DNA of 64,000 nucleotides from Steroidobacter agaridevorans (GTDB lineage Bacteria; Pseudomonadota; Gammaproteobacteria; Steroidobacterales; Steroidobacteraceae): assembly GCF_009932555.1 (NCBI RefSeq), contig NZ_BLJO01000012.1, positions 62,001 through 126,000 of the forward strand, given 5' to 3'. The translations under genes were made by a program, and so were the position numbers. Shown here piece after piece: positions 1-64,000 of this stretch; position 1 is the first letter of the stretch; each line of letters opens with the position of its first letter. The notes below the pieces were generated by a model. It searched no databases. It saw nothing but the letters and a program-made list of their open reading frames with translations, and had not been told where the DNA came from.

Positions 1-1445
1 TGGGCATTGCCATTGCCTCGGGCGTGCCGGCCGAGAAAGGCCTGATCACCGGCATCATCGGCGGCATCATCGTCGGTGCGCTTGCGGGCTCGCCGCTGCA
101 AGTCAGCGGTCCGGCGGCGGGCCTCGCCGTCATTGTGTTCGAGCTGGTCCGCCAGTACGGCATCGCCGCTCTCGGTCCGATGTTGCTGCTCGCGGGCGGA
201 TTTCAGTTCATCGCGGGCGCCGCGAAGCTGGGTGGATGGTTTCGCGCCATATCGCCGGCCGTCGTGCACGGCATGCTGGCGGGCATCGGCATTCTGATCT
301 TCATCGGTCAGTTCCATGTGTTGTTCGGCGATCTGCCCAGGCCGAGCGGCGTGGAGAATCTGCTGGCCATTCCGGTCTCGCTGTTCCGCCTGTTCACCGA
401 AGCGCACTCCACGGTCAGCGCCTTTGCCGCCGGCCTCATCACGATCGTGTCCATGTTGGCTTGGGAACGCTTCAGGCCTTCGACTCTGCGTCTGATTCCT
501 GGCGCGCTGGTCGGCGTGACGCTCGCAACGTTGGCTGCGTACTTCCTGCAGCTCGAGCTCACGCGCGTCGATGTTCCTGAATCCATCTTCGCCAGCCTGG
601 CCTGGCCGGTGCTGGCCGATGTCACCGGCTTGTTGAGCCCGCAGTTCATCGCGACCGCGCTGGCCGTCGCATTCATCGCCAGCGCCGAAACGCTGATCTC
701 CGCTGCCGCGGTGGATCGTATGCACGATGGTGTGCGCACCGACTACAACAAAGAGCTGCGTGCGCAGGGCATTGGCAACTTTCTGTGCGGAGCCGTCGGC
801 GCCTTGCCGATGACCGGCGTCATCGTGCGCAGCTCGGCGAACATCCAGGCCGGCGCGATGACTCGTGCGTCCGCCATCCTGCATGGCGTGTGGATCCTCG
901 CGTTCGTGATGGGGCTGCCCTGGTTGCTGCGTGAGATCCCGATGGCTGCGCTCGCCGGCGTGCTGGTCGTGACCGGCTGGCGCCTGGTGAGCGTGGATCA
1001 TGTGAAGCACCTCTACCATCACTACGGCGTGATGCCGGCGCTGATCTGGGCGAGCACGCTGTTCATGGTGGTCACCACCGATCTGTTGACGGGCGTGCTG
1101 ACCGGCCTGGTGCTGTCGCTGCTCGAGCTCATGCCTCATCTGCGCGATCTGAAACTCGATGTCACTGTCGAGCAAAAGGACGCGCACATCGAGCTGCAGT
1201 TTCGCGGCCGCGCGACGTTCCTGAGCCTGCCGCGGCTCACCAAGATTCTCGACGAGCTGCCGAACGGCGGTCACATCCGTCTGAATCTCGCGGCGCTGAC
1301 GGTACTGGATCACACCTGCGCGGAAGTGCTTGCCGACTGGATTCAGCGCAGCCGCAAAGCCGGCACGCGCGTGGAGCTGGTAGGCACGAACGAAATGCAT
1401 GCCAGCAATCCTCATCGCCGCCTCGCCGAGGCCGCGAGCCTGTGA
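1..1445 (+). CDS. SulP-family inorganic anion transporter with STAS domain, 5' end outside window
   Basis: This is an inner-membrane SulP (SLC26-like) transporter, a family that moves sulfate, bicarbonate or other anions. The reading frame is already open at base 3, and residues matching the conserved first-helix region (AIASGVPAEKG) lie upstream of the first possible start, a GTG at base 24. The gene is therefore cut by the window edge and the GTG is not the true start. Many hydrophobic helices follow. The last 80 or so residues form a cytoplasmic STAS domain (FRGRATFLSLPRLTKIL, then LTVLDHTCAEVL). The substrate cannot be told from sequence. A sulfate-binding protein gene lies far away near 51000 and need not be related. 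Confidence 0.9.
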   Translation, partial: GIAIASGVPAEKGLITGIIGGIIVGALAGSPLQVSGPAAGLAVIVFELVRQYGIAALGPMLLLAGGFQFIAGAAKLGGWFRAISPAVVHGMLAGIGILIFIGQFHVLFGDLPRPSGVENLLAIPVSLFRLFTEAHSTVSAFAAGLITIVSMLAWERFRPSTLRLIPGALVGVTLATLAAYFLQLELTRVDVPESIFASLAWPVLADVTGLLSPQFIATALAVAFIASAETLISAAAVDRMHDGVRTDYNKELRAQGIGNFLCGAVGALPMTGVIVRSSANIQAGAMTRASAILHGVWILAFVMGLPWLLREIPMAALAGVLVVTGWRLVSVDHVKHLYHHYGVMPALIWASTLFMVVTTDLLTGVLTGLVLSLLELMPHLRDLKLDVTVEQKDAHIELQFRGRATFLSLPRLTKILDELPNGGHIRLNLAALTVLDHTCAEVLADWIQRSRKAGTRVELVGTNEMHASNPHRRLAEAASL

Positions 1446-1480
1446 GGCAGCCCATGCCAGCAATTTCAGAGGAGAAGACC

Positions 1481-1750
1481 ATGAAGACGATTCGTTCTCT
1501 CTCAGCGGCTCTGGCCCTTGCGGGTCTGTTCGGTGTGGCTGGCGTGGGCGCCGCCGACGCGAACGAGAGCGCGCCGGCGAATGCCAACTGCCGGCAAGAA
1601 ACCAAGCGCGTCGCGGTGTGGCCGCGAACCGCGCCGAAAGCGCCGGCCATGGCGCGTTTCGAAGATCGCCAGGTGACGGTGTGCGATTCCAAAGCTGCAG
1701 CGAAGCGCCCGGCCGATGAGCAGTTGCAGGCGAAGGACGACGGCAATTAA
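1481..1750 (+). CDS. Small secreted protein of unknown function (89 aa)
   Basis: I do not recognise a family. The ATG at 1481 is preceded by GGAGA at a good distance, so I prefer it to the upstream in-frame start that overlaps the end of the transporter gene. The first 25 residues form a Sec signal peptide ending near VGAADA. The mature part is about 64 residues, polar and rich in Ala and Lys, with two cysteines (NCRQE and TVCDS) that could form a disulfide in the periplasm. It starts 35 bases after the SulP gene and is followed by a lipoprotein gene in the same direction, so the three may be co-transcribed. Confidence 0.6.
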   Translation: MKTIRSLSAALALAGLFGVAGVGAADANESAPANANCRQETKRVAVWPRTAPKAPAMARFEDRQVTVCDSKAAAKRPADEQLQAKDDGN

Positions 1751-1784
1751 CCGCTCGAATTCAAACTCCGACAGGAAACAAACG

Positions 1785-2309
1785 ATGTCTATTCGATTCA
1801 TCGCGGGTGTTGCGCTTGCCGCGTCCACCTTCGGGCTGCTCGGATGCTCGAGCTTTCCCAGTACGTACGGCTTGGACGCGGGCAGCGCGTCGATGGTCCG
1901 TCAGACTTGCAACGAGATCATGGGGCTGCGCACCGGGCCTGAGTTCGAAGCATGCGGCGGCAGCCTCGCCGATACGGTGCGTTCCCTGCAGGACGCCAAT
2001 CTGACCCTGCAAGCCGATCAAGCCTGCTCGGAACAAGGGCTGGTGCGCGGCACGGCGGAACAGGCGAAATGCGTCGTGAAGTTCAGAAGGGCGGCGCAGA
2101 GCTCCGTGGTTGCGAATGCGGATGCGGCGACCGTTCCCGCCGCGGAACCCTGGCAGTCTTACTTCAGCATGAGCCAGTCGCAGCAGGCAGAGCGTGCAGA
2201 GCTTTCCTGCGCGCAGATCGGATTGCATCCGGCCACCAGCGGCTTCTGGGGCTGCGTGAGCGACTTGAGACACTCGATCGTGAACATTCGACCCGACACC
2301 ATGCCGTAA
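1785..2309 (+). CDS. Putative lipoprotein of unknown function (174 aa)
   Basis: The protein begins with a type II signal peptide whose lipobox LLGC places the lipidated cysteine near residue 21, so it should be anchored in a membrane facing the periplasm. I chose the ATG at 1785 because AGGAAA sits just upstream and the signal peptide then starts correctly; an upstream start would add a meaningless leader overlapping the preceding gene. The mature part holds several spaced cysteines (QTCNEI, EACGG, QACSEQ, AKCVV, LSCAQ, WGCVSD), suggesting disulfides in a small helical fold. No family is recognised. Confidence 0.65.
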   Translation: MSIRFIAGVALAASTFGLLGCSSFPSTYGLDAGSASMVRQTCNEIMGLRTGPEFEACGGSLADTVRSLQDANLTLQADQACSEQGLVRGTAEQAKCVVKFRRAAQSSVVANADAATVPAAEPWQSYFSMSQSQQAERAELSCAQIGLHPATSGFWGCVSDLRHSIVNIRPDTMP

Positions 2310-2419
2310 ATCGCAGGACGGAGCGCCGCCGCCGTACACGTCAGAGCCCGGCTCGCGCGACACCGTCGCTACGCGTTATATTGCCATCGATATAGCGTGA
2401 ATCGAGGGCGTGCGAGAAA

Positions 2420-3802
2420 ATGAATCGTGTGGCGGCGGCGGTGCTCCTGGTTGGTTGGTCAGTCGTGGCGAGCGCGGCGCAGGACGCAAAGCCCTGGCGG
2501 CTCGATTCGGCGCTCGACTCGCCGGAGCTGTTCAGCCTCGGCGGGTCGTATCGGGTTCGATACGAGACGCTGAATCATCCCTATCGCGCCGGTGCCACCG
2601 GCTCGGACGAAATTCTCGTCGGCCGCTTCCTGCTGAATGCCCGGATTACGCTGCAGAACTTCTACGTGAATCTCGAGCTGGAAGATGCGCGTCAGCAGCT
2701 CGCCGATTCCGGCACCGCGTTGGGCACGGACTCCGTCAATACTCTCGAACCGCTGCAGGTGCTGGCCGGCATGCGCTTCGACAACGCGTTTGCGCGCGGC
2801 GCCCGGCTGGATGTGAGTGCAGGCCGGATGACCATCGACGTTGGCGCCCGTCGCCTGGTGTCGCGTAACAACTTCCGGAACACCATCAATGCGTATACCG
2901 GCGTGCACGCTCTTTGGAAGAGCGCCGGCGGTTTCGAAACGCGTGTCTTTTACGTCGAACCGGTGCAACGCAAGCCGTCCGATCTCGCTTCTTTGCTGGA
3001 CAACGAACAGGAGCTCGATTCGGAAAGCTCGGATGTATCGCTCTGGGGAGTTTTCGGCGCGGCTCCTGAGTTGTTTGGCAACGTGCCGGCCGAGGCTTAT
3101 TTTTACGGCTTGCGAACGCGCGATCACGCCGGCATACCGGCGGCGGACCGTGACATCTACACGCCGGGCTTCCGCTTGTATAGAACGCCGGCCCCGCGGT
3201 CCTGGGACTTCGAGACCGAAGCTGCTTATCAGTTCGGCACTTCCCGCCTGACCGCCGCGGCTATGGACACGAGGGATTTGCAGCATCGCGCCGGCTTTTT
3301 CCATGGCGAGATCGGCTACACGTTGAATGGCAGAATCTCGCCGCGACTGGAGCTTTCCTACGATTACGCGAGCGGCGACGACGATCCCACCGACATCGAA
3401 AACAATCGCTTCGACACGCTCTATGGCTCCCGACGCTTCGATTTCGGACCGACCGGCATCTACGGTGCGTTCGCGCGAAGCAATATCAACTCGCCGGGCT
3501 TGCGCTTCGAAGCCAAGCCGCAGCGGACATTGAGCACAATGGTCGGTTATCGCGCGGTGTGGCTGGCGAGCGCTCGCGACCAGTACACCACGGCACGGCT
3601 CCAGGACCGCACCGGTAATTCTGGTGACTTTGTCGGTCATCAGCTCGAGGCGCAGGTTCAATACAACTTGCTGCCGGGGAACGTGGTGCTGGAATTCGGC
3701 GGCGCCTACCTGGCGCACGGCGACTTCCTCGAAGCTGCGCCGAATGCGCCGAACGAAGGCGACACGACTTACATCTATGCCTCGGCGATGGCCACTTTCT
3801 GA
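2420..3802 (+). CDS. Alginate-export-type outer-membrane porin
   Basis: This 460-residue protein has a signal peptide (cleavage near ASAAQ), then a strand-rich body typical of the AlgE-like alginate export family of 18-stranded outer-membrane barrels. Supporting features are the N-terminal SYRVRYETLNHPYR and FLLNARITLQNFYVNLELED, the repeated alternating aromatic strands, and a C-terminal strand ending YIYASAMATF with phenylalanine last, the usual signal for barrel assembly. Members are often orphan porins of unknown solute rather than true alginate exporters. No alginate biosynthesis genes are nearby, so the substrate is open. It converges on the GFA gene with only three bases between stop codons. 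Confidence 0.8.
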   Translation: MNRVAAAVLLVGWSVVASAAQDAKPWRLDSALDSPELFSLGGSYRVRYETLNHPYRAGATGSDEILVGRFLLNARITLQNFYVNLELEDARQQLADSGTALGTDSVNTLEPLQVLAGMRFDNAFARGARLDVSAGRMTIDVGARRLVSRNNFRNTINAYTGVHALWKSAGGFETRVFYVEPVQRKPSDLASLLDNEQELDSESSDVSLWGVFGAAPELFGNVPAEAYFYGLRTRDHAGIPAADRDIYTPGFRLYRTPAPRSWDFETEAAYQFGTSRLTAAAMDTRDLQHRAGFFHGEIGYTLNGRISPRLELSYDYASGDDDPTDIENNRFDTLYGSRRFDFGPTGIYGAFARSNINSPGLRFEAKPQRTLSTMVGYRAVWLASARDQYTTARLQDRTGNSGDFVGHQLEAQVQYNLLPGNVVLEFGGAYLAHGDFLEAAPNAPNEGDTTYIYASAMATF

Positions 3803-3805
3803 GCG

Positions 3806-4153
3806 TTAGAAAGATTTGCCGTCCACCGGCTTGCGCTTGATGCCCGCCAGGTCGAGGTCTTCCAGGCAGCGCACATTGATGGCGGCCATCTTGCCGCCCT
3901 TGGGATTGGCGCCGATCCCGAACGGCGCGCAGCCGCAGCGCTTGCAGAAGTGGTGCTGGATGACGTGCTTGTTGAAGGTATAGGCGCCCAGGTTCGACGC
4001 ACCCTTGTTGAGCTGCAACTGCTCGTGCGGGATGAACGTCAGCAGATAACCCTTGCGACTGCAGTGGGAGCAGTTGCATTCCATCACTTCATCGAAGCTG
4101 GCTTCGAACTCGAACGCGATGTCGCCGCAATGGCAGCTGCCGGTGTATTTCAC
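3806..4153 (-). CDS. GFA-family zinc-binding protein
   Basis: This is a 115-residue protein of the GFA (glutathione-dependent formaldehyde-activating) fold, a small cytoplasmic zinc-binding family. The ligand pattern is clear: GSCHCGD near residue 8, ECNCSHCSRKG around residues 26-34, and HFCKRCGCAPFG near residues 70-75. Most members have no proven formaldehyde role, so the name describes the fold only. Translation starts at a GTG preceded by AGGGAG seven bases upstream. It lies 12 bases after the NIPSNAP gene on the same strand, so the two are probably co-transcribed. Confidence 0.82.
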   Translation of the reverse strand: MKYTGSCHCGDIAFEFEASFDEVMECNCSHCSRKGYLLTFIPHEQLQLNKGASNLGAYTFNKHVIQHHFCKRCGCAPFGIGANPKGGKMAAINVRCLEDLDLAGIKRKPVDGKSF

Positions 4154-4165
4154 GATGTCGCTCCC

Positions 4166-4600
4166 TTATTGAAAGACCTGGGTCGGAGAGTAGTCCTGTA
4201 CTGTCAGCACGCGGTCTTCGATGTTGCCGACCAGCTGACCGTGCTGTGCGGCGGTCCGCTTCTTGATCGCGGCCCATTCCTGGTCGGCCATGAATTTTGC
4301 CCAGCGATCGGTCAGAGTCGCCCGATCCGGCCACTGTAACAAGTAAACGAATTCGGTGCGGCCCTCGTGCCGGGTTTCCCATTGCGCAACGATCTTGAAG
4401 TCGTACTTCGCCATGATGCGCATGGCGTGATCGCGGAAGCGTTCGTGGAACGCTTGTTTGTTGTTGTCGAAGATCTCGTAGATGCGCAGCTGATGAACTG
4501 CTGGTTGCTGCTCGGACGCCGCTGCCAGCTGCGGGACATTTGCAAATACGAGTGCCGCGGCAAATGTCAGGGCGGTGCGTCGCAGGAATTCCATCGCCAT
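4166..4600 (-). CDS. Secreted NIPSNAP-family protein
   Basis: A signal peptide of about 28 residues (cleavage near LAAAS) leads into one NIPSNAP-type domain of the dimeric alpha-beta-barrel fold: HQLRIYEIFDNNKQAFHERF, then DFKIVAQWETRHEGRTEFVY and LLQWPDRATLTDRW. Three in-frame ATGs stand close together; the first directly abuts the Shine-Dalgarno AAGGAG, so I prefer the second, six bases from it. The function of periplasmic NIPSNAP proteins is not established. The gene follows the ligase gene by about 30 bases and precedes the GFA gene on the same strand, so it may share the repair operon's transcript without sharing its role. Confidence 0.8.
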   Translation of the reverse strand: MAMEFLRRTALTFAAALVFANVPQLAAASEQQPAVHQLRIYEIFDNNKQAFHERFRDHAMRIMAKYDFKIVAQWETRHEGRTEFVYLLQWPDRATLTDRWAKFMADQEWAAIKKRTAAQHGQLVGNIEDRVLTVQDYSPTQVFQ

Positions 4601-4629
4601 TGCCATCTCCTTGTGTGAGGACGCGAATG

Positions 4630-6252
4630 TTAGCTGCTTCGGCGGACTTCGTCAGGCGCTTGCATGAGCATGGCTTGCAGATTCGCGAGCGTGTCTGCTT
4701 CGCTGGCGGGTTTGTCGGCGCGCCAGCGCAGGATTCTTGGAAAGCGCAGCGCGATGCCGGACTTGTGACGAGCCGACGCGGCGATGCCTTCATAGGCCAG
4801 TTCGAAAACCTGGCTGGGCTCCACCGAGCGCACGGGACCGAATTTCTCCAGCGTGTGCGCACGAATCCAGCGATCGAGCTGCTCGACCTCCGGATTGCTC
4901 AGGCCGGAATAGGCCTTGGCGACCGGCACGAGCTCTTGCTCGCGCCACACGCCGAACGTGTAGTCCGTGTATAGATTCGAGCGCCGGCCTTGGCCGGGTT
5001 GGGCGTAGATCATGACTGCGTCGAATGAGTGCGGCTCGATCTTCCATTTCCACCACGCGCCACGTTGGCGGCCGGTGCCGTAGCTCGAATCGAGCGCCTT
5101 CAGCATCAAGCCTTCGACATTGCGTTGTCGGGAGTCGGCGCGCGCGCCTGCAAGCTCGTCCCAGGTCGAGCCAATCACCAAGGGTGAGATTTGAAGGAGC
5201 GGCGATGCGTCTGCCAGCAACTTTTCCAGATGAGCACGACGTTCTCGCAAAGGCGCCGCGCGCAGATCCTGACCCTCCAGCTCGAGCAAGTCGTAGGCGA
5301 GAAACTGCACCGGCACGGTGGCCAGAATCGCGGCAGTGAGCTTCTTGCGGCCGATGCGCTGTTGTAACAACGCGAAGGGCTGAATGCTTCCGTCCTTCCA
5401 GGCGACGACTTCACCATCCAGCACGATGCCATCCGGTAGGCGGGCCGCCGCGTCGACGATTTCGGGAAAACGTTCGGTGATGCGTTCCTCGCCGCGCGAC
5501 CATAGGTGACATTCGCCCGCGCGCCGGATGAGCTGGCCGCGAATGCCATCCCATTTCCATTCGGCCTGCCACGCTTCGCGGTCGCCGAGCTGACTCGGCT
5601 CGCCTTCGAGCGGCGACGCCAGAAAGAAGGGATAAGGAACGGCTGGATCGGTCCGGGGGCTCTCGGCTGCATGCAGCCCTTGCCAGAAAAGCGCGCCCGG
5701 TTGCCATTCTCCCATGAGCCGGCCCGCGAGCTCGGTGCGCTCGATGCCGGTGACCTCGGCGAGCGCTCGTGTCACCAGCAGTTGCGATACGCCGACGCGC
5801 AACTCGCCGGTGAGCAGCTTGTTCAACAGGAAACATTGTCGATACGGCAGCTGGCGCCACCAGCCGGTGATGGACTGGCGCTGAATGTCGTCGTCCGCGT
5901 CACGCAATGGGAGCAGGCGATCTTCGATCCAGTCGGCGAGCGGAAGGTCGTCTGCGGTGGCTTCGCTGTGCGCCGTTCCGGCTGTAAGCAGCGCGATCGT
6001 TTCGGCTAGGTCGCCGACGGAAGCGTAGGCTTCATCGATCAACCATTCGGGCAGCGCGGCTTCGTCGATCAACCAGCGTTTCAACAAAGCCGGGCCGATG
6101 AAACGTTTGAGGCGGCGGCCAGATAATATGTACGTGGCCCATGCGGCGTCGGCCGGCGGCGCTTCGCGAAAATAGCGTGACATGGCCGCGACCTTGAGAT
6201 TGGTCGACTGCGTCGTGTCGAGCTCTTCGTAGAGTGCGGCGAAGGCTCTCAT
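4630..6252 (-). CDS. ATP-dependent DNA ligase, ligase-associated DNA damage response type
   Basis: This 540-residue ATP-dependent ligase seals DNA nicks. Residues 1-200 form the DNA-binding domain of LigB/Lig1-like enzymes. The adenylation motif EWKWDGIRG places the catalytic lysine at residue 233. Later nucleotidyltransferase motifs (VLDGEVVAW, NVEGLMLKALDSSYGTG and WWKWK) are present, and an OB-fold follows (FDAVMIYAQPGQGRRSNLYTD as its start). It belongs to the bacterial ligases encoded beside a metallo-beta-lactamase exonuclease. Here its ATG overlaps the stop of that exonuclease gene by four bases, showing translational coupling. The helicase and PdeM endonuclease partners common in such clusters are not in this window. 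Confidence 0.93.
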   Translation of the reverse strand: MRAFAALYEELDTTQSTNLKVAAMSRYFREAPPADAAWATYILSGRRLKRFIGPALLKRWLIDEAALPEWLIDEAYASVGDLAETIALLTAGTAHSEATADDLPLADWIEDRLLPLRDADDDIQRQSITGWWRQLPYRQCFLLNKLLTGELRVGVSQLLVTRALAEVTGIERTELAGRLMGEWQPGALFWQGLHAAESPRTDPAVPYPFFLASPLEGEPSQLGDREAWQAEWKWDGIRGQLIRRAGECHLWSRGEERITERFPEIVDAAARLPDGIVLDGEVVAWKDGSIQPFALLQQRIGRKKLTAAILATVPVQFLAYDLLELEGQDLRAAPLRERRAHLEKLLADASPLLQISPLVIGSTWDELAGARADSRQRNVEGLMLKALDSSYGTGRQRGAWWKWKIEPHSFDAVMIYAQPGQGRRSNLYTDYTFGVWREQELVPVAKAYSGLSNPEVEQLDRWIRAHTLEKFGPVRSVEPSQVFELAYEGIAASARHKSGIALRFPRILRWRADKPASEADTLANLQAMLMQAPDEVRRSS

Positions 6253-7256
6253 TGCTGCTCCTCATCGCCGTACGCCGTTTCGAGCGCACTGGCGGAGATG
6301 CCCAGCTCGTTCAAGTAGCGAGCGAGGGCGTCGGAGTAGCCATGAGTCAGCAGAATTCTTCGCGCGCCGGTCGCTTTGAATGTTTCGATCAGGCCAGGCC
6401 AATCAACGTGGTCTGAAAGAACGAAGCCGCGGTCATAGCCGCGTCGGCGACGATTGCCGCGCACTCGCATCCAACCGGAGCAGAAACCGCTGGAGTGATC
6501 GCCGAAGCGTCGCATCCACGGCGAGCCGGCCGCGCTCGGTGGGGCGATGATCAGTGCGCCTTTATAGTCAGTCTTGCGCTCGCCCGTGACCGGGAGGGTG
6601 GGGACCATCTCGACGCCTTGCTGTCGGTAGACCTCGGTGAGCACGTTGACCGCGCCATGCAAGTAGACCGTTTCATCGGTGAACGCCCGCAGCTCGGCCA
6701 GCACGCGCTGCGCCTTGCCGAGGGCGTAACAGAACAGCACCGACGCGAGTCCGCGTTCGCGATTGGCTCGCCACCAATGGAAAATCTCTTCGACCACTTC
6801 GACGGTCGGCTGCCATTGATACACCGGCAGCGCGAAAGTCGCTTCGCTGATGAAGACGTCGCATGCCAGCGGCTCGAACGGCGCACATGTCGGGTCGGGC
6901 TGCCGTTTGTAGTCGCCGGACACGACCCAAACCTGGCCTTCGTGCTCGATGCGCAGCTGCGCCGAGCCGAGAATGTGACCGGCAGGATGCAACGAAATTG
7001 TCGTCGATCCGAGTTGCAGCTGCTCGCCATATTTCAGCGGCATCGGATGATGGTCCGTTCCGAGGCGATGACGGGCGATAGCCACGCCGGGCTCGGCAAC
7101 GAAATAACGCGTGCTGCCATGGCGCAGATGATCGCCATGCGCGTGCGTGATGACGGCCGTGTCCACGGGCCGCCAGGGATCGATATGAAATCCCCCGGCC
7201 GGACAATAAAGGCCGTTCTCTGTCACGGTCACCAGCGGTGGCGGCATTGCGGACAT
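6249..7256 (-). CDS. Ligase-associated DNA damage response exonuclease (MBL/beta-CASP-like)
   Basis: The protein (335 residues) carries the metallo-beta-lactamase metal motif THAHGDHLRHG near residue 40, a second ligand region LHPAGHILGSAQ, and VSGDYKRQPDPT, followed by the late histidine LLTHGYSDALARYL. This matches the exonuclease family paired with ATP-dependent ligases in bacterial DNA damage clusters, distantly related to SNM1/Artemis-type nucleases. It should process DNA ends in the cytoplasm before sealing by the ligase. The gene begins 19 bases after the UdgX-fusion gene and overlaps the ligase start by four bases, so all are in one operon. Confidence 0.93.
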   Translation of the reverse strand: MSAMPPPLVTVTENGLYCPAGGFHIDPWRPVDTAVITHAHGDHLRHGSTRYFVAEPGVAIARHRLGTDHHPMPLKYGEQLQLGSTTISLHPAGHILGSAQLRIEHEGQVWVVSGDYKRQPDPTCAPFEPLACDVFISEATFALPVYQWQPTVEVVEEIFHWWRANRERGLASVLFCYALGKAQRVLAELRAFTDETVYLHGAVNVLTEVYRQQGVEMVPTLPVTGERKTDYKGALIIAPPSAAGSPWMRRFGDHSSGFCSGWMRVRGNRRRRGYDRGFVLSDHVDWPGLIETFKATGARRILLTHGYSDALARYLNELGISASALETAYGDEEQQ

Positions 7257-7275
7257 TTATAGAGCAAGCGCGCCG

Positions 7276-8667
7276 TCAGGCAGCGAGTTCCCGCGCACGA
7301 CGCAAGTCATCCACCAAGCGAGAGCGCAGCTGCCCGGCATTCGCCGGATCGGCCCGAAGGATGGCCGATGGATGATAGGTGCATACAATTTGCGCTCCGC
7401 TGGCGTGCGGGATTTGCAGCCGGCGCGCGGATTCGATCGAGTCGGTCAGGCCCGCGAGGGCGCGTAGTGCCGACGCGCCGAGGGCGACGATGATGCGAGG
7501 CTTGACCTGCGACACTTCGGCGTCGAGCCAGTGGTTGCATGCGGCCACTTCGGTCGTGGTTGGCCGCTGATGCAATCGACGCTTGCCGCGCGGCTGCCAT
7601 TTGAAATGTTTGACGGCGTTCGTGATGTATAGCTCGCCGCGTTCGAGGCCGGCGGTTGTCAGTGCGGCGTCGAGCACCCGGCCTGCGGGGCCGACGAAAG
7701 GACGGCCGCGCAGGTCTTCTTCATCGCCGGGCTGTTCGCCGACCAGCATGATGGTCGCCGACGTAGAGCCTTCGCCGGGAACGGCTTGGGTCGCGTGACG
7801 CCAGATGTCGCATCGGCGACAGGCGGAAGGTCCGCCGGAATGATCTGGTAAGTCTGCCAGTGCACGCTGCATGGCCCGAGCCTTGGCAAGCTCCATATCC
7901 GTGGCTTCGCGCTGTCGTTGGGCAAAGCTCGCCTGGCCATCTCGCAACAGCGTTTGAATCTCGACCGACTCCGGCAAGTTGCGCCAGTACCGCTGCGGCA
8001 TCTCGCGTCGCATGGCGGGTGGGTTGATGCGAGACACGTTGCAGATGTTCCGATAGTAGGTGCGCCACAAGCCTTCGTGAGCATCCGCTTTGGGCAGCGT
8101 CGCCTGGTCCGGCGTCTCGACAAACTGCAATTCGCCGTTCTGCCACAGCGCGGCGCCGTCCGGCGTCGCGATCATCCATTCCATGTTCGGAAACCGCTTG
8201 CAGAAGAACGCCACGCCCCGACGCAGGATGTCGTGACCCGGCTCGAACCAGGCGTAGTATTTCTTTTCGCCGTGCTCGTCGGCCATTTCGCGAAAGCGAA
8301 CGAACGCGTGCATCTTGTGCACTTCGCGGTTCACGGCGCTCTCCATTTGCATGGCGTGGTGTACGTCGGGATCGGCAGCGTCTTCCAGAAGGCGCGGCTG
8401 TCGCAGCGTACGCCAGGCGAGGCGATACATCAGATCCCAGCGGCCGTCGTGACGATAGCAACCGATCGCTTCGAGCAATTCGATCAGCTGTCGTGACAAT
8501 CGCAAAGATGTGGGGCCTGCCGCCGGCATGGCGGAGCCGTTGGATATCAATGGCTCGAATTGTCGGCCAACGCGCCACTCCATTTCCTCGGGCGCGATGC
8601 CGGCAGACAACAGCGGGCGCGCTACATCGCGCCATTGCGTGAATTCCTGTACGCAGGCTGAGTACAT
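7276..8667 (-). CDS. DUF4130 domain fused to UdgX-type uracil-DNA glycosylase
   Basis: I place the start at the ATG at 8667, two bases after the radical SAM stop, giving 463 residues; the frame stays open further upstream but only as antisense to that gene. Residues 1-255 match the DUF4130 (TIGR03915) putative repair domain. Residues 280-463 are a UdgX-type family-4-like uracil-DNA glycosylase: GEQPG at 310-314, the UdgX-specific loop KRRLHQRP with His366, and HPSA at 432-435. Cys283, Cys286, Cys377 and Cys429 fit the four iron-sulfur ligands. UdgX enzymes excise uracil and stay covalently bound to the abasic site through the loop histidine. The fusion and its radical SAM partner recur in bacteria, but the DUF4130 role is unknown. 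Confidence 0.93.
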   Translation of the reverse strand: MYSACVQEFTQWRDVARPLLSAGIAPEEMEWRVGRQFEPLISNGSAMPAAGPTSLRLSRQLIELLEAIGCYRHDGRWDLMYRLAWRTLRQPRLLEDAADPDVHHAMQMESAVNREVHKMHAFVRFREMADEHGEKKYYAWFEPGHDILRRGVAFFCKRFPNMEWMIATPDGAALWQNGELQFVETPDQATLPKADAHEGLWRTYYRNICNVSRINPPAMRREMPQRYWRNLPESVEIQTLLRDGQASFAQRQREATDMELAKARAMQRALADLPDHSGGPSACRRCDIWRHATQAVPGEGSTSATIMLVGEQPGDEEDLRGRPFVGPAGRVLDAALTTAGLERGELYITNAVKHFKWQPRGKRRLHQRPTTTEVAACNHWLDAEVSQVKPRIIVALGASALRALAGLTDSIESARRLQIPHASGAQIVCTYHPSAILRADPANAGQLRSRLVDDLRRARELAA

Positions 8668-8669
8668 CG

Positions 8670-9890
8670 TCAGAACAAAGATTGCTGTTCGGGCGCGCCG
8701 ATCAATGCACGGCGCAGCCCGTCGGAGCTGCGATCGCTTTGCCGCGGCCGATAATCGGCCGTGCAAATGAAATGGCGGGCGCGCTTCAGCGTTGCGCCGA
8801 GCGTTTTCAGGTCCTCGTAACGCAGCTGGCGATGGCGCCGCGAGCTGATGATGCGATCGATCACTCGCACACCTAGCCCTGGCACTCGCAGCAGCAGATG
8901 GCGATCGGCTGTGTTTACGTCCACCGGGAATTGATGACGATTCGCCAGGGCCCAGGTCGTCTTGGGATCCACGCTCAAATCGAGTTTGCCACCTGGCATG
9001 GACTGCGCCAGCTCGCCGACCGAGAACTCGTAGTAACGCATCAACCAATCGGCCTGATACAAGCGATGCTCGCGCATCAGCGGCGGCGCGCGATTCGGCA
9101 GGCGTGCCGAGGCACGTTGAATGGGGCTGAATGCCGAGTAATAGATTCGGCGCAGCTTGTACGAGCGATACAGCGTGTCTGCCGTCTCGATGATGGACGC
9201 ATCGGAGCTGTCGTCGGCGCCGACGATGAGCTGCGTGCTCTGGCCCGCGGGAGAGAAGCGCGGGGCCGTCGCCCCGCCGTCCGCTTTTTCGTCAAGCTTG
9301 AGTCGAATCTCGCCCATGGCGCGCTTGATGGAGACATCGCTTTTTTCCGGCGCCAGCGTTGTCAGCGCTTCACGCGTCGGCAGTTCGATGTTGACGCTCA
9401 AGCGATCGGCGTAGCGACCGGCGGCCTCGACCAGCTCGGGGCTCGCCTCGGGAATGGTCTTCAAATGAATGTAGCCGCGAAACTCGTGCTCTTCGCGCAG
9501 CGTGCGCGCCACTTCCACCAGTTGTTCCATCGTGTAATCGGCATTGCGGATGATGCCGGAGCTGAGGAACAGGCCTTCGATGTAGTTGCGTCGATAGAAA
9601 TAGAGCGTCAGGTCGACCACTTCCTGCGCCGAGAAGCGTGCTCGTGGGATGTCGCTCGAGCGGCGGTTGATGCAATACAGGCAGTCGTACAGGCAGAAGT
9701 TGGTCAGCAGGATCTTCAGCAGAGACACGCAGCGACCGTCGGGCGTGTAGCTGTGACAGATGCCCATGCCCGTGGTCGAGCCCATGCCTTTGCCCGGAGC
9801 GGCGCTGCGTTTGGGCGCACCGCTGCTGGCGCACGAAGCGTCGTATTTGGCGGCATCGGCCAGGATGGCGAGCTTGGTCTCCAGATCCAT
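8670..9890 (-). CDS. Putative DNA modification/repair radical SAM protein
   Basis: This protein resembles the TIGR03916 radical SAM family, distantly like spore photoproduct lyase and always found with UdgX/DUF4130 proteins. The cluster motif is NFCLYDCLYC, with three cysteines binding a 4Fe-4S cluster. The N-terminus (MDLETKLAILADAAKYDASC) is the family's typical beginning, so I take the ATG at 9890 rather than an upstream TTG at 9926. The C-terminal part contains a helix-hairpin-helix-like DNA-binding segment (VDVNTADRHLLLRVPGLG). It heads a minus-strand operon running into the UdgX fusion, exonuclease and ligase. The substrate lesion or modification is not known. Confidence 0.9.
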   Translation of the reverse strand: MDLETKLAILADAAKYDASCASSGAPKRSAAPGKGMGSTTGMGICHSYTPDGRCVSLLKILLTNFCLYDCLYCINRRSSDIPRARFSAQEVVDLTLYFYRRNYIEGLFLSSGIIRNADYTMEQLVEVARTLREEHEFRGYIHLKTIPEASPELVEAAGRYADRLSVNIELPTREALTTLAPEKSDVSIKRAMGEIRLKLDEKADGGATAPRFSPAGQSTQLIVGADDSSDASIIETADTLYRSYKLRRIYYSAFSPIQRASARLPNRAPPLMREHRLYQADWLMRYYEFSVGELAQSMPGGKLDLSVDPKTTWALANRHQFPVDVNTADRHLLLRVPGLGVRVIDRIISSRRHRQLRYEDLKTLGATLKRARHFICTADYRPRQSDRSSDGLRRALIGAPEQQSLF

Positions 9891-9896
9891 GTCTGG

Positions 9897-9908
9897 CTGT
9901 ATATACAG
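9897..9908. promoter_or_regulatory. 12-bp perfect palindrome upstream of the repair operon
   Basis: CTGTATATACAG lies just upstream of the radical SAM start codon and reads the same on both strands. It resembles the ends of enterobacterial LexA boxes (CTGT...ACAG), but only four bases separate the half-sites instead of eight, so it is not a canonical SOS box. A second inverted repeat, GCTGTCAG at 9940-9947 and CTGACAGC at 9973-9980, lies between this site and the upstream Lrp gene. Either could be an operator; both assignments are inference. Confidence 0.35.
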
Positions 9909-9982
9909 CTCATGGGCATGGCGCAAGGCCGGCGACGCCGCTGTCAGGGGAACGTCTTCAACTCACAAAAAACTGACAGCTT

Positions 9983-10429
9983 TCAGCGTTGGAACTTGGT
10001 GGACAGGACGATGGAAGAGGTGGTGCGTTCGACGCCGTCCAGTTCGCCGATCGAGTCGATCAACTCGTCCATGTCGGTGATGGAATCGGTGACGGCCAGC
10101 GCCATCAGATCGAATGCGCCGCTGACGGCCTGCAGAACGCGCACGTCTTTGAGCTTGCGGACTTCGCGCTCGACCTGGCTTGCATGCTTCGGCTTCACCG
10201 TGATCATGACGTAGGCATGCACGGCGCCGCGCTCCTGCGTCTCCGACAGGCGCACCGAATAGCCCGTGATCACCTTGGATCGCTCCAGCCGTTCCAGCCG
10301 GCTCTGCACGGTCGTGCGCGACAGCCCGAGGCTGCGGGCGAGGACGGCGGTCGGGGCGCGAGCGTTCTCGCGCAACAGCGCGATCAGTTGCTGGTCGATG
10401 GAGTCGAGAGGTTGCGGGCGCGGCTTCAT
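9983..10429 (-). CDS. Lrp/AsnC-family transcriptional regulator
   Basis: The 148-residue protein has the standard Lrp layout. An N-terminal winged helix-turn-helix (LDSIDQQLIALLRENARAPT, then RSLGLSRTTVQSRLERLER) is followed by an alpha-beta RAM effector domain (VHAYVMITVKPKHASQVERE, then SGAFDLMALAVTDSITDMDE). The frame remains open far upstream, but those codons are antisense to the dehydrogenase gene, so the ATG at 10429 is the start. It is divergent from the saccharopine dehydrogenase-like gene, 120 bases apart. Lrp proteins usually control the adjacent amino-acid pathway and themselves, so lysine-derived intermediates are the likely effectors, by inference. Confidence 0.92.
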   Translation of the reverse strand: MKPRPQPLDSIDQQLIALLRENARAPTAVLARSLGLSRTTVQSRLERLERSKVITGYSVRLSETQERGAVHAYVMITVKPKHASQVEREVRKLKDVRVLQAVSGAFDLMALAVTDSITDMDELIDSIGELDGVERTTSSIVLSTKFQR

Positions 10430-10549
10430 GCGAAAACGATCATGCCTTCGGCGAAATGACGAACGGAACCGACAAAACGCCGAAACATTGCCGGCTGCTC
10501 GGCGCTTTGGCAATACCCGTTGATGCCGGGGCTGCCGACAATGCCCCGC

Positions 10550-11623
10550 ATGAAACACATTGTCGTTGCAGGCGCCGGCAAGATCGGCGTCACCATTGCC
10601 GATATGCTCGCCGCCAGCGGCGACTATCGCGTCACCCTGGCGGATCGCGCGGTCGGCCGCTTCGACGGCCTGAACCCGTCCATCGCCACCAAGGCGGTCG
10701 ACGTTACCAATCCGCGCGAGCTGAGCGATCTGCTGAAGGGCAGCTTCGCGGTGCTGAGCGCGGTGCCGTTCAATCTGACCGGCGACATCGCCGTCGCGGC
10801 CAAGGAAGCTGGCGCTCACTATCTGGACCTCACCGAAGACGTGGCGACGACGCGCAAGGTGAAGCGCCTGGCGGAAGGGGCGCAGACGGCGTTCATTCCC
10901 CAGTGCGGCCTGGCTCCCGGCTTCATCACCATTGCCGCTTACGATCTGATCCGTCGCTTCGATACGCTGCATGACGTGCGCATGCGCGTCGGCGCGCTGC
11001 CAAAGTTTCCCTCGAATGCGCTCAATTACAACCTGACGTGGAGCACCGAAGGGCTGATCAACGAGTATTGCGAGCCCTGCGAAGCCATCGTCAACGGCGA
11101 GCGCCGCGAAGTGCCGCCGATGGAAGAGCTCGAGGAGTTCGCGCTCGACGGCGTGACTTATGAGGCGTTCAACACGTCCGGCGGCCTGGGTTCGTTGTGC
11201 GAGACCTTGAACGGCAAGGTGCGCAATCTGAACTACCGCACGATTCGTTATCCCGGTCACGCAGCCATCATGAAGGCGCTGCTCAACGATCTACGCTTGC
11301 GCGACCGTCGCGATGTGCTCAAGGACATTCTGGAGAACGCGCTGCCGGCGACGCTGCAGGATGTGGTGATCGTGTTCGTCACGGTCAGCGGCAAGCGCAA
11401 CGGCCAGCTCGTGCAGGACACGTACGCGAACAAGATTTACAGCGCGGAGATTGGCGGCGTCATGCGCAGCGCGATTCAGATTACGACGGCGGCGGGGATC
11501 ACGGGCGTGCTCGATCTGCTCGCGACTGGGAAGATCGCCGATCGCGGCTTCATTCGGCAGGAAGATATCGATTTGAATGTGTTCCTGGCGAATCGCTTCG
11601 GGCGCGCCTACGCGCCCCGCTAA
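10550..11623 (+). CDS. Saccharopine dehydrogenase-family oxidoreductase
   Basis: The N-terminal Rossmann fold begins at once with HIVVAGAGKIGVTIADML, the NAD(P)-binding glycine motif. The middle region, with CGLAPGFITIAAYDLI and NYNLTWSTEGLINEY, and the C-terminal QEDIDLNVFLANRFGR match the saccharopine dehydrogenase (LYS9-like) group. Such enzymes split saccharopine into glutamate and aminoadipate semialdehyde. I start at the ATG at 10550, since the glycine motif follows directly; an ATG at 10541 is also possible and neither has a clear Shine-Dalgarno. The next gene encodes an aldehyde dehydrogenase that would oxidise that semialdehyde, so the pair fits lysine degradation. No lysine-ketoglutarate reductase is seen here. 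Confidence 0.88.
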   Translation: MKHIVVAGAGKIGVTIADMLAASGDYRVTLADRAVGRFDGLNPSIATKAVDVTNPRELSDLLKGSFAVLSAVPFNLTGDIAVAAKEAGAHYLDLTEDVATTRKVKRLAEGAQTAFIPQCGLAPGFITIAAYDLIRRFDTLHDVRMRVGALPKFPSNALNYNLTWSTEGLINEYCEPCEAIVNGERREVPPMEELEEFALDGVTYEAFNTSGGLGSLCETLNGKVRNLNYRTIRYPGHAAIMKALLNDLRLRDRRDVLKDILENALPATLQDVVIVFVTVSGKRNGQLVQDTYANKIYSAEIGGVMRSAIQITTAAGITGVLDLLATGKIADRGFIRQEDIDLNVFLANRFGRAYAPR

Positions 11624-11639
11624 AAGGTTTACTAAGTAT

Positions 11640-11660
11640 GGCGCCGCCTTCGGCGGCGCC
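11640..11660 (+). terminator. Perfect hairpin between the two lysine-pathway genes
   Basis: GGCGCCGCC and GGCGGCGCC form a perfect nine-base stem around a TTC loop, 17 bases after the dehydrogenase stop. No T-run follows, so it may act as a partial terminator, an RNA stabiliser or a Rho-dependent signal rather than a strong intrinsic terminator. The downstream gene begins about 90 bases later. Confidence 0.5.
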
Positions 11661-11750
11661 GAAGCCTCGAAGCGATGCCGCCGGTGCCGGCGACGCCGAA
11701 GTTCAATAGCGCGATCGCCTGTTCCGGCGGCGCTTTATCAGGAATAACTC

Positions 11751-13271
11751 ATGACTAATTTGACCGTTGTCCAAGACGTGGCCGCGACGCTGTCGCGGCT
11801 CGGTGTGGCGGCTGAGCGTGTGAGCGGCGGCAGTTTGATCGCGCGGTCGCCGATCAGCGGTGACATCGTGGGGCGGCTGACCGAGTGCACCGCTCAAGAA
11901 GCCGACGAGCAGATCGAACGCGCACATCAGGCGTTCGTTGCGTGGCGCGCAGTGCCAGCGCCGAAGCGTGGCGAGCTCGTGCGCTTGTTTGGTGAAGAAC
12001 TACGCGCGGCGCGTGAAGATCTGGGCCGTCTGGTCACGCTCGAAGCGGGCAAGATCCTGTCCGAAGGGCAGGGCGAAGTGCAGGAGATGATCGACATTTG
12101 CGATTACGCGGTCGGTCTGTCGCGGCAGCTGTTCGGTCTGACGATTGCGTCCGAACGCGCCGAGCACCGTTTGATGGAGAACTGGCATCCGCTGGGCGTC
12201 GTTGGCGTCATCTCCGCATTCAACTTTCCAGTCGCCGTGTGGGCGTGGAACGCAACGCTGGCGCTGGTTTGCGGCAACTCCGTCGTGTGGAAGCCGTCGG
12301 AAAAAACGCCGCTGACCGCGCTTGCCGTGCAGACACTGTTCGAGCGTGCGGCTGCAAAGTTCGGCGGTGTGCCGGAAGGACTGTCGACGTTGCTGATCGG
12401 CGGTCGCGCAGTCGGTGAAGTTCTAGTCGATCACCCGCGCGTGCCGTTGGTGTCGGCAACCGGCTCGACGCAGATGGGCCGCACGGTTGCGCCGAAGCTC
12501 GCAGCTCGATTCGCTCGCGCCATCCTCGAATTGGGCGGCAACAACGGCGCGATCGTTTCTCCAACCGCCGACATGGATCTCGCGCTGCGCGCGATCGCAT
12601 TCGGCGCGATGGGCACGGCAGGCCAGCGTTGCACGACTCTGCGACGCTTGTTTGTTCACGCCTCCGTGTATGACGATTGCGTGTCTCGACTGAAGAAAGT
12701 GTACGAGTCGGTCGCGATCGGCGATCCACGGCGTCAGGATGTTTTGATCGGCCCGCTGGTGGACAAGCAGTCCTATCAGGCCATGCAGCAGTCGTTGCAA
12801 CAGGCCAGCGCCATCGGCGGCAAGATCGTCGGCGGCGTGCGCGTTGCGCCGGAGTTGGGCGACGATGCTTACTACGTTCGCCCCGCGCTGGTCGAAGTGA
12901 GCTCGCAGGACGATGGGGTGCGTCGTGAGACGTTCGCTCCCATCCTGTACGTGATGAAGTACGAGAACCTGCAGGAAGCCGTTCGTCTGCACAACGACGT
13001 GCCGCAGGGCTTGTCTTCGTGCATCTTCACCAACGATCTGCGCGAGGCGGAATACTTCCTGTCGGCGCTTGGTTCGGATTGCGGGATCGCCAACGTCAAC
13101 ATCGGCCCTTCGGGCGCCGAAATCGGCGGCGCGTTCGGCGGCGAAAAAGAAACGGGCGGCGGTCGCGAGGCCGGCTCGGATTGCTGGAAAGGCTACATGC
13201 GCCGTGCGACCAACACGGTCAACTACGGCTCACGCCTGCCGCTGGCGCAAGGTGTGAAGTTCGATATCTGA
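11751..13271 (+). CDS. Aldehyde dehydrogenase, ALDH7 / aminoadipate-semialdehyde type
   Basis: This 506-residue enzyme is closest to antiquitin (ALDH7), which oxidises alpha-aminoadipate semialdehyde or piperideine-6-carboxylate to aminoadipate in lysine breakdown. The signature GEVQEMIDICDYAVGLSRQL near residue 105 is typical of that group. The general motif FNFPVAVWAWNATLALVCGN, the base in LELGGNNGA, and the catalytic cysteine in GTAGQRCTTLRR are all present, and the C-terminus ends with the usual GSDCWKGYMRR segment. AGGAATAACTC precedes the ATG. The upstream saccharopine dehydrogenase-like gene would make its substrate, which supports the lysine assignment. Confidence 0.9.
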   Translation: MTNLTVVQDVAATLSRLGVAAERVSGGSLIARSPISGDIVGRLTECTAQEADEQIERAHQAFVAWRAVPAPKRGELVRLFGEELRAAREDLGRLVTLEAGKILSEGQGEVQEMIDICDYAVGLSRQLFGLTIASERAEHRLMENWHPLGVVGVISAFNFPVAVWAWNATLALVCGNSVVWKPSEKTPLTALAVQTLFERAAAKFGGVPEGLSTLLIGGRAVGEVLVDHPRVPLVSATGSTQMGRTVAPKLAARFARAILELGGNNGAIVSPTADMDLALRAIAFGAMGTAGQRCTTLRRLFVHASVYDDCVSRLKKVYESVAIGDPRRQDVLIGPLVDKQSYQAMQQSLQQASAIGGKIVGGVRVAPELGDDAYYVRPALVEVSSQDDGVRRETFAPILYVMKYENLQEAVRLHNDVPQGLSSCIFTNDLREAEYFLSALGSDCGIANVNIGPSGAEIGGAFGGEKETGGGREAGSDCWKGYMRRATNTVNYGSRLPLAQGVKFDI

Positions 13272-13281
13272 GCTGACTCGA

Positions 13282-13305
13282 GGCGGCGCTAGGATTGGCG
13301 CCGCC
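13282..13305. terminator. Shared hairpin between convergent genes
   Basis: GGCGGCGC and GCGCCGCC form an eight-base perfect stem with an eight-base loop. It begins 10 bases after the aldehyde dehydrogenase stop and contains the stop codon of the convergent DUF938 gene. There is no T-run on either side, so its strength as a terminator is uncertain. Confidence 0.45.
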
Positions 13306-13888
13306 AGACGAGCAGCCGGTTGTTGGCCGGCATCGTGTGATCCTTCACGAGCCTGCAGTCGATGTTCTGCGCCAACCGGTCGACGGCTTCGAAATCACGA
13401 ATGCCGCTGAGCGCCGAGCGTTGCTTCAGCCAACCATCGAAGTCGCGGTTGCTGTCGCTCGTGTAGGCGCCGTGGTAATTGAACGGACCGTAGACGGCGA
13501 GGATGCCACCTGGCTCCAGCACACGCCCCACCCCTGAGAAGAATTGCTCCACCGCCGGCCACGGCATGATGTGCAGCGAGTTCGCGCTGAAGATTGCGTC
13601 GAAGCGCGCGTCGGGCCACTTGCCTGTGACATCGAGTGTGAGTGGCGGCGGCAGATTCGGCAAGGCTGCTTCGTCCAGCCACATCCGGATGCCGGACAAA
13701 TTCTCTTCGACATCCGATGTTTGCCAGAGGGCATCGGGAAATGCCGGTGCGAAATGCACAGCGTGCTGTCCGGTGCCGCTGCCGAGCTCCAGCACGCGGC
13801 GTCGATCTGGAAAATATTCGCGCAGGACTGCGAGGATCGGACCTTGATTGCGCTCGCAAGCGGGCGCGAAGGGTTTGGAGGAGGTCAT
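13289..13888 (-). CDS. DUF938 family SAM-dependent methyltransferase-like protein
   Basis: The 199-residue protein has the class I methyltransferase fold: motif I VLELGSGTGQHAVHFA near residue 35, the acidic strand end QTSDVEENLSG, and FDAIFSANSLHIMPW as motif IV. The opening KPFAPACERNQGPILAVL and the ending NNRLLVWRR are diagnostic for DUF938, a widespread proteobacterial family of unknown substrate. It stands alone, convergent with the aldehyde dehydrogenase and upstream on the same strand of nothing closely spaced, so context gives no clue to its substrate. Confidence 0.9.
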   Translation of the reverse strand: MTSSKPFAPACERNQGPILAVLREYFPDRRRVLELGSGTGQHAVHFAPAFPDALWQTSDVEENLSGIRMWLDEAALPNLPPPLTLDVTGKWPDARFDAIFSANSLHIMPWPAVEQFFSGVGRVLEPGGILAVYGPFNYHGAYTSDSNRDFDGWLKQRSALSGIRDFEAVDRLAQNIDCRLVKDHTMPANNRLLVWRRQS

Positions 13889-13944
13889 GACGGGCTGGAC
13901 TCGGGCGCAGTGTTCGGGCGCCCTAGTCTATGCCAGTGCCTCTA

Positions 13945-14838
13945 TCAGGGAATGAGCAGCGGGCGCATCTCCGGAACCGCGCTCGCAAGCTCCGCCGTGA
14001 CCATCGCCGCAAAGTAGTCCGAACCTTTGCGTCCGAGGTGCGTGTAGTCGAACGACAGTTTCGGCTGCGCCATGGGCGGCAACTTTGGATCGACAGGTTG
14101 CGGCGCCGGCGGGCGATCGTTCGTTTCGGTCCTGGCAGGAATGGTGGTGCCGGTCGCCGCGGCGGCAGCAACGGCAGGCGAAGGAGGGCGTTGGGCGAAC
14201 TCGTTTGCTGCTGTCGAGCCCATTGCCTGAACCGCGGCCGTGCTGCGTGCATTGAGATCGATCAGCGGAACTTTCATTTCGTTCGCGACGCGCGTGATCG
14301 CCTCGGCCCAGGGCGCCAGGCCATTCTCGAGCTTGCCGCCCTGAAACATTCGACGCGTCAGAGGAGTGACCAGGATAGGCTGCGCGCCGGCAGCGCGAGC
14401 CTCATTCACATAGCGTTCGAGATTGGCCGGAAATTCAGTCGCCAGATCGGTCGAGCGGCCGGGTTTGCCAGGCTGGTCGTTGTGACCGAACTGAATGAGC
14501 AGCCAGGTCGCGGCATAGCCCGGCGTGCGCGCTTCGTTGAGCGCGATAGTCCAAGAGCCTTCGGCAATATAACTGCCTGAGCTGCGACCGCCGCGCGCGA
14601 GATTCACGCAAGCAGCAAACGAAGTAACGTGTTCCGCGCAAAAGCTGCTGCCCCAGCCGCCCTGCACGGCGACTGTCGAATCGCCGATCAAAATAATTTT
14701 CGACGCACGAATCGGCGTGACAGCGGGCGAAGGTGCAGGGGTGTCGGCGAGCGCTGTATGGGCGGCGAACGAGCCGGTCAGGCACAACACCCCCGCACGC
14801 AAAATCCCCTTTCCGATCCAGCATGTTACGAAGTGCAT
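13945..14838 (-). CDS. Rhamnogalacturonan acetylesterase-like SGNH hydrolase (CE12-type)
   Basis: The secreted SGNH hydrolase has all four blocks: IGDSTV with the serine nucleophile, the glycine block ARGGRSSGSY, GHND, and the C-terminal DYTHLGRKG with the Asp-His pair. This matches rhamnogalacturonan acetylesterases, which deacetylate pectin side regions. A low-complexity insert of Ala, Pro and Thr fills about residues 215-255 and is unusual for the family. The ATG at 14838 sits six bases from a candidate operator and lacks a Shine-Dalgarno; a TTG at 14802 with GGAAAGG upstream would also give a good signal peptide and may be the real start. It is divergent from the TonB receptor gene. Confidence 0.87.
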   Translation of the reverse strand: MHFVTCWIGKGILRAGVLCLTGSFAAHTALADTPAPSPAVTPIRASKIILIGDSTVAVQGGWGSSFCAEHVTSFAACVNLARGGRSSGSYIAEGSWTIALNEARTPGYAATWLLIQFGHNDQPGKPGRSTDLATEFPANLERYVNEARAAGAQPILVTPLTRRMFQGGKLENGLAPWAEAITRVANEMKVPLIDLNARSTAAVQAMGSTAANEFAQRPPSPAVAAAAATGTTIPARTETNDRPPAPQPVDPKLPPMAQPKLSFDYTHLGRKGSDYFAAMVTAELASAVPEMRPLLIP

Positions 14839-14843
14839 GTGTC

Positions 14844-14858
14844 TGCTACCGGTGTCAG
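14844..14858. promoter_or_regulatory. Candidate LacI-family operator, copy 1
   Basis: TGCTACCGGTGTCAG contains the imperfect palindrome TGnnACCGGTnnCA with a central CG, the shape expected of LacI-family operators. The same 15 bases recur exactly at 15091-15105. This copy lies immediately upstream of the acetylesterase gene. The regulator gene is not in the window. Confidence 0.6.
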
Positions 14859-15090
14859 GAAATCCGAGGCTAGCAGATACCGAGACAGCATGGCCACTGC
14901 CCGACGGTTATGCAGTGCTACTGGAATCTTTACCCGCCCTGCCGCGCAAATTGGCCGTTTTCAGCGGTTGAAAAGTATTTTTTGATATGTAAAAGTAATT
15001 TCACGTGATAGCGGTAACTCGCCGTCGCGGCTGCAAGGCCTCCGGAAACCGCGAGGACGGGCTTCTTTTTGCCGAATTCTGACGCCGGAT

Positions 15091-15105
15091 TGCTACCGGT
15101 GTCAG
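15091..15105. promoter_or_regulatory. Candidate LacI-family operator, copy 2
   Basis: This is the second exact copy of TGCTACCGGTGTCAG, 247 bases from the first and 56 bases before the TonB receptor start codon. Two identical sites flanking one divergent promoter region would allow looping by a tetrameric repressor, as for other LacI-family proteins; this is inference from position and symmetry. Confidence 0.6.
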
Positions 15106-15160
15106 CGAGCCCTGGCCGCAGTGGATCGACACATACGACAACTGTTTTGGGGGATTCGTC

Positions 15161-18100
15161 ATGCTGGTTAACGCGAAACCGTGCCTCGTGCGTCTGGCGG
15201 TGCATGCGGCTTTGGGCGCCTCGTCCATGGCGCTGTGCTCGGTGAGCTACGCTCAGGCTGCAGAGTCCGCTGGATCTCAGCTCGAGGAAGTGGTGGTGAC
15301 TGGCTATCGCCAGGCGCTGCGCAGCGCGCTCGATGAGAAGCGCGACACTGCGGCGATGGTCGACGTGATCAATGCCGAAGACATCGCCGACTTTCCGGAT
15401 GCGAACCTGGCCGAGTCCCTGCAACGTTTACCCGGTGTCTCGATCGACCGTGACAACGGCGAGGGCCGGTCGATCACCGTGCGCGGCCTGGGCAGCGATT
15501 TCACTCGCGTCCGTATCAATGGTCTGGAAGCGCTGTCGACGGCCGGATCGAACGATTCCGGCTCCAGCCCGAATCGAGGCCGTGGTTTCGATTTCAATAC
15601 ATTCGCCTCCGAGCTGTTCAGCTCGCTGAAGGTGCAGAAGACATCGACTGCCGATGTCGACGAAGGCTCGCTGGGCGCGACGGTGGATCTGATCGCCGCG
15701 CGGCCATTGGATTTCGACCGGCGGCAGCTGGCGTTCTCGGTGCAGGATGCCTATTACGAGGTCGGCGAAACTCACAATCCCCGCATCGCCGGCCTGGTTG
15801 CGGATCAATGGTTCGATGGACGGCTCGGTGTCTCCATGTCCGCCGCGTATAACAAGCGCGAGCAGGAGATCGATTCGTATCGGCGCGCGCCTGGAACGTC
15901 CGACTATGCATATCGAGGCGCGACGTTCACGGGTGTTACTCCGACCATTCGCGGTTTTGCCGTGCCGGATGCGAGCACACTGCCGAGCTCGATCACCAAC
16001 ACCTCGGTGCGCAATGCGCTGTCCGGCTCGAATCCCGCGGCCTACGCACAGCTGAACGATCTCACCCGCATCCCGGCGTTGCCCGCCGTCGAAGAGGCGG
16101 CGCTCGATCAGGAGCGGTTGGGCGTGACGTTTGGCGTGCAATGGAAGCCGACGGATCGGACCGATGTGAGCCTCGATGGCTTGTACTCGAAGTTCGAGCA
16201 GGACCAGATCAACTACCAGATCTCGCCGGTCGGTCTGAATCGCAACAACACCAATGCCAACCTGAACACTGCGAACGCCTCGACGGCCGCCAATACGCGC
16301 CGGGGAACGTACGCAACGTGTACTTCTCGGGCCGCGACCGAAACACAGGACGCGATCGATTGCGGCCAGCAGATGTATGGCGCGACTCCGGTATTCGCCG
16401 GCGGAAACAGCTTCAATCCGAACAACCTCGAACCGTTCGAGTACTACAACAACCCGGCGTCGGTGGGTTACATCGCCGACCCGAACGGCCTGGCGATGCG
16501 CACCGCGCTGATCGGCCGCCCGGCGACGCGCTTGCTCGATGCGCATGTGAACGATGCGAACCAGGCCGATTATCTGGTGCTGCAGAACGTGGATTTCCGT
16601 TCCGCGGCCGATGCCAGCTTCTACACCACCGAGTTCAACCAGGTGTCGCTGAACGTGGCGCATGAATTCAGCGACCGTTTCAGCGTCGCCGCGGTGTATG
16701 GCCAGTCCGAATCGACCAACGACAGCCAGGGCTTGCTGGCCGAGTTCAATCGCATGGATTCGCCGGGCAACTTCGTCTATGACGAGCGCGGCGGCGGCTC
16801 GATGCCGGTGATTCAATTCGGCTTCGATGCGGCCGACCCGAATAACTGGGATGTGGTCAAAGGTTTCTCGGCGCTGCGCATGTATCAGCGCGAGGTCGAG
16901 AACACATTCGAAACCGCGCGGCTCGATTTCAAGCTGGGCATTACCGATTCGTTCAGTCTCGATTTCGGCGCGAGCGTGCGTACTTATGAATTCGAAACCC
17001 GGCAATTCCAGCGCCTGACCACCGAGACCTTGAACCCGAGCCTGCTGGAGCTGGGCAAGTCGGTCGGCGAGATGAGCCGCGTCGTGACCTTCGGCGACGG
17101 TCTCGATGTTCCGGCCGGCCTGCCGCGTACTTTCATCGCCCCGGATCTGAATGCGTTCCGCAATGCTGTCGGCTTCGACTGCAACTGCGTAAACGAGTGG
17201 GGCGACTGGCGCTTGTCGTATCTGTCGACGCCCCAGAACGCCTATGCGGTCACTGAAGACGACGACAGCTATTTCGCGCAGCTGAACTTCTCGCTCGATG
17301 TCTGGAACCGCGCGCTCCAGGGCAATGTCGGCGTCCGCTATGCCCGGACCAATCTGGAGTCGAACGGCTTCACGACCGGTTCGCGACCGGTCGTGGGCAA
17401 GAACGAATACACCGATACGCTGCCCTCGTTGAACGTGAGCTACGAGCTCGTCCCGAATCTGTTGTTGCGTGTTGCTGCTGCCAAGGTCATGGCTCGGCCG
17501 TTGCTGAACAACCTGGCGCCGAGCATCACATCGCTCTCGGTGCCGACCAATGGCAACTCGACCGGCGGCTCACTCACGCTGGGCAATCCAAAGTTGGAGC
17601 CGTTCCGCGGCAAGAACTACGATTTCAGCGTCGAGTGGTACTTTGCGGAAGGCGGCTTGCTGTCGGCGGCATACTTCACGAAGAAGATCGATTCCTATCC
17701 GCAGACCGTCGTCAGCTCGCAAACGCTGTCGTCGTTCCTCGACCAGGAAGTGATCGATCAGATCATTGCGCAGCAGACCAACGACAATGCGATCCGCTAC
17801 TTGCAAAACGACAGACCCTTCGACGTGCGCCAGTTCCGCTCGGCGCCGGGCGGCGACATCAAGGGCTACGAGCTCATCTATCAGCAGGACCTGAGCTTCC
17901 TGCCGGGCGTGTTCAGCAATCTCGGCGTGCAGTTCAACTACACGCACATCGATTCGGAGCTGCAGTATGTGATCGATCCAGGCACGCCTGCCGGCGCGGC
18001 GAATCCGCGTCCGCAGATCGTGCAGGCAGGTCCGTGGCTTGGCGCCTCACCTAACTCATACAATGCCACCGTTTACTACGAGACTGAAAAGTGGAGTGCG

Positions 18101-18397
18101 CGCGTGTCGGGCGCTTATCGCGATGGCTATGTCACGCAGTACCCGGTGGCTTCGGGCTCGTGCGATCCCGGCGTGTGCGATTCGCCGCTGGTCAACGACT
18201 TCGTAGGCAGCGAGGACACGCTCAATGTCGACGCCTCGATGTCGTACGAGTTGAATGAGGCGATCACGCTGAGCCTCGAGGCGTTGAATCTCACCAATCA
18301 AGCCGACGAGCGCTGGGCGTATCAGGACAGCCCGCTGGTGACTCAGTACCGCAGCACGGGCCGTCAGTACTTCGCCGGTGTGCGCTTGAGGTTCTGA
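15161..18397 (+). CDS. TonB-dependent receptor for pectin-derived oligosaccharides (predicted)
   Basis: This 1078-residue outer-membrane receptor has a signal peptide (cleavage near SYAQA), a TonB box (LEEVVVTG), a plug domain with ANLAESLQRLPGVSIDRD and RGLGSDFTRVRINGLEAL, and a long beta-barrel ending in YFAGVRLRF. Length and plug sequence fit the large carbohydrate-type receptors (TIGR01782-like) common in Xanthomonas, Caulobacter and relatives. The next two genes encode pectin-degrading enzymes, only 10 bases downstream, so I predict uptake of oligogalacturonides or related pectin fragments. Expression is probably governed by the paired operators upstream. Confidence 0.92.
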   Translation: MLVNAKPCLVRLAVHAALGASSMALCSVSYAQAAESAGSQLEEVVVTGYRQALRSALDEKRDTAAMVDVINAEDIADFPDANLAESLQRLPGVSIDRDNGEGRSITVRGLGSDFTRVRINGLEALSTAGSNDSGSSPNRGRGFDFNTFASELFSSLKVQKTSTADVDEGSLGATVDLIAARPLDFDRRQLAFSVQDAYYEVGETHNPRIAGLVADQWFDGRLGVSMSAAYNKREQEIDSYRRAPGTSDYAYRGATFTGVTPTIRGFAVPDASTLPSSITNTSVRNALSGSNPAAYAQLNDLTRIPALPAVEEAALDQERLGVTFGVQWKPTDRTDVSLDGLYSKFEQDQINYQISPVGLNRNNTNANLNTANASTAANTRRGTYATCTSRAATETQDAIDCGQQMYGATPVFAGGNSFNPNNLEPFEYYNNPASVGYIADPNGLAMRTALIGRPATRLLDAHVNDANQADYLVLQNVDFRSAADASFYTTEFNQVSLNVAHEFSDRFSVAAVYGQSESTNDSQGLLAEFNRMDSPGNFVYDERGGGSMPVIQFGFDAADPNNWDVVKGFSALRMYQREVENTFETARLDFKLGITDSFSLDFGASVRTYEFETRQFQRLTTETLNPSLLELGKSVGEMSRVVTFGDGLDVPAGLPRTFIAPDLNAFRNAVGFDCNCVNEWGDWRLSYLSTPQNAYAVTEDDDSYFAQLNFSLDVWNRALQGNVGVRYARTNLESNGFTTGSRPVVGKNEYTDTLPSLNVSYELVPNLLLRVAAAKVMARPLLNNLAPSITSLSVPTNGNSTGGSLTLGNPKLEPFRGKNYDFSVEWYFAEGGLLSAAYFTKKIDSYPQTVVSSQTLSSFLDQEVIDQIIAQQTNDNAIRYLQNDRPFDVRQFRSAPGGDIKGYELIYQQDLSFLPGVFSNLGVQFNYTHIDSELQYVIDPGTPAGAANPRPQIVQAGPWLGASPNSYNATVYYETEKWSARVSGAYRDGYVTQYPVASGSCDPGVCDSPLVNDFVGSEDTLNVDASMSYELNEAITLSLEALNLTNQADERWAYQDSPLVTQYRSTGRQYFAGVRLRF

Positions 18398-18407
18398 GGA
18401 GCCAACG

Positions 18408-20723
18408 ATGAGATCGCGTGTTCTTGCGTCGCTGAGTTGTTCCATCCTGGGTGGGATCGCCGGCTGTTCCTCGCCCCAGAGCGTGCCTGCAAACCCCACA
18501 GGCCAGCTCGCCGAAGCGCCGCTGGCGTTTCCGGGCGCCGAAGGGGCGGGGCGGCTGTCGCTGGGCGGTCGCGGCGGGCGGGTCGTCAAAGTCACGAATT
18601 TGAACGATTCGGGGCCGGGCAGCCTGCGCGCCGCCCTCGAGCTGGCGGAACCGCGCACCATCCTGTTCGATGTTTCGGGCACCATCGCGCTCGAATCGCC
18701 TTTGGAGATCGAGCAGCCGCGGGTCACGATCGCCGGTCAGAGTGCGCCGGGCGACGGCATCACGCTCAAGAATCACTCGCTCATCGTCGCTGCCGACGAC
18801 GTGGTGGTTCGTTACATCCGCTCGCGTTTGGGCGATGAGCGCCGGGCCGAGAGCGATGCCATCTGGGTTCGCAGCGGCCGGCGCATCGTTCTCGATCACG
18901 TTTCCGCCAGCTGGTCGGTGGACGAGACGCTGTCGGTCAACAATGGATTCAAGGATCCGCAGACCGGCTTCTACGATGTGACCGTGCAATGGTCCATCAT
19001 TGCCGAGTCGTTGAATCGATCGGTGCATGTGAAAGGCGCGCATGGCTACGGTTCGCTCATTGCCGGCGGTCACGGCACGCGCATCAGCTTTCATCACAAC
19101 CTGTGGGCGCATCATCAGGGGCGCAATCCCCGGCCCGGCAATCCCGTGCCGCCGGCGCGCGATCCGCTCGGCGCGTTTCATGACTATCGATCGAATGTTT
19201 TCTACGACTGGGGCGGCGCGCACTCCGGTTACAACGCCGACACGGGCGTGAAGGCTTCGATCGTCAAGTACAACTTCGTCGACAACACTTATCTGCCCGG
19301 TCCGGCCTCGACCGGGCGGATCGCGTTCGATGAATCCAACGAGCTCGCGCAGGCCTGGTTCGCGGGCAACACCATGGACGGCGAGCTGCCGGCCGATCAG
19401 TGGACTCTGGTCTCGGGTAAGAAAGGCCCGGAGCATCGGCTTGCAAAGCCTGTCGACGTTGCGCCGGTTGCAGCGGATCCGGCGACTCGTGCTTTCGAGC
19501 GAGTATTGAGCACGGCCGGCGCGTCGTTGGCGCGCGATTCGGTCGATCGCAGAGTCGTGCAGAGCGTCCGTGATCGCAGCGGTGGATTGATCGATTCGCA
19601 GACACAAGTCGGTGGGTGGCCGGCGCTGGCCTCGCTGCCGCCGCTGCTGGATGGCGATCAGGACGGCATGCCGGATGTGTGGGAGCAGTCGAACGGAATG
19701 GATCCATACGTGGCGGATGGTTCTGTGGACGCCGATAAGAACGGTTACACGAATCTTGAAGAGTATCTGCACGACCTGACGACCGCGCCTGCTTCCAGAG
19801 GAAAATTCTCCCAGCCTACATATAACGGCACGCCGTTTCTCTCATTGCAGGCGGCCGTCAACGCGCTGCCCGCCAATGGCGGAGAGATCCTGTTGCCTCC
19901 CGGTGAGTACCGCGAAAAGATCGTGATCGACAAGCCGAACGTCCGGTTGCGCGGCCTGGGGGCGAGTCCCAGCGATGTGATCGTCGTTTGGAGCGATGCT
20001 GCGGCGACGGCGGGCGGCACGTTTCGATCGGCCACGCTGCATGTGAGCGGCGACAACTTCCGCGCCGAGAACCTCACCATACAAAACGACTACCACAAGC
20101 GGTCGGATCAGCGTTCGCAGGCGGTCGCGCTTTCGGTGACCGGAGATCGAGCGGTATTCGATAACCTGCGGCTGCTGGGCGCGCAGGACACGTTGTACGC
20201 GGGCAGCAAGAAGTGCGGCTCCGATTCGTGCCCGACCAGCCGGCAATATTTCTCGAATTGTTATATCGAGGGCCACGTCGATTTCATCTTCGGCGACTCC
20301 AAGGCGTTCTTCGAGCGCTGCCAGATTCACGCCATCGCTCATCCCGAAATCCTGATCACCGCGCATGCTCGTACGGCGCCGGATCAAGACAAGGCCTTCG
20401 TGTTCAACAACTGCACCGTGACGGGCGAGAAGGGCGCGGAGCGGATCTACTTTGGACGGCCCTGGCGCGACTACGCGGCTGTGATCTTCATGAATACCAA
20501 AGTGGAGGGCGAGCTCGATCCGCAGGGCTGGCGCGAATGGACGCCAGGCAAGACCGACCGGCTGAGGCTGGCATACTACGCAGAATTCAATACGTCGGGC
20601 CGCAACTCTGATATGAGCCAGCGGCAGTCGCATACGAAGATTCTGTCCGCCGCCGAGGCGCAACGTTGGGCGCTGTCTGCATTCCTTGCCGGTGCGGACG
20701 GGTGGAATCCCGCGGCGATGTAA
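18408..20723 (+). CDS. Fused pectate lyase (PL1-like) and pectin methylesterase (CE8) lipoprotein
   Basis: One 771-residue chain carries two pectin enzymes. A lipobox ending at Cys20 predicts a lipoprotein. Residues 38-405 form a PL1-type parallel beta-helix (FPGAEGAGRLSLGGRGG, LDHVSASWSVDETLS, ISFHHNLWAHHQGRNPR). Residues 414-455 form a calcium-binding linker (DGDQDGMPDVWE, then DADKNGYTNLEEYL). Residues 470-771 form a CE8 methylesterase with GAQDT at 591-595, the nucleophile Asp625 in GHVDFIFGD and Arg684 in FGRPWR. De-esterification exposes polygalacturonate for the lyase, so joining them makes sense. The start has GAGGAG six bases upstream, overlapping the end of the receptor gene region. 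The GH43 start codon shares a base with its stop. Confidence 0.93.
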   Translation: MRSRVLASLSCSILGGIAGCSSPQSVPANPTGQLAEAPLAFPGAEGAGRLSLGGRGGRVVKVTNLNDSGPGSLRAALELAEPRTILFDVSGTIALESPLEIEQPRVTIAGQSAPGDGITLKNHSLIVAADDVVVRYIRSRLGDERRAESDAIWVRSGRRIVLDHVSASWSVDETLSVNNGFKDPQTGFYDVTVQWSIIAESLNRSVHVKGAHGYGSLIAGGHGTRISFHHNLWAHHQGRNPRPGNPVPPARDPLGAFHDYRSNVFYDWGGAHSGYNADTGVKASIVKYNFVDNTYLPGPASTGRIAFDESNELAQAWFAGNTMDGELPADQWTLVSGKKGPEHRLAKPVDVAPVAADPATRAFERVLSTAGASLARDSVDRRVVQSVRDRSGGLIDSQTQVGGWPALASLPPLLDGDQDGMPDVWEQSNGMDPYVADGSVDADKNGYTNLEEYLHDLTTAPASRGKFSQPTYNGTPFLSLQAAVNALPANGGEILLPPGEYREKIVIDKPNVRLRGLGASPSDVIVVWSDAAATAGGTFRSATLHVSGDNFRAENLTIQNDYHKRSDQRSQAVALSVTGDRAVFDNLRLLGAQDTLYAGSKKCGSDSCPTSRQYFSNCYIEGHVDFIFGDSKAFFERCQIHAIAHPEILITAHARTAPDQDKAFVFNNCTVTGEKGAERIYFGRPWRDYAAVIFMNTKVEGELDPQGWREWTPGKTDRLRLAYYAEFNTSGRNSDMSQRQSHTKILSAAEAQRWALSAFLAGADGWNPAAM

Positions 20724-22423
20724 TGGGACGTCAAATGTGGTTTAGCCGTTCCTGCATCTCAATCCTTGCGTGCGCGATCGTTTCCGCGAGCTCAGCGATG
20801 GCCGAGGCGCGCGCGCCGTGGGTGGCGGATCTCGGCAACGGGCGATATCAAAATCCAGTGCTCGCGGCGGATTATTCCGACCCCGACGTGACCCGCGTCG
20901 GCGACGACTTCTACCTGACCGCGTCGTCGTTCACGAATATTCCCGGGTTGCCGATCCTGCACTCGAAGGATCTGGTGAATTGGACGTTGATTGGCCACGC
21001 GTTGCCGCGACTCACGCCGGATGCGCATTTCTCGGTGCCGCGGCGAGGCGGCGGCGTGTGGGCGCCAGCCATCCGGCATCACGACGGCAAGTTCTATATC
21101 TATTATCCCGACCCCGACTTCGGTGTGTATGTGATCACGGCGAACGATCCGAAAGGGCCGTGGAGCGCACCGGTGTTGGTGGATAACAGTCGGGGTGTCA
21201 TCGATCCCTGTCCGTTCTGGGATGACGATGGCAGCGCATGGCTGATCGTGGCGTACGCGCGTAGTCGCGCTGGCTTCAACAACATTCTTCAACTCAAACG
21301 CATGTCGCCCGATGGCACGCGCTTGCTCGATGCGGGCAAGACGGTGGTGGACGGTAACGCGCTGCCGCCTCAGCCCACGACCAATGGTCCGATGCCTTGG
21401 GCGCCGATCGAGGGTCCGAAGTTATATAAGCGCGACGGCTGGTACTACATCTTCGCGCCGGCGGGCGGCGTGAAGGGCGGTTGGCAAACGGTGTTCCGTT
21501 CGCGAAAGCTCGACGGGCCTTATGAATTCCGCAATGTGCTGGATCAGGGCAAGACCGACGTCAATGGTCCGCATCAAGGCGCATGGGTGACCACGTCGGC
21601 GGGAGAAGATTGGTTCCTGCACTTCCAGGACACCGGTGCATTCGGACGTCGAGTGCATTTGCAGCCCATGGTCTGGAAGGACGGCTGGCCCATCATCGGC
21701 GCGGATCGTGACAAAGATGGTCGCGGCGAACCCGTGATCACGAATCGCAAGCCCAAGGTGAAAGCCGTCACGGGGATCGCCGTCCCGCAAATGAACGATG
21801 ATTTCTCCGGCCCGTTGTCATTGGCGTGGCAGTGGCACGCGAACCCAGCTCAGGATTGGATGAGCTTGTCGGCTGCGCCGGGGCAGCTTCGCTTGAAATC
21901 CGTTTCCACGCCGGCGAGCTTGTTCGAAACCGGCAGCGTGCTGACACAGAAATTCCCCGCACCGAAGTTCGTCGCGGACACGAAGCTGCGCTTTTCGCCG
22001 TTACGTGAAGGCGAGCGGGCGGGCCTGGCTGTGGTAGGCACGAAGTACAGCTGGATTGGCTTGCGCAAAGACGCGGATGCCGTTCGGCTCGTGCATGACG
22101 GTCGAGTGCTACTGGAAGGAGTGACGAGCGATATTTATCTGCGCGCCCGGATCGAGCCGGTCGTGGTGGATATCACCCCGCCGGACAAGCCGCATTGGCC
22201 GGCCGAGCGCAAGGAAGTGCTCGCCCAAGTGAAGTTCAGTTACAGCACCGACGGCGAGCGTTTCGTGACCTTCGAGCATCCGCCGGTGCAGATCGATCCG
22301 GGCCGCTGGGTCGGCGCGACGATCGGATTGTTTGCTTCGTCGCCGGCGGGCACGCCGGCGTACATCGGTACCTCAGTCGGTCACGCGGATTTCGATTACT
22401 TCCGCGTCTCGGGCGTCGAATAA
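20723..22423 (+). CDS. GH43-family glycoside hydrolase with C-terminal sandwich domain
   Basis: I take the ATG at 20723, which overlaps the previous stop codon (TAATG) and gives a 566-residue secreted protein with a signal peptide ending near AMAEA. The five-bladed propeller shows the three GH43 acids: the base Asp in ADYSDPDVTR, the Asp of GVIDPCPFWDDDG, and the acid Glu in PIEGPKLYKRDGWYYIF. After residue 370 a beta-sandwich domain (FSGPLSLAWQWHANP, then YSWIGLRKDADAVRLV) resembles the C-terminal module of beta-xylosidase and arabinosidase members. It probably trims xylose, arabinose or galactose side chains from pectin. The exact activity cannot be read from the sequence. Confidence 0.9.
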   Translation: MGRQMWFSRSCISILACAIVSASSAMAEARAPWVADLGNGRYQNPVLAADYSDPDVTRVGDDFYLTASSFTNIPGLPILHSKDLVNWTLIGHALPRLTPDAHFSVPRRGGGVWAPAIRHHDGKFYIYYPDPDFGVYVITANDPKGPWSAPVLVDNSRGVIDPCPFWDDDGSAWLIVAYARSRAGFNNILQLKRMSPDGTRLLDAGKTVVDGNALPPQPTTNGPMPWAPIEGPKLYKRDGWYYIFAPAGGVKGGWQTVFRSRKLDGPYEFRNVLDQGKTDVNGPHQGAWVTTSAGEDWFLHFQDTGAFGRRVHLQPMVWKDGWPIIGADRDKDGRGEPVITNRKPKVKAVTGIAVPQMNDDFSGPLSLAWQWHANPAQDWMSLSAAPGQLRLKSVSTPASLFETGSVLTQKFPAPKFVADTKLRFSPLREGERAGLAVVGTKYSWIGLRKDADAVRLVHDGRVLLEGVTSDIYLRARIEPVVVDITPPDKPHWPAERKEVLAQVKFSYSTDGERFVTFEHPPVQIDPGRWVGATIGLFASSPAGTPAYIGTSVGHADFDYFRVSGVE

Positions 22424-22463
22424 AAATCAGCCCACCGGAGGGAAACACCCTCGCGGTGGGCTG
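22422..22463 (-). terminator. Intrinsic terminator between convergent genes
   Basis: CAGCCCACC (22428-22436) pairs with GGTGGGCTG (22455-22463), and an inner stem GAGGG/CCCTC extends the hairpin. Read on the minus strand the stem is followed by TTTTT (complement of 22422-22426), so it is a good intrinsic terminator for the lipoprotein gene that ends at 22484. It may also stop the GH43 transcript from the other side. Confidence 0.8.
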
Positions 22464-22483
22464 CCGAAGCTATCGACGTTCGA

Positions 22484-24592
22484 TCAGCGCTGGCTGACGC
22501 CGTTGAAGCGCAGCTTGCGTGCGCTGCCTTCGTCGAAGAACGAAGGCTTGCTGCTCAAGCCGGCGGGTGCAGCCGGCAGCTCGGAGTCGTAGAAGCGGAC
22601 CAGCGTGGTGGGAATGGTGTTCTCAGTCACGCCGCCGAACTGCGTGCGGCGATATTCCATCCAGTAAGCGCGATGCTGACCGGTGGGCAGGTCCATGACT
22701 GCCAGCGGCACCAGGCGGCGCTCATCGTAGACGATGCAATCCGCGCTGCCCGGCACGCAATGATCCTGTTCGTTCACCACGTCGAACGTGCGCTGGATCA
22801 CCACGTCCTCGCCATCGATGCTCCAGTGGAAATTGTAATCGGGCCGATTGCTGCCATCGAAGGTGATCAGCTGGTCATTCTCGATCATGTCGTCTTCGTG
22901 CGCGCCAGTGTGATCGCTTTCGAACAGCAGGCGGAAGCCCTTCGTGCGCTGATCGCTACTGCCTTCGACGCCGACGCCGAATTGATAGAAGCGGCCAACG
23001 ACGTTTTCCGAAGTGAACACCAGCGGCAGTTCGGGATCCTTGTACACCGAGGCGCCTGCGTCGACGTAACGGCCGTCGGCCGTGGTGATCTCATAGAACA
23101 GGTCGGTGGTGACGAAGTCGACTTCACGCAGCGAGCGGAACTGCGCGACCGTGCCGTCGGCGAACTCCACATTGACCGCACGGCCCGAGCTGTCGAGCGC
23201 CCAGGTGAAGTCCTTTTCGAAAGCCCAGGTCCGGCCCGTGCCGTCGGCGCTCAAATCCGCGATGTCGGCTGTGACGCCCACGCCGTCGACATACACGTAA
23301 ATCGACTGGGTCGAATCCGCCAGATCGTCGGTTCCGAGCTGCTCGAAGTCCTCATCGTGGAGGATGGTGCGGGCCACTGTTCTGGTCTCAGTGCGCGGCG
23401 CTACGCCGCAGCCAGCGGGAATGCCCTGGGGATAGGCGATCTGGTTGGTTTCGGTGATCGCCACAACACGGTCGCTCAACAAGGTGAGTTTGACGCCATC
23501 GCTGGTGAGCGCCGCGAGAACCTGGGCTGGAATATCCGGGCAGGCTTCATAGCTGTTGACCAGCACCGTCTGCCCAAAGGCGATCTCGACGCTGCTGCCA
23601 TTGATGCTCCAAGTGGTGTCCACGCTGCTGCCGTTGAGAGGCGCTGCATCGGCGTTCTGCCACGCTCCCGCCGTAGCCGTGCCCGTGCCGTCGCCATCGA
23701 ACGTGTACGAGTACACCCGATTGAAATAGTTGAACGAGAACTCGGCGGCGTCGGACAGCATCGCGACCGTCAGCTTCGCCGGCAGCGAATCGTTGCTGAC
23801 CGGCTGCGTCAGCGAGCTGTCGGTGACGATGGCGGTCTGCATGTTCTGGAAGGCCGTCGGATCCTGGTCGTACGCGCTATCCGTGAACTGCTCGCGCGTA
23901 GCGGCGCTGGACATCAGAGCCAGCAGCGAAGTTTCGCCGTCGGGCATCGGATAGTTGGCCGAATCGTCCACGTACAGTTTGATCGCGGTGGCCAGATCCA
24001 GCACTTCCTGGCTGTTGAGCGTTGCTGACAGAGCGCGCAGGCTCTCTTCGTCGGCAATCGGATTGCCGCCGTTGGCTTCCTTGAGCAGCACCGCCTGCGC
24101 CGTGCTCACATTCGTGATCTGGGTGGCGAAGTTCTCGGCGTTCGACAACGTGCCATCGTCGCCAGCCTGGCTTTGCAGCGAGGCGAACGTGCCCGCGAGG
24201 CTCGTGAATTCAACATACGACTGCGAACCCACACCGCGCGCGGACAATGTCACGAAGCCGCCCGTCGCGTCTTCATCCACCGCGATCTCGAGGCTGTACA
24301 CGCCGTTGGCGTCGGCGGTGGCCGTGAATGTTTCATCGCCGATCGTTGCCGTGACGACGGCGTTGGCGATAGGAGCATCGGTGACTGTGCCGGCGAGCGT
24401 CACTCGGCTGAGCTCGGGCTCCGGCTCGGGTGTCGGCGTGGTCGGCGGGTTGGGATTGGGATTGCCGGTCGGCGGAGTCGGGGCCGGGGTGCTGCCACCA
24501 CCGCCACCGCCGCCACACGCGGCGAGTGTCGCCATCAGCAGGGTTGAGAGGGCGGCTGCGCTCACGCGCCGCCCAGTTCGCAATGAACTCAT
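22484..24592 (-). CDS. Poly-glycine lipoprotein with carboxypeptidase-like regulatory domain (paralogue 1)
   Basis: The function is unknown. The ATG at 24592 has GAGGAG six bases upstream and gives 702 residues. A lipobox (TLAAC) is followed by seven glycines and a Pro/Thr-rich tether, so the protein should sit on an outer-membrane surface or in the periplasm. Residues 70-120 resemble a carboxypeptidase regulatory-like or bacterial Ig-like domain (LAGTVTDAPIANAVVTATIG). A helical segment and long strand-rich regions with repeated FDGDGTG-type motifs follow. The neighbouring upstream gene encodes a clear paralogue with the same layout. No catalytic motif is seen. Proximity to the pectin locus may be coincidence. 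Confidence 0.75.
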   Translation of the reverse strand: MSSLRTGRRVSAAALSTLLMATLAACGGGGGGGSTPAPTPPTGNPNPNPPTTPTPEPEPELSRVTLAGTVTDAPIANAVVTATIGDETFTATADANGVYSLEIAVDEDATGGFVTLSARGVGSQSYVEFTSLAGTFASLQSQAGDDGTLSNAENFATQITNVSTAQAVLLKEANGGNPIADEESLRALSATLNSQEVLDLATAIKLYVDDSANYPMPDGETSLLALMSSAATREQFTDSAYDQDPTAFQNMQTAIVTDSSLTQPVSNDSLPAKLTVAMLSDAAEFSFNYFNRVYSYTFDGDGTGTATAGAWQNADAAPLNGSSVDTTWSINGSSVEIAFGQTVLVNSYEACPDIPAQVLAALTSDGVKLTLLSDRVVAITETNQIAYPQGIPAGCGVAPRTETRTVARTILHDEDFEQLGTDDLADSTQSIYVYVDGVGVTADIADLSADGTGRTWAFEKDFTWALDSSGRAVNVEFADGTVAQFRSLREVDFVTTDLFYEITTADGRYVDAGASVYKDPELPLVFTSENVVGRFYQFGVGVEGSSDQRTKGFRLLFESDHTGAHEDDMIENDQLITFDGSNRPDYNFHWSIDGEDVVIQRTFDVVNEQDHCVPGSADCIVYDERRLVPLAVMDLPTGQHRAYWMEYRRTQFGGVTENTIPTTLVRFYDSELPAAPAGLSSKPSFFDEGSARKLRFNGVSQR

Positions 24593-24713
24593 CGAATGCT
24601 CCTCGAATGCCAGTGTTTTCATAACCCCGCGCCAGCAGCACGCGGGGCGGTATGAACTCACGGTAGTCGAGGAGCTTTTTTCAGCGCATTACCAATATGG
24701 GATAGGCGGCTGA

Positions 24714-26801
24714 CTAGTTTCGCAACTTGTGATACGCACCTCGCGCGATGTGAGAATCGCGTCTCATTGCCGAAGCAACGGGGCCTGCGCTCGAGGGTTT
24801 GCCGTTCACGACGGCAGTCGCGCCGAACGGCTCGAAGTTGTAATACACGACCGCGGTGAAGAACGTGAATTGCCCGTAGGCGTCGGGCTGGGCATCGCGC
24901 GACCACTCGAGCACGTAGGTGCGACTGCCCTCTCGCGCCAGCGGCACGATGCGCAGTTCCCAGTCCAGGTTGCAAAACGGGTTGGTCCGCAGATCGCAGT
25001 TCAATGTCCCGTTGTCTTCCGTGTGCTGCTCCACCAGATCGTTGCCGTTGAGGCGCCAGTTGTAACCCCACTGCGGCCTGAGGTTGCTGCCGTCGACAGT
25101 AACGAGGTTGCCGTTCTCGTCGATCCTCTCGCGTTCCTGCGAACCGAAGCCGTCGGCGTCGAAGCGCCAGCGGCTGCCCTTGGCTCCCGGATTGAGCGGC
25201 GGATTGTCGACGCCGAAGCGGTAATGGCGACCGATCGTGTTGTCCAATGTGAACCCGAGCTGCGGTCGCAGGTCGGTTCGCACCGACGCACCGGCCTCGA
25301 TGAACCGCTCTCCGCTCGGCAACGTGAATTCGAACAACATCTCGGTAGCAAAATCGTTGAGCTCACGCAGCGAGTGCAACTTCGCCGTCACGCCATCCTC
25401 GAAGGCCAGGCTGAGTATGCGACCGCTGCCATCCAGCGACCAGGTGAAACGCTTGCCCCACGCCTCGGTGGTGCCGGTGCCATCGGCCTGCAATCGCGCC
25501 AGGTCCGGCATGATGCCGCGGCTGGCATAGTCATGGTCGATGGGGAGATCGTAAATCCACAGCGTGCGAATCGAGTCGCGCAACTCGGCTGCATCGATCG
25601 TTTGAAAGTCCTCTGTCTTCTGGAGGGTGCGAGCCACGGTGACCACCTCGGTGGCCGGAACCGGGCTGCAGGCCCGGTCCCTGATCTGCCGGGTCTCGGT
25701 GATCGCCAGCACGCGCTCGTTCAGCAGCGTCAGCCTGGCGCCCGCCACGTCGTAATCGATCGGGTAATCGGCATAACCGTAATTGGCATAACCATTCATC
25801 AGGTACGTCGGACAGATCTTGCGCTCCCACGTGTACAGCCACGTGACAGGCGTTTCATAGACGATGTCGACGCTGGCGCCCGAGATGCTCCAGGTCATGT
25901 TCCGCTGCCAGGTGCCAGAGGAAACCTTGCCAGTGCCATCGGTATTGAACGTGTATGAGATGGCGCGATCGAGCCCGGCGTACGTCGCGGCGTCATCGTC
26001 CGTCACCAACACGGCCGTCAATGTCGAAGGCAGCGTGGCGCTCGTGACAGGTCGAGTCAGCGTCGGATCGTTCGCGATGGCGCTCTGGGCGGCCTGGAAC
26101 GTTGCGGGATCCTGTTCGAAGAAGTCGCTGACGAGTTGCTTGCGCGCCGTCGTATTCGCGAGCAGTGCTTGCAGCGAGGTCTGCCCCGAGGGCATCGGAT
26201 AATCGTCGGGCTGGTCAACCAGCAGCTTGATCGCCGCGGCCAGGTCGAGGAGCTGCTGAGCATTCAAAGTGGGCGTCAGAGTATCGATCGATGTCTGACT
26301 GGCGACCGGCTGCCCGCCGTTGGCCTGCTGGAGCAGAACGGCCAGCGCGGTGCTGACGTTGGTGATCTGGGTGGCGAAGTTCTCGCTGCTCGACAGGATC
26401 TCGTCGCTGCCGGCCTGGGTCTTCAGGGCCTGGAACGTGCCCAGCAGACTGGTGAACTCGACATACGACTGCGGGCCGGCGCCCTTGGCCTTCAATGTGA
26501 TGAACTCGCCGGTCGCGCTCTGCGCGACGGTCAGTTCGAGCCGATAGTTGCCATTGGCATCTGCGGTGGCGGTAAACGTCTGGCCGCCGATGGTCGCTGT
26601 GACCACGGCGCTTGGAATGGGAGCGTCGGTGACCGTGCCGGTGAGCGTCAGGCGGCTCCCTGTTGGCGCCGGCGGAGGAGGAGTACCGCCACCATCGCCG
26701 CCGCCACCGCCACCGCCACCGCCGCAGGCGGCCAGTACAGACAGGAACAACGTCGACAGGACCGCCTTGCCGAGCGAGCGGCCGGACCGGAACGAAGCCA
26801 T
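24714..26801 (-). CDS. Poly-glycine lipoprotein with carboxypeptidase-like regulatory domain (paralogue 2)
   Basis: This 695-residue protein parallels its downstream neighbour along its whole length: lipobox SVLAAC, a tract of nine glycines, the domain LTGTVTDAPIPSAVVTATIG, then shared segments such as SYVEFTSL, ENFATQITNVSTA and MPSGQTSLQALL. The glycine tract is encoded by short GCC/ACC-type repeats, which could change length by slippage without breaking the frame. The gene begins 18 bases after the LuxR-type regulator gene and precedes paralogue 1 by about 120 bases, so the three may form one transcript. The role is unknown; extracellular adhesion or binding is only a guess. Confidence 0.75.
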   Translation of the reverse strand: MASFRSGRSLGKAVLSTLFLSVLAACGGGGGGGGGDGGGTPPPPAPTGSRLTLTGTVTDAPIPSAVVTATIGGQTFTATADANGNYRLELTVAQSATGEFITLKAKGAGPQSYVEFTSLLGTFQALKTQAGSDEILSSSENFATQITNVSTALAVLLQQANGGQPVASQTSIDTLTPTLNAQQLLDLAAAIKLLVDQPDDYPMPSGQTSLQALLANTTARKQLVSDFFEQDPATFQAAQSAIANDPTLTRPVTSATLPSTLTAVLVTDDDAATYAGLDRAISYTFNTDGTGKVSSGTWQRNMTWSISGASVDIVYETPVTWLYTWERKICPTYLMNGYANYGYADYPIDYDVAGARLTLLNERVLAITETRQIRDRACSPVPATEVVTVARTLQKTEDFQTIDAAELRDSIRTLWIYDLPIDHDYASRGIMPDLARLQADGTGTTEAWGKRFTWSLDGSGRILSLAFEDGVTAKLHSLRELNDFATEMLFEFTLPSGERFIEAGASVRTDLRPQLGFTLDNTIGRHYRFGVDNPPLNPGAKGSRWRFDADGFGSQERERIDENGNLVTVDGSNLRPQWGYNWRLNGNDLVEQHTEDNGTLNCDLRTNPFCNLDWELRIVPLAREGSRTYVLEWSRDAQPDAYGQFTFFTAVVYYNFEPFGATAVVNGKPSSAGPVASAMRRDSHIARGAYHKLRN

Positions 26802-26819
26802 GAATACCCCAAGTTCTTG

Positions 26820-27938
26820 TTAGAGCTGATTCAGGCGGGCGACGAGTTCGATCTGTCTCTTGGCGCCGGCCTTGGCCAGCAATGCCTTGATCTGGGCGCG
26901 TACCGTGCCGACCGCTACCTTGCGTGCGGCAGCAATTATTTCCGGCGTTTTGCCGGAACACAACTGCAAGGCAATGTCACTTTCGGCGCTGGTCATGCCG
27001 TAAGCGGTTTGCAGGATGGCGGCCTTGCGTTCGAGCGCGCCCTTGCCGCCTCGCGCGACGACCAGCACGCGGGGCATGAATGAAAACTCGGTCGACTGCG
27101 GCGGCAAGGCAATGACGTCCAGGACCATGGGCGCCAGATCGTGCTCGCCACTGCGCACGATGACCGTCCGCATCAGTGGCGCCCCCGGACGAGCCTGACC
27201 GGTGGCGGCGGCGCCGATGGCGTCCTCGAGCTCTCTGGTATCGCTCGCCAGAGCGGCGCGCAGCCGGCCTTCTTTCAACTGCAGCCCGCGATTGGCGGTC
27301 GCGAGTCGTTCGGCCGCCGGCGTGAGCTCTCTTACGGTTCCAGTGCGATCACAAACGAATGCAGGCATGGACAGCGCTTCCATCGCGCCTGCGAGCAGCG
27401 CTGCGCCGTTGCCTTCCAGCGCTGCCTGGGTTCGAACTGCGGCACGGACATGAGGTGCGAGCGAGGCGAAAATCGCTCGCTCGGGTTCGCTGATATGACC
27501 CTGGCGCTCATTGCGGACCACCGCCAGGCCGGTCAGCATGCCCGGCGCGCGATCGAGCGTGCTCAGGCAAATGTATGGAACGTGGTTGGGAATGACGAAT
27601 TCCTGGTAGTGCCGATCGCGCTTGTATTCCTCGGGGGAGATGAAGTCGGACTCGGCGAGCACGTCGAGCAACGGCGCTTTCATGCCGGCGCGCACTCGCG
27701 GATTGACCCTCGGATCGCCGCCGCCCTCGGCCACGAAGGCGTCGTGAAAGGCGGGGTCGATGTCGGTCAGGATGTCGATGGGCACGGTCGCATCGTCGCC
27801 GATGCAAATGAGCTGACCGTGCTGCGAGCCCGTGCCGTGAGCAAGGGCGGTGAGCGCTTCATACCAACCGGTGCCGCTCACGCCCGCGGCTTGAAATTTA
27901 TCGACCAGGCCCAGCCAGTGTTCGTCGTTTCTTATCAT
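26820..27938 (-). CDS. LuxR-type helix-turn-helix transcriptional regulator without receiver domain
   Basis: The C-terminal 65 residues form a LuxR/FixJ-type helix-turn-helix (YGMTSAESDIALQLCSGKTP, then ARKVAVGTVRAQIKALLAK). The long N-terminal part has no receiver-domain aspartate signature. It looks like a GAF/PAS-type sensor (MPAFVCDRTGTVRELTPAAE), a layout seen in many orphan proteobacterial regulators with unknown ligands. I use the ATG at 27938; a GTG at 27956 is possible and neither has a clear ribosome site. It is divergent from the peptidase gene by 68 bases and is followed within 18 bases by a poly-glycine lipoprotein gene, making these its likely targets. Confidence 0.85.
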   Translation of the reverse strand: MIRNDEHWLGLVDKFQAAGVSGTGWYEALTALAHGTGSQHGQLICIGDDATVPIDILTDIDPAFHDAFVAEGGGDPRVNPRVRAGMKAPLLDVLAESDFISPEEYKRDRHYQEFVIPNHVPYICLSTLDRAPGMLTGLAVVRNERQGHISEPERAIFASLAPHVRAAVRTQAALEGNGAALLAGAMEALSMPAFVCDRTGTVRELTPAAERLATANRGLQLKEGRLRAALASDTRELEDAIGAAATGQARPGAPLMRTVIVRSGEHDLAPMVLDVIALPPQSTEFSFMPRVLVVARGGKGALERKAAILQTAYGMTSAESDIALQLCSGKTPEIIAAARKVAVGTVRAQIKALLAKAGAKRQIELVARLNQL

Positions 27939-28006
27939 TGCTGAAATTGACCACACAACTATGTAAAGGCAAAGTGGGGTCGCTCAGATTATGTGAGGAA
28001 TTGGAC

Positions 28007-29068
28007 ATGGTTCACGCTTGCTTGAGAACATCGGTGCGAGCAGCCTGGCTGGCTGCGCTGGTTGCGAGTGTGGCCATGACCGCTGAAGCCGGACCGCGTT
28101 GGGCGATCGTCGTGCACGGTGGTGCGGGCGTCATCGAGCGTCAGCAACTTTCCGCCGAGCAGGAGCGCGCGTACCGGGAAGCGATGCGCAAAGTCACCGA
28201 GCACGGCGCCAAGCTGCTCGCGGCCAACAAGCCGGCGCTGGATGTGATCGAATCGACGATCGGCTTGATGGAAGACGACCCGCTGTTCAATGCCGGTCGC
28301 GGTGCTGTGTTCACGGCGCAGGGTCGCAACGAGCTGGATGCCGCCATCATGGACGGCAAGACATTGAAGGCGGGCGCGGTTGCCGGCGTCACCCGGACCC
28401 GTCATCCCATTTCATTGGCACGTCGCGTGGCGGATGCGTCGCCTCATGTGATGCTGGTGGGCGTGGGCGCCGACGAATTTTCCAAACAGCAGGGACTGCA
28501 GCAGGTCGAGCCCGGCTACTTCTATACGCAGCGCCGCTGGGATGCGCTGGTCAAGTATCTGCAAGCAAACAAACTGCCCGTGCCTGCCAAGCCGTCGGGC
28601 ATCGCGAACGACGATCCGGCCGAGGGCCTGGCGCACGATGAAGGCAAGAAGGGCACGGTCGGCGTCGTCGTGCTGGACATGGCTGGCAATGTCGCGGCGG
28701 GAACATCCACCGGCGGCACCACCGGCAAGCGCTGGGGACGGGTCGGAGACAGCCCGATCGTCGGCGCCGGCACGTATGCATCGAATCAGTCGTGCGCCGT
28801 ATCGGCGACCGGCACCGGTGAGTATTTCATCCGTCTCAGCGTCGCGCACGAGATCTGTTCGTTGGTGCGATATCGCGGCATGAGCCTGCAAGCGGCGGCC
28901 GACGAAGTGATTCAGAAGCAACTCACGGCGTTGCAGGGCGATGGCGGCATCATTGCCGTTGCTCCCGACGGTCAGATGGCGTGGAGCTTCAATACCTCGG
29001 GAATGTATCGTGCTCGTGCGGCCGAGGGGCAGCCGGTGACTATTGGCATCTTCAAGGATGAGAAATAA
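28007..29068 (+). CDS. Isoaspartyl peptidase / L-asparaginase (Ntn-hydrolase)
   Basis: This 353-residue protein belongs to the plant-type asparaginase (IaaA) family, which self-cleaves to expose a threonine nucleophile and removes beta-aspartyl residues from peptides. Thr217 in KKGTVGVVV is the predicted nucleophile; VGDSPIVGAGTYASN and ATGTGEYFIR are the substrate-site segments. A signal peptide (residues 1-28, cleavage near AEA) sends it to the periplasm, consistent with peptide scavenging. The ATG at 28007 has GAGGAA six bases upstream. Its last 17 bases overlap the end of the convergent hybrid kinase gene. Confidence 0.92.
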   Translation: MVHACLRTSVRAAWLAALVASVAMTAEAGPRWAIVVHGGAGVIERQQLSAEQERAYREAMRKVTEHGAKLLAANKPALDVIESTIGLMEDDPLFNAGRGAVFTAQGRNELDAAIMDGKTLKAGAVAGVTRTRHPISLARRVADASPHVMLVGVGADEFSKQQGLQQVEPGYFYTQRRWDALVKYLQANKLPVPAKPSGIANDDPAEGLAHDEGKKGTVGVVVLDMAGNVAAGTSTGGTTGKRWGRVGDSPIVGAGTYASNQSCAVSATGTGEYFIRLSVAHEICSLVRYRGMSLQAAADEVIQKQLTALQGDGGIIAVAPDGQMAWSFNTSGMYRARAAEGQPVTIGIFKDEK

Positions 29069-32000
29069 CCCGCCGCGACTGGGTGTCGTGAGTGTCGTCG
29101 CCATCGATGCGAGCCAGCACGGTGACCATCAGTTGAGTCACTGAGTGTCGCGACTTGACCAGCGCCACGTCCACAGCGTTGCGCAAGGTTCGCGACGGCT
29201 CGTCGGCAGTGTAGGAGATGATGACCGGCGGCCGCTCGCCGGCGCGGGTCGGAATGGGCAACAGATCCTGGCCCGAGCCGTCCGGCAACGTGACATCCAG
29301 AATGACCGCGTCGAAATGTTTCTCGGCCAGCTGCTGGCGAGCTGCCGCGATCGATCGCGCCGAAGTCACAACTGCGTTGCGAGACATGGCCTCACGCACA
29401 ATGGCGGCGAGCGACAGATCGTCCTCGATATGCAGAATCTGCGGCAACTCCTCGCCGCGCGCCGGCGCCGTGCCGCGTTCCACCTCGACCAACGTGTCTT
29501 CAGCTTTGCCGTGCGCATGGATGGGCAATATGACGTAGAAGCTGGTGCCCTTGCCGGGCGTGGTGTCGAAGCCGATGCGGCCGCCGAGTTTTTCGGTGAT
29601 GGTCTTCGCGATCGACAGGCCGAGGCCGGTGCCGCCTTTGGCCCGGCTGTCCGATGCATCCGCCTGCGCGAACTTCTGGAAAATGCGCGCGCAGAATTCC
29701 GCAGGAATGCCGGGACCATTGTCGCTGACGGTTACTCGCACGTCGGCTGACTGTTCACGCTCGATGCGAATGCGCACGCCGCCGCCGGGCGGAGAAAACT
29801 TCGCGGCGTTGGAGATCAGGTTCGTGAGCACCTGAGTGAGCCGGTCGCTGTCGATGAGCACGTCGGCGTCGTCGCCGTCTTCGAGCTCGATGGCGACACC
29901 GAGACTTTGCGCGAAGCCGCGGCTGAACTCGGCCACCGAAGCCACTTCGGCGCGCAACGAGCGCACGCTCAATGTGAAATCCAGTTTGCCTGCTTCGGCC
30001 TTCTCCAGGTCCAGGATGTCGTTGATCAACCGGATCAAACGCTCGCTGTTCTGGCGCGCGATGCCGACCAGCCGCGCGGCCTTTTGCGGAATCTCGCCGG
30101 CCGCGCCGCCGGAGATGAGCGTGAGCGAGCCGGCAATCGACGTGAGCGGCGTGCGCAGCTCGTGGCTGATGGTCGAAACGAACTCGGCTTTCATGCGCTC
30201 GACTTCGCGTCGCACCGAGATATCGTGGAGCACGGCGACGTACAGTTGCTGGTCGTTGATGATCATTTGGCGGATCGAGACTTCGATGGGAACGATCCGG
30301 CCGCCGCCGTGCCGGCCTTCCATCTCGATGCGTCCGGCCTTGCTGCGATCGTCGGTGGTGAGATAGCGCGACAGCCGCGAGGCGTGCGGCTCGGGCAGCA
30401 GCAGGCGTGCGTCCTTGCCGACGATGTCTTCGGCGCTGTAGCCGAACAGATGCTGGGCGCCGCGATTCCAGGACTCGATGTTGCCGCTGGCGTTGATGAC
30501 GACGATGGCGTCCTCGACGCTGTCGAACAGAGTGGCGAGCCGGGTCGCCTGGTCGCGATACAACCGTTCGCTGTCTTGCAGACGTTCGTGCGTTTCGCGC
30601 AGCTCCATTTCGCCGCGTTTGAGCAGCGTGAGATCGCGAACTGTCGCGACCAGCGTGCTGCGCGTGGCTGGATCGAGCCACGCGAATTCCACTTGCAGAT
30701 AGCTGATGTCGCCGGCAGTGGATTCGCGCTGGAACTCCATGGCGGGCTGATCGGCGCAATGGGCCAGCGAGCGCATGCCATGGTCATCGATCTGCAGTTC
30801 CAGTCCGGGCAGCAGTTCGGTGAGCTGCTTGCCGACGAGTTCGTGCGAGTCGGTATCGAGCAGGCGGCGGAAGCCTGGATTTACCGAAAGGAGCGTGCCG
30901 ATGCGATTGACGGTGATGATGCCGTCGGCCGCAGTGTTCATGATCGCCGTGAGATGCATCGCGCTGTCGTTGGCGCGCGAGCGTGCAGCGACCACTTTGC
31001 CGATGAGTGGGGCGATCTGCCAGCGAAGGATCCAGACAGCCGCTGCGACCAGGCCCAGCATCAGCCACAGCAACATGTTCAAGCGCTGACGCAAGTCGCT
31101 GTAGAGCGTGTCGAGCGGCGTCGTCAGGGTGATTGCCAGAGGTGTGCCGGCGATTGGCCCATACGCGGCGAAGAAGCGGGCGCCGCTCGGCTCCGCGACC
31201 AGCGTCACGCCGCTCTTGCCGCTGAATGCGAGGTTCAGCGGGCCTGTGCGCCCCGCCGTTTCTCGCGCAATCGGCAAACTTGCCAGCGCCGAAGAGGCCA
31301 GCCGCAGGCATTGCATCGAGTGCTCGCTGAGAGCCTGGCAGATGGAAGTGTCGAAATCGCTGATTGCCCGGTCCGATAACAATGCCGCGGTCAGGCGGGG
31401 CAGAGCGAACTGGATTCGGATGAACCCGTCGCGACCTGAGGCATCCCGACCGGTCGCCCGCTCGATCAACAGGCGCGCATCGTTGCCGATCTCGATGCGA
31501 GCTCCAGCATCGAGGCGCACGACGGCGCTGGATGGCGGGCCGAACGACCCCGAGCGCAACAAAGAATTGCCGTCGGCATCCGTCAGCTCCAGCGCTTGCA
31601 GACCCCGGCTCAGCGGCAGCCGGTCCTCGGCCCAGCGCTCCAAAGCCTGGCGCAATCTGGCCGCGCTGACTTGCGGCGACGTGCGCGCGACGATCAGGGC
31701 CAACGACTGACTCATCACGACGCGCTCGCTCTCCTGGCGCTGACCGGCGATCTCCGTGCCGATCAGCTCAACCTGGTTGCGCAATTCGCGGCTCAACGCC
31801 GCCTGCTGCAGATCGTGGCTGTGACGTACCACGACGGCGAAGCATACGGCAGCGCAGGTGATGGTGATCGCCAGCAACGCCGCCGTGCTGACTGCGAGAA
31901 TGCGGCGTGAATCGTTGGAAACATCGTCGGTCTTGTCGAATGAGCGTCGATAGCAGAGTTGCCCCAGTCCCAGCGACAGCAGCAACAAACCGGCAGCGGT

Positions 32001-32552
32001 ATGCGGAGCGATGCGCGTCGCATACTGCCAGTCATAAATGATATCGAGCCCCAGCAGCCGGCCGAAGAACGACACCAAGGCGATTAGAAATATCGCGCCC
32101 GTGGCCAGCGGCGCGAGCCAATGCAGGCGGTTGCTTCGCGGACGACTCAGCTGCGCGAGCGCCACTGCCGCGAGAACGAACGCCCCGGCCACTTGCGGCG
32201 CCATGCGGCCTCGATGAGGGGCCGCTTCCAGAATCCATGAATCGCCGAACAGCCGGTCGATGCCGAGATCGATGTCGAACGCGTGCTCGCAGAATGTGAG
32301 CACGCTTGGAATCGCCAGCAGAATCGCCAGGCCGAGGCGCGCACGCGGCTGTCCGAGGCTCAGTGCGAGTCCCGCGACGATGAAACAGAGGGCGGCGTTC
32401 AAGGTCATGCCGACGTTATCCAGCCCCACCTGGAAGGTGAGCGGCCGCCCCAGCAGCCAGCTGGCAGCGATCCCGATGCCGAGCGCGATCAGCACCAGGG
32501 CGACGATGTCACTATTGCGGAAGGGCAGGCGCTGCGGAGTCGGCGCGGTCAT
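29052..32552 (-). CDS. Hybrid sensor histidine kinase with multi-helix membrane sensor
   Basis: From the ATG at 32552, which overlaps the upstream kinase stop by four bases, the protein has 1166 residues. Seven hydrophobic helices lie in residues 15-242, then a probable periplasmic sensor of about 245 residues, another helix at 492-510, and two PAS domains (about 530-640 and 665-780). HisKA has the phospho-histidine His797 in ISHELRTPL. The ATPase domain shows NLISNAAKFSP, DNGPGIP and GGTGLGLS. A C-terminal receiver carries Asp1086 in AVILDVTLPDG. The internal receiver needs a phosphotransfer partner; the Hpt protein encoded at 37297 is the natural candidate. The signal sensed is unknown. Confidence 0.92.
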   Translation of the reverse strand: MTAPTPQRLPFRNSDIVALVLIALGIGIAASWLLGRPLTFQVGLDNVGMTLNAALCFIVAGLALSLGQPRARLGLAILLAIPSVLTFCEHAFDIDLGIDRLFGDSWILEAAPHRGRMAPQVAGAFVLAAVALAQLSRPRSNRLHWLAPLATGAIFLIALVSFFGRLLGLDIIYDWQYATRIAPHTAAGLLLLSLGLGQLCYRRSFDKTDDVSNDSRRILAVSTAALLAITITCAAVCFAVVVRHSHDLQQAALSRELRNQVELIGTEIAGQRQESERVVMSQSLALIVARTSPQVSAARLRQALERWAEDRLPLSRGLQALELTDADGNSLLRSGSFGPPSSAVVRLDAGARIEIGNDARLLIERATGRDASGRDGFIRIQFALPRLTAALLSDRAISDFDTSICQALSEHSMQCLRLASSALASLPIARETAGRTGPLNLAFSGKSGVTLVAEPSGARFFAAYGPIAGTPLAITLTTPLDTLYSDLRQRLNMLLWLMLGLVAAAVWILRWQIAPLIGKVVAARSRANDSAMHLTAIMNTAADGIITVNRIGTLLSVNPGFRRLLDTDSHELVGKQLTELLPGLELQIDDHGMRSLAHCADQPAMEFQRESTAGDISYLQVEFAWLDPATRSTLVATVRDLTLLKRGEMELRETHERLQDSERLYRDQATRLATLFDSVEDAIVVINASGNIESWNRGAQHLFGYSAEDIVGKDARLLLPEPHASRLSRYLTTDDRSKAGRIEMEGRHGGGRIVPIEVSIRQMIINDQQLYVAVLHDISVRREVERMKAEFVSTISHELRTPLTSIAGSLTLISGGAAGEIPQKAARLVGIARQNSERLIRLINDILDLEKAEAGKLDFTLSVRSLRAEVASVAEFSRGFAQSLGVAIELEDGDDADVLIDSDRLTQVLTNLISNAAKFSPPGGGVRIRIEREQSADVRVTVSDNGPGIPAEFCARIFQKFAQADASDSRAKGGTGLGLSIAKTITEKLGGRIGFDTTPGKGTSFYVILPIHAHGKAEDTLVEVERGTAPARGEELPQILHIEDDLSLAAIVREAMSRNAVVTSARSIAAARQQLAEKHFDAVILDVTLPDGSGQDLLPIPTRAGERPPVIISYTADEPSRTLRNAVDVALVKSRHSVTQLMVTVLARIDGDDTHDTQSRRVISHP

Positions 32553-34813
32553 GAGACGTTGGATTGCTGGAGGGCCATGGTCTGCGCGGCGAGGCTGTCG
32601 GCGTCGGGCAGGTCGAAATAAAACGTCGTGCCGCCTGGTCCGGTCTCGAAGCCGATGTGACCGCCGAGCCGTTCGACGATGGCGCGACTGATGGCGAGGC
32701 CAAGCCCGGTGCCGGCCCGGCTGCGCGAGTCCGACGAATCGGCTTGAGAGAACTTCTGGAAGATGCGCGACTGGAATTCCGGCGGAATCCCCTTGCCGTA
32801 ATCGCGCACCGAGACGCGCACGCGACCTTGATGGCAGCGGGCAGTCACTTCGATCGCGGCCCCGGCGGGCGAGAACTTGCTGGCGTTCGACAGCAGGTTG
32901 GCCATGACTTGCAGGAACCGGTCGGGATCGACCAGCACGTCGGCGTGACACAGCGGCTCGGGAGTGACGAAGTGCACGCTGAGCGATTGAGCAAATCCGG
33001 CGTTGTCCTCCAGCGAGCGGTTCACCAGTTCGCTCACATCCATACGACGCACATCGAAGCGCTGCTTCTCCGATTCCAGCTTTTCCATGTCGAGAATGTC
33101 GTTGATCAGCAGCGTCAGGCGCTCGCAATTGTTCAAGGCCATGTTGACCAGGCTCGCCGCGCGCTCCGGCAGCGCGCCCGCGACACCGGCCGACACCAAT
33201 CCGAGCGAGCCGCGAATCGAGGTCAGCGGCGTGCGCAATTCGTGCGAAACAGTGGCGACAAATTCATTCTTCATGCGCTCGACGCGCCGGCTCTCGGTGA
33301 TATCCCAGATCAATCCTGTCATACGGACGGCGCGGCCGCTCGCATTACGCAAGGTCAGACCGGATGCGCTGACGACACGCTCTTCGCCGGTGGGATAGGT
33401 GATGCGAAAGGTAGTGCGCAGTTGTGGTTGTTTGCCGGCGAGCGCCGCCATCAATTCGTTACGCGCCCGCTCGGCATCGTCTGGATGAACGGCGCGAAGC
33501 ATGTAATTCACGTCGGGCTTCAGATCGCGTGGCGCGCCGTAGATCTCGTAGGTGCGCGCGTCCCAGGTGAGTGTGTCGGCGACCACGTCCCAGTCCCAGA
33601 TCCCCATGCCGCCCGAGTGTGCCGCCAGCACGAAGCGCTGGTTCATTCGGATCAACGCTTCGGCGGCGCGCTTGCGCTCGCTGATGTCGATTGCGGTGGC
33701 CAGAAAGCCAGTGACAGTCTCGGCATCCGCGCGCGTGGGAGTCAGCACCAGATCCACGAGCACGCGCTGATCGTTCTTGCCGACGAACGTACATTCATGT
33801 CGCAACGTGCCGGTGGCGAGGCTGTACTGTAAAAGTGCATCGAGCCCGAACAGCTGACGACCTTCGGTGCTCAATTCGCCGGCCATGTCGTGCAGCTCGT
33901 CGGCGTCCAGCAGCAGTTCCAGCGTGAGCTTGCCGGCCAGCTCCTGTTCGGCGTAACCGAGCATTTTCTCGGCGCCGCGATTCATCATCGAGATCATGCC
34001 GTGATTGTCGAGCGCGATGATCGCGACGTGGTCCGCGGCGTCGATGAAGTCCCGCAGGCGATGATTGGCCTGAGCCAGCGCCCGCTCGGAGCGCTCCTGA
34101 GCGCGTTGTTGCTCGCTGGCGCGCATTCGAAGCACGATGTTCTCGGTGATGTGCTGGCTCAGGCGCACGGCGGCGGCCGAGATCACGACCGCATAGATCG
34201 CAACCATGATGCCCATCGTGGCGCTGTACGCACCGGGCTCGACCAGCAAACGGATCGACAGCGGCAGCACACAGGGCAGCACGAAGCCGAGTGCGGTCCG
34301 TTTGTCGACGGCAAGTGTGGTGATCGCGCCGGCCGAGACCCCGGCAATGACAAAGGCGATGAAGGCTTGTGCAGCGACGTTCCCGGCAGGAAACACCATC
34401 ACGGCGCCGAAGCCCCACGCCGCGCCGGCGGCGATGGAGCCGATCAGGAACAACGTCGACCATGCAATGTTTTCACGCTGAGCCTGTCGTCGATAGGCCA
34501 GCCATAGGAACAGACGCGCCGCTGTGACGATGACAATGCACACACTCGCCCATGGCGCATGATTCGCGCCGGCAAGATGCGTTACCGCGACAGTGAGCGT
34601 CAGCAGTACCAGGGTGGCGAGCAGGGAGGACGGCAGCCCTGCAAACAGGAGCTGCAACTGTTCATCTCTTACGCGCTGTTCCGTTTGAAAAGGTCGGTCC
34701 AATGACGAATGCCCGCCTCGTGCGACTCGACACCCTATTAATACGTATGGCCGCCAGCCGATATACGCGCCTTTGCTATGGACTTCATGCAGGCCGGCGA
34801 TTGCGGGAATCAC
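32549..34813 (-). CDS. Membrane PAS-domain sensor histidine kinase
   Basis: Several membrane helices occupy roughly residues 50-215. Two PAS domains follow (FIDAADHVAIIALDNHGMIS; FVLAAHSGGMGIWDWDVV with a PAC segment). HisKA carries the phospho-histidine in ATVSHELRTPL (residue 524 from the first possible start), and the ATPase has NLLSNASKFSP, DYGKGIPPEF and AGTGLGLAIS. There is no receiver domain, so its output partner is separate. The start is uncertain: the longest frame begins with GTG at 34813, but a TTG at 34702 after GAGGCGGG is also credible. The HisKA-ATPase core is similar to that of the downstream hybrid kinase, so the two look paralogous. Confidence 0.9.
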   Translation of the reverse strand: MIPAIAGLHEVHSKGAYIGWRPYVLIGCRVARGGHSSLDRPFQTEQRVRDEQLQLLFAGLPSSLLATLVLLTLTVAVTHLAGANHAPWASVCIVIVTAARLFLWLAYRRQAQRENIAWSTLFLIGSIAAGAAWGFGAVMVFPAGNVAAQAFIAFVIAGVSAGAITTLAVDKRTALGFVLPCVLPLSIRLLVEPGAYSATMGIMVAIYAVVISAAAVRLSQHITENIVLRMRASEQQRAQERSERALAQANHRLRDFIDAADHVAIIALDNHGMISMMNRGAEKMLGYAEQELAGKLTLELLLDADELHDMAGELSTEGRQLFGLDALLQYSLATGTLRHECTFVGKNDQRVLVDLVLTPTRADAETVTGFLATAIDISERKRAAEALIRMNQRFVLAAHSGGMGIWDWDVVADTLTWDARTYEIYGAPRDLKPDVNYMLRAVHPDDAERARNELMAALAGKQPQLRTTFRITYPTGEERVVSASGLTLRNASGRAVRMTGLIWDITESRRVERMKNEFVATVSHELRTPLTSIRGSLGLVSAGVAGALPERAASLVNMALNNCERLTLLINDILDMEKLESEKQRFDVRRMDVSELVNRSLEDNAGFAQSLSVHFVTPEPLCHADVLVDPDRFLQVMANLLSNASKFSPAGAAIEVTARCHQGRVRVSVRDYGKGIPPEFQSRIFQKFSQADSSDSRSRAGTGLGLAISRAIVERLGGHIGFETGPGGTTFYFDLPDADSLAAQTMALQQSNVS

Positions 34814-34905
34814 TCATGCAAACGGCGTGGGCTACCTGATCTCATGCGGCGGCGCACGGAGCCAAGCTTCCGGAAAATTCTCACAAACATCGAGCCATCG
34901 CTCCC

Positions 34906-35859
34906 ATGAGCAACGTTCAGGACGCATCCGTGACTGGGGCTTCGAGCCGTACACCGCAACGTATTCTGCTGGTGGATGACGACGAGCTCGAGCTGGAGCT
35001 GATGGCCGACCGCCTCAAATCGCTCGGCTTCGAAACACACACGGTCAGCGACGGCAGCGCCGCGCTGGAATTGTTGAAGACGCAATCGTTCCCCGTGGTG
35101 ATCACCGATTGGCAGATGCCCCGCATGGATGGCATTCGTCTGACCGAGAATCTGCGCAATCAAGGCGACAGCGACACCTACATCATCATGCTCACGGTGC
35201 TCGACGACCACAGCTCGCACGAGCGGGGTTATTTTGCCGGCGTCGACGATTACCTGAGCAAGCGGGCGCCGGACGCGAAGATCGTCGCGGGCATTCGCGC
35301 CGGCTTTCGGGCCGTGGAAATGCGCCAGGCGTTGCACGCTGTGAGACAGCAGCAAGGTGCGGGTTTGGTGAGCGACGTGGCGAGCGGAGTATTGGCCGAT
35401 CGGATGCGCGCCGAACTGAAGCGTGCCGCTCGTTACGGGCGGAACCTGTCGATATTGGCGATGGAGCTGCAATCGCAGAGCGGCGAGCCCGTGGCTGCCG
35501 ACACGATGGCGCGAGCGGTGAGTGTCGTGAGCGACAGTATTCGAATCGATATCGATTTTGCTACCCGCTATCGGGGACACGATGGCAAGCAGCGTATTGC
35601 CGTCGTGCTGCCCGAGACCAATGGTGTCGCCGCGGCCGGCGTCGGCGTCCGCTTGAGCGCCACCTTGGCGGCGCGTCTGCTGACACCGCTCGAATCGTTC
35701 ACGGCTCGTGTCGGTTGTGCGTCGTTTACGCCCGAGCAGGAAACAGGGTCGTCACAGCACATCTCCGCGAACATCGAAGCGCTGCTGCGTGAAGCAGAAG
35801 CAGGTGCTCGAATCGCGCCGACCACTGTCCCCACGCAACGGCGCACTGAAGTGCTCTGA
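34906..35859 (+). CDS. Response regulator with degenerate GGDEF-like output domain
   Basis: An N-terminal receiver has the acidic pocket VDDDE and the phospho-acceptor Asp68 in VVITDWQMPRMDG. The following 150 residues keep the outline of a GGDEF domain (RYGRNLSILAMEL at the start, RIAVVLPETNGVAAAGV later), but the signature is replaced by RYRGHDGKQ. It should therefore not make cyclic di-GMP and may instead bind a nucleotide or act as a partner domain. It is divergent from the kinase genes by about 90 bases, and the next gene, encoding an intact diguanylate cyclase, begins five bases downstream. Confidence 0.85.
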   Translation: MSNVQDASVTGASSRTPQRILLVDDDELELELMADRLKSLGFETHTVSDGSAALELLKTQSFPVVITDWQMPRMDGIRLTENLRNQGDSDTYIIMLTVLDDHSSHERGYFAGVDDYLSKRAPDAKIVAGIRAGFRAVEMRQALHAVRQQQGAGLVSDVASGVLADRMRAELKRAARYGRNLSILAMELQSQSGEPVAADTMARAVSVVSDSIRIDIDFATRYRGHDGKQRIAVVLPETNGVAAAGVGVRLSATLAARLLTPLESFTARVGCASFTPEQETGSSQHISANIEALLREAEAGARIAPTTVPTQRRTEVL

Positions 35860-35864
35860 GCCCC

Positions 35865-36908
35865 ATGCAATCCGATCCCGGCGTATACGAGCAGACGCTG
35901 ACGCTGGAGCTGAGCGCGTTGCAGCCGGAGTTGCGCGTGCTCATCGTCGATGACGATCCGGACGCGCGCGATTATCTGGTCGCGGTCGTGCAGGAAGCGG
36001 GGTATCGGACGGCCGTGGCGTCGAGCGGGGAAGAGGCCTTGCAGCTGCTGGAAACCGAGTTCTGTCCCATCATGATCACCGATCGCAACATGCCCGGCAT
36101 GGACGGCGTGACGTTGTGCAAGCGGGCGCGCGAGGGTCACTATCCCGGTTACTTATATATCTTCCTGCTCACGGCGCAGAACGCCAGCGCCGATATCGTC
36201 TCGGGCCTGAAGGCCGGCGCGGACGACTACCTGGGCAAGAAAAACATTTCGGCGCCCGAGCTGGTCGCGCGCCTCGGCAATGCACGACGCATCGTCAGTC
36301 TCGAACAAGCGCTGCGGCGCGCGCTCGATCAGAAGCGGCAGATGGCGAATACGGACGCGCTCACCGGCGCGTACAGTCGTCGTTATCTCGAAAGGCAGCT
36401 GTCGTTGGAGCTGGAGCGCACACGGCGTTTCAACCATCCGGTGTCGCTCTTGCTGCTGGATATCGATTACTTCAAACGCATCAACGATCGCTACGGTCAT
36501 GCGATCGGCGATGAGGTGCTGCGCAACACTTATCGCCGTCTGCGTGACTTGCTGCCGCGTGCCTGCGATTGGATCGCTCGTTACGGCGGCGAGGAATTTT
36601 TGATCGTGCTGATCGACACCGATCTGCGCGGCGCCGAGATCGTTGCTCAGCGGCTGGTCCGCGCCATGGCCGACACTCCCATCGATTCATCGGCCGGGCC
36701 GATTCCAGTGACCATCAGCGTCGGCGGCAGCGAGGCCGCGCAGATCTTGACGAGCGATCTGAATTCCACCCGCCTGATCGAGATCGCCGATCGTTGTCTG
36801 TACGCCAGCAAACGTGATGGACGCAATCGTTACACCATGAGCCTGGACGGCCAGTCGCCGCTCGCCTTCAGCTCGGCCGCATCGAGCGCACAGGGCCAGG
36901 CGCATTAG
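35865..36908 (+). CDS. Response regulator with active-type diguanylate cyclase domain
   Basis: Residues 24-145 form a receiver domain with Asp73 in MITDRNMPGMDG. The C-terminal GGDEF domain is intact: DALTGAYSRRYLERQL, LLLDIDYFKRINDRYGH, and GGEEF at 241-245. RACD at 232-235, five residues upstream, is the RxxD inhibitory I-site, so product feedback is expected. This is a PleD/WspR-like enzyme that would make cyclic di-GMP when phosphorylated. Its genes sit in a tight run with the degenerate homologue upstream and a single receiver two bases downstream. Confidence 0.93.
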   Translation: MQSDPGVYEQTLTLELSALQPELRVLIVDDDPDARDYLVAVVQEAGYRTAVASSGEEALQLLETEFCPIMITDRNMPGMDGVTLCKRAREGHYPGYLYIFLLTAQNASADIVSGLKAGADDYLGKKNISAPELVARLGNARRIVSLEQALRRALDQKRQMANTDALTGAYSRRYLERQLSLELERTRRFNHPVSLLLLDIDYFKRINDRYGHAIGDEVLRNTYRRLRDLLPRACDWIARYGGEEFLIVLIDTDLRGAEIVAQRLVRAMADTPIDSSAGPIPVTISVGGSEAAQILTSDLNSTRLIEIADRCLYASKRDGRNRYTMSLDGQSPLAFSSAASSAQGQAH

Positions 36909-36910
36909 CC

Positions 36911-37297
36911 ATGAATAGAGACAAGCTTCGCGAGATCCTGTACGTCGACGACGAGCCCGACATTCGCGAGATCGTGCAGATGGCGCTCGGGCTCGTGCCT
37001 ACGCTGTCGGTGAACACGGCCGATTCGGGCATGCGCGCATTGCAGAGCATGCAGGCGAGCAAGCCGGATCTGGTGCTGCTCGACGTGATGATGCCGAACA
37101 TGGACGGGCCGACCACATTGCAGCAGATGCGCAGCCAGCCCGAGCTGCAAGCCATTCCCGTGATCTTCATGACCGCCAAGGCCATGCCGCAGGAAGTGGC
37201 GCGCTTTCGCGCGCTCGGTGCGGCGGCGGTGATCGCCAAGCCGTTCGATCCCATGCTGCTGGCCGAGCATGTGCTCTCCATCTGGGAAACATTGTGA
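36911..37297 (+). CDS. Single-domain CheY-like response regulator
   Basis: The 128-residue protein is one receiver domain: acidic pair YVDDEPDIRE at residues 11-20, phospho-acceptor Asp58 in LVLLDVMMPNMDG, the switch Thr in VIFMTAKAM, and the conserved Lys in VIAKPFDPM. With no output domain it may serve as a phosphate shuttle or sink in the phosphorelay, or act by protein contact. Its stop TGA overlaps the ATG of the Hpt gene (TGATG), so the two are translated together. Confidence 0.92.
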   Translation: MNRDKLREILYVDDEPDIREIVQMALGLVPTLSVNTADSGMRALQSMQASKPDLVLLDVMMPNMDGPTTLQQMRSQPELQAIPVIFMTAKAMPQEVARFRALGAAAVIAKPFDPMLLAEHVLSIWETL

Positions 37298-37638
37298 TGG
37301 CCAGCGGTCCCGATGAGTTGCGCGCCAAGATGGTCCAGATCGCGGGCCGGTATATAGAGCGGGTGACGCGGGAAGTGGTGCAGCTGAAGACCCTGGTCGA
37401 CAACGCCGCGAGCGGCAACCTGGATGTGGTTCGTGAGATCGAGACGCTGACTCACCGCATGCATGGCAGCGGCGCGATGCTGCAGTTCCATGAGATCAGC
37501 GGCTGCGCCGGCGAGATGGAACGTCTGGCTGCGGGTTTCGTCGCCTCCGGCACGGTCGATCAGCCGCGCTTGGTCGAGGCTCTCGCCAACTTACAAACGG
37601 CGATCGACAAAGCAGTGGCGGCGCGCGCCGCTACTTAA
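37297..37638 (+). CDS. Histidine phosphotransfer (Hpt) domain protein
   Basis: This 113-residue all-helical protein carries an Hpt motif, LTHRMHGSGAMLQF, with His53 as the probable phosphorylated residue. Hpt proteins pass phosphate between the receiver of a hybrid kinase and separate response regulators. The only hybrid kinase in the cluster (29052-32552) and three receiver proteins nearby make a complete relay possible. The start is the ATG overlapping the previous stop by one base. Its TAA shares the four bases TTAA with the stop of the convergent TetR gene. Confidence 0.87.
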   Translation: MASGPDELRAKMVQIAGRYIERVTREVVQLKTLVDNAASGNLDVVREIETLTHRMHGSGAMLQFHEISGCAGEMERLAAGFVASGTVDQPRLVEALANLQTAIDKAVAARAAT

Positions 37639-38288
37639 CGCGGCTGTAATCCCTGCTCGAACAATTCGATGAATCGATGCGCGATCTCGGCAGCCGCGAG
37701 CTGGTCGTCGCTGCGATACCAGTGCGCAATCCAGTTCAGCGCGCCCGCCAATGCGAATGCCGTCATCTTCTCATCGCACGGACGGATCGAGCCGTCGTCG
37801 ACGCCGGCGCGAATCAGGCTGCGCAGGCCCTGGTCGATTTCCGATTTCAGCGCCTTCACTTTGCGGCTCATGGCCGGGCTGAGGTCCTGGTTCTCGGCCT
37901 GCACCATGCACCAGCCGAAGTCCGAGGTGATGGCTTCGGCATAGCGCGAGATCACTGCCGCCAGTCGCTCGCGTCCGGTGGTCGTCGATTCCCGCTGTTC
38001 CTCGATGCCGTCCATGATCAGCTTCAGGCCGGCGCGGAAACATTCGAACAGCAGCTGCTCTTTGTTCTCGACGTAGTGATAGACCGTCGGCTTGGTGACG
38101 TTCAACTCGCTCGCGATGTCGTCCAGCGAGGTGTTGTGATAGCCGCGCTCCCGGAAGGCCCTGGCCGCGGTCATGATCACCGCGTCGCGCTTGCGCTCCC
38201 GATCCCGCACTCGCGCGCCCACCGAAGCCCATAGGGCGGGGCCGCTGGCCCGTTGCGGAATGTTCTTGCGCGCCTGTCGACCTGCCAC
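37635..38288 (-). CDS. TetR/AcrR-family transcriptional repressor
   Basis: The N-terminal helix-turn-helix is classic (AARAFRERGYHNTSLDDIAS, then LNVTKPTVYHYVENKEQLLF), and the rest is a ligand-binding helical domain. I choose the GTG at 38288, ten bases after GAGGAG; the TTG at 38306 overlaps that Shine-Dalgarno. The gene is divergent from icmF, and a 16-base perfect palindrome sits just after the likely icmF transcription start, which suggests that this protein represses icmF. Acyl-CoA esters are common ligands of such regulators beside acyl-CoA genes; that is inference. Confidence 0.9.
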   Translation of the reverse strand: MAGRQARKNIPQRASGPALWASVGARVRDRERKRDAVIMTAARAFRERGYHNTSLDDIASELNVTKPTVYHYVENKEQLLFECFRAGLKLIMDGIEEQRESTTTGRERLAAVISRYAEAITSDFGWCMVQAENQDLSPAMSRKVKALKSEIDQGLRSLIRAGVDDGSIRPCDEKMTAFALAGALNWIAHWYRSDDQLAAAEIAHRFIELFEQGLQPR

Positions 38289-38356
38289 CGGAAAGCTGCT
38301 CCTCAATAGGGACGAGCCACGATCATAGCGTGTGACCTGGTGCGCCGGGGGCCTGA

Positions 38357-38413
38357 TTGACCGGGCGGGGTCGGGCTAAATATACTCGCGGGTAAATTAG
38401 AGCTCCAGCTCTA
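38357..38413 (+). promoter_or_regulatory. icmF promoter with overlapping palindromic operator
   Basis: TTGACC (38357-38362) and TATACT (38381-38386) form a sigma-70-type promoter with an 18-base spacer. The perfect 16-base palindrome TAGAGCTCCAGCTCTA at 38398-38413 begins about 11 bases after the -10 box, where transcription would start. A repressor bound there would block initiation. The divergent TetR-family gene is the obvious candidate for that repressor. Confidence 0.65.
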
Positions 38414-38453
38414 CTCTGCCCCCGGAATACCTTCGATTCGCCCCGAGGCGACC

Positions 38454-41400
38454 ATGAATACAGCCGCTGTTCTGCCTTTCCGTGCCGACAACCGGGCGAC
38501 CCGCCCCGAGGCGCACCCGCTGCGCTTCGTCAGCGCCGCGTCGTTGTTTGACGGTCACGACGCCGCTATCAACATGATTCGCCGCCTGTTACAGGCCCAT
38601 GGCGCGGAGGTCGTGCACCTCGGCCATAACCGCAGCGTGGCCGACATCGTCCGCGCGGCGATCCAGGAAGATGCCGATGGCATCGCCGTGTCGTCCTACC
38701 AGGGCGGGCATAACGAATACTTCGCCTACATGGTCGACATGCTGCGCGAGCAGGGCGTCGATCACATCCGTGTCATCGTCGGCGGCGGCGGCACGATTGC
38801 TCCGCACGAAGTCGAAGCGCTGGAGAAACACGGCGTCGAAAAGATCTATACGCCCGAAGACGGCCGCCGCATGGGCCTCGACGGCATGATCGACGACGTT
38901 TTCAAGCGCGTCGCTGCTTCGGCCAAGCCCAACTATGCCTTTGGCGCCGGCAGTTCGCTGGACCCGCGCGATCATCATCAACTGGCGCAGGCGATCTCAC
39001 TGCTGGAAGGCACCGGCGATGAGGATGCTGCAGGTCAGGAGATCCGCAAGGCGATTGCGAAAGTGCAGGGTGGCGCGCCGGTCATCGGCCTCACGGGCAC
39101 GGGCGGCGCTGGTAAATCCAGCCTCAACGACGAGCTGCTGCAACGATTCGTGCGTCATTTCCCGGATCGAAATATCGCGGTCGTGGCGATGGATCCGACG
39201 CGCCGTCGCTCGGGCGGCGCCTTGCTGGGCGACCGTATTCGGATGAATTCGCTCGCCGCGCCCAACGTGTTCATGCGTTCGCTCGCGACGCGTCGTCAGA
39301 ACCTCGCAACCAGCGCGGTGCTGAAAGATGTCATCGGCCTGCTGCGGCTCGCGCAGTTCGATCTGATCATCGTCGAGACCGCCGGCATCGGCCAGTCGGA
39401 CACCGAGATCGCCGACATGGTCGATGTGTCCGCGTATGTGATGACGAGCGAATATGGCGCGGCCAGCCAGCTCGAGAAGATCGACATGCTGGATTTCGCC
39501 GACGTGGTGGTGCTGAACAAGTTCGAGAAGCGCGGCGCTGAAGATGCGCTGCGTGACGTGCGCAAGCAGTGGCGTCGCAATCATCCCGATCGCGCCCGTC
39601 TGCCGGACGAGCAAGTGCCGGTGTTTCCGACCATTGCCAGCCGGTTCAACGATCCTGGCGTCAATCATCTGTTCTCGCACCTGTGCAAGCTGGTGAACGA
39701 GCGCTGTCTGGCGGCGACGGAGCGTCAGTGGTCGCCCGGCGATGTCGGGCCGATCAAGTTCGTTTCTCGCGACCCGCTGATTCCGGGCACGCGCAGCCGG
39801 TATCTCGCCGAAATCGCCGGTGCGGGACGCAAAGCCCGATCGAACATCGATGCGGTCGTGGACGCCGCTCGTCGCGCGTCGGGCGTGTATGAAACATTGC
39901 GCACGCTGCATGACGCGCGTCTGCCGGAGCCGTTGGATCGCTTCCCCGAAGATGCGCTCAACGATCAGTCGATCGATGCGACTCGTCGCGAGCTGCGCGC
40001 TGCTTACAACAAGGCGCTCGACGATGTCGGCGCCGAGGGTGTGGGCGAGCTGAAGCGTTGGCCTGCGCGGGTCAAGGGCGTCACCGACGAGAAGTATTCG
40101 TACAAGGTGCGCGACAAGCTCGTGACTGGCGACAACTACGTCACGTCGTTGAGCGGCAATCAGATGCCGAAGATCGCTGTGCCGCGCTTCAAGGACTGGG
40201 GCGAAACGTTGCAGTTCATCCTTTCCGAGAATCTGCCGGGCAGCTATCCGTACACCGGCGGCGTGTATCCGTACCGTCGTGAGGAAGAGGATCCGATCCG
40301 CATGTTCGCGGGTGAGGGCGGTCCGGAGCGCACCAATCGTCGCTTCCATTATCTCGCCAGCGGCCACGGCGCGACGCGTCTGTCGACGGCGTTCGATTCC
40401 ACGACGTTGTACGGCGAAGATCCGGATACGCGTCCCGATATCTACGGTCGCACCGGCAACTCCGGCGTGTCGATCGCGACGCTCGACGACATGAAGAAGC
40501 TGTACTCCGGCTTCGACCTGTGCGCGCCGACGACGTCCGTTTCCATGACCATCAACGGCCCCGCGCCGATGCTGCTCGCCATGTTCATGAACACGGCGAT
40601 CGACCAGCGCGTCGAACGTTTCCTGCGCGCTCAAGGCCGCTGGGATGCGGCTGAGAAGCGGATTGGCGAGATTCGCAATGAGATGAAGGCCAAGGGATTG
40701 AATCCTGCGATCTACAGCGGCGACTTGCCGCAGGGTCACGACGGCTCGGGCATTGCGCTGTTGGGCATCGCCAGCGACCAGCTGATCGCGCCCGGCGTGT
40801 TGAGCGCCGAGGAGCATGCCAAGCTGAAAGCCGAGGCGATGTCACTGGTCCGCGGCACGGTGCAGGCCGACATTCTCAAGGAAGACCAGGCGCAGAACAC
40901 CTGCATCTTCTCCACCGAGTTCGCGCTGCGCATGATGGGCGACGTGCAGCAGTTCTTCATCGACAACAAGGTGCGGAATTTCTATTCGGTGTCCATCTCC
41001 GGATATCACATCGCCGAGGCGGGCGCGAATCCCATCAGCCAGCTGGCATTCACGCTGTCCAACGGCTTCACCATCGTCGAGTACTACCTGGCGCGCGGCA
41101 TGAAGATCGACGACTTCGCGCCCAACCTGTCGTTCTTCTTCTCGAACGGCATGGATCCCGAGTACGCCGTCATCGGTCGCGTCGCCCGTCGCATCTGGGC
41201 GCGCGCCATGCGCGATCTCTACGGCGCCGGTCCGCGCAGCCAGATGCTCAAGTATCACGTTCAGACGTCGGGCCGTTCGCTGCACGCCCAGGAAATTCAG
41301 TTCAACGACATTCGTACGACGCTGCAGGCGATGTACGCACTGTTCGACAACTGCAATTCGCTGCACACGAATGCTTATGACGAAGCGCTGACGACGCCGA

Positions 41401-41954
41401 CCGAAGAAAGCGTGCGTCGCGCCGTGGCCATCCAGCTCATCATCAACAAGGAGCTGGGCCTCAACAACAATCAGAATCCGTGGCAGGGCTCGTTCTTCCT
41501 CGAGCAGCTCACCGATCTGGTCGAAGAAGCCGTGTACCAAGAGTTCGAATCGTTGTCGGAGCGCGGCGGCGTGCTCGGCGCCATGGAGACGATGTATCAG
41601 CGCGGCAAGATCCAGGAAGAGAGCATGTACTACGAGAAGCGCAAGCACGATGGCTCGCTGCCGCTGATCGGCGTGAATACCTTCCTTTCGGATGCTGATT
41701 CGAACGAAGCCGCGAAGGGCGTGGCGCTGATTCGCTCGACCGATGAAGAGAAGGATTTCCAGGTTGCGGCTGTGAAGTCCTTCCAGCAACGCAATGCGGC
41801 TCATGCCGCGGAAGCCCTACGCAACTTGCAGAAGGTCGCCACGTCCGGCGGGAATGTCTTTGCCGAGCTGATGAACGCGGTTAAGGTATGTTCTCTCGGC
41901 CAGATCTCCCGCGCGCTGTACGAAGTCGGCGGGCAGTATCGCCGCAGTATGTAA
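38454..41954 (+). CDS. icmF: Fused isobutyryl-CoA mutase (IcmF)
   Basis: The 1166-residue protein joins three parts found separately in other mutases. Residues 20-150 bind cobalamin ([15 protein letters not shown] with His35, the lower cobalt ligand). Residues 190-420 form a G-protein chaperone with the P-loop [12 protein letters not shown] and [12 protein letters not shown]. The rest is the acyl-CoA mutase barrel ([22 protein letters not shown]; then [14 protein letters not shown]). This order is that of IcmF, which interconverts isobutyryl-CoA and butyryl-CoA and can act on related branched acyl groups. GAGG lies five bases before the ATG. The acyl-CoA dehydrogenase 24 bases downstream probably acts on its product or substrate. 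Confidence 0.95.
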
Positions 41955-41978
41955 CTTGCAGCTAAGACACTGACTTCC

Positions 41979-43751
41979 ATGTACAAAGCACCTCTCAAAG
42001 AACTGCGCTTCGCGATCCATCAGCTGATCGGCGACGAGCGTTTGGTCGGACTGTCCGACTTGCCTGACTACTCCACCGAGTTTGCCGACGCGGTGCTGGA
42101 CGAAGCGGCCCGCTTTGCCGAGGGTGTGCTCGATCCCATCAATCGCATCGGCGATCGCACCGGTGCGAAGTGGACGGCCGAAGGCGTCCGCATGCCGGCG
42201 GAATTCAAGGCGGCCTATGCCAAGTTCGTCGAAGGCGGTTGGACGCAGTTGCGCGCCGAGGCGGAGTTCGGCGGTCAGGGCGCGCCCACCCTGCTGGGCA
42301 CAGCCGTGGAAGAATTGTGGGCCTCATCGAATCTCGCCTTCAAGCTGTGCCCCATGCTCACGCAGGGTGCGGTGGAAGCCATCAATCAGTGCGGCTCGCA
42401 GGCGCAGAAGGAAAAGTATCTGCCGAAGATGATCAGCGGCGAGTGGACCGGCACGATGAACCTGACCGAGCCGCAGGCCGGCTCCGATCTCGCTGCCATC
42501 CGTACGCGCGCCGTCAAGGAAGGCGATCACTATCGCTTGTACGGTCAGAAGATCTTCATCACCTACGGCGATCACGACTACACGTCGAACATCATTCACA
42601 TGGTGCTCGGTCGCGTCGAAGGCGCGCCCGCCGGTGTGCGTGGCATCTCGTTGTTCATCGTGCCGAAGGTGCTGGTGAACGATGACGGCAGCCTCGGCAA
42701 GCCGAACGATGTGCGTTGTGTTTCCATCGAGCACAAGCTCGGCATCCACGGCAGCCCGACGTGCGTGCTGTCGTATGGCGATAAGGAAGGCGCGGTTGCC
42801 TATCTGGTCGGCGAAGAGAATCGCGGTCTGGAATATATGTTCATCATGATGAACGCCGCGCGTCTGTCGGTGGGCCTGGAAGGCTATGCGCTCGCCGAGC
42901 GTGCGTATCAGCAGGCGCTCGAGTATTCGCGCACTCGCGTGCAGGGCAAGCCGAAGACGAAGAATGTGCCGGATGGCTCGAAGGTGCCGCCGATCGCGTA
43001 TCACCCCGATGTGAAGCGCATGCTGCTGACTCAGAAGGCGTACACCGACGCGGCGCGTGCGGTGGCGTTGTACGCAGCGATGCAGCTCGATCTGGGTAAG
43101 CATCTTCCGGACGGGGATGAGAAGGCGAAGGCCCAGGCCCGCGGCGAGTTGTTGATTCCCATCGTGAAGGGCTGGTCGACCGAGCTGGGCGTGTCGATGG
43201 CGTCGCTGGGCGTGCAGGTCCACGGTGGCATGGGCTTCATCGAAGAAACCGGCGCGGCGCAGATCCTGCGCGACTCGCGCATCGCACCGATTTACGAAGG
43301 CACGACGGGCATTCAGGCGGGCGACCTGGTGGGCCGCAAGGTCGGTCGTGACAACGGTGCTGCGATGAATGCGCTCATCGCCGACATGCAGGCGGAGCTA
43401 GAGAAGATTTCGTCGAGCGATGCCGGTGTCGCGGCCAGCAAGGCCGCTGCGCTGGAAGGCGTCGCTGCGTTGAAGGATGCGACGGCGGCGGTGCTGAAAG
43501 ATCCGGAAGGGGCGTTGGCCGTCTGCGTGCCGTATCTGATGCTGGGCGGCGTCGTTGTCGGCGGCTGGCTCACGGCCAAGGCGCACGAGCTTGCCGTTCG
43601 TCAGGCGTCTACCGATCCGGATTTCTTCGCGGCCAAACAACAGATCTCACGTTTCTATGCCGCGAACCTGTTGCCGGAGGCGCAGACGTTGTCGCGCGTT
43701 GTGAAGCAGGGTGCTGCGTCGATTCTCGAATCGGATCCAGCGAAGCTTTAA
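41979..43751 (+). CDS. Acyl-CoA dehydrogenase, large DmdC-like type
   Basis: At 590 residues it belongs to the long acyl-CoA dehydrogenases with an extra C-terminal domain, such as 3-methylmercaptopropionyl-CoA dehydrogenase. The opening MYKAPLKELRFAIHQL is typical. FAD and substrate segments MNLTEPQAGSDLAAIRTRA, HGGMGFIEETGAAQILRDSR and YEGTTGIQAGDLVGRK are intact, with the catalytic Glu in the last of these. It is cytoplasmic and oxidises acyl-CoA to enoyl-CoA. Its position right after icmF and before a strong terminator suggests that the two form one operon for short or branched acyl-CoA. The true substrate cannot be decided from sequence. Confidence 0.92.
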   Translation: MYKAPLKELRFAIHQLIGDERLVGLSDLPDYSTEFADAVLDEAARFAEGVLDPINRIGDRTGAKWTAEGVRMPAEFKAAYAKFVEGGWTQLRAEAEFGGQGAPTLLGTAVEELWASSNLAFKLCPMLTQGAVEAINQCGSQAQKEKYLPKMISGEWTGTMNLTEPQAGSDLAAIRTRAVKEGDHYRLYGQKIFITYGDHDYTSNIIHMVLGRVEGAPAGVRGISLFIVPKVLVNDDGSLGKPNDVRCVSIEHKLGIHGSPTCVLSYGDKEGAVAYLVGEENRGLEYMFIMMNAARLSVGLEGYALAERAYQQALEYSRTRVQGKPKTKNVPDGSKVPPIAYHPDVKRMLLTQKAYTDAARAVALYAAMQLDLGKHLPDGDEKAKAQARGELLIPIVKGWSTELGVSMASLGVQVHGGMGFIEETGAAQILRDSRIAPIYEGTTGIQAGDLVGRKVGRDNGAAMNALIADMQAELEKISSSDAGVAASKAAALEGVAALKDATAAVLKDPEGALAVCVPYLMLGGVVVGGWLTAKAHELAVRQASTDPDFFAAKQQISRFYAANLLPEAQTLSRVVKQGAASILESDPAKL

Positions 43752-43778
43752 GTTCCGGCCGGAAGACCCACCCCCTTG

Positions 43779-43821
43779 CCCCCTCCCGTGAACGGGAGGG
43801 GGAACTCAATTTTTATTTTTT
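43779..43821 (+). terminator. Strong intrinsic terminator after the icmF operon
   Basis: A perfect ten-base stem, CCCCCTCCCG (43779-43788) and CGGGAGGGGG (43793-43802), encloses TGAA and is followed after seven bases by TTTTTATTTTTT. It closes the icmF and acyl-CoA dehydrogenase transcript. Such CCCTCCCG/CGGGAGGG hairpins are often dispersed in many copies in proteobacterial genomes, so this may also be a repeat-family member. Confidence 0.85.
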
Positions 43822-43825
43822 CAGG

Positions 43826-43846
43826 GGCGGGGCCAGGGGCCCCGCC
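43826..43846. repeat. Second perfect GC hairpin beside the terminator
   Basis: GGCGGGGCC and GGCCCCGCC pair perfectly around AGG, four bases after the terminator T-run. No T-run follows in either direction. It may be part of the same dispersed element or a backup stop; the rest of the gap up to 43994 shows no gene. Confidence 0.5.
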
Positions 43847-43994
43847 GTGATCGCGGCCGGATGTATTGTTCTCAGCGATACGCGTGAGGATGCTCGACCC
43901 CGGATGAATTCTCCGGCGCGGCCGGTCATATCAGTGTGGGATATGGCTAAATCACATCCGGAGTTCGCTCGGATTGAGTCCGGCGAATATAACA

Positions 43995-44990
43995 ATGCGT
44001 CATACAGCCTCCACTCCCGTGCTGGTCATCAGCGGCGCCGATGTGCGGTGTTTGCTGTCGATGGAGGATTGCATTCCCATCGTCGAGAGCGCGATGCGAG
44101 AGGTGTCACGGGGCGGGGCGCAGCTGCCCTTGCGCATCGGCTGTGTGCCGCCGGGCACGCCGAACATTCTGGCTGTCATGCCGGGCTATCTCGACGAGCC
44201 GCCGAGCATCGGCGCGAAAGTAATTGCTGTTTATCCCGAGAACGCTCAGCGAGGCCTGTCGTCTCACCTGGGCGTAGTGGTCCTGTTCGAGTCACGCGAA
44301 GGTTTGCCGCTGGCCATCATCGACGCGGCGTCGATCACCGCGTTACGCACGGCCGCGGCGACGGCGGTGGCGACCAAAGCGTTGGCGTCTGAAGCCGCCG
44401 CCGATCTGACGATCATCGGCACCGGCGAACAAGCGGCCGCCCATCTGCACGCGATCGGCCTGGTCCGCAAGCTGCGTTCGGTGCGTGTCTGGGGGCGCTC
44501 CAAAGAAAAAGCCTACGCGTTCGCCGATCGCGAAGCGCGGCCGGGACAGCCAAACATCGAAGTGTACGGAACGATTCGCGACGCCTTGCTGGGCGCGGAC
44601 ATCGTGTGCACGACCACCGGCTCGCGCGAACCCATCGTCGAAGGCGCATGGATCGCGCAAGGCGCGCACGTGAACCTGGTTGGAGCGAGCTCTGCTGCCG
44701 CACGTGAAGTCGACGACGCGCTGGTCCTGCGAAGCAGCTTCTTCGTCGACTTTCGAGGCTCGGCGCTCGCTCAGGCGGGGGAGTTGCTCAGTGCGATGGG
44801 CTCGAACGCCGCCAAACATATCCGTGGCGAGATCGGTGAGGTGCTCAATGGCAGCGTGCCCGGCCGCACCGACGAATTCGAAGTGACTGTCTATAAATCA
44901 CTGGGCATCGCGGCGCAGGATCTCGCCGCGGCCCATGCGATCTATCAGCGAGCGCAGCAGCGCGGCTTGGGTGTCCGCGCCGAGTTGTGA
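43995..44990 (+). CDS. Ornithine cyclodeaminase / mu-crystallin family protein
   Basis: The 331-residue protein has the family's N-terminal substrate domain (QLPLRIGCVPPGTPNILAVM) and a Rossmann NAD domain (DLTIIGTGEQAAAHLHAIGL, then SVRVWGRSKEKAYAFA). Members include ornithine cyclodeaminase, alanine dehydrogenase and ketimine reductases, and sequence alone does not separate them. I prefer the ATG at 43995 over a TTG 21 bases upstream. The gene stands alone after a terminator. Its last 46 bases overlap the end of the convergent bioD gene, an unusually long antisense overlap. Confidence 0.88.
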   Translation: MRHTASTPVLVISGADVRCLLSMEDCIPIVESAMREVSRGGAQLPLRIGCVPPGTPNILAVMPGYLDEPPSIGAKVIAVYPENAQRGLSSHLGVVVLFESREGLPLAIIDAASITALRTAAATAVATKALASEAAADLTIIGTGEQAAAHLHAIGLVRKLRSVRVWGRSKEKAYAFADREARPGQPNIEVYGTIRDALLGADIVCTTTGSREPIVEGAWIAQGAHVNLVGASSAAAREVDDALVLRSSFFVDFRGSALAQAGELLSAMGSNAAKHIRGEIGEVLNGSVPGRTDEFEVTVYKSLGIAAQDLAAAHAIYQRAQQRGLGVRAEL

Positions 44991-45649
44991 TCGCTGCTCC
45001 GGTGGGCTTCTTCGATGGCCACTGCCAGCGAATGCACGTCCGTAATCACGGTGAGCTTGTCCTGCTCGGCCAGCCAACGCCGGTTCAACTCGTGCAGCTT
45101 GCTGTTCGGATTGAAGCGGTTCAAATAAACAACGGTAGGCACGGGGCTGACGGCAGCCAGCGTCAGGCGCACCGCGTTGATCGTACCCAGTTCCGCATCG
45201 GCGACCAGGAGCATGCGATCCACTTCCAGGCGCCGCAACAGCTCCAGGCTGTCACCATCGCAAGCCAGCGGCGAGCGCACACCGCCCACGGTTTCGACGA
45301 AACCGATATCCACATCCGCAGGCCAGCGAGTCTCGCTGACGAGCTCCGACATCCACACCGGTCCTCGCCCCAGCGCCTGTGCAGCCATCGGCGGAGCCAG
45401 TCCGAGCGGATACCAGCGATGGGCGGGGCAGATCTCCGTGACTTCTTCTCCGCTCGCGCCGGCAAGACGCGCGGCATCGGTATCGATTTCATCCGGCCCA
45501 TACGATTGCACCGGTTTTCGTGCCGCGACGCGCGAGCCCCGCAACTTCAGCGTTGCCAGCAGTTGCGCGGTCACCCAGGTCTTTCCTACTTCCGTGTTCG
45601 TGCCAATTACGCCAATCAATAGGGAAGGTCTGGAATCGATCACAGTCAT
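44945..45649 (-). CDS. bioD: Dethiobiotin synthetase
   Basis: BioD closes the ureido ring of dethiobiotin from diaminopelargonic acid, carbon dioxide and ATP. The P-loop GTNTEVGKTWV is at residues 16-26 with Lys23; ARKPVQSYGPDEIDTDA follows and matches the substrate region, and FVETVGGVRSPLACDGDS is the family's G-rich loop. I use the ATG at 45649, 22 bases after the bioF stop; a TTG at 45679 would overlap bioF. It is the last gene of a bioA-bioF-bioD operon. The end overlaps the convergent cyclodeaminase gene by 46 bases. Confidence 0.93.
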   Translation of the reverse strand: MTVIDSRPSLLIGVIGTNTEVGKTWVTAQLLATLKLRGSRVAARKPVQSYGPDEIDTDAARLAGASGEEVTEICPAHRWYPLGLAPPMAAQALGRGPVWMSELVSETRWPADVDIGFVETVGGVRSPLACDGDSLELLRRLEVDRMLLVADAELGTINAVRLTLAAVSPVPTVVYLNRFNPNSKLHELNRRWLAEQDKLTVITDVHSLAVAIEEAHRSSDHNSARTPKPRCCAR

Positions 45650-45671
45650 TGCGTCTTGAGCGAAGTTCGAA

Positions 45672-46781
45672 TTAAACAAAGTTGAATCTACCGAGCGCGG
45701 CTCTCAGGCTTTCGACCATCGCCTCGCTGTGAGAGGCCGACAGCGCAACCCGCAGCCGCGCCGTTCCTTTGGGAACGGTGGGTGGGCGAATTGCCGGCAC
45801 GTGGATACCGACTTCCCGTAACCGGGCCGCCGCGCCGAGCGCGGCCGCATCGTCACCGAGCACGATGGGCACGATGGCGGACGGGTGACCCGGGCGAAGC
45901 ATATCGACCAGCGAGCGCAAGCGCGCTCGCAAATGATTGCCTTCTTCGCTGCGACAGATCCGTACCGCCGCCGCGGCCGCCGCGGTATCGGCGGGTGACA
46001 GGCCGGTAGTGAAAATGAAGGTCCGCGCGCGATTGACGAGCAATTCGATCAAGCGGCTCGAGCCGGCGACGAAGCCGCCCAGCGAGCCCAACGTTTTCGA
46101 CAAGGTGCCGACGTGCAATACCTCTAAATCCCGGGTTGCCGCGAGCTTGGGGCCAAGCGCCGCGTGCGCCTCATCCAATATGAGCAACGCGCCATGCTCG
46201 CTGCACAACTCTGCGAGCGCAGGCAAGGGCGCAGTGTCACCGTCCATGGAGAACACCGATTCAGTCACCACGATTTTCCGACCTGGAGTTTGTCTAAGCA
46301 GGGTCTGCAGGTGCTGCAGATCCAGGTGACGGTAAATCAAAGTGCGCGCTTTGGCCAGACGACAACCGTCGATTATCGAAGCGTGATTGAGCTCGTCGCT
46401 AAAAAGCGTCACGTCCGTTTCACCGAATGTCGTGAGGACGCCAAGATTTGCTGAGTACCCCGACGAGAACACGAGTGCGCGCTCCGTTTGGTTCCATTCG
46501 GCGAGCAAAGATTCCAATTCGTCGTGCAGGCTGCGGGTGCCGACGATCAGGCGCGAGGCCATTGCACCGGTGCCAAAGCGTTCAATGGCGGCAATGGCCG
46601 CGAGCCGCACCTGGGGGTGGGAGGAAAGGCCGAGATAGTCGTTGGAGGCAAAAGAAACAAGCCGCTGGTCGCGCACCCGGCCTTCGGGGCCGTGCCCATC
46701 GAACGGCACCGTCTCGCGATATCTGTTGATGGCGCGCAGGCCGGCCAGCTCGCGCTCGGCCCAGGAATTCCAGTGCGTCAC
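45672..46781 (-). CDS. bioF: 8-amino-7-oxononanoate synthase
   Basis: BioF condenses pimeloyl thioester with L-alanine to give 8-amino-7-oxononanoate, using PLP. Conserved segments are SFASNDYLGLSSHP, GTGAMASRLIVGTRSLHDEL, DELNHASIIDGCR, LDEAHAALG, and the PLP lysine in HVGTLSKTLGSLGGF. The start is the GTG at 46781, which overlaps the bioA stop by four bases (GTGA) and gives 369 residues, the usual length. Its product goes to BioA and then BioD, both encoded in the same operon. Confidence 0.95.
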   Translation of the reverse strand: MTHWNSWAERELAGLRAINRYRETVPFDGHGPEGRVRDQRLVSFASNDYLGLSSHPQVRLAAIAAIERFGTGAMASRLIVGTRSLHDELESLLAEWNQTERALVFSSGYSANLGVLTTFGETDVTLFSDELNHASIIDGCRLAKARTLIYRHLDLQHLQTLLRQTPGRKIVVTESVFSMDGDTAPLPALAELCSEHGALLILDEAHAALGPKLAATRDLEVLHVGTLSKTLGSLGGFVAGSSRLIELLVNRARTFIFTTGLSPADTAAAAAAVRICRSEEGNHLRARLRSLVDMLRPGHPSAIVPIVLGDDAAALGAAARLREVGIHVPAIRPPTVPKGTARLRVALSASHSEAMVESLRAALGRFNFV

Positions 46782-48052
46782 GCTGTTTCCTCCAGGGCTG
46801 CGGCGAGCGTCTCGACGATGCGTTCGATCTCCGCTGCGGTGATGGTGAGCGGCGGCACGATCGTTATGACAGGCCCCATGGAGCGAGACAGGACACCGCG
46901 TTTGACCATCGCTGTACAAGTCCGGCGCGCCAGCTTGGGATCGTCGCTCGTATCGAGCTCGACCGCGCCCATCAAACCCTGCAGACGAATATGTTTGACG
47001 CGCTTGAAGGGGCGAATGCGCGTCTCGAGCCCGGCGCGCAGTTGAGCTGAGCGCTCGCGAACGTTGTCAAGGACGGGCAGAGACGCTATCAGCTGTAAAT
47101 GTTTGAGCGCGACGGCGGCGGCGAGCGCATTGCCGCCATAGGAGTGGCCGTGATACAGCGTCTTCTCGCTCAGGTCCGGGCCGAGGAAGGCGGCGAACAC
47201 CCGTTGGGACGCGACCGTCGCCGACATGGGCAGATAACCGCCGGTGATGCCCTTGCCCAGACACATCAAATCCGGTCGCAAGCCGCATTGCTCGGAAGCG
47301 AACAGCGTGCCGGTGCGGCCGAAGCCGGTCGCAACTTCATCGCAGATCAGCAGCACACCGGTCTCGTGACAGGCTTTGCCCAGCTCGGCGAAATCCCCAG
47401 CCGGCGCGATCGACATGCCGGCCGCGCCTTGCACGAGCGGTTCAACGACCACTGCCGCGAGCTTGCGGTGATGCTCGCGAACCATCTGAGCTGCCGTGTG
47501 CAGAGCGCCCGGCTCGGTGAACGCGGGAGCGCGCAGCACGGGGAAGCGCAGCGGATCGAAAATCTGTGTGCCGAATCCACCGCCGCCCAACGAGAGCGAG
47601 CCGATAGTGTCGCCGTGATACCCGTCGCCGAAGGCGAGGTAGGTCGTGCGGCCTTGTTCGCCTTTGTTGGTCCAATATTGGAACGCGATCTTCAACGCCT
47701 GCTCGACCGCGGCGGCGCCGTCGGATGCGAACAATGTATGTGCTCGATCCACCGGCACGACCCGAGCCAGCGCTTCGGCGAACTCGATGACGATGCGATT
47801 GCCATTGCCGAGCATGGTCGAGTGAGCGACACGGTCCAGCTGCTCGCGCAAGGCTTGATCGAGCTCGGGGACGCGATGGCCCAGCGTGGTGACCCACAGC
47901 GACGAGATTGCGTCCAGATAACGGCGCCCTTCGACGTCGATCAACTCGCGTCCCTCGGCGCGTTCCACGATCACCGGGCTGTTCGCCCCATAGCAATCCA
48001 TTTGGGTAAAGCCGTGCCAGACGCTGGCGGCGTCGCGTTCGAGCCAGTTCAT
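46778..48052 (-). CDS. bioA: Adenosylmethionine-8-amino-7-oxononanoate aminotransferase
   Basis: BioA transfers the amino group of SAM to 8-amino-7-oxononanoate. It is a class III PLP aminotransferase: DGAAAVEQALKIAFQYW, GDGYHGDTIGSLSLGG, the Asp in LLICDEVATGFGRTG, and the PLP lysine in MCLGKGITGGYLPM. The ATG at 48052 has GAGG eight bases upstream and yields 424 residues. It is the first gene of the operon and is divergent from a phosphoribosyltransferase gene across a 56-base gap that contains an inverted repeat. bioB, bioC and bioH are not in this window. Confidence 0.94.
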   Translation of the reverse strand: MNWLERDAASVWHGFTQMDCYGANSPVIVERAEGRELIDVEGRRYLDAISSLWVTTLGHRVPELDQALREQLDRVAHSTMLGNGNRIVIEFAEALARVVPVDRAHTLFASDGAAAVEQALKIAFQYWTNKGEQGRTTYLAFGDGYHGDTIGSLSLGGGGFGTQIFDPLRFPVLRAPAFTEPGALHTAAQMVREHHRKLAAVVVEPLVQGAAGMSIAPAGDFAELGKACHETGVLLICDEVATGFGRTGTLFASEQCGLRPDLMCLGKGITGGYLPMSATVASQRVFAAFLGPDLSEKTLYHGHSYGGNALAAAVALKHLQLIASLPVLDNVRERSAQLRAGLETRIRPFKRVKHIRLQGLMGAVELDTSDDPKLARRTCTAMVKRGVLSRSMGPVITIVPPLTITAAEIERIVETLAAALEETA

Positions 48053-48064
48053 GCTGTCAACCTC

Positions 48065-48084
48065 GTCTACGGAATCAGGTAGAC
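48065..48084. promoter_or_regulatory. Inverted repeat between bioA and the phosphoribosyltransferase gene
   Basis: GTCTAC and GTAGAC are separated by eight bases in the short divergent spacer. Nearby TATGAT at 48097-48102 resembles a -10 box for the plus-strand gene. The repeat does not match the long BirA box of Escherichia coli. It could be an operator for a different biotin regulator, but this is only positional evidence. Confidence 0.35.
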
Positions 48085-48108
48085 AGTGTAAGCGAGTATG
48101 ATGCCGCG

Positions 48109-48678
48109 ATGGAAAAAACCTATATTTCGGCGGAATCCCTGTTGCGGGACTCGCTGGCGCTCGGGGTGCAGATCGTCCGCAGCGGCTTTCGGCCGTCGTT
48201 CCTGGTGGGTGTGTGGCGCGGCGGGGCGCCAATCGGCATCTCCGTCCAGGAGGTGCTGGAATTCAACGGCATTCACTGCGACCACATCGCGATCCGCACC
48301 TCGTCCTACGAGGGTATCGATCAGCAGTCGAAGACAGTGCGCGTGCACGCGATCGACTATCTGGTGTCGCAGCTGAGTTTCGAGGACCAGTTGCTGTTGA
48401 TCGACGATGTGTTCGATTCGGGACGCAGTCTCGAAGCCGTGGTCGCCGAGCTGCAGCGTCGCTGCCGGCGCAACATGCCGGAGCAGGTGAGGATTGCCAC
48501 GGTCTATTACAAGCCGACCAGGAACACCAGCTCACTGCGACCGGATTACTTCATTCGCGAGACCGATCAATGGCTGGTGTTTCCGCACGAAGTGCAGGGA
48601 CTGACGCGCGCAGAGATTCTGGCGAACAAGCCGGTGGAAGAAGATTTCTTCCTGCCCACGTCGCGGACCGATAAATAA
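48109..48678 (+). CDS. Hypoxanthine/purine phosphoribosyltransferase-family protein
   Basis: This 189-residue cytoplasmic enzyme has a type I phosphoribosyltransferase fold. The PRPP-binding loop LLLIDDVFDSGRSLEAV lies near residue 103, the PPi loop GVWRGGAPIG near residue 35, and DYFIRETDQWLVFPHE fits the hood region of base-salvage enzymes. It most likely salvages hypoxanthine or a related base to its nucleotide. A few members of this family instead regulate operons. The stop lies one base from that of the convergent M20 peptidase gene. Confidence 0.85.
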   Translation: MEKTYISAESLLRDSLALGVQIVRSGFRPSFLVGVWRGGAPIGISVQEVLEFNGIHCDHIAIRTSSYEGIDQQSKTVRVHAIDYLVSQLSFEDQLLLIDDVFDSGRSLEAVVAELQRRCRRNMPEQVRIATVYYKPTRNTSSLRPDYFIRETDQWLVFPHEVQGLTRAEILANKPVEEDFFLPTSRTDK

Positions 48679-48679
48679 C

Positions 48680-49945
48680 TCAATTACCTCTCAGCAAATC
48701 CACGAGCGTCAGCGCGACCACCGCAGTCGCCTTTCTCAAGTCGTCGAGGCGCAAACATTCATCCGCGCCGTGCCCGTTTGCTTCCTGCAATGTTTTAGGG
48801 CCAGCGCCGTACAGCACGGTGGGAATGCCCGCTGACGCGTAGTGTCTCGCATCCGTGTAGAGCGGCACGCCCTGCACTGGGATCGCGACACCGAATTCTT
48901 CTTCGGCATGCGTGCGCAAAGCGATGACCGTGCGGGCGGCGCCGGGCAGTTCGAGCAGCGGCTCGGCCAGCATGATCCGTTTGATCTCGAGCGTGATGCC
49001 GGGGCGAGAGGAGACGGCGTTCGCGATCAGCGAGCGCAGCTGCGACTCTGCCTCTTCGGCCGACTCTTCCGGAATGATGCGACGTTCGAGACGCAGCGTG
49101 ACCCGGTCCGGCACGACATTCGTATTGATGCCGCCCTCGATGAGGCCGATGTTGAGCGTGGCGCTCTCGATGCCAGGCACTTTCGAGCGCTTGTGAGCCA
49201 ACTCCTGTCGGTGGGCATACAGCGCGTTGAGAATATCGGTGGTCGCCTCGAGCGCATCGACCCCGGTCTCAGGCATCGCGGCATGACCGGACCTGCCGTT
49301 CACCACGACTTCCAGATGCAAACAACCGTTGTGCGCGCTGGTGACGGCGTATGAGAAACCGGCGCAGATTGCCAAGGCGGGTGTGCTCAGACGCTGCGAT
49401 ACCAGACGTTTCGGTCCGATGTTGCCGCCGACTTCCTCGTCATAGGTGAAGTGCAGCTCGACCACGCCATGCAGCGGCACGCCTTGCTTCTCCAGATCGA
49501 TCAAGGCGAGCAGGGCCCACGTATAGGTCGCGAAGTCCGATTTGCTCACGGCGACGCCACGACCGAACATCACCAGCCCATGATCGGGATCGTCGATGAT
49601 CTCCGCGCCGTACGGATCGCGAGTCCAGCCCTGGCCCGGCGGCACCACATCGCCGTGCGCATTGAGCGCGATCGTCATGCCGCCGCGGCCGAAGCGTCGC
49701 CGCACGATGAGATTCGTGGCAGAAATCATTCCATTCGCTTTCGCGACCTGCGCGGGCACGACGTCTGTTTCCACTTCGAGATCGAGCAGGCTCTCGAGGA
49801 GCTCGTGGGCGCGCTCGGCCGCTGGCGCGCAATCGCCCGGTGGATTGTCGCTGGGCACACGCACCAGCTCGGCGAGAAACTCGACTTGCCGGATGAACTC
49901 GCGCTCCAGGAAGGCATGCACCAAGGCACGGGGGGACGCAGGCAT
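48680..49945 (-). CDS. M20-family metallopeptidase (ArgE/DapE-like)
   Basis: The 421-residue cytoplasmic enzyme shows the M20 metal site: IALNAHGDVVPPGQGW with the first zinc histidine, and FTYDEEVGGNIGPKRL with the acid base and ligand glutamates. The dimerisation domain GRSGHAAMPETGVDALEATT follows, and YGAGPKTLQEANGHGADECL holds the last ligand region. Family members deacetylate N-acetylornithine, desuccinylate N-succinyl-diaminopimelate or trim dipeptides; the sequence does not decide. AGGA lies eight bases before the ATG. No arginine or lysine synthesis genes are beside it. Confidence 0.88.
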   Translation of the reverse strand: MPASPRALVHAFLEREFIRQVEFLAELVRVPSDNPPGDCAPAAERAHELLESLLDLEVETDVVPAQVAKANGMISATNLIVRRRFGRGGMTIALNAHGDVVPPGQGWTRDPYGAEIIDDPDHGLVMFGRGVAVSKSDFATYTWALLALIDLEKQGVPLHGVVELHFTYDEEVGGNIGPKRLVSQRLSTPALAICAGFSYAVTSAHNGCLHLEVVVNGRSGHAAMPETGVDALEATTDILNALYAHRQELAHKRSKVPGIESATLNIGLIEGGINTNVVPDRVTLRLERRIIPEESAEEAESQLRSLIANAVSSRPGITLEIKRIMLAEPLLELPGAARTVIALRTHAEEEFGVAIPVQGVPLYTDARHYASAGIPTVLYGAGPKTLQEANGHGADECLRLDDLRKATAVVALTLVDLLRGN

Positions 49946-50150
49946 TCAGCATTCCTAATTGTTGAGAGGGCGAGAGATCAATCGCCGGTGCCTTTGGATC
50001 CGATGCAGCATTATAAAGAGGCTGCGACGAGCGAACGCACCCTGCTTGCGTTGACGAAACATTGACATTCACTCCTGTTTGGAACCATCGAGAAGGCGAA
50101 TCGCTTAGTAGGGGACCCGATTGCATCGGAAACATCTGGAGGGATGAGAC

Positions 50151-50390
50151 ATGCGTGCCTTTGCTTTGCTAGCCGTGACTGCGGTGGTGTTCGCGGCCGG
50201 TTGCGCGAAAAAGGATGACACCTCTGACATGAATACGCCGCCGGCCGATACCGCGCCGACGACACCTGCTCCAATGCCGGCTGAACCGGCGCCGAGCCCG
50301 ACTCCGTCGGATACTCCGCCGCCTCCGGATAGCACCACGACTACGCCTCCGCCGGCTGAGGGTACGACTCCGCCGCCCCCGGCTCAGTAG
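50151..50390 (+). CDS. Small proline/threonine-rich lipoprotein
   Basis: This 79-residue protein starts with a short type II signal peptide ending in the lipobox FAAGC (Cys18), then a charged KKDDTSD stretch and a low-complexity tail of Pro, Thr, Ala and Ser to the end. It should be an unfolded lipid-anchored tether in the periplasm, perhaps a spacer to the peptidoglycan. GGAGGG eight bases before the ATG is strong, and a large hairpin follows the gene, which together support a real, separately expressed gene. The function is unknown. Confidence 0.75.
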   Translation: MRAFALLAVTAVVFAAGCAKKDDTSDMNTPPADTAPTTPAPMPAEPAPSPTPSDTPPPPDSTTTTPPPAEGTTPPPPAQ

Positions 50391-50405
50391 TAGCCATTCA
50401 GGACC

Positions 50406-50436
50406 GTGAGGCGGCGTCGTCGCGACGCCGCCTCAC
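50406..50436 (+). terminator. Long perfect hairpin after the small lipoprotein gene
   Basis: GTGAGGCGGCGTCG and CGACGCCGCCTCAC pair over 14 bases around a TCG loop, 15 bases after the stop codon. No T-run follows, but the stem is strong enough to protect or end the transcript. Confidence 0.65.
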
Positions 50437-50526
50437 TCATAACTGCCGATAACTTCCTTATCACCGCGGCGTTACTGACACGAGCCGCGGCCTGCCTGCA
50501 GAATCGCTGCCCCTCATTCAGGATCG

Positions 50527-51537
50527 ATGGCAGTGCGTATGAATATTCGCTTCTGGGTGGCCCTGGCCGGCTTGCTGCTGGCGCCGGCCGCGTTCTCGCA
50601 GGAGCTGCTCAACGCGTCGTATGACGTGGCGCGCGAGCTGTTCGATGACATCAATCCGGCGTTCATTGCCGAGTGGAAAAAGCAGACCGGCAAGACGCTC
50701 AAGATCCGACAGTCGCATGGCGGCTCGTCCAAGCAGGCACGTTCGGTCGCCGAAGGCTTGCCGGCCGACGTGGTGACATTCAACCAGGTCGCCGATATCG
50801 AGTTGCTGCACAAGGCCGGTCTGCTCGGCGCCGACTGGCGGCAGCGGCTGCCGAACAATGCTTCGCCATTTTATTCGCTGCCGGTGCTGCTGGTGCGCGA
50901 AGGCAATCCGAAGCAGGTGAAAGATTGGAGCGATCTCGCCCGGCCTGGCATTCAGGTGGTGTTCCCCAATCCCAAGACTTCGGGCAACGGCCGATACACC
51001 TATCTCGCTGCTTACGCGTACGCGCTTGCGCAGAACAAAGGTGACGAAGCCAAGGCGAAAGACTTCGTGACCCGGCTGCTGGCGAATGTGCCGGTGTTCG
51101 ACACGGGCGGGCGCGGCGCCTCGACGACATTCATCGAGCGCGGTATCGGCGATGTGCTGGTGACGTTCGAGTGCGAGATCACGGCGATCCGTCGTGAGTA
51201 CGGCAAGAGCAAGCTGCAAGCGGTGATGCCGTCGATGAGCCTGCGCGCCGATTTCCCGGTGGCCGTGGTCGATAAGGTCGTCGATCGCAAAAAAACGCGC
51301 GAAGCAGCGACTGCGTACTTGAAGTATCTATACAGCCCAGCGGGACAGGACATCATCGCGAAGCACTACAACCGGGTGAACGACGCCAACGTCACCAGGA
51401 AATACGCCGCCCAGTTTCCGGCCATCAAGCTGGTGACGGTGGACGACGTGTTCGGCGGCTGGGATAAAGTGATGAAGGTGCACTTCGCCGACGGCGCCAT
51501 CCTGGATCAGGCGCTGGCGAAAGCGCCGGCGCGCTGA
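50527..51537 (+). CDS. Periplasmic sulfate/thiosulfate-binding protein
   Basis: The 336-residue protein is a Sbp/CysP-type solute-binding protein for a sulfate ABC transporter. After a signal peptide (cleavage near AAFSQ) come the family motifs ELLNASYDVARELF, RQSHGGSSKQARSVAEGL, VVFPNPKTSGNGRYTYLAAY and GRGASTTFIERGIGDVLVTF, which line the anion pocket. The permease and ATPase genes (cysT, cysW, cysA) that normally follow are absent; an AraC-type regulator gene comes next instead. It either works with a transporter encoded elsewhere or has another role. AGGA before the ATG at 50527 is weak; an ATG 12 bases later is possible. Confidence 0.92.
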   Translation: MAVRMNIRFWVALAGLLLAPAAFSQELLNASYDVARELFDDINPAFIAEWKKQTGKTLKIRQSHGGSSKQARSVAEGLPADVVTFNQVADIELLHKAGLLGADWRQRLPNNASPFYSLPVLLVREGNPKQVKDWSDLARPGIQVVFPNPKTSGNGRYTYLAAYAYALAQNKGDEAKAKDFVTRLLANVPVFDTGGRGASTTFIERGIGDVLVTFECEITAIRREYGKSKLQAVMPSMSLRADFPVAVVDKVVDRKKTREAATAYLKYLYSPAGQDIIAKHYNRVNDANVTRKYAAQFPAIKLVTVDDVFGGWDKVMKVHFADGAILDQALAKAPAR

Positions 51538-51615
51538 TCGCAATCGATCCGCAATTTCGATCAAATGGGCGCGGGCAGGCGGGACGACAATGGCGTCGTC
51601 TCGTGAGAGTTCGCC

Positions 51616-52449
51616 ATGAATCCGATCAACAGCGCGCTGTGGTACATCGAAAGCCATCTGACGACTGACTTGTCGCTCGAATCGCTCGCCGCGCAGGTCA
51701 ATGTCTCACCGTACTATCTGACTCGCGCTTTCAATCACCTCTCGGGTTTTTCCATCATGCGTTATGTGCGTGGCCGCCGCTTGAGCGTGGCTGCCCGCGC
51801 CCTCGCGAATGGCGCGCCCGACGTGTTGTCGATCGCATTGGAAGCCGGCTATGGCTCTCACGAGGCGTTCACACGGGCGTTTCGCGACCAATTCGGGATG
51901 ACGCCCGAAGCGGTGCGCGCGCAGCGCCGTATCGACAATCTCGCCATCGTGGAGCCCATCGCCATGACCTACCAGCAACTGCCCGAGCTCGATCCGCCGC
52001 GCTTCGAGCAAGGCAAGGCGTTACTGCTTGCCGGCATCCGCGCGCGTTACAAATGCGACAACAAGGCCGGCATTCCATCGCAGTGGGAGCGGTTCCTGAA
52101 TTACTTCGGCCACATCCCCGATCAAGTGGGCAACACCGCTTACGGCGTCGTCCACAACGTCGACGATGCGGGCAATATGGAATATCTCTGCGGCGCGCAG
52201 GTCAGCGACTTCTCGAGAACGCCTCCGGAGCTGAGCACGCTTCGTATCGCCCCGCAGCGCTATGCGATTTTCAAGCATCGCGAACACATCTCGACCATCA
52301 GTGGCACGTTCGCGGCCATCTGGGGTCAATGGGTGCCGGAGTCGGGCCACGAAGCGGTCGATGCGCCGCTGCTCGAAGTCTATGGCCCCGACTTCGATTC
52401 ACGTGCCGGTCATGGCGGACTGGAAGTGTGGGTGCCGATCAAGGGTTGA
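51616..52449 (+). CDS. AraC-family regulator with GyrI-like effector domain
   Basis: The 277-residue protein has its AraC DNA-binding domain at the N-terminus (SALWYIESHLTTDLSLESLA, then LEAGYGSHEAFTRAFRDQFG), followed by a GyrI-like effector-binding domain (YAIFKHREHISTISGTFAAI, ending LLEVYGPDF and LEVWVPIKG). This is the Rob/SoxS-with-GyrI layout that often senses small hydrophobic compounds. It sits 78 bases after the sulfate-binding protein gene. Its 3' end overlaps that of the convergent MscS gene by 51 bases. Targets are unknown. Confidence 0.9.
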   Translation: MNPINSALWYIESHLTTDLSLESLAAQVNVSPYYLTRAFNHLSGFSIMRYVRGRRLSVAARALANGAPDVLSIALEAGYGSHEAFTRAFRDQFGMTPEAVRAQRRIDNLAIVEPIAMTYQQLPELDPPRFEQGKALLLAGIRARYKCDNKAGIPSQWERFLNYFGHIPDQVGNTAYGVVHNVDDAGNMEYLCGAQVSDFSRTPPELSTLRIAPQRYAIFKHREHISTISGTFAAIWGQWVPESGHEAVDAPLLEVYGPDFDSRAGHGGLEVWVPIKG

Positions 52450-53778
52450 CGTGCGGATTCTCGGCAGGCTGTCCGGATAGCTCTTTTGCAGGAAGGCGAT
52501 GAGCTTCTCGCGTACGTCGCAGCGCAAGTCGAAGGCCTGGCCGGCGTCGCGCGCGCTGACGATCACACGGACCTCGACGGTGTGCTGTTTCGTGTCCGTG
52601 ACCTGCAGTGCGCTCACTTTGCGATCCCAGAGCTGAGATGCCTCGAGGATGCGCTGAAGCTCGGCACGCAGCGGAGCGAGCGGCACGTTGTAGTCGACAT
52701 AAAGAAACACCGAGCCGATGACATCCGCGCTGGTGCGTGTCCAGTTCTGGAACGGCTTCTCGATGAAATACGAAATGGGCAGCACCAGCCGGCGCCAGTC
52801 CCAGATACAAACGACCACGTAGGTGAGCGTGATCTCCTCGATCCGGCCCCATTCGCCTTCGACGATCACCACGTCGTCGATGCGGATGGGCTGCGTCAGC
52901 GCGATCTGGATGCCGGCCAACAGCGTCGCGATGCTCTTCTGCGCGGCGAAGCCAAGGATGATGCCGGCCACGCCCGCGGACGCGATGATGGCTGTGCCGA
53001 AGTGACGCACCGATTCGAACACCATGAGCATCGATGCGATGGCGATGAGCGCCACGATGGAAGTTACGATCTTCCGCAGCATCGTCACTTGCGTATAGAT
53101 GGCTCGCGCGCGTCGATTGTCGCTGACGGAGAGCTGGTGTCGTTGCAGGATCAGCGAAGTGCCGACGTGAATCAGCTGCAGCCCGACGTAAGCCAGGGTC
53201 GCGATGAGCAGGATGCTGGTCGCGTCTTTGACGATGGCTTCGGTTTTCGAGGACACCGCCAGCGCCGGCGCTCCGAGCAGAATGGCGATGAGCGGCAGCA
53301 CCCAGCGCACGGCGCGCCCGGCGAAAGGAATCAGAATTTCGCTCCAATCGTTGTCGGTACGCGCGGCGATCTTGCGTAGTGCCGTGTCCGCCGTGACGCC
53401 GATGCGGACCAGTAACCACGTGATGCCGACCAGCGTGCCGAGGCCTTGCCACCACTCCAGCGCGGTGAGCGCGGTCGCCGAGAACTTGTATTCCTCGAGA
53501 TCGGCAACGATGGTCGATGCCACCAGGTACAAGCCGTTGACCCAGATCAGGAACGCCAGTGGACGGATGCACCGGGTAGCGCCACGCCAGATCCATTCAC
53601 GAATCGCGGCCTGCGTGCCGTCTTCCATCGGCATGTGAGTGTTCGTCTCGCGCGCCGCCTTGTACTTGATGAACCAACTCAGAATTACATGCGCCAGTGC
53701 CAGCCCCAGGAGCACACTGGCGACCGTGATCCAGGTCGCCCGGTCGAGACTGGTGAACGCCGCGATCGACTCTTGCAT
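52399..53778 (-). CDS. MscS-family mechanosensitive ion channel
   Basis: The ATG at 53778 has GGAG six bases upstream and gives 459 residues. About five membrane helices occupy residues 15-290. The pore-lining helix and beta domain are typical of MscS: GVAGIILGFAAQKSIATLLA, then IRIDDVVIVEGEWGRIEEIT, and a mixed alpha-beta C-terminal part (VGSVFLYVDYNVPLAP-like segment near residue 365). Such inner-membrane channels release solutes on hypo-osmotic shock. The gene ends inside the convergent AraC-type gene, and its upstream region faces the flavodoxin-like gene divergently. Confidence 0.92.
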   Translation of the reverse strand: MQESIAAFTSLDRATWITVASVLLGLALAHVILSWFIKYKAARETNTHMPMEDGTQAAIREWIWRGATRCIRPLAFLIWVNGLYLVASTIVADLEEYKFSATALTALEWWQGLGTLVGITWLLVRIGVTADTALRKIAARTDNDWSEILIPFAGRAVRWVLPLIAILLGAPALAVSSKTEAIVKDATSILLIATLAYVGLQLIHVGTSLILQRHQLSVSDNRRARAIYTQVTMLRKIVTSIVALIAIASMLMVFESVRHFGTAIIASAGVAGIILGFAAQKSIATLLAGIQIALTQPIRIDDVVIVEGEWGRIEEITLTYVVVCIWDWRRLVLPISYFIEKPFQNWTRTSADVIGSVFLYVDYNVPLAPLRAELQRILEASQLWDRKVSALQVTDTKQHTVEVRVIVSARDAGQAFDLRCDVREKLIAFLQKSYPDSLPRIRTSTLDRHPHFQSAMTGT

Positions 53779-53866
53779 GAAAATCTCCGTCAGGGCGTGC
53801 GCGGATCGCGGTGAGCCGCGCACCAAGTCTTCTTAACCAAGAAGCGCGCGCAAAGTTCGATCCTGA

Positions 53867-55027
53867 GTGCCGGCAGCGTCGGTAATTCTGGGAACACCGC
53901 GCTTCGGGGCTGCGTTGTTTTGCGTGTCCTCATCCAACGACAACTGCGACAAGCCCGCGGTGCCCCAGCCGAGAAAACTCGGTGTGTCGGCCCAGATCGA
54001 CAAGGACGCCTTTCGCACCCGCTTCCGTCAGCGCTTTTACGATCCCGCCTTCGATGGCTCGATGGCGCAGATCGATGCATTGGCAGAGATTGCTTGGGAG
54101 GCGTATCACGAGGGTCGCAAATCGCCTCGCACGCGCGCGGCCGGGCCAGAGTTCGAGAATCCGGAATATCAGCTGTCCGAGCAATGGCTGCAGACGCGCG
54201 ACGAAATTCGCAAAGCGCAGCGCTTGCACGAGGATGCAAAGGGCCCGGCTCGGATACTGCTGATCAGCGGCGCGGCACGCCACGAGCAGACCTGTCCGGG
54301 CGAGGTATCGAAGAGCTATCGCTTGTGCCAGGAGGCGGAGCAAACATTGGTAGCCGAGCGAGCGATCGTCGATCTGCTCGATCTCAGTCATCTGACGGCG
54401 GAGTACGGTCGAGTCATCTATCCGTGCAAGGCTTGTGTCGCGACGGCGATGCCGTTGTGTCATTGGCCGTGCTCTTGCTATCCCAATCATTCGCTCGGCC
54501 AGGTCAACGATTGGATGAACGAAATCTATCCGCGCTGGGTGGCGGCCCATGGCGTGATGATCGTGACGCCGGTGTATTGGTATCAGGCGCCGTCGCCGTT
54601 GAAGCTGATGATCGATCGCCTGGTCTGTGCCGATGGCGGCAATCCGGATCCCACGCGCACCGATGGCAAGAACGCGAAGAAGGCCAAGGCCATCGAGCTG
54701 GAAGGCTGGGATTATCCGCGACACCTCAAAGGACGAGCGTTCTCGACGGTCGTGCATGGCGATGCCGTCGGCGCCGAAACGTTACGTCGCAATCTGCACG
54801 ACTGGCTGTGTGACATGGAGCTCGTGCCGGCCGGCGGCGACGCGAATATCGATCGTTATATTGGTTACTACGAGCCGTATGCGACCAGCCATGTGGCGCT
54901 CGACAAAGACCAGGCGATTCAGCAGGAAGTTCGCAATGCAGCCCGTCTGCTGTTGCAGACGGTGACTCGGGTGCGAACGGCCAGGCCGCCCAAGGGCGAC
55001 GGCGTGCGCGATCCGCGCCCGAAGTAG
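53867..55027 (+). CDS. NAD(P)H-dependent oxidoreductase, cysteine-rich flavodoxin-like
   Basis: The C-terminal two thirds have the flavodoxin-like FMN reductase fold: ARILLISGAARHEQTCPGE as the phosphate loop, then GVMIVTPVYWYQAPSPLKLM. An unusual insert, YPCKACVATAMPLCHWPCSC around residue 185, places five cysteines close together and might bind a metal or iron-sulfur cluster. The first 125 residues are helical, with EYQLSEQWLQTRDEIRKAQR. The start is uncertain: the GTG at 53867 gives 386 residues, but the first 30 look unstructured and a GTG about 55 bases later is possible. A flavin reductase or quinone reductase role is inference. Confidence 0.8.
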   Translation: MPAASVILGTPRFGAALFCVSSSNDNCDKPAVPQPRKLGVSAQIDKDAFRTRFRQRFYDPAFDGSMAQIDALAEIAWEAYHEGRKSPRTRAAGPEFENPEYQLSEQWLQTRDEIRKAQRLHEDAKGPARILLISGAARHEQTCPGEVSKSYRLCQEAEQTLVAERAIVDLLDLSHLTAEYGRVIYPCKACVATAMPLCHWPCSCYPNHSLGQVNDWMNEIYPRWVAAHGVMIVTPVYWYQAPSPLKLMIDRLVCADGGNPDPTRTDGKNAKKAKAIELEGWDYPRHLKGRAFSTVVHGDAVGAETLRRNLHDWLCDMELVPAGGDANIDRYIGYYEPYATSHVALDKDQAIQQEVRNAARLLLQTVTRVRTARPPKGDGVRDPRPK

Positions 55028-55069
55028 GGGCGCCTGTTCAATATAGGAAAAGGACTATGGCTCCCGCAG

Positions 55070-55087
55070 GCCATGCAGTTGCATGGC
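55070..55087. promoter_or_regulatory. 18-base palindrome upstream of the enoyl-CoA hydratase gene
   Basis: GCCATGCA and TGCATGGC are separated by GT and lie 45 bases before the hydratase start codon, where an operator or leader hairpin could act. No regulator gene is adjacent, so its partner is unknown. Confidence 0.4.
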
Positions 55088-55132
55088 AGGCGGCTTCGCG
55101 CCATCCTGCCGCGCAGTCCAACGGAGACCTCA

Positions 55133-55906
55133 ATGAGCGAAGTCCTATACGAAGAGCGCGGCCGGGTCGCGATCGTCACGCTGAATCGCGCCGATGCACT
55201 CAATACGTTCACGCACGAGATGCGCATCGGCATCATCGACGCCTTCAAGAAAATTGCGGCCGCCGAGCACATTCGCGCCGCTGTCTTGACGGGCGCGGGC
55301 CGCGGTTTCAGCGCCGGCGCCGATCTCAACAGCCTGCCGCCTTCTGGCGAGCAGGTGGCGGGAATGCTGGAAAAGGAATTCGGTCCCGGCATTCTGGCCA
55401 TCGCCGACCTGCCGAAGCCGGTCATCGGCGCGGTCAACGGTTTCGCCAGCGGTATCGGCGCGGGATATGCGCTCGCTTGCGACATGTTGGTGATGGGCGA
55501 GAAATCATTCCTGCAATTGCCGTTTGCGAAAATCGGGCTGGTGCCCGACGGCGGTCTCACATGGCAGTTCGCCGAGCGGCTCGGCGCGCGGCACGCGTTT
55601 GAATTGGCGCTCATCGGCGACCGCATTCCGGCGGCCCGTTGTGTCGAGCTGGGCCTGGCGAATCGAGTCGTGCCGGATGCCGAGCTGATCAACGAAACGT
55701 GCGCGCTCGCCGAGAAGCTGGCCGACGCGCCGCCGTTGGCTTTGGCGGGCACGAAGCGACTGCTTCGTCGCGCGCATGTGTTGGATCTCGCCGGCGCCAT
55801 TCGCGAAGAAGGGGCGATCCAGAAAGTTTGCATCGACAGCCAGGATTTCCGCGAGGGCGTAAAAGCGTTCTTCGATAAGCGGCCGCCGCAGTTCACCGGC
55901 CGCTGA
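55133..55906 (+). CDS. Enoyl-CoA hydratase/isomerase-family protein
   Basis: The 257-residue crotonase-fold enzyme has the oxyanion-hole segments VLTGAGRGFSAGADLNSL and NGFASGIGAGYALACD, with the acidic pocket residue region FAKIGLVPDGGLTWQFAERL. In classical hydratases two glutamates act; here the first position is not Glu (GFASGIGAG), and the second is Asp in VPDGG, which is more like isomerases such as PaaG/ECI. Hydratase or isomerase activity on enoyl-CoA is therefore open. GGAGA precedes the ATG at 55133. The cofE start follows after eight bases, so it shares an operon with F420 genes. Confidence 0.88.
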   Translation: MSEVLYEERGRVAIVTLNRADALNTFTHEMRIGIIDAFKKIAAAEHIRAAVLTGAGRGFSAGADLNSLPPSGEQVAGMLEKEFGPGILAIADLPKPVIGAVNGFASGIGAGYALACDMLVMGEKSFLQLPFAKIGLVPDGGLTWQFAERLGARHAFELALIGDRIPAARCVELGLANRVVPDAELINETCALAEKLADAPPLALAGTKRLLRRAHVLDLAGAIREEGAIQKVCIDSQDFREGVKAFFDKRPPQFTGR

Positions 55907-55914
55907 TTCGACCG

Positions 55915-56676
55915 GTGAAATCGGTCGTCTTCACTGCCCTGTCGGGATTGCCCGAAATTCTCGCAGGGCAGGATCTGTCGCAGACGATTGCGGCAGCCGT
56001 CGAAGGCGCGGGCCTGGCGCCCGCGCCGTTCGATGTGATCGTCGTCGCACAGAAAATTGTTTCTAAAGCCGAAGGGCGTATCGTCGACTTGCGCACCATC
56101 ACGCCGTCGGCCCGCGCTCTGGAGTTGGCGGCCCGGACTCGCAAGGACGCGCGCCTGGTGGAAGTCGTGTTGTCGGAGTCACAGGAAGTGCTGCGAGCCG
56201 TGCCCAACGTGCTGATCGTGCGCCATCGGCTGGGCTATGTGATGGCCAACGCCGGCGTCGATCGCTCGAACGTTCCAGGCGCCGCGCAAGACCAGGTGTT
56301 GTTGCTGCCTCGAGACCCGGATGCCTCCGCCGAGCGTTTGCGGAATGAGCTGAGCACGCGTTGGCAAGTCCCCGTGGCGGTGCTGATCAGCGACAGTTTT
56401 GGCCGGGCCTGGCGCAACGGCGTCGTGAATATCGCCATCGGAGCGGCCGGACTGCCATCCATTATCGACCGTCGAGGCGAATATGACAGGGAAGGTCGCG
56501 CGCTGGAAATGACGGAGGTCGGCTGGGCCGACGCCGTCGCTGCCGGCGCCGCGTTGGTCATGGGTGAAGCAAACGAGGGAACTCCAGTGGTGATCGCACG
56601 AGGACTGCAATGGACGGCGAGTGAACGTAACGCGGCGGCGTTACTGCGCTCCAGGGATCAGGATCTGTTCCGATGA
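55915..56676 (+). CDS. cofE: Coenzyme F420-0:L-glutamate ligase
   Basis: CofE adds gamma-linked glutamates to F420-0 using GTP. Family segments are clear: VVAQKIVSKAEGRIVDLRTI near residue 42, RLGYVMANAGVDRSNVPG, the metal/GTP region ISDSFGRAWRNGVVNIAIG, and VMGEANEGTPVVIARGL. The 253-residue length is that of the single-domain enzyme, without the nitroreductase domain fused in mycobacterial FbiB. It starts with GTG eight bases after the hydratase gene and its stop overlaps the cofD ATG by four bases. F420 is uncommon in Gammaproteobacteria, so the pair is notable. Confidence 0.94.
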   Translation: MKSVVFTALSGLPEILAGQDLSQTIAAAVEGAGLAPAPFDVIVVAQKIVSKAEGRIVDLRTITPSARALELAARTRKDARLVEVVLSESQEVLRAVPNVLIVRHRLGYVMANAGVDRSNVPGAAQDQVLLLPRDPDASAERLRNELSTRWQVPVAVLISDSFGRAWRNGVVNIAIGAAGLPSIIDRRGEYDREGRALEMTEVGWADAVAAGAALVMGEANEGTPVVIARGLQWTASERNAAALLRSRDQDLFR

Positions 56677-57614
56677 CTCAGGTATTGGCGCTGTCAGGAG
56701 GGATCGGCGGAGCCAAGCTCGCCGAGGGGCTGCAACGCGTGTTGTTTCCCGGGGAGCTCACTGTCGCGGTCAATACCGGCGACGATTTCGAGCACCTGGG
56801 ACTGGCGATCTCGCCCGATCTCGACACCATGATCTATACATTGGCCGGCATGCAGAACCCGGAGCTCGGCTGGGGCCGCGCCAACGAAAGCTGGAATTTC
56901 ATGGCGGAAATCGAGCGTCTGGGCGGCGAGCACTGGTTCCGGCTCGGCGACAAGGACCTGGCCGTCCACATCGAGCGCACCCGCCGCCTCGATGCTGGCG
57001 AAAAGCTGTCGGCCATCACCGCCGACTTCGCGCGCCACTTCGGCATCCTCGGCAAGGTGGTGCCAATGACGAACGACCTGGTGCGCACGATGGTGATCAC
57101 CGACGAGGGCACGCTGGATTTTCAGCACTACTTCGTCGGGCGGCGCTGCGAGCCGGTGGTCAAGGGGCTGGCATATGCGGGCGCGGCCGATGCGGAGCTG
57201 GTGCCTTTCATCGACGAGGCGGTGCAGGACCCGTCGCTGCAAGCCATCGTGATCTGTCCGTCGAATCCCTGGCTGAGCATCGGGCCGTTCCTGGAAATGC
57301 CCGCGTGGCGCCAGCTCCTGGTCGAGGCGACGGTGCCGGTAATTGCAGTCTCGCCGCTGGTGAATGGCCAGGCGGTCAAAGGGCCGACCACCAAGATCAT
57401 GAGCGAGCTGCAGCTCGAACAGTCGTCGGCGACCATCGCCCGTTTCTATGAGGGCATCATCGACGGCCTCGTGCTCGACAGGTCGGAAGCGCACCTGGCG
57501 CCGCAAGTCAGCATGGCCACGCACGTCACGGCGACGCTGATGAAGACAGCGGCAGACAAGCAGCGTGTGGCCCGGGAGGTCATGGATTTCGCCCGCTCGT
57601 TTAGCAAGTTGTAG
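56673..57614 (+). CDS. cofD: 2-phospho-L-lactate (or analogue) transferase for F420
   Basis: CofD transfers a phospho-lactate, phospho-enolpyruvate or phosphoglycerate unit from its guanylylated donor to FO, making F420-0 or a variant. The N-terminal LALSGGIGGAKLAEGLQRVL and VAVNTGDDFEHLGLAISPDL are diagnostic, with VICPSNPWLSIGPFLEM and SPLVNGQAVKGPTTKIM in the donor site. It overlaps cofE by four bases. The FO synthase and the CofC guanylyltransferase genes are not in this window, so the pathway must be completed elsewhere. Which three-carbon donor is used cannot be told from sequence by eye. Confidence 0.94.
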   Translation: MTQVLALSGGIGGAKLAEGLQRVLFPGELTVAVNTGDDFEHLGLAISPDLDTMIYTLAGMQNPELGWGRANESWNFMAEIERLGGEHWFRLGDKDLAVHIERTRRLDAGEKLSAITADFARHFGILGKVVPMTNDLVRTMVITDEGTLDFQHYFVGRRCEPVVKGLAYAGAADAELVPFIDEAVQDPSLQAIVICPSNPWLSIGPFLEMPAWRQLLVEATVPVIAVSPLVNGQAVKGPTTKIMSELQLEQSSATIARFYEGIIDGLVLDRSEAHLAPQVSMATHVTATLMKTAADKQRVAREVMDFARSFSKL

Positions 57615-57683
57615 GACGCTCCGGACCGCGAAATGGCACAATTGCCGCCCGGTTTCGGGACGAGCATTGGCTGGAGTATTTGA

Positions 57684-58001
57684 ATGAGTATTCGGTTGAG
57701 CGTGGTGGACCGCAACGGCGGCGAACACGAAGTGGAAACGGCGCCGGAAGGCTCGTTGATGGAAACGCTGCGCGAATTGGACTACGGCGTCAGCGCCATC
57801 TGCGGCGGCATGTGCTCGTGCGCCACCTGCCACGTTTATATCGCTCCGGAATGGCTCGCGAAGCTGCCCGACCGGCAGAGCGATGAGGGCGATCTGCTGG
57901 CCGAGCTGCAGTTCCGTCAGGACAACTCGCGGCTGTCGTGCCAGATCCAGTTGAAGCAGGAACACGACGGCCTGCGCCTCACGCTCGCTCCCGAAGAATG
58001 A
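57684..58001 (+). CDS. Putidaredoxin/adrenodoxin-type 2Fe-2S ferredoxin
   Basis: The 105-residue protein has the cluster-ligand pattern Cys40, Cys46, Cys49 and Cys86, in CGGMCSCATCHVYI and RLSCQIQL. This is the spacing of vertebrate adrenodoxin and bacterial putidaredoxin, which carry electrons to cytochrome P450 or similar oxygenases. The FAD-dependent reductase 22 bases downstream is its likely electron donor. No P450 gene is seen in the window, so the final acceptor is unknown. Confidence 0.93.
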   Translation: MSIRLSVVDRNGGEHEVETAPEGSLMETLRELDYGVSAICGGMCSCATCHVYIAPEWLAKLPDRQSDEGDLLAELQFRQDNSRLSCQIQLKQEHDGLRLTLAPEE

Positions 58002-58023
58002 TCCTGGGTTTCGCATTTAGCTC

Positions 58024-59304
58024 ATGTCCGACACGCACACTGAAGATCACATCTATATCGTTGGCGCCGGCCACGCCGGCGGCGAGCTCGCGTTCGCGTT
58101 ACGTCAACAAGGTTATGCCGGGCCGCTGACGATCGTCGGCGACGAATCTCATCTGCCGTATCAACGGCCGCCGCTGTCCAAGGCTTATCTGAAAGGCGAG
58201 TGCGAAGCCACGTCGCTGTATCTGCGGCAGCTGGCTGCGTATGAGAAAGCAAACATCAGCTTGCTGCTGAGCCGTCGCGTCGAGCGTATCGATCGCGCGA
58301 ACAAGAAGCTGGTGTTCGACGACGGCCGCGAAGTCACTTATTCAAAGCTTGCGCTGGCGACCGGCGGCCGCGCGCGTCGCATGACCATCAACGATGCAAC
58401 TCGTGCGGAGGGGACCAGCAACTTCCGTTACCTGCGCAATATCGATGATGTGATGGCGATTCGCTCGCGCTTTGAAGCCGGGCAGCGCCTTGTCGTCATT
58501 GGCGGTGGTTACGTTGGATTGGAAGTTGCTGCGTCGGCCATCGCGCGCGGCGTGAATGTCACCGTGCTCGAAGCGTTGCCCCGCGTGCTGGCGCGAGTCA
58601 CGGCGCCGCAGATGTCTCAGTTCTATGAGAAGGTGCATCGCGACGCTGGCGTCGATCTGCGCACCAACATCGAAGTGACGCATCTGGAATTCAACGCGAC
58701 CGGCGATGCTGTTACAGCGGTACATTGCACCGGCGGCGTGGTGATTCCTGCTGACTACGTCGTTGTCGGCATCGGCTTGTTGCCCAACACCGAAGTGGCG
58801 CAGGCGGCTGGCTTGGATGTGGACAACGGCATCGTGGTCAACGAGTACGCCGTCACCTCCGATCCTGACATCGTCGCTGCCGGCGACTGCACGAATCACC
58901 CGAGCGTGTTCTGCGGCCGGCGCATTCGTCTGGAGTCGGTGCCGAATGCGGTCGAGCAAGCTCGCGTCGCCGCGGCTTCGCTCGCAGGCAAGCCGAAGGC
59001 CTATGAGTCGGTGCCGTGGTTCTGGTCCGATCAGTACGATCTGAAGTTGCAAATGACGGGACTGTCGCAAGGCTACGATCAGTTCGTGCTGCGCGGTTCG
59101 ATGGAGAGCAAGTCGTTCGCTGCGTTCTATCTGAAGCAGGGCCGGCTGATCGCGGTCGATGCCGTCAATCGTGCGCAGGAATTCATGGTCGCCAAGCGCA
59201 TGGTCGCAGCGTGTAAATCGTTCGATCCCGCCGCGCTCGCCGACGAGTCGGTGCCGCTGAAGACCCTTGCGGGGCCGGTACAGCCCGCCGCGCCCCAGGC
59301 CTGA
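58024..59304 (+). CDS. FAD-dependent ferredoxin reductase (putidaredoxin reductase-like)
   Basis: The 426-residue flavoprotein has the FAD-binding motif YIVGAGHAGGELAFALR at the N-terminus, the NAD-binding motif LVVIGGGYVGLEVAASA near residue 160, and the FAD ribityl-binding segment VAAGDCTNHPS near residue 280. PYQRPPLSKAYLKGE is the typical redox-partner motif of this group. It would pass electrons from NADH to the adjacent ferredoxin. The 153 bases before the next gene contain a small hairpin (CCGCCG, GAGGT, CGGCGG) that may end the transcript. Confidence 0.93.
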   Translation: MSDTHTEDHIYIVGAGHAGGELAFALRQQGYAGPLTIVGDESHLPYQRPPLSKAYLKGECEATSLYLRQLAAYEKANISLLLSRRVERIDRANKKLVFDDGREVTYSKLALATGGRARRMTINDATRAEGTSNFRYLRNIDDVMAIRSRFEAGQRLVVIGGGYVGLEVAASAIARGVNVTVLEALPRVLARVTAPQMSQFYEKVHRDAGVDLRTNIEVTHLEFNATGDAVTAVHCTGGVVIPADYVVVGIGLLPNTEVAQAAGLDVDNGIVVNEYAVTSDPDIVAAGDCTNHPSVFCGRRIRLESVPNAVEQARVAAASLAGKPKAYESVPWFWSDQYDLKLQMTGLSQGYDQFVLRGSMESKSFAAFYLKQGRLIAVDAVNRAQEFMVAKRMVAACKSFDPAALADESVPLKTLAGPVQPAAPQA

Positions 59305-59457
59305 TATTTGCGCCAGCCGCTGACCCGCCGGAGGTCGGCGGCTTCGGCAAGACCCCATTGTTCGCAAGGACGGCCTGCTGGCCTTGTGGCAAAGTGGCGG
59401 CGACGCTTGGACGTGCGGCGCGTTGCGGCCGCAGGGAAAAATTTCAGGGGGTTCGCG

Positions 59458-60615
59458 ATGACCGAAGCAACTTCGACCACCGGCTTCAAGCCGAAGAAGT
59501 CTGTCGCACTGTCCGGCGTGACCGCCGGCAATACCGCGCTGTGCACGGTTGGACGCAGCGGCAACGATCTGCACTATCGCGGTTATGACATCCTCGATAT
59601 CGCCAACAGCTGCGAGTTCGAGGAAATCGCTTATCTGCTGATTCACGGCAAACTGCCGAATCATGCCGAGCTTGCTGGATACAAAGCCAAGCTGTCACGT
59701 CTGCGTGGCTTGCCCGCGGCCGTCAAAGACGTGCTCGAGCGATTGCCCGCCGCAGCTCATCCGATGGATGTCATGCGCACGGGCGTGTCGACGCTGGGCT
59801 GTGTCCTGCCTGAACCCGAGCATCACGCTCCGGCCGCTGCTCGGGACATTGCCGATCGGCTCATCGCCAGCCTCGGATCGATGCTCGCGTACTGGTATCA
59901 CTACAGTCATCACGGCCGTCGCATCGATGTGGACACCGATGACGATTCGATCGGCGGGCATTTCCTGCATTTGTTGCATCAGGAGACGCCGTCGCGAGAG
60001 TGGGTGCATGCGATGCATACGTCGCTCATCCTCTATGCCGAGCATGAGTTCAACGCGTCGACGTTCACGGCGCGCGTCATCGCTGGCACCGGCTCGGACA
60101 TGTACTCCGCGATCACTGGCGCGATCGGCGCATTGCGTGGGCCCAAGCACGGCGGCGCGAACGAAGTCGCGTTCGAAATCCAGCAGCGCTACGACTCGCC
60201 CGAGCAAGCCGACGAAGACGTCCGCAAGCGGGTGGGGAACAAGGAAGTGATCATCGGCTTCGGTCATCCGGTCTATACGATCTCCGACCCGCGCAATGAG
60301 GTCATCAAGGAAGTTGCGCGCACGCTCGCGCAGGATGCGGGCGACACCAAGATGTTCGACATCGCGGCGCGTCTGGAACGGACGATGAAAGAGATCAAGA
60401 ACATGTTCCCGAATCTGGACTGGTACTCGGCGGTGTCGTATCACCTGATGGGCGTGCCCACCTCGATGTTTACTCCGCTGTTCGTCATCGCCCGCACCAC
60501 CGGCTGGGCGGCGCATGTCATCGAACAGCGCGAGGACGGCAAGATCATCCGGCCGAGCGCGAACTACATCGGGCCGGAGAACCTCGAGTTCGTGCCGCTC
60601 GATCAGAGAAAGTAA
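59458..60615 (+). CDS. prpC: 2-methylcitrate synthase
   Basis: PrpC condenses propionyl-CoA with oxaloacetate. The citrate-synthase family signature [16 protein letters not shown] is near residue 270, with [21 protein letters not shown] and an N-terminus ([20 protein letters not shown]) typical of short methylcitrate and type II citrate synthases. The 385-residue length fits. The start is the ATG at 59458, with AGGGGG six bases upstream. The prpD-like gene follows after 13 bases, which supports the methylcitrate assignment over citrate synthase. prpB, needed to finish the cycle, is not visible here. Confidence 0.92.
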
Positions 60616-60628
60616 CTAGTTGGTTGCC

Positions 60629-62083
60629 ATGGCCCATCACGATCTCAAATCAGCGGAACGTCCGGCACCGGATGAGATATTGCAGGCGATTGCCGATTAC
60701 GCGCTGTCGTATCAAGTCGACAGCGAGGCGGCTTACGAGACCGCGTACTACTGCTTGATGGATACGTTGGCCTGCGGCTTCCAGGCCCTGCAGTATCCGG
60801 CGTGCACGAAGTTGTTGGGACCTGTGGTGCCAGGTGCTGTGATGCCGGGTGGATCGCGAGTGCCGGGCACGAGCTATGAGCTCGATCCCGTGCAGGCGGC
60901 GTTCAATATCGGCGCGATGGTCCGCTGGCTCGATTTCAACGACACCTGGCTGGCGGCGGAGTGGGGACATCCTTCCGACAACCTCGGCGGCATTCTCGCG
61001 GTCGCGGATTACATGGCGCGCCGGAGCGGCGCGCAGGGCAAGGTGTCGCTGAGGGTGAGAGATGTGCTCACCGCCATGATCAAGGCGCACGAGATCCAGG
61101 GCGTCGGCGCGCTGGAGAATAGTTTCAACCGGGTTGGATTGGATCATGTGTTGCTGGTGCGGCTCGCTTCCACGGCGGTAACGACTGCGATGCTCGGCGG
61201 CTCGCGAGAGCAGGTGATCAACGCAGTCTCGAACGCGTTCGTCGATGGCGGCGCGTTGCGGACCTATCGTCATGCGCCGAACACTGGATCGCGAAAGAGC
61301 TGGGCGGCCGGCGATGCGACCAGCCGAGCGGTGCGTCACGCGTTGATGGCGATGTCGGACGAGATGGGATATCCATCGGCGGTCACGGCGTCGACGTGGG
61401 GCTTCCAAGATGTGCTGATGAAGGGCAAGCCGCTGTCGTTCCCGCAGCCCTTTGGCAGCTACGTGATGGAAAACATCCTGTTCAAGATCTCCTTCCCGGC
61501 GGAGTTCCACGGCCAGACGGCGGTGGAGGCGGCGATGAAGCTGCACCCGCAGGTGAAGCGCCACATCGACGATATCGAGCGCGTGGTGATCGAAACGCAG
61601 GAGTCGGGCGTGAGGATCATCGATAAGACAGGACCACTTGATAATCCGGCGGATCGAGATCACTGCATTCAGTACATGGTCGCGATCGCGCTGATCTTCG
61701 GCCGTCTCTCAGCGTCGGACTACGAGGACGCGACGGCGAGCGATCCGCGCATCGATGCGTTGAGGGCGAAGATGGTCGTGAGCGAGAACACGACGTTTAC
61801 CGAGGAATACTACGCGCCGGACAAACGATACATCGGGAACGCCGTGCAGGTGTTCTTCAAGGACGGCACCCGGACCGAGCGCGTCCAGGTCGATGTACCG
61901 CTGGGTCACCGCAAGCGTCGCGCCGAGGGAATGCCGGTGCTCGTACAAAAATTCGAAGCCTCCGTCGCCGCGCACTTCTCGCCGAAGCAGACCGAGGCGA
62001 TCAAGGCAATGTTTGCCGATCGGGGGAAGTTGGAGAGGATGCCGGTGCAGGAGTTTGTGGCGGGGCTGGTCAAGAACAAGTGA
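60629..62083 (+). CDS. prpD: 2-methylcitrate dehydratase (MmgE/PrpD family)
   Basis: The 484-residue protein is of the MmgE/PrpD fold. The family's hallmark N-terminal helices ([20 protein letters not shown], then [14 protein letters not shown]) and the active-site segments [21 protein letters not shown] and [16 protein letters not shown] are present. It dehydrates 2-methylcitrate to cis-2-methylaconitate, the step after PrpC, whose gene ends 13 bases upstream. I use the ATG at 60629; a TTG nine bases earlier is also possible. Together with IcmF and acyl-CoA enzymes elsewhere in the window it implies handling of propionyl-CoA. Confidence 0.93.
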
Positions 62084-62383
62084 GGGCAGCTCGCTGCGGA
62101 CGAGTCAGGTCCTGGGCAGGAGCGAATGGCCCACTTGCCGACCAAATAATCGAAATCATTCTTGGAAGATGTCTCGCTCGCCGTTATCGCAAGTTTCCTG
62201 TCACGAAAAATAGACTGCATGCTCGTGCCCTCCATTGATGTGACTACATAAACGATTGCCACAGGTACTTGTTCATCGCGTGCGGCAGCTTCATTGCCGA
62301 GCGCTGCACGGCCTGTGCGGCGATCGAACAGAGCAGTAACTGCACGAATCCCGGAGTCGCGTAGCTTCGGCCCGACGGGGCTG
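62084..62383. other. Intergenic stretch without an intact gene
   Basis: These 300 bases separate prpD from the convergent membrane-protein gene. They hold the remnant at 62131-62220 and, on the minus strand at about 62250-62390, a short frame with coding-like codon bias that ends at TAG and has no recognisable product. I see no terminator or RNA gene here. Confidence 0.5.
62131..62220 (-). pseudogene. Truncated N-terminal gene remnant
   Basis: GGAGGG, a seven-base gap and an ATG at 62220 begin a frame whose residues 20-30 read KNDFDYLVGKW, like the start of small proteins that open with an FD(Y/F)LVGxW motif. After the tryptophan at about 62131 the frame loses family resemblance and runs into the antisense of prpD. 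It is probably the intact 5' end of a gene whose remainder was deleted. Confidence 0.4.
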
Positions 62384-63571
62384 TCAGAAGATCGCCTCGA
62401 TCAGAAAAGTCGCGAAGTCATCGAGCGAGAACATCGTCAGCAGCAGTGGCAGGAAGGGCGTGGCTGAGATCGCAGCAAGTCTCATTACGTCCTTGATATC
62501 GAACGGCACGAGGCGAGTCTCGCGAACGACGCTGTAGCTGTTGCCGAGATCGGCGAGCGACTGGATATCGCTGCTGCCGAGCAGGGGCTCGCTTTGCGGA
62601 GCGCCGCCTTCCACCCACTTCTGATTGAACTCATCGGAGTACCGGTTGACCAACCGACCAAAGTGGCGCAATGCCTTGCGCTTGGCACGCAGCAGTTGAG
62701 GCGTGAATACCATGAGCGGAATGAGTGTCACGACGATGAAAAAGATGAGAAAGCTGAGAATCTCGACTTTAAAGCTCAGCAAGCCCCGGCCCGCGTACAG
62801 AATCTTGCTCGCGATCAATCCCGCAGCCACTGCGCCCTGGGCGAGCAGGACGAGCGAGAAGGCATAGATACTTTCGCTCAGGAAACCCAGTCCCGCGGCC
62901 CGGTCTGCATGGCTGGCGAGGAGACGTAGCTGCAACCGCGACACCCGAAATAGAAACCAGAACCACAGGGCGAAGCGAAAATACCAGCGCATCAGCATGA
63001 ACTGGAAGATCGGCACGCTGACAAACGCATGCCAATACCCGGCCGGCGTGAGCTGAATCTGCGCGCCATCCTGGCTCGCGTACCAACTCGTCGCGTGCAG
63101 CGCGATCTCATTGCGCCAGATCCAGTGTCCGACAGCGTAGACGAGCACGATCAGCGCCAGCTCGATGATCGGCGAATTGCGCAGGCGCAAAGTCGTATCT
63201 ATCGCCTGCCGAAACTCCGGCATCTGTTCCGACCCGATCAGCCCTCGCTCGACGAACTGGCTCACCACATGATGAATGCGACGATGCACGACGAGCTCCG
63301 CCGCGATCAGGATGGGCAGCGCGATCAGGAACCGAACGTGCGTTTCGATGTCGTCGACAAAGGCAATCGACACCTCATCGCCGACTGCATCTCCGCGCAG
63401 TGCCGACAACAACAATAGCGGGAGCCACGCGATGCCCATGACGACGATCATCCGCCGATGCAACAGTTCCAGCGCGCTGCCCGACAGATGGGTGCGCAGG
63501 AATATCTGGAACAGCGGGCCGCCGAGCACCAGGGAAAAATCAGGTCGCGATTCGAGGATCGGCGTGCTCAT
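62384..63571 (-). CDS. Multi-pass membrane protein of unknown function
   Basis: I do not recognise a characterised family. The 395-residue protein has about seven hydrophobic helices, including IVVMGIAWLPLLLLSAL (residues 42-58), FLIALPILIAAELVV, IIELALIVLVYAVGHWIW, FALWFWFLFRVSRL and FLIFFIVVTLIPLMVF. A soluble loop of about 70 residues near the C-terminus (FNQKWVEGGAPQSEPLLGSS) precedes a last helix pair. No enzyme or transporter motif is seen. The gene stands alone, convergent with prpD across a 300-base gap with a gene remnant. Confidence 0.75.
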   Translation of the reverse strand: MSTPILESRPDFSLVLGGPLFQIFLRTHLSGSALELLHRRMIVVMGIAWLPLLLLSALRGDAVGDEVSIAFVDDIETHVRFLIALPILIAAELVVHRRIHHVVSQFVERGLIGSEQMPEFRQAIDTTLRLRNSPIIELALIVLVYAVGHWIWRNEIALHATSWYASQDGAQIQLTPAGYWHAFVSVPIFQFMLMRWYFRFALWFWFLFRVSRLQLRLLASHADRAAGLGFLSESIYAFSLVLLAQGAVAAGLIASKILYAGRGLLSFKVEILSFLIFFIVVTLIPLMVFTPQLLRAKRKALRHFGRLVNRYSDEFNQKWVEGGAPQSEPLLGSSDIQSLADLGNSYSVVRETRLVPFDIKDVMRLAAISATPFLPLLLTMFSLDDFATFLIEAIF

Positions 63572-63802
63572 GCGCCGTCATGTTCCGACGATCAACACGG
63601 GGGCACAGTACGTGCCAGGGGACGGGAAGCGTGGATGGACTGATCATCGGCGGAAGTAATTTGGGCAACCGCCGTATCACTCGATACGTACGGCGATTCG
63701 AACGCCTAACGCACTTCCCCAAGGACGAATGGCACGAATGATCGAGGGAGTTAAGACTTTTCTTGCGCAGTCCTGCCGGCCCGGCAGTGAGGGCATCTAT
63801 CT

Positions 63803-64000
63803 ATGCGTGCATGGCCAGCCACTCTTGCAGTCGCGCTCTGTGCGTTCGCGGCTGCGTGCATCTCGACAACGCGCTTGGATACGTCGGGGCTGTCTTTCTC
63901 GCAGGACCCGCTGATCGGCAAGGTCGTGTGGAACGACCTCATCACGGACGATCTCGCTGCGGTACGCGCCTTCTATAGCGGCTTGTTCGGTTGGACTTAC
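63803..64000 (+). CDS. VOC-family (glyoxalase-like) lipoprotein, 3' end outside window
   Basis: The open frame runs from the ATG at 63803 off the window edge, 66 codons so far. It begins with a type II signal peptide (lipobox FAAAC near residue 19). The mature part starts VVWNDLITDDLAAVRAFYSG and LFGWTY, the first beta-alpha unit of vicinal-oxygen-chelate proteins, where two homologous modules often bind a metal. GAGGG lies nine bases upstream of the ATG. The function is unknown. The preceding 231 bases (63572-63802) hold an inverted repeat, CGCCGTA...TACGGCG, at about 63675-63705 but no gene. Confidence 0.75.
   Translation, partial: MRAWPATLAVALCAFAAACISTTRLDTSGLSFSQDPLIGKVVWNDLITDDLAAVRAFYSGLFGWTY

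Follow-up and report, generated by a model that had tools for sequence, protein, structure and literature searches.

The window analysed here, a stretch of 64,000 nucleotides from Steroidobacter agaridevorans, contains four genes in series on one strand (Table 1). The radical SAM gene and the gene of the DUF4130-UdgX fusion are separated by two bases (8668-8669), the fusion gene and the exonuclease gene by 19 bases (7257-7275), and the exonuclease and ligase genes overlap by four bases (6249-6252). This is the arrangement described in an earlier note, and both coordinates and families agree with it. The family calls are based on curated NCBIfam cut-offs, each of which was passed by the respective protein. 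As the note had also stated, this operon-like run unites two gene sets that were described separately. A NIPSNAP-domain gene (4166-4606) is located downstream of the ligase, and a simple scan revealed no promoter-like site ahead of the operon.

Table 1. Genes, domains and sites of the four-gene run (window positions unless residues are given).
Feature	Position	Strand	Family or remark
LexA-like box CTGTATATACAGCCAG	9893-9908	minus	CTG-N10-CAG, 3-18 bases upstream of the start codon of the radical SAM gene
Radical SAM gene	8670-9890	minus	TIGR03916
DUF4130-UdgX fusion gene	7276-8667	minus	TIGR03915 and TIGR03914
DUF4130 domain	about residues 5-233 of the fusion		Pfam DUF4130, TIGR03915
UdgX domain	about residues 248-457 of the fusion		Pfam UDG, TIGR03914
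R-loop K362-R-R-L-H366	7570-7584		within the UdgX part of the fusion
Beta-CASP exonuclease gene	6249-7256	minus	TIGR04122; metallo-beta-lactamase, ligase-associated
ATP-dependent ligase gene	4630-6252	minus	TIGR04120; LigB type ('cisplatin damage response')

Proteins of the two modules

The radical SAM protein, which we take to be COG4277, scored 567.5 bits with TIGR03916 (cut-off 343.5). Its cluster cysteines C66, C70 and C73 are invariant in 32 aligned rows, and a weak match to HHH_3 (helix-hairpin-helix), below the gathering score, is located at the C-terminus. The structure model has a mean pLDDT of 76.5, with values below 50 for residues 64-80 including the cluster cysteines. All 50 structure matches listed from a Foldseek-type search are generic, that is, other radical SAM enzymes; spore photoproduct lyase is absent among these 50, the cysteine region of the query being the part with pLDDT below 50. 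We regard the product as a putative DNA modification or repair protein.

The fusion reached 202 bits with TIGR03915 (cut-off 112.25) and 257.3 bits with TIGR03914 (cut-off 189.95), so that all three curated families of the UdgX-DUF4130-radical SAM set are over cut-off and adjacent in the window. In the PDB, UdgX entries came out on top (E 2.5e-50), and both the GEQPG motif and the KRR(I/L)H loop are matched in the alignments. According to PMC10359453, UdgX is marked by GEQPG, HPS and the KRR(I/L)H loop, which contains the linking histidine; the same paper terms the physiological role of UdgX largely unknown. The complete set is present in the window protein as GEQPG, K362RRLH366 and HPSAILR. 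UdgX is a class of covalent uracil-DNA binders, and with the motifs intact covalent bonding is predicted here as well. The structure model of the fusion is good (mean pLDDT 85.3). Among the 50 Foldseek rows listed for it, 49 are uracil or thymine/mismatch glycosylases, the remaining one is the phage polymerase 9qhs, which the sequence search aligns to the UDG part, and no fold relative of DUF4130 was found. Among the invariant residues of DUF4130 are D99, R114, H117, H145, W164, Y204 and Y205. The domain was characterized in PMC3765255 as a predicted enzyme that is tied to uracil glycosylases and to radical SAM proteins resembling SplB.

The exonuclease scored 486.8 bits with TIGR04122 (cut-off 325), and its PDB matches by sequence are nucleases, e.g. 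TTHA0252 and CPSF73/CPSF3. The ligase (639.4 bits with TIGR04120, cut-off 400) carries all three ATP-ligase Pfam domains. A TIGR04122 exonuclease adjoining a TIGR04120 ligase, the criterion for a ligase-associated cluster, is therefore present in the window. In the window genome (assembly 97.3% complete) the best match to the Lhr-Core helicase (TIGR04121) stayed at 453 bits (cut-off 850), and PdeM (TIGR04123) gave no match at E 0.001; a long Lhr-type frame is found elsewhere in this genome. Because a helicase over cut-off and PdeM are absent from the genome, the exonuclease-ligase part is a truncated, joined variant rather than the full ligase-associated cluster. The idea that the radical SAM pair occupies the place of helicase and PdeM had to be abandoned: where these two genes are contiguous with the cluster they directly follow the ligase (L123, L138, L143, L146, L149, L155, L158-L161, L212, L214 and L215), whereas the radical SAM pair is located ahead of the exonuclease. 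At L147, L150, L152, L156, L157, L162, L165 and L171 the helicase gene either runs divergently or is set off by a few kb.

The LexA-like box and probable SOS control

The box ahead of the radical SAM gene, on which the note is silent, includes a perfect palindrome, CTGTATATACAG, at 9897-9908. It is a variant missed by the strict pattern CTGTN8ACAG, which also missed its four mates and 43 further loci of the 109 radical SAM loci searched. The CTG-N10-CAG variant is kept at the same spot in 5/5 operon genomes of the genus; the counterpart in G016 reads CTGTATATACATCCAG, and at L058 and L059, the loci of the closest radical SAM relatives, the spot is occupied by full CTGTN8ACAG boxes. LexA-type boxes were found on 61 of the 109 radical SAM loci (class and named relatives) and in 0-2 of 130-135 control stretches. 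All 25 alpha-type radical SAM loci carry them, although the list of these loci (24 from classes of the phylum other than that of the window, plus L120, Methylobacterium) was drawn up after the boxes had been seen. The box counts left out the duplicate loci L001-L040, L057, L197 and L209; L217 came later. Upstream of exonuclease and ligase genes no LexA-type box was detected (0/47 and 0/51). The window contains 22 instances of the loose pattern CTG-N10-CAG, which was found upstream of 5/51 ligase, 7/25 helicase, 2/14 PdeM and 0/47 exonuclease genes.

For the COG1573-COG4277 pair, SOS control was reported or predicted in Bacteroidetes, Verrucomicrobia and Alphaproteobacteria (PMC8565304). Since LexA-type boxes are located on radical SAM operons and not on exonuclease or ligase genes, the joining probably brings the genes for trimming and sealing into the SOS response. 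The variant box of the window is a candidate site for LexA binding.

Conservation, independent joining and co-occurrence

The four-gene order is not unique to one genome. It is kept in five Steroidobacter-like genomes of the genus (G000, G002, G008, G010 and G011), with nearly equal spacing and protein identities of 83-97% in the four other genomes, and the same order is found in the unrelated genome G619 (locus L137), which belongs to another class. A common origin with G619 was rejected by AU tests (p-AU 4.2e-7 for the ligase and 3.1e-50 for the radical SAM protein) using trees of chosen subsets of 37 and 39 rows, respectively; another ligase tree omitted L141 and L192. By these trees the four-gene order was assembled on at least two separate occasions. 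Given conservation and independent assembly, chance adjacency is unlikely; the four-gene run is real, and we regard it as a new variant in which two known modules are joined. In the literature searched, from which subscription papers may differ, the order is not reported; the word 'operon' is absent from the accessible parts of PMC10776899 and PMC10359453.

The first module shares its domains with the SOS-regulated UdgX-DUF4130-radical SAM operon (COG1573-COG4277; TIGR03914/03915/03916), which has a LexA-type box ahead and which PMC8565304 describes as a putative base excision system of the SOS response. In contrast to this operon, the run in the window continues into exonuclease and ligase, and its box is a genus variant. 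The second module has the order exonuclease, then ligase, of the LigB or ligase-associated damage response cluster (TIGR04120-04123), whose pathway role and lesions are stated as not known in PMC10140301; unlike this cluster it stands without Lhr-Core over cut-off and without PdeM, and it is joined to an SOS-type operon. Both modules are also contiguous on one strand in Pseudomonas sp. MAG CSMAG_1243 (L123), a metagenome assembly, but in the order exonuclease-ligase-Lhr-PdeM-radical SAM-DUF4130 and with no UdgX domain found. On plasmid pPGA1_262 of Phaeobacter inhibens DSM 17395 the modules are near each other as well, and the start of the radical SAM gene is preceded by a box, GAACATATATAGAAC, that begins 17 bases upstream; here, however, the modules are divergent, and genes for MATE, topoisomerase IB and a dehydrogenase lie in the 4.2 kb between them. 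One table of PMC9611098 lists a radical SAM protein along with ligase-associated proteins.

Beyond these loci the modules usually share a genome (the co-occurrence counts carry no species-tree correction for kinship). Caulobacter vibrioides (Caulobacter crescentus), for instance, appeared in control searches with either family. In a phylum sample of 398 genomes the radical SAM gene was present in 84, the ligase in 116 and both in 69, compared to 24.5 expected (Fisher 4e-31). The corresponding numbers are 11, 12 and 7 of 369 for the class sample (p 1.4e-9), in which G399 with a ligase under cut-off was left uncounted, and 105, 130 and 101 of 159 for the family sample of G619 (p 1.6e-10), which counts in G876 and G907 with split or partial ligases and G906 with a partial radical SAM gene. 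At genus level the ligase occurs in 41/46 radical SAM genera (p 5e-21), and in the phylum sample 15/84 radical SAM genomes are without such a ligase. Within the window's own family the ligase was found in 7/7 radical SAM genomes and over cut-off in 1/30 others, with G017 (301 bits, cut by a contig end) and G001, G005 and G006 (207-209 bits) counted as being without it; the matches of genus g1 in this family may represent one event. Among 62 loci of known ligase status, the ligase was present in 36/43 genomes with a UdgX domain versus 8/19 DUF4130 genomes in which no UdgX was found (Fisher p 0.0018). A tree-based paired test of this dependence gave a median p of 0.5 with too few informative pairs.

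Physical linkage of the modules is rare. Among the best 80 named loci, some of them on short contigs, the four-gene run was found in one (L057, whose contig is that of G008), and the six-gene run in one (L123). The genes lie within 5 kb only in G619 among the 101 both-gene genomes of its family sample. Within 10 kb they were found in G619, G522 and G745 among the 68 both-gene genomes of the phylum sample besides G000 (0.32-0.47 expected under random placement, P 0.004-0.012), and in 3/101 of the family sample (G619, G890 and G829; 0.71 expected, P 0.036 counting G619), linkage being visible only where one contig holds both genes (25/69 and 49/101). A strong co-occurrence of mostly unlinked genes backs a working link. 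In view of at least two separate origins of the joining, and of two gene sets that usually occur in one genome, the sets probably work together.

A proposed joint repair pathway and its alternatives

The reading we favour, with moderate confidence, is a single operon: a base-lesion module of SOS type, followed by a module for trimming and sealing. After DNA damage LexA would be cleaved and all four genes made together, presumably on one shared transcript. The radical SAM protein and DUF4130 would alter or recognise a damaged base; UdgX would take out uracil, or a base converted to its like, and may hold the abasic site via H366; the exonuclease would trim a broken or blocked end and the ligase would close the nick. 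Base change, base removal, trimming and sealing is the order of reactions we propose. Helicase and PdeM, the usual partners of exonuclease and ligase, may be dispensable here or replaced by other enzymes. In an unlikely version of the pathway, the operon would be self-contained and UdgX would act as a suicide glycosylase, covalently trapping and shielding uracil or abasic sites during the SOS response. The radical SAM/DUF4130 pair would then create or prepare the UdgX substrate, and the exonuclease would remove UdgX-bound nucleotides before the ligase seals. The beta-CASP fold class digests past crosslinks in eukaryotes, and this version would explain the higher ligase frequency in genomes with a UdgX domain.

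The joining could also be a regulatory convenience, in which exonuclease and ligase borrow an SOS promoter under shared stresses, act on different lesions and receive no intermediate from the first module. This we hold possible but doubtful. The restriction of LexA-type boxes to one module and the rarity of close linkage are in line with it, and 47/116 ligase genomes of the phylum sample are without the radical SAM gene, so that exonuclease and ligase must have other work. However, the radical SAM gene is nearly nested in ligase-bearing genomes (69/84; 101/105; 7/7), which suggests dependence and not mere common stress. It is very improbable that the run is a repair island which spreads through transfer or on plasmids and owes its order to this shared travel instead of function. 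The neighbourhood of the modules on pPGA1_262, the 158 plasmid records with radical SAM relatives and the patchy distribution within the genus would fit such a passenger. But the exonuclease-ligase side tracks the family: in the tree, G012, G016 and G032 have ligases that cluster with the genus (some forks with 80-87 support). The radical SAM genes in G012 and G016, in contrast, come from another lineage, so that the two modules did not travel together as a single block. In addition, the GC content of the four genes (0.62-0.63) equals that of the window (0.625).

Quite unlikely, too, is a replacement in which the radical SAM-UdgX pair took over the role of a lost Lhr-Core helicase and PdeM endonuclease. 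Helicase or PdeM over cut-off was found in 0/5 operon genomes versus both in 9/9 ligase genomes examined from outside the family. Furthermore, E. coli Lhr has a uracil-DNA glycosylase domain (PMC10953399), so that a uracil glycosylase near the ligase pathway is not odd. The implied tie between the absence of helicase and PdeM and the joining is contradicted by G012, of the same genus, and G016, of the same family, because they have the ligase, lack both partners and carry the modules on different contigs; the loss thus came without the joining. Conversely, G619 has the joined order, yet retained helicase and PdeM. Anti-phage defence was rejected with 0/4 proteins matching PADLOC models at E 0.001, and so was a phage origin: the PHROGs matches are one polymerase, one unknown and one ligase family, with none for the radical SAM protein or the exonuclease.

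Neither UdgX nor the LigB pathway, with respect to its lesions, has an agreed role so far, and the operon and the co-occurrence of its modules point to genes for joint testing. If the four genes are regulated as proposed, exonuclease and ligase would be rewired into the SOS response in the genus of the window and in G619.

The joined run and its recurrence

The four operon genes lie head to tail with gaps of 2 and then 19 bases, and the exonuclease and ligase genes overlap by 4 bases. The coordinates agree with the earlier note, which had described this run on one strand with the same spacing. GEQPG, the KRRLH loop and HPSAILR all occur in the UdgX part of the fusion, which among solved structures is nearest to those of M. 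smegmatis UdgX. In the radical SAM protein the cysteines form a CX3CX2C motif, and a helix-hairpin-helix domain is matched weakly. A NIPSNAP gene is the downstream neighbour of the operon, and the host genome measures 8.0 Mb.

Coordinates of operon genes and related features in the window and in loci of other genomes
Feature	Position	Strand	Remark
Radical SAM gene	8670-9890	minus	over curated NCBIfam cut-off
DUF4130-UdgX gene	7276-8667	minus	over curated NCBIfam cut-offs
beta-CASP exonuclease gene	6249-7256	minus	over curated NCBIfam cut-off
ATP-dependent ligase gene	4630-6252	minus	over curated NCBIfam cut-off
H366, linking histidine of UdgX KRRLH loop	7570-7572	minus	motif alignment
Lrp/AsnC regulator	9983-10429	minus	upstream of operon, 92 bases off
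L137 (G619) radical SAM	7628-8878		family cut-off passed
L137 (G619) DUF4130-UdgX	8875-10302		family cut-offs passed
L137 (G619) exonuclease	10302-11315		family cut-off passed
L137 (G619) ligase	ends 12982		family cut-off passed
L217 (Phaeobacter inhibens DSM 17395 pPGA1_262)	12070-21479		both modules on plasmid, 4.2 kb apart

A survey showed that the order is not unique to this genome. The identical run was found in four further genomes of the genus (G002, G008, G010 and G011), and the radical SAM and ligase proteins of G008 are identical to those of a Steroidobacter sp. MAG (L057). The same genes in the same order, all over their cut-offs, are also present in G619, a genome of another class of the phylum (family code f226), whose exonuclease and ligase share 39-40% identity with those of the window. 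In ligase trees the G619 ligase clusters with its own family, and forcing the window group together with L137, the G619 locus, was rejected for ligase (p-AU 4.2e-7) and radical SAM (p-AU 3.1e-50), both tests being based on quick trees. Judged from these trees, the run in G619 is a second, independent assembly.

A third arrangement, exonuclease-ligase-Lhr-PdeM-radical SAM-DUF4130, occurs in a Pseudomonas MAG (L123). The modules are more loosely linked in G522, G745, G829, G890 and on pPGA1_262 of Phaeobacter, a plasmid on which they are separated by MATE and dehydrogenase genes, as they are in G522; in G628 radical SAM-UdgX lies 1.2 kb after an Lhr-like gene. A topoisomerase IB gene also separates the modules on pPGA1_262. 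Phaeobacter plasmid records include 58 matches to the radical SAM protein and 58 to the exonuclease, counted separately, with gene order read in pPGA1_262 alone.

Protein variation was also observed among relatives. In the Pseudomonas type represented by L094 (11236-12570) and L204 (G791), DUF4130 is kept but neither GEQPG nor the KRRLH loop is left; from its sequence this UdgX domain looks to have changed out of an enzyme. The radical SAM relative in L195 (G486) scores higher against the family model (659 bits) than any other in the phylum sample, yet is just 49% like that of the window and sits on a very long branch; DUF4130 is present in this locus and UdgX was not found.

Co-occurrence of the modules and probable loss of helicase and PdeM

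Among 398 genomes of the phylum sample, 84 contain radical SAM, 116 ligase and 69 both, whereas 24.5 were expected (Fisher 4e-31). The class sample (369 genomes; 11, 12 and 7) gave 0.36 expected, and that of G619's family (159 genomes; 105, 130 and 101) 85.8 (p 1.6e-10); the samples overlap, G000, the window's genome, being counted in phylum and class and G619 in phylum and its own family. At genus level ligase was also found in 41 of 46 radical SAM genera (p 5e-21) and, within G619's family, in 70 of 71 (p 9e-8), with genus sets read by eye from tables and p values that ignore kinship among genera. In the window's family (37 genomes) ligase is over cut-off in 7/7 genomes with radical SAM versus 1/30 others. 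In G619's family, 49 of the 101 genomes with both genes have them on one contig and G619 alone has them less than 5 kb apart, counts limited by contigs.

The earlier note had placed the radical SAM-UdgX pair where Lhr-Core helicase and PdeM would stand. Neither is over cut-off in the five operon genomes of the genus; both are present in all nine ligase genomes examined from outside the window's family. G012 and G016, which belong to the window's family, likewise lack both; their ligase and radical SAM genes are on separate contigs. G032 has a complete exonuclease-ligase-Lhr-PdeM cluster without radical SAM, and on the ligase tree its sequence falls outside the group (support 80) that holds G012, G016, G947 and the operon genomes. 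The loss of helicase and PdeM in this family therefore probably preceded the joining of the modules, and the pair does not occupy their position.

Elsewhere in the window's genome we observed a long Lhr-type frame (G000:C10:258420-260993, L002) that stays open for 1478 aa and scores 453 bits against the Lhr-Core model; it may be of the same type as E. coli Lhr, which has a uracil glycosylase domain.

Probable LexA-type control and a proposed pathway

LexA recognises CTGTN8ACAG in gamma- and betaproteobacteria and GAACN7GAAC or GTTCN7GTTC in alphaproteobacteria. The former lies upstream of radical SAM in 61/109 loci from the window's class and named relatives, the latter in 25/25 loci from outside it (24 genomes plus Methylobacterium L120), whereas control stretches of equal length elsewhere in the same loci contain LexA patterns in 0-2 of 130-135; the loci are related to one another. 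Strict patterns were absent upstream of exonuclease (0/47), ligase (0/51), helicase (0/25) and PdeM (0/14), and loose CTG-N10-CAG gave 0/47, 5/51, 7/25 and 2/14 compared with 79/134 for radical SAM, many upstream stretches of the former four genes falling within the preceding gene. The window and its four genus mates show no strict pattern upstream of radical SAM and have CTGTATATACAGCCAG in its place; L058 and L059 carry full LexA-type boxes at the equivalent spot. G016 has CTGTATATACATCCAG upstream of radical SAM, and in L137 GTTCCTGATATGTTC starts 33 bases ahead of the radical SAM start. The COG1573-COG4277 pair is already listed as SOS regulated in PMC8565304.

Reading by eye, we also observed a GTCTCA-N5/6-TGAGAC palindrome before radical SAM in L048, L063, L064, L065, L066, L070, L073 and L102. 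These loci have no CTGTN8ACAG, and the named ones belong to the Xanthomonadaceae/Lysobacteraceae; the palindrome is perhaps the site of another repressor.

According to PMC10359453, UdgX excises uracil and then forms a bond to the abasic site, for whose resolution RecA-dependent pathways or proteases are suggested. E. coli Lhr itself contains a uracil-DNA glycosylase domain (PMC10953399), which may hint independently at uracil glycosylase near such repair genes. On these two grounds we favour a pathway in which a base would be recognised or altered, the uracil or abasic site captured, the end trimmed and the break sealed, all four proteins being produced as one SOS set in the window's genome. 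Structure models of the radical SAM protein and the fusion settled neither radical SAM nor DUF4130 chemistry. On balance we lean towards a single SOS set in which a base-lesion module is joined to a trimming and sealing module.

Taken together, the operon is real and combines two known modules in a new joined form that was assembled at least twice; it does not amount to a novel type of system. From the upstream sequences we infer that joining would most likely bring the exonuclease and ligase genes, which normally lack a LexA-type box, under LexA, and the joined operon carries this clear regulatory prediction.
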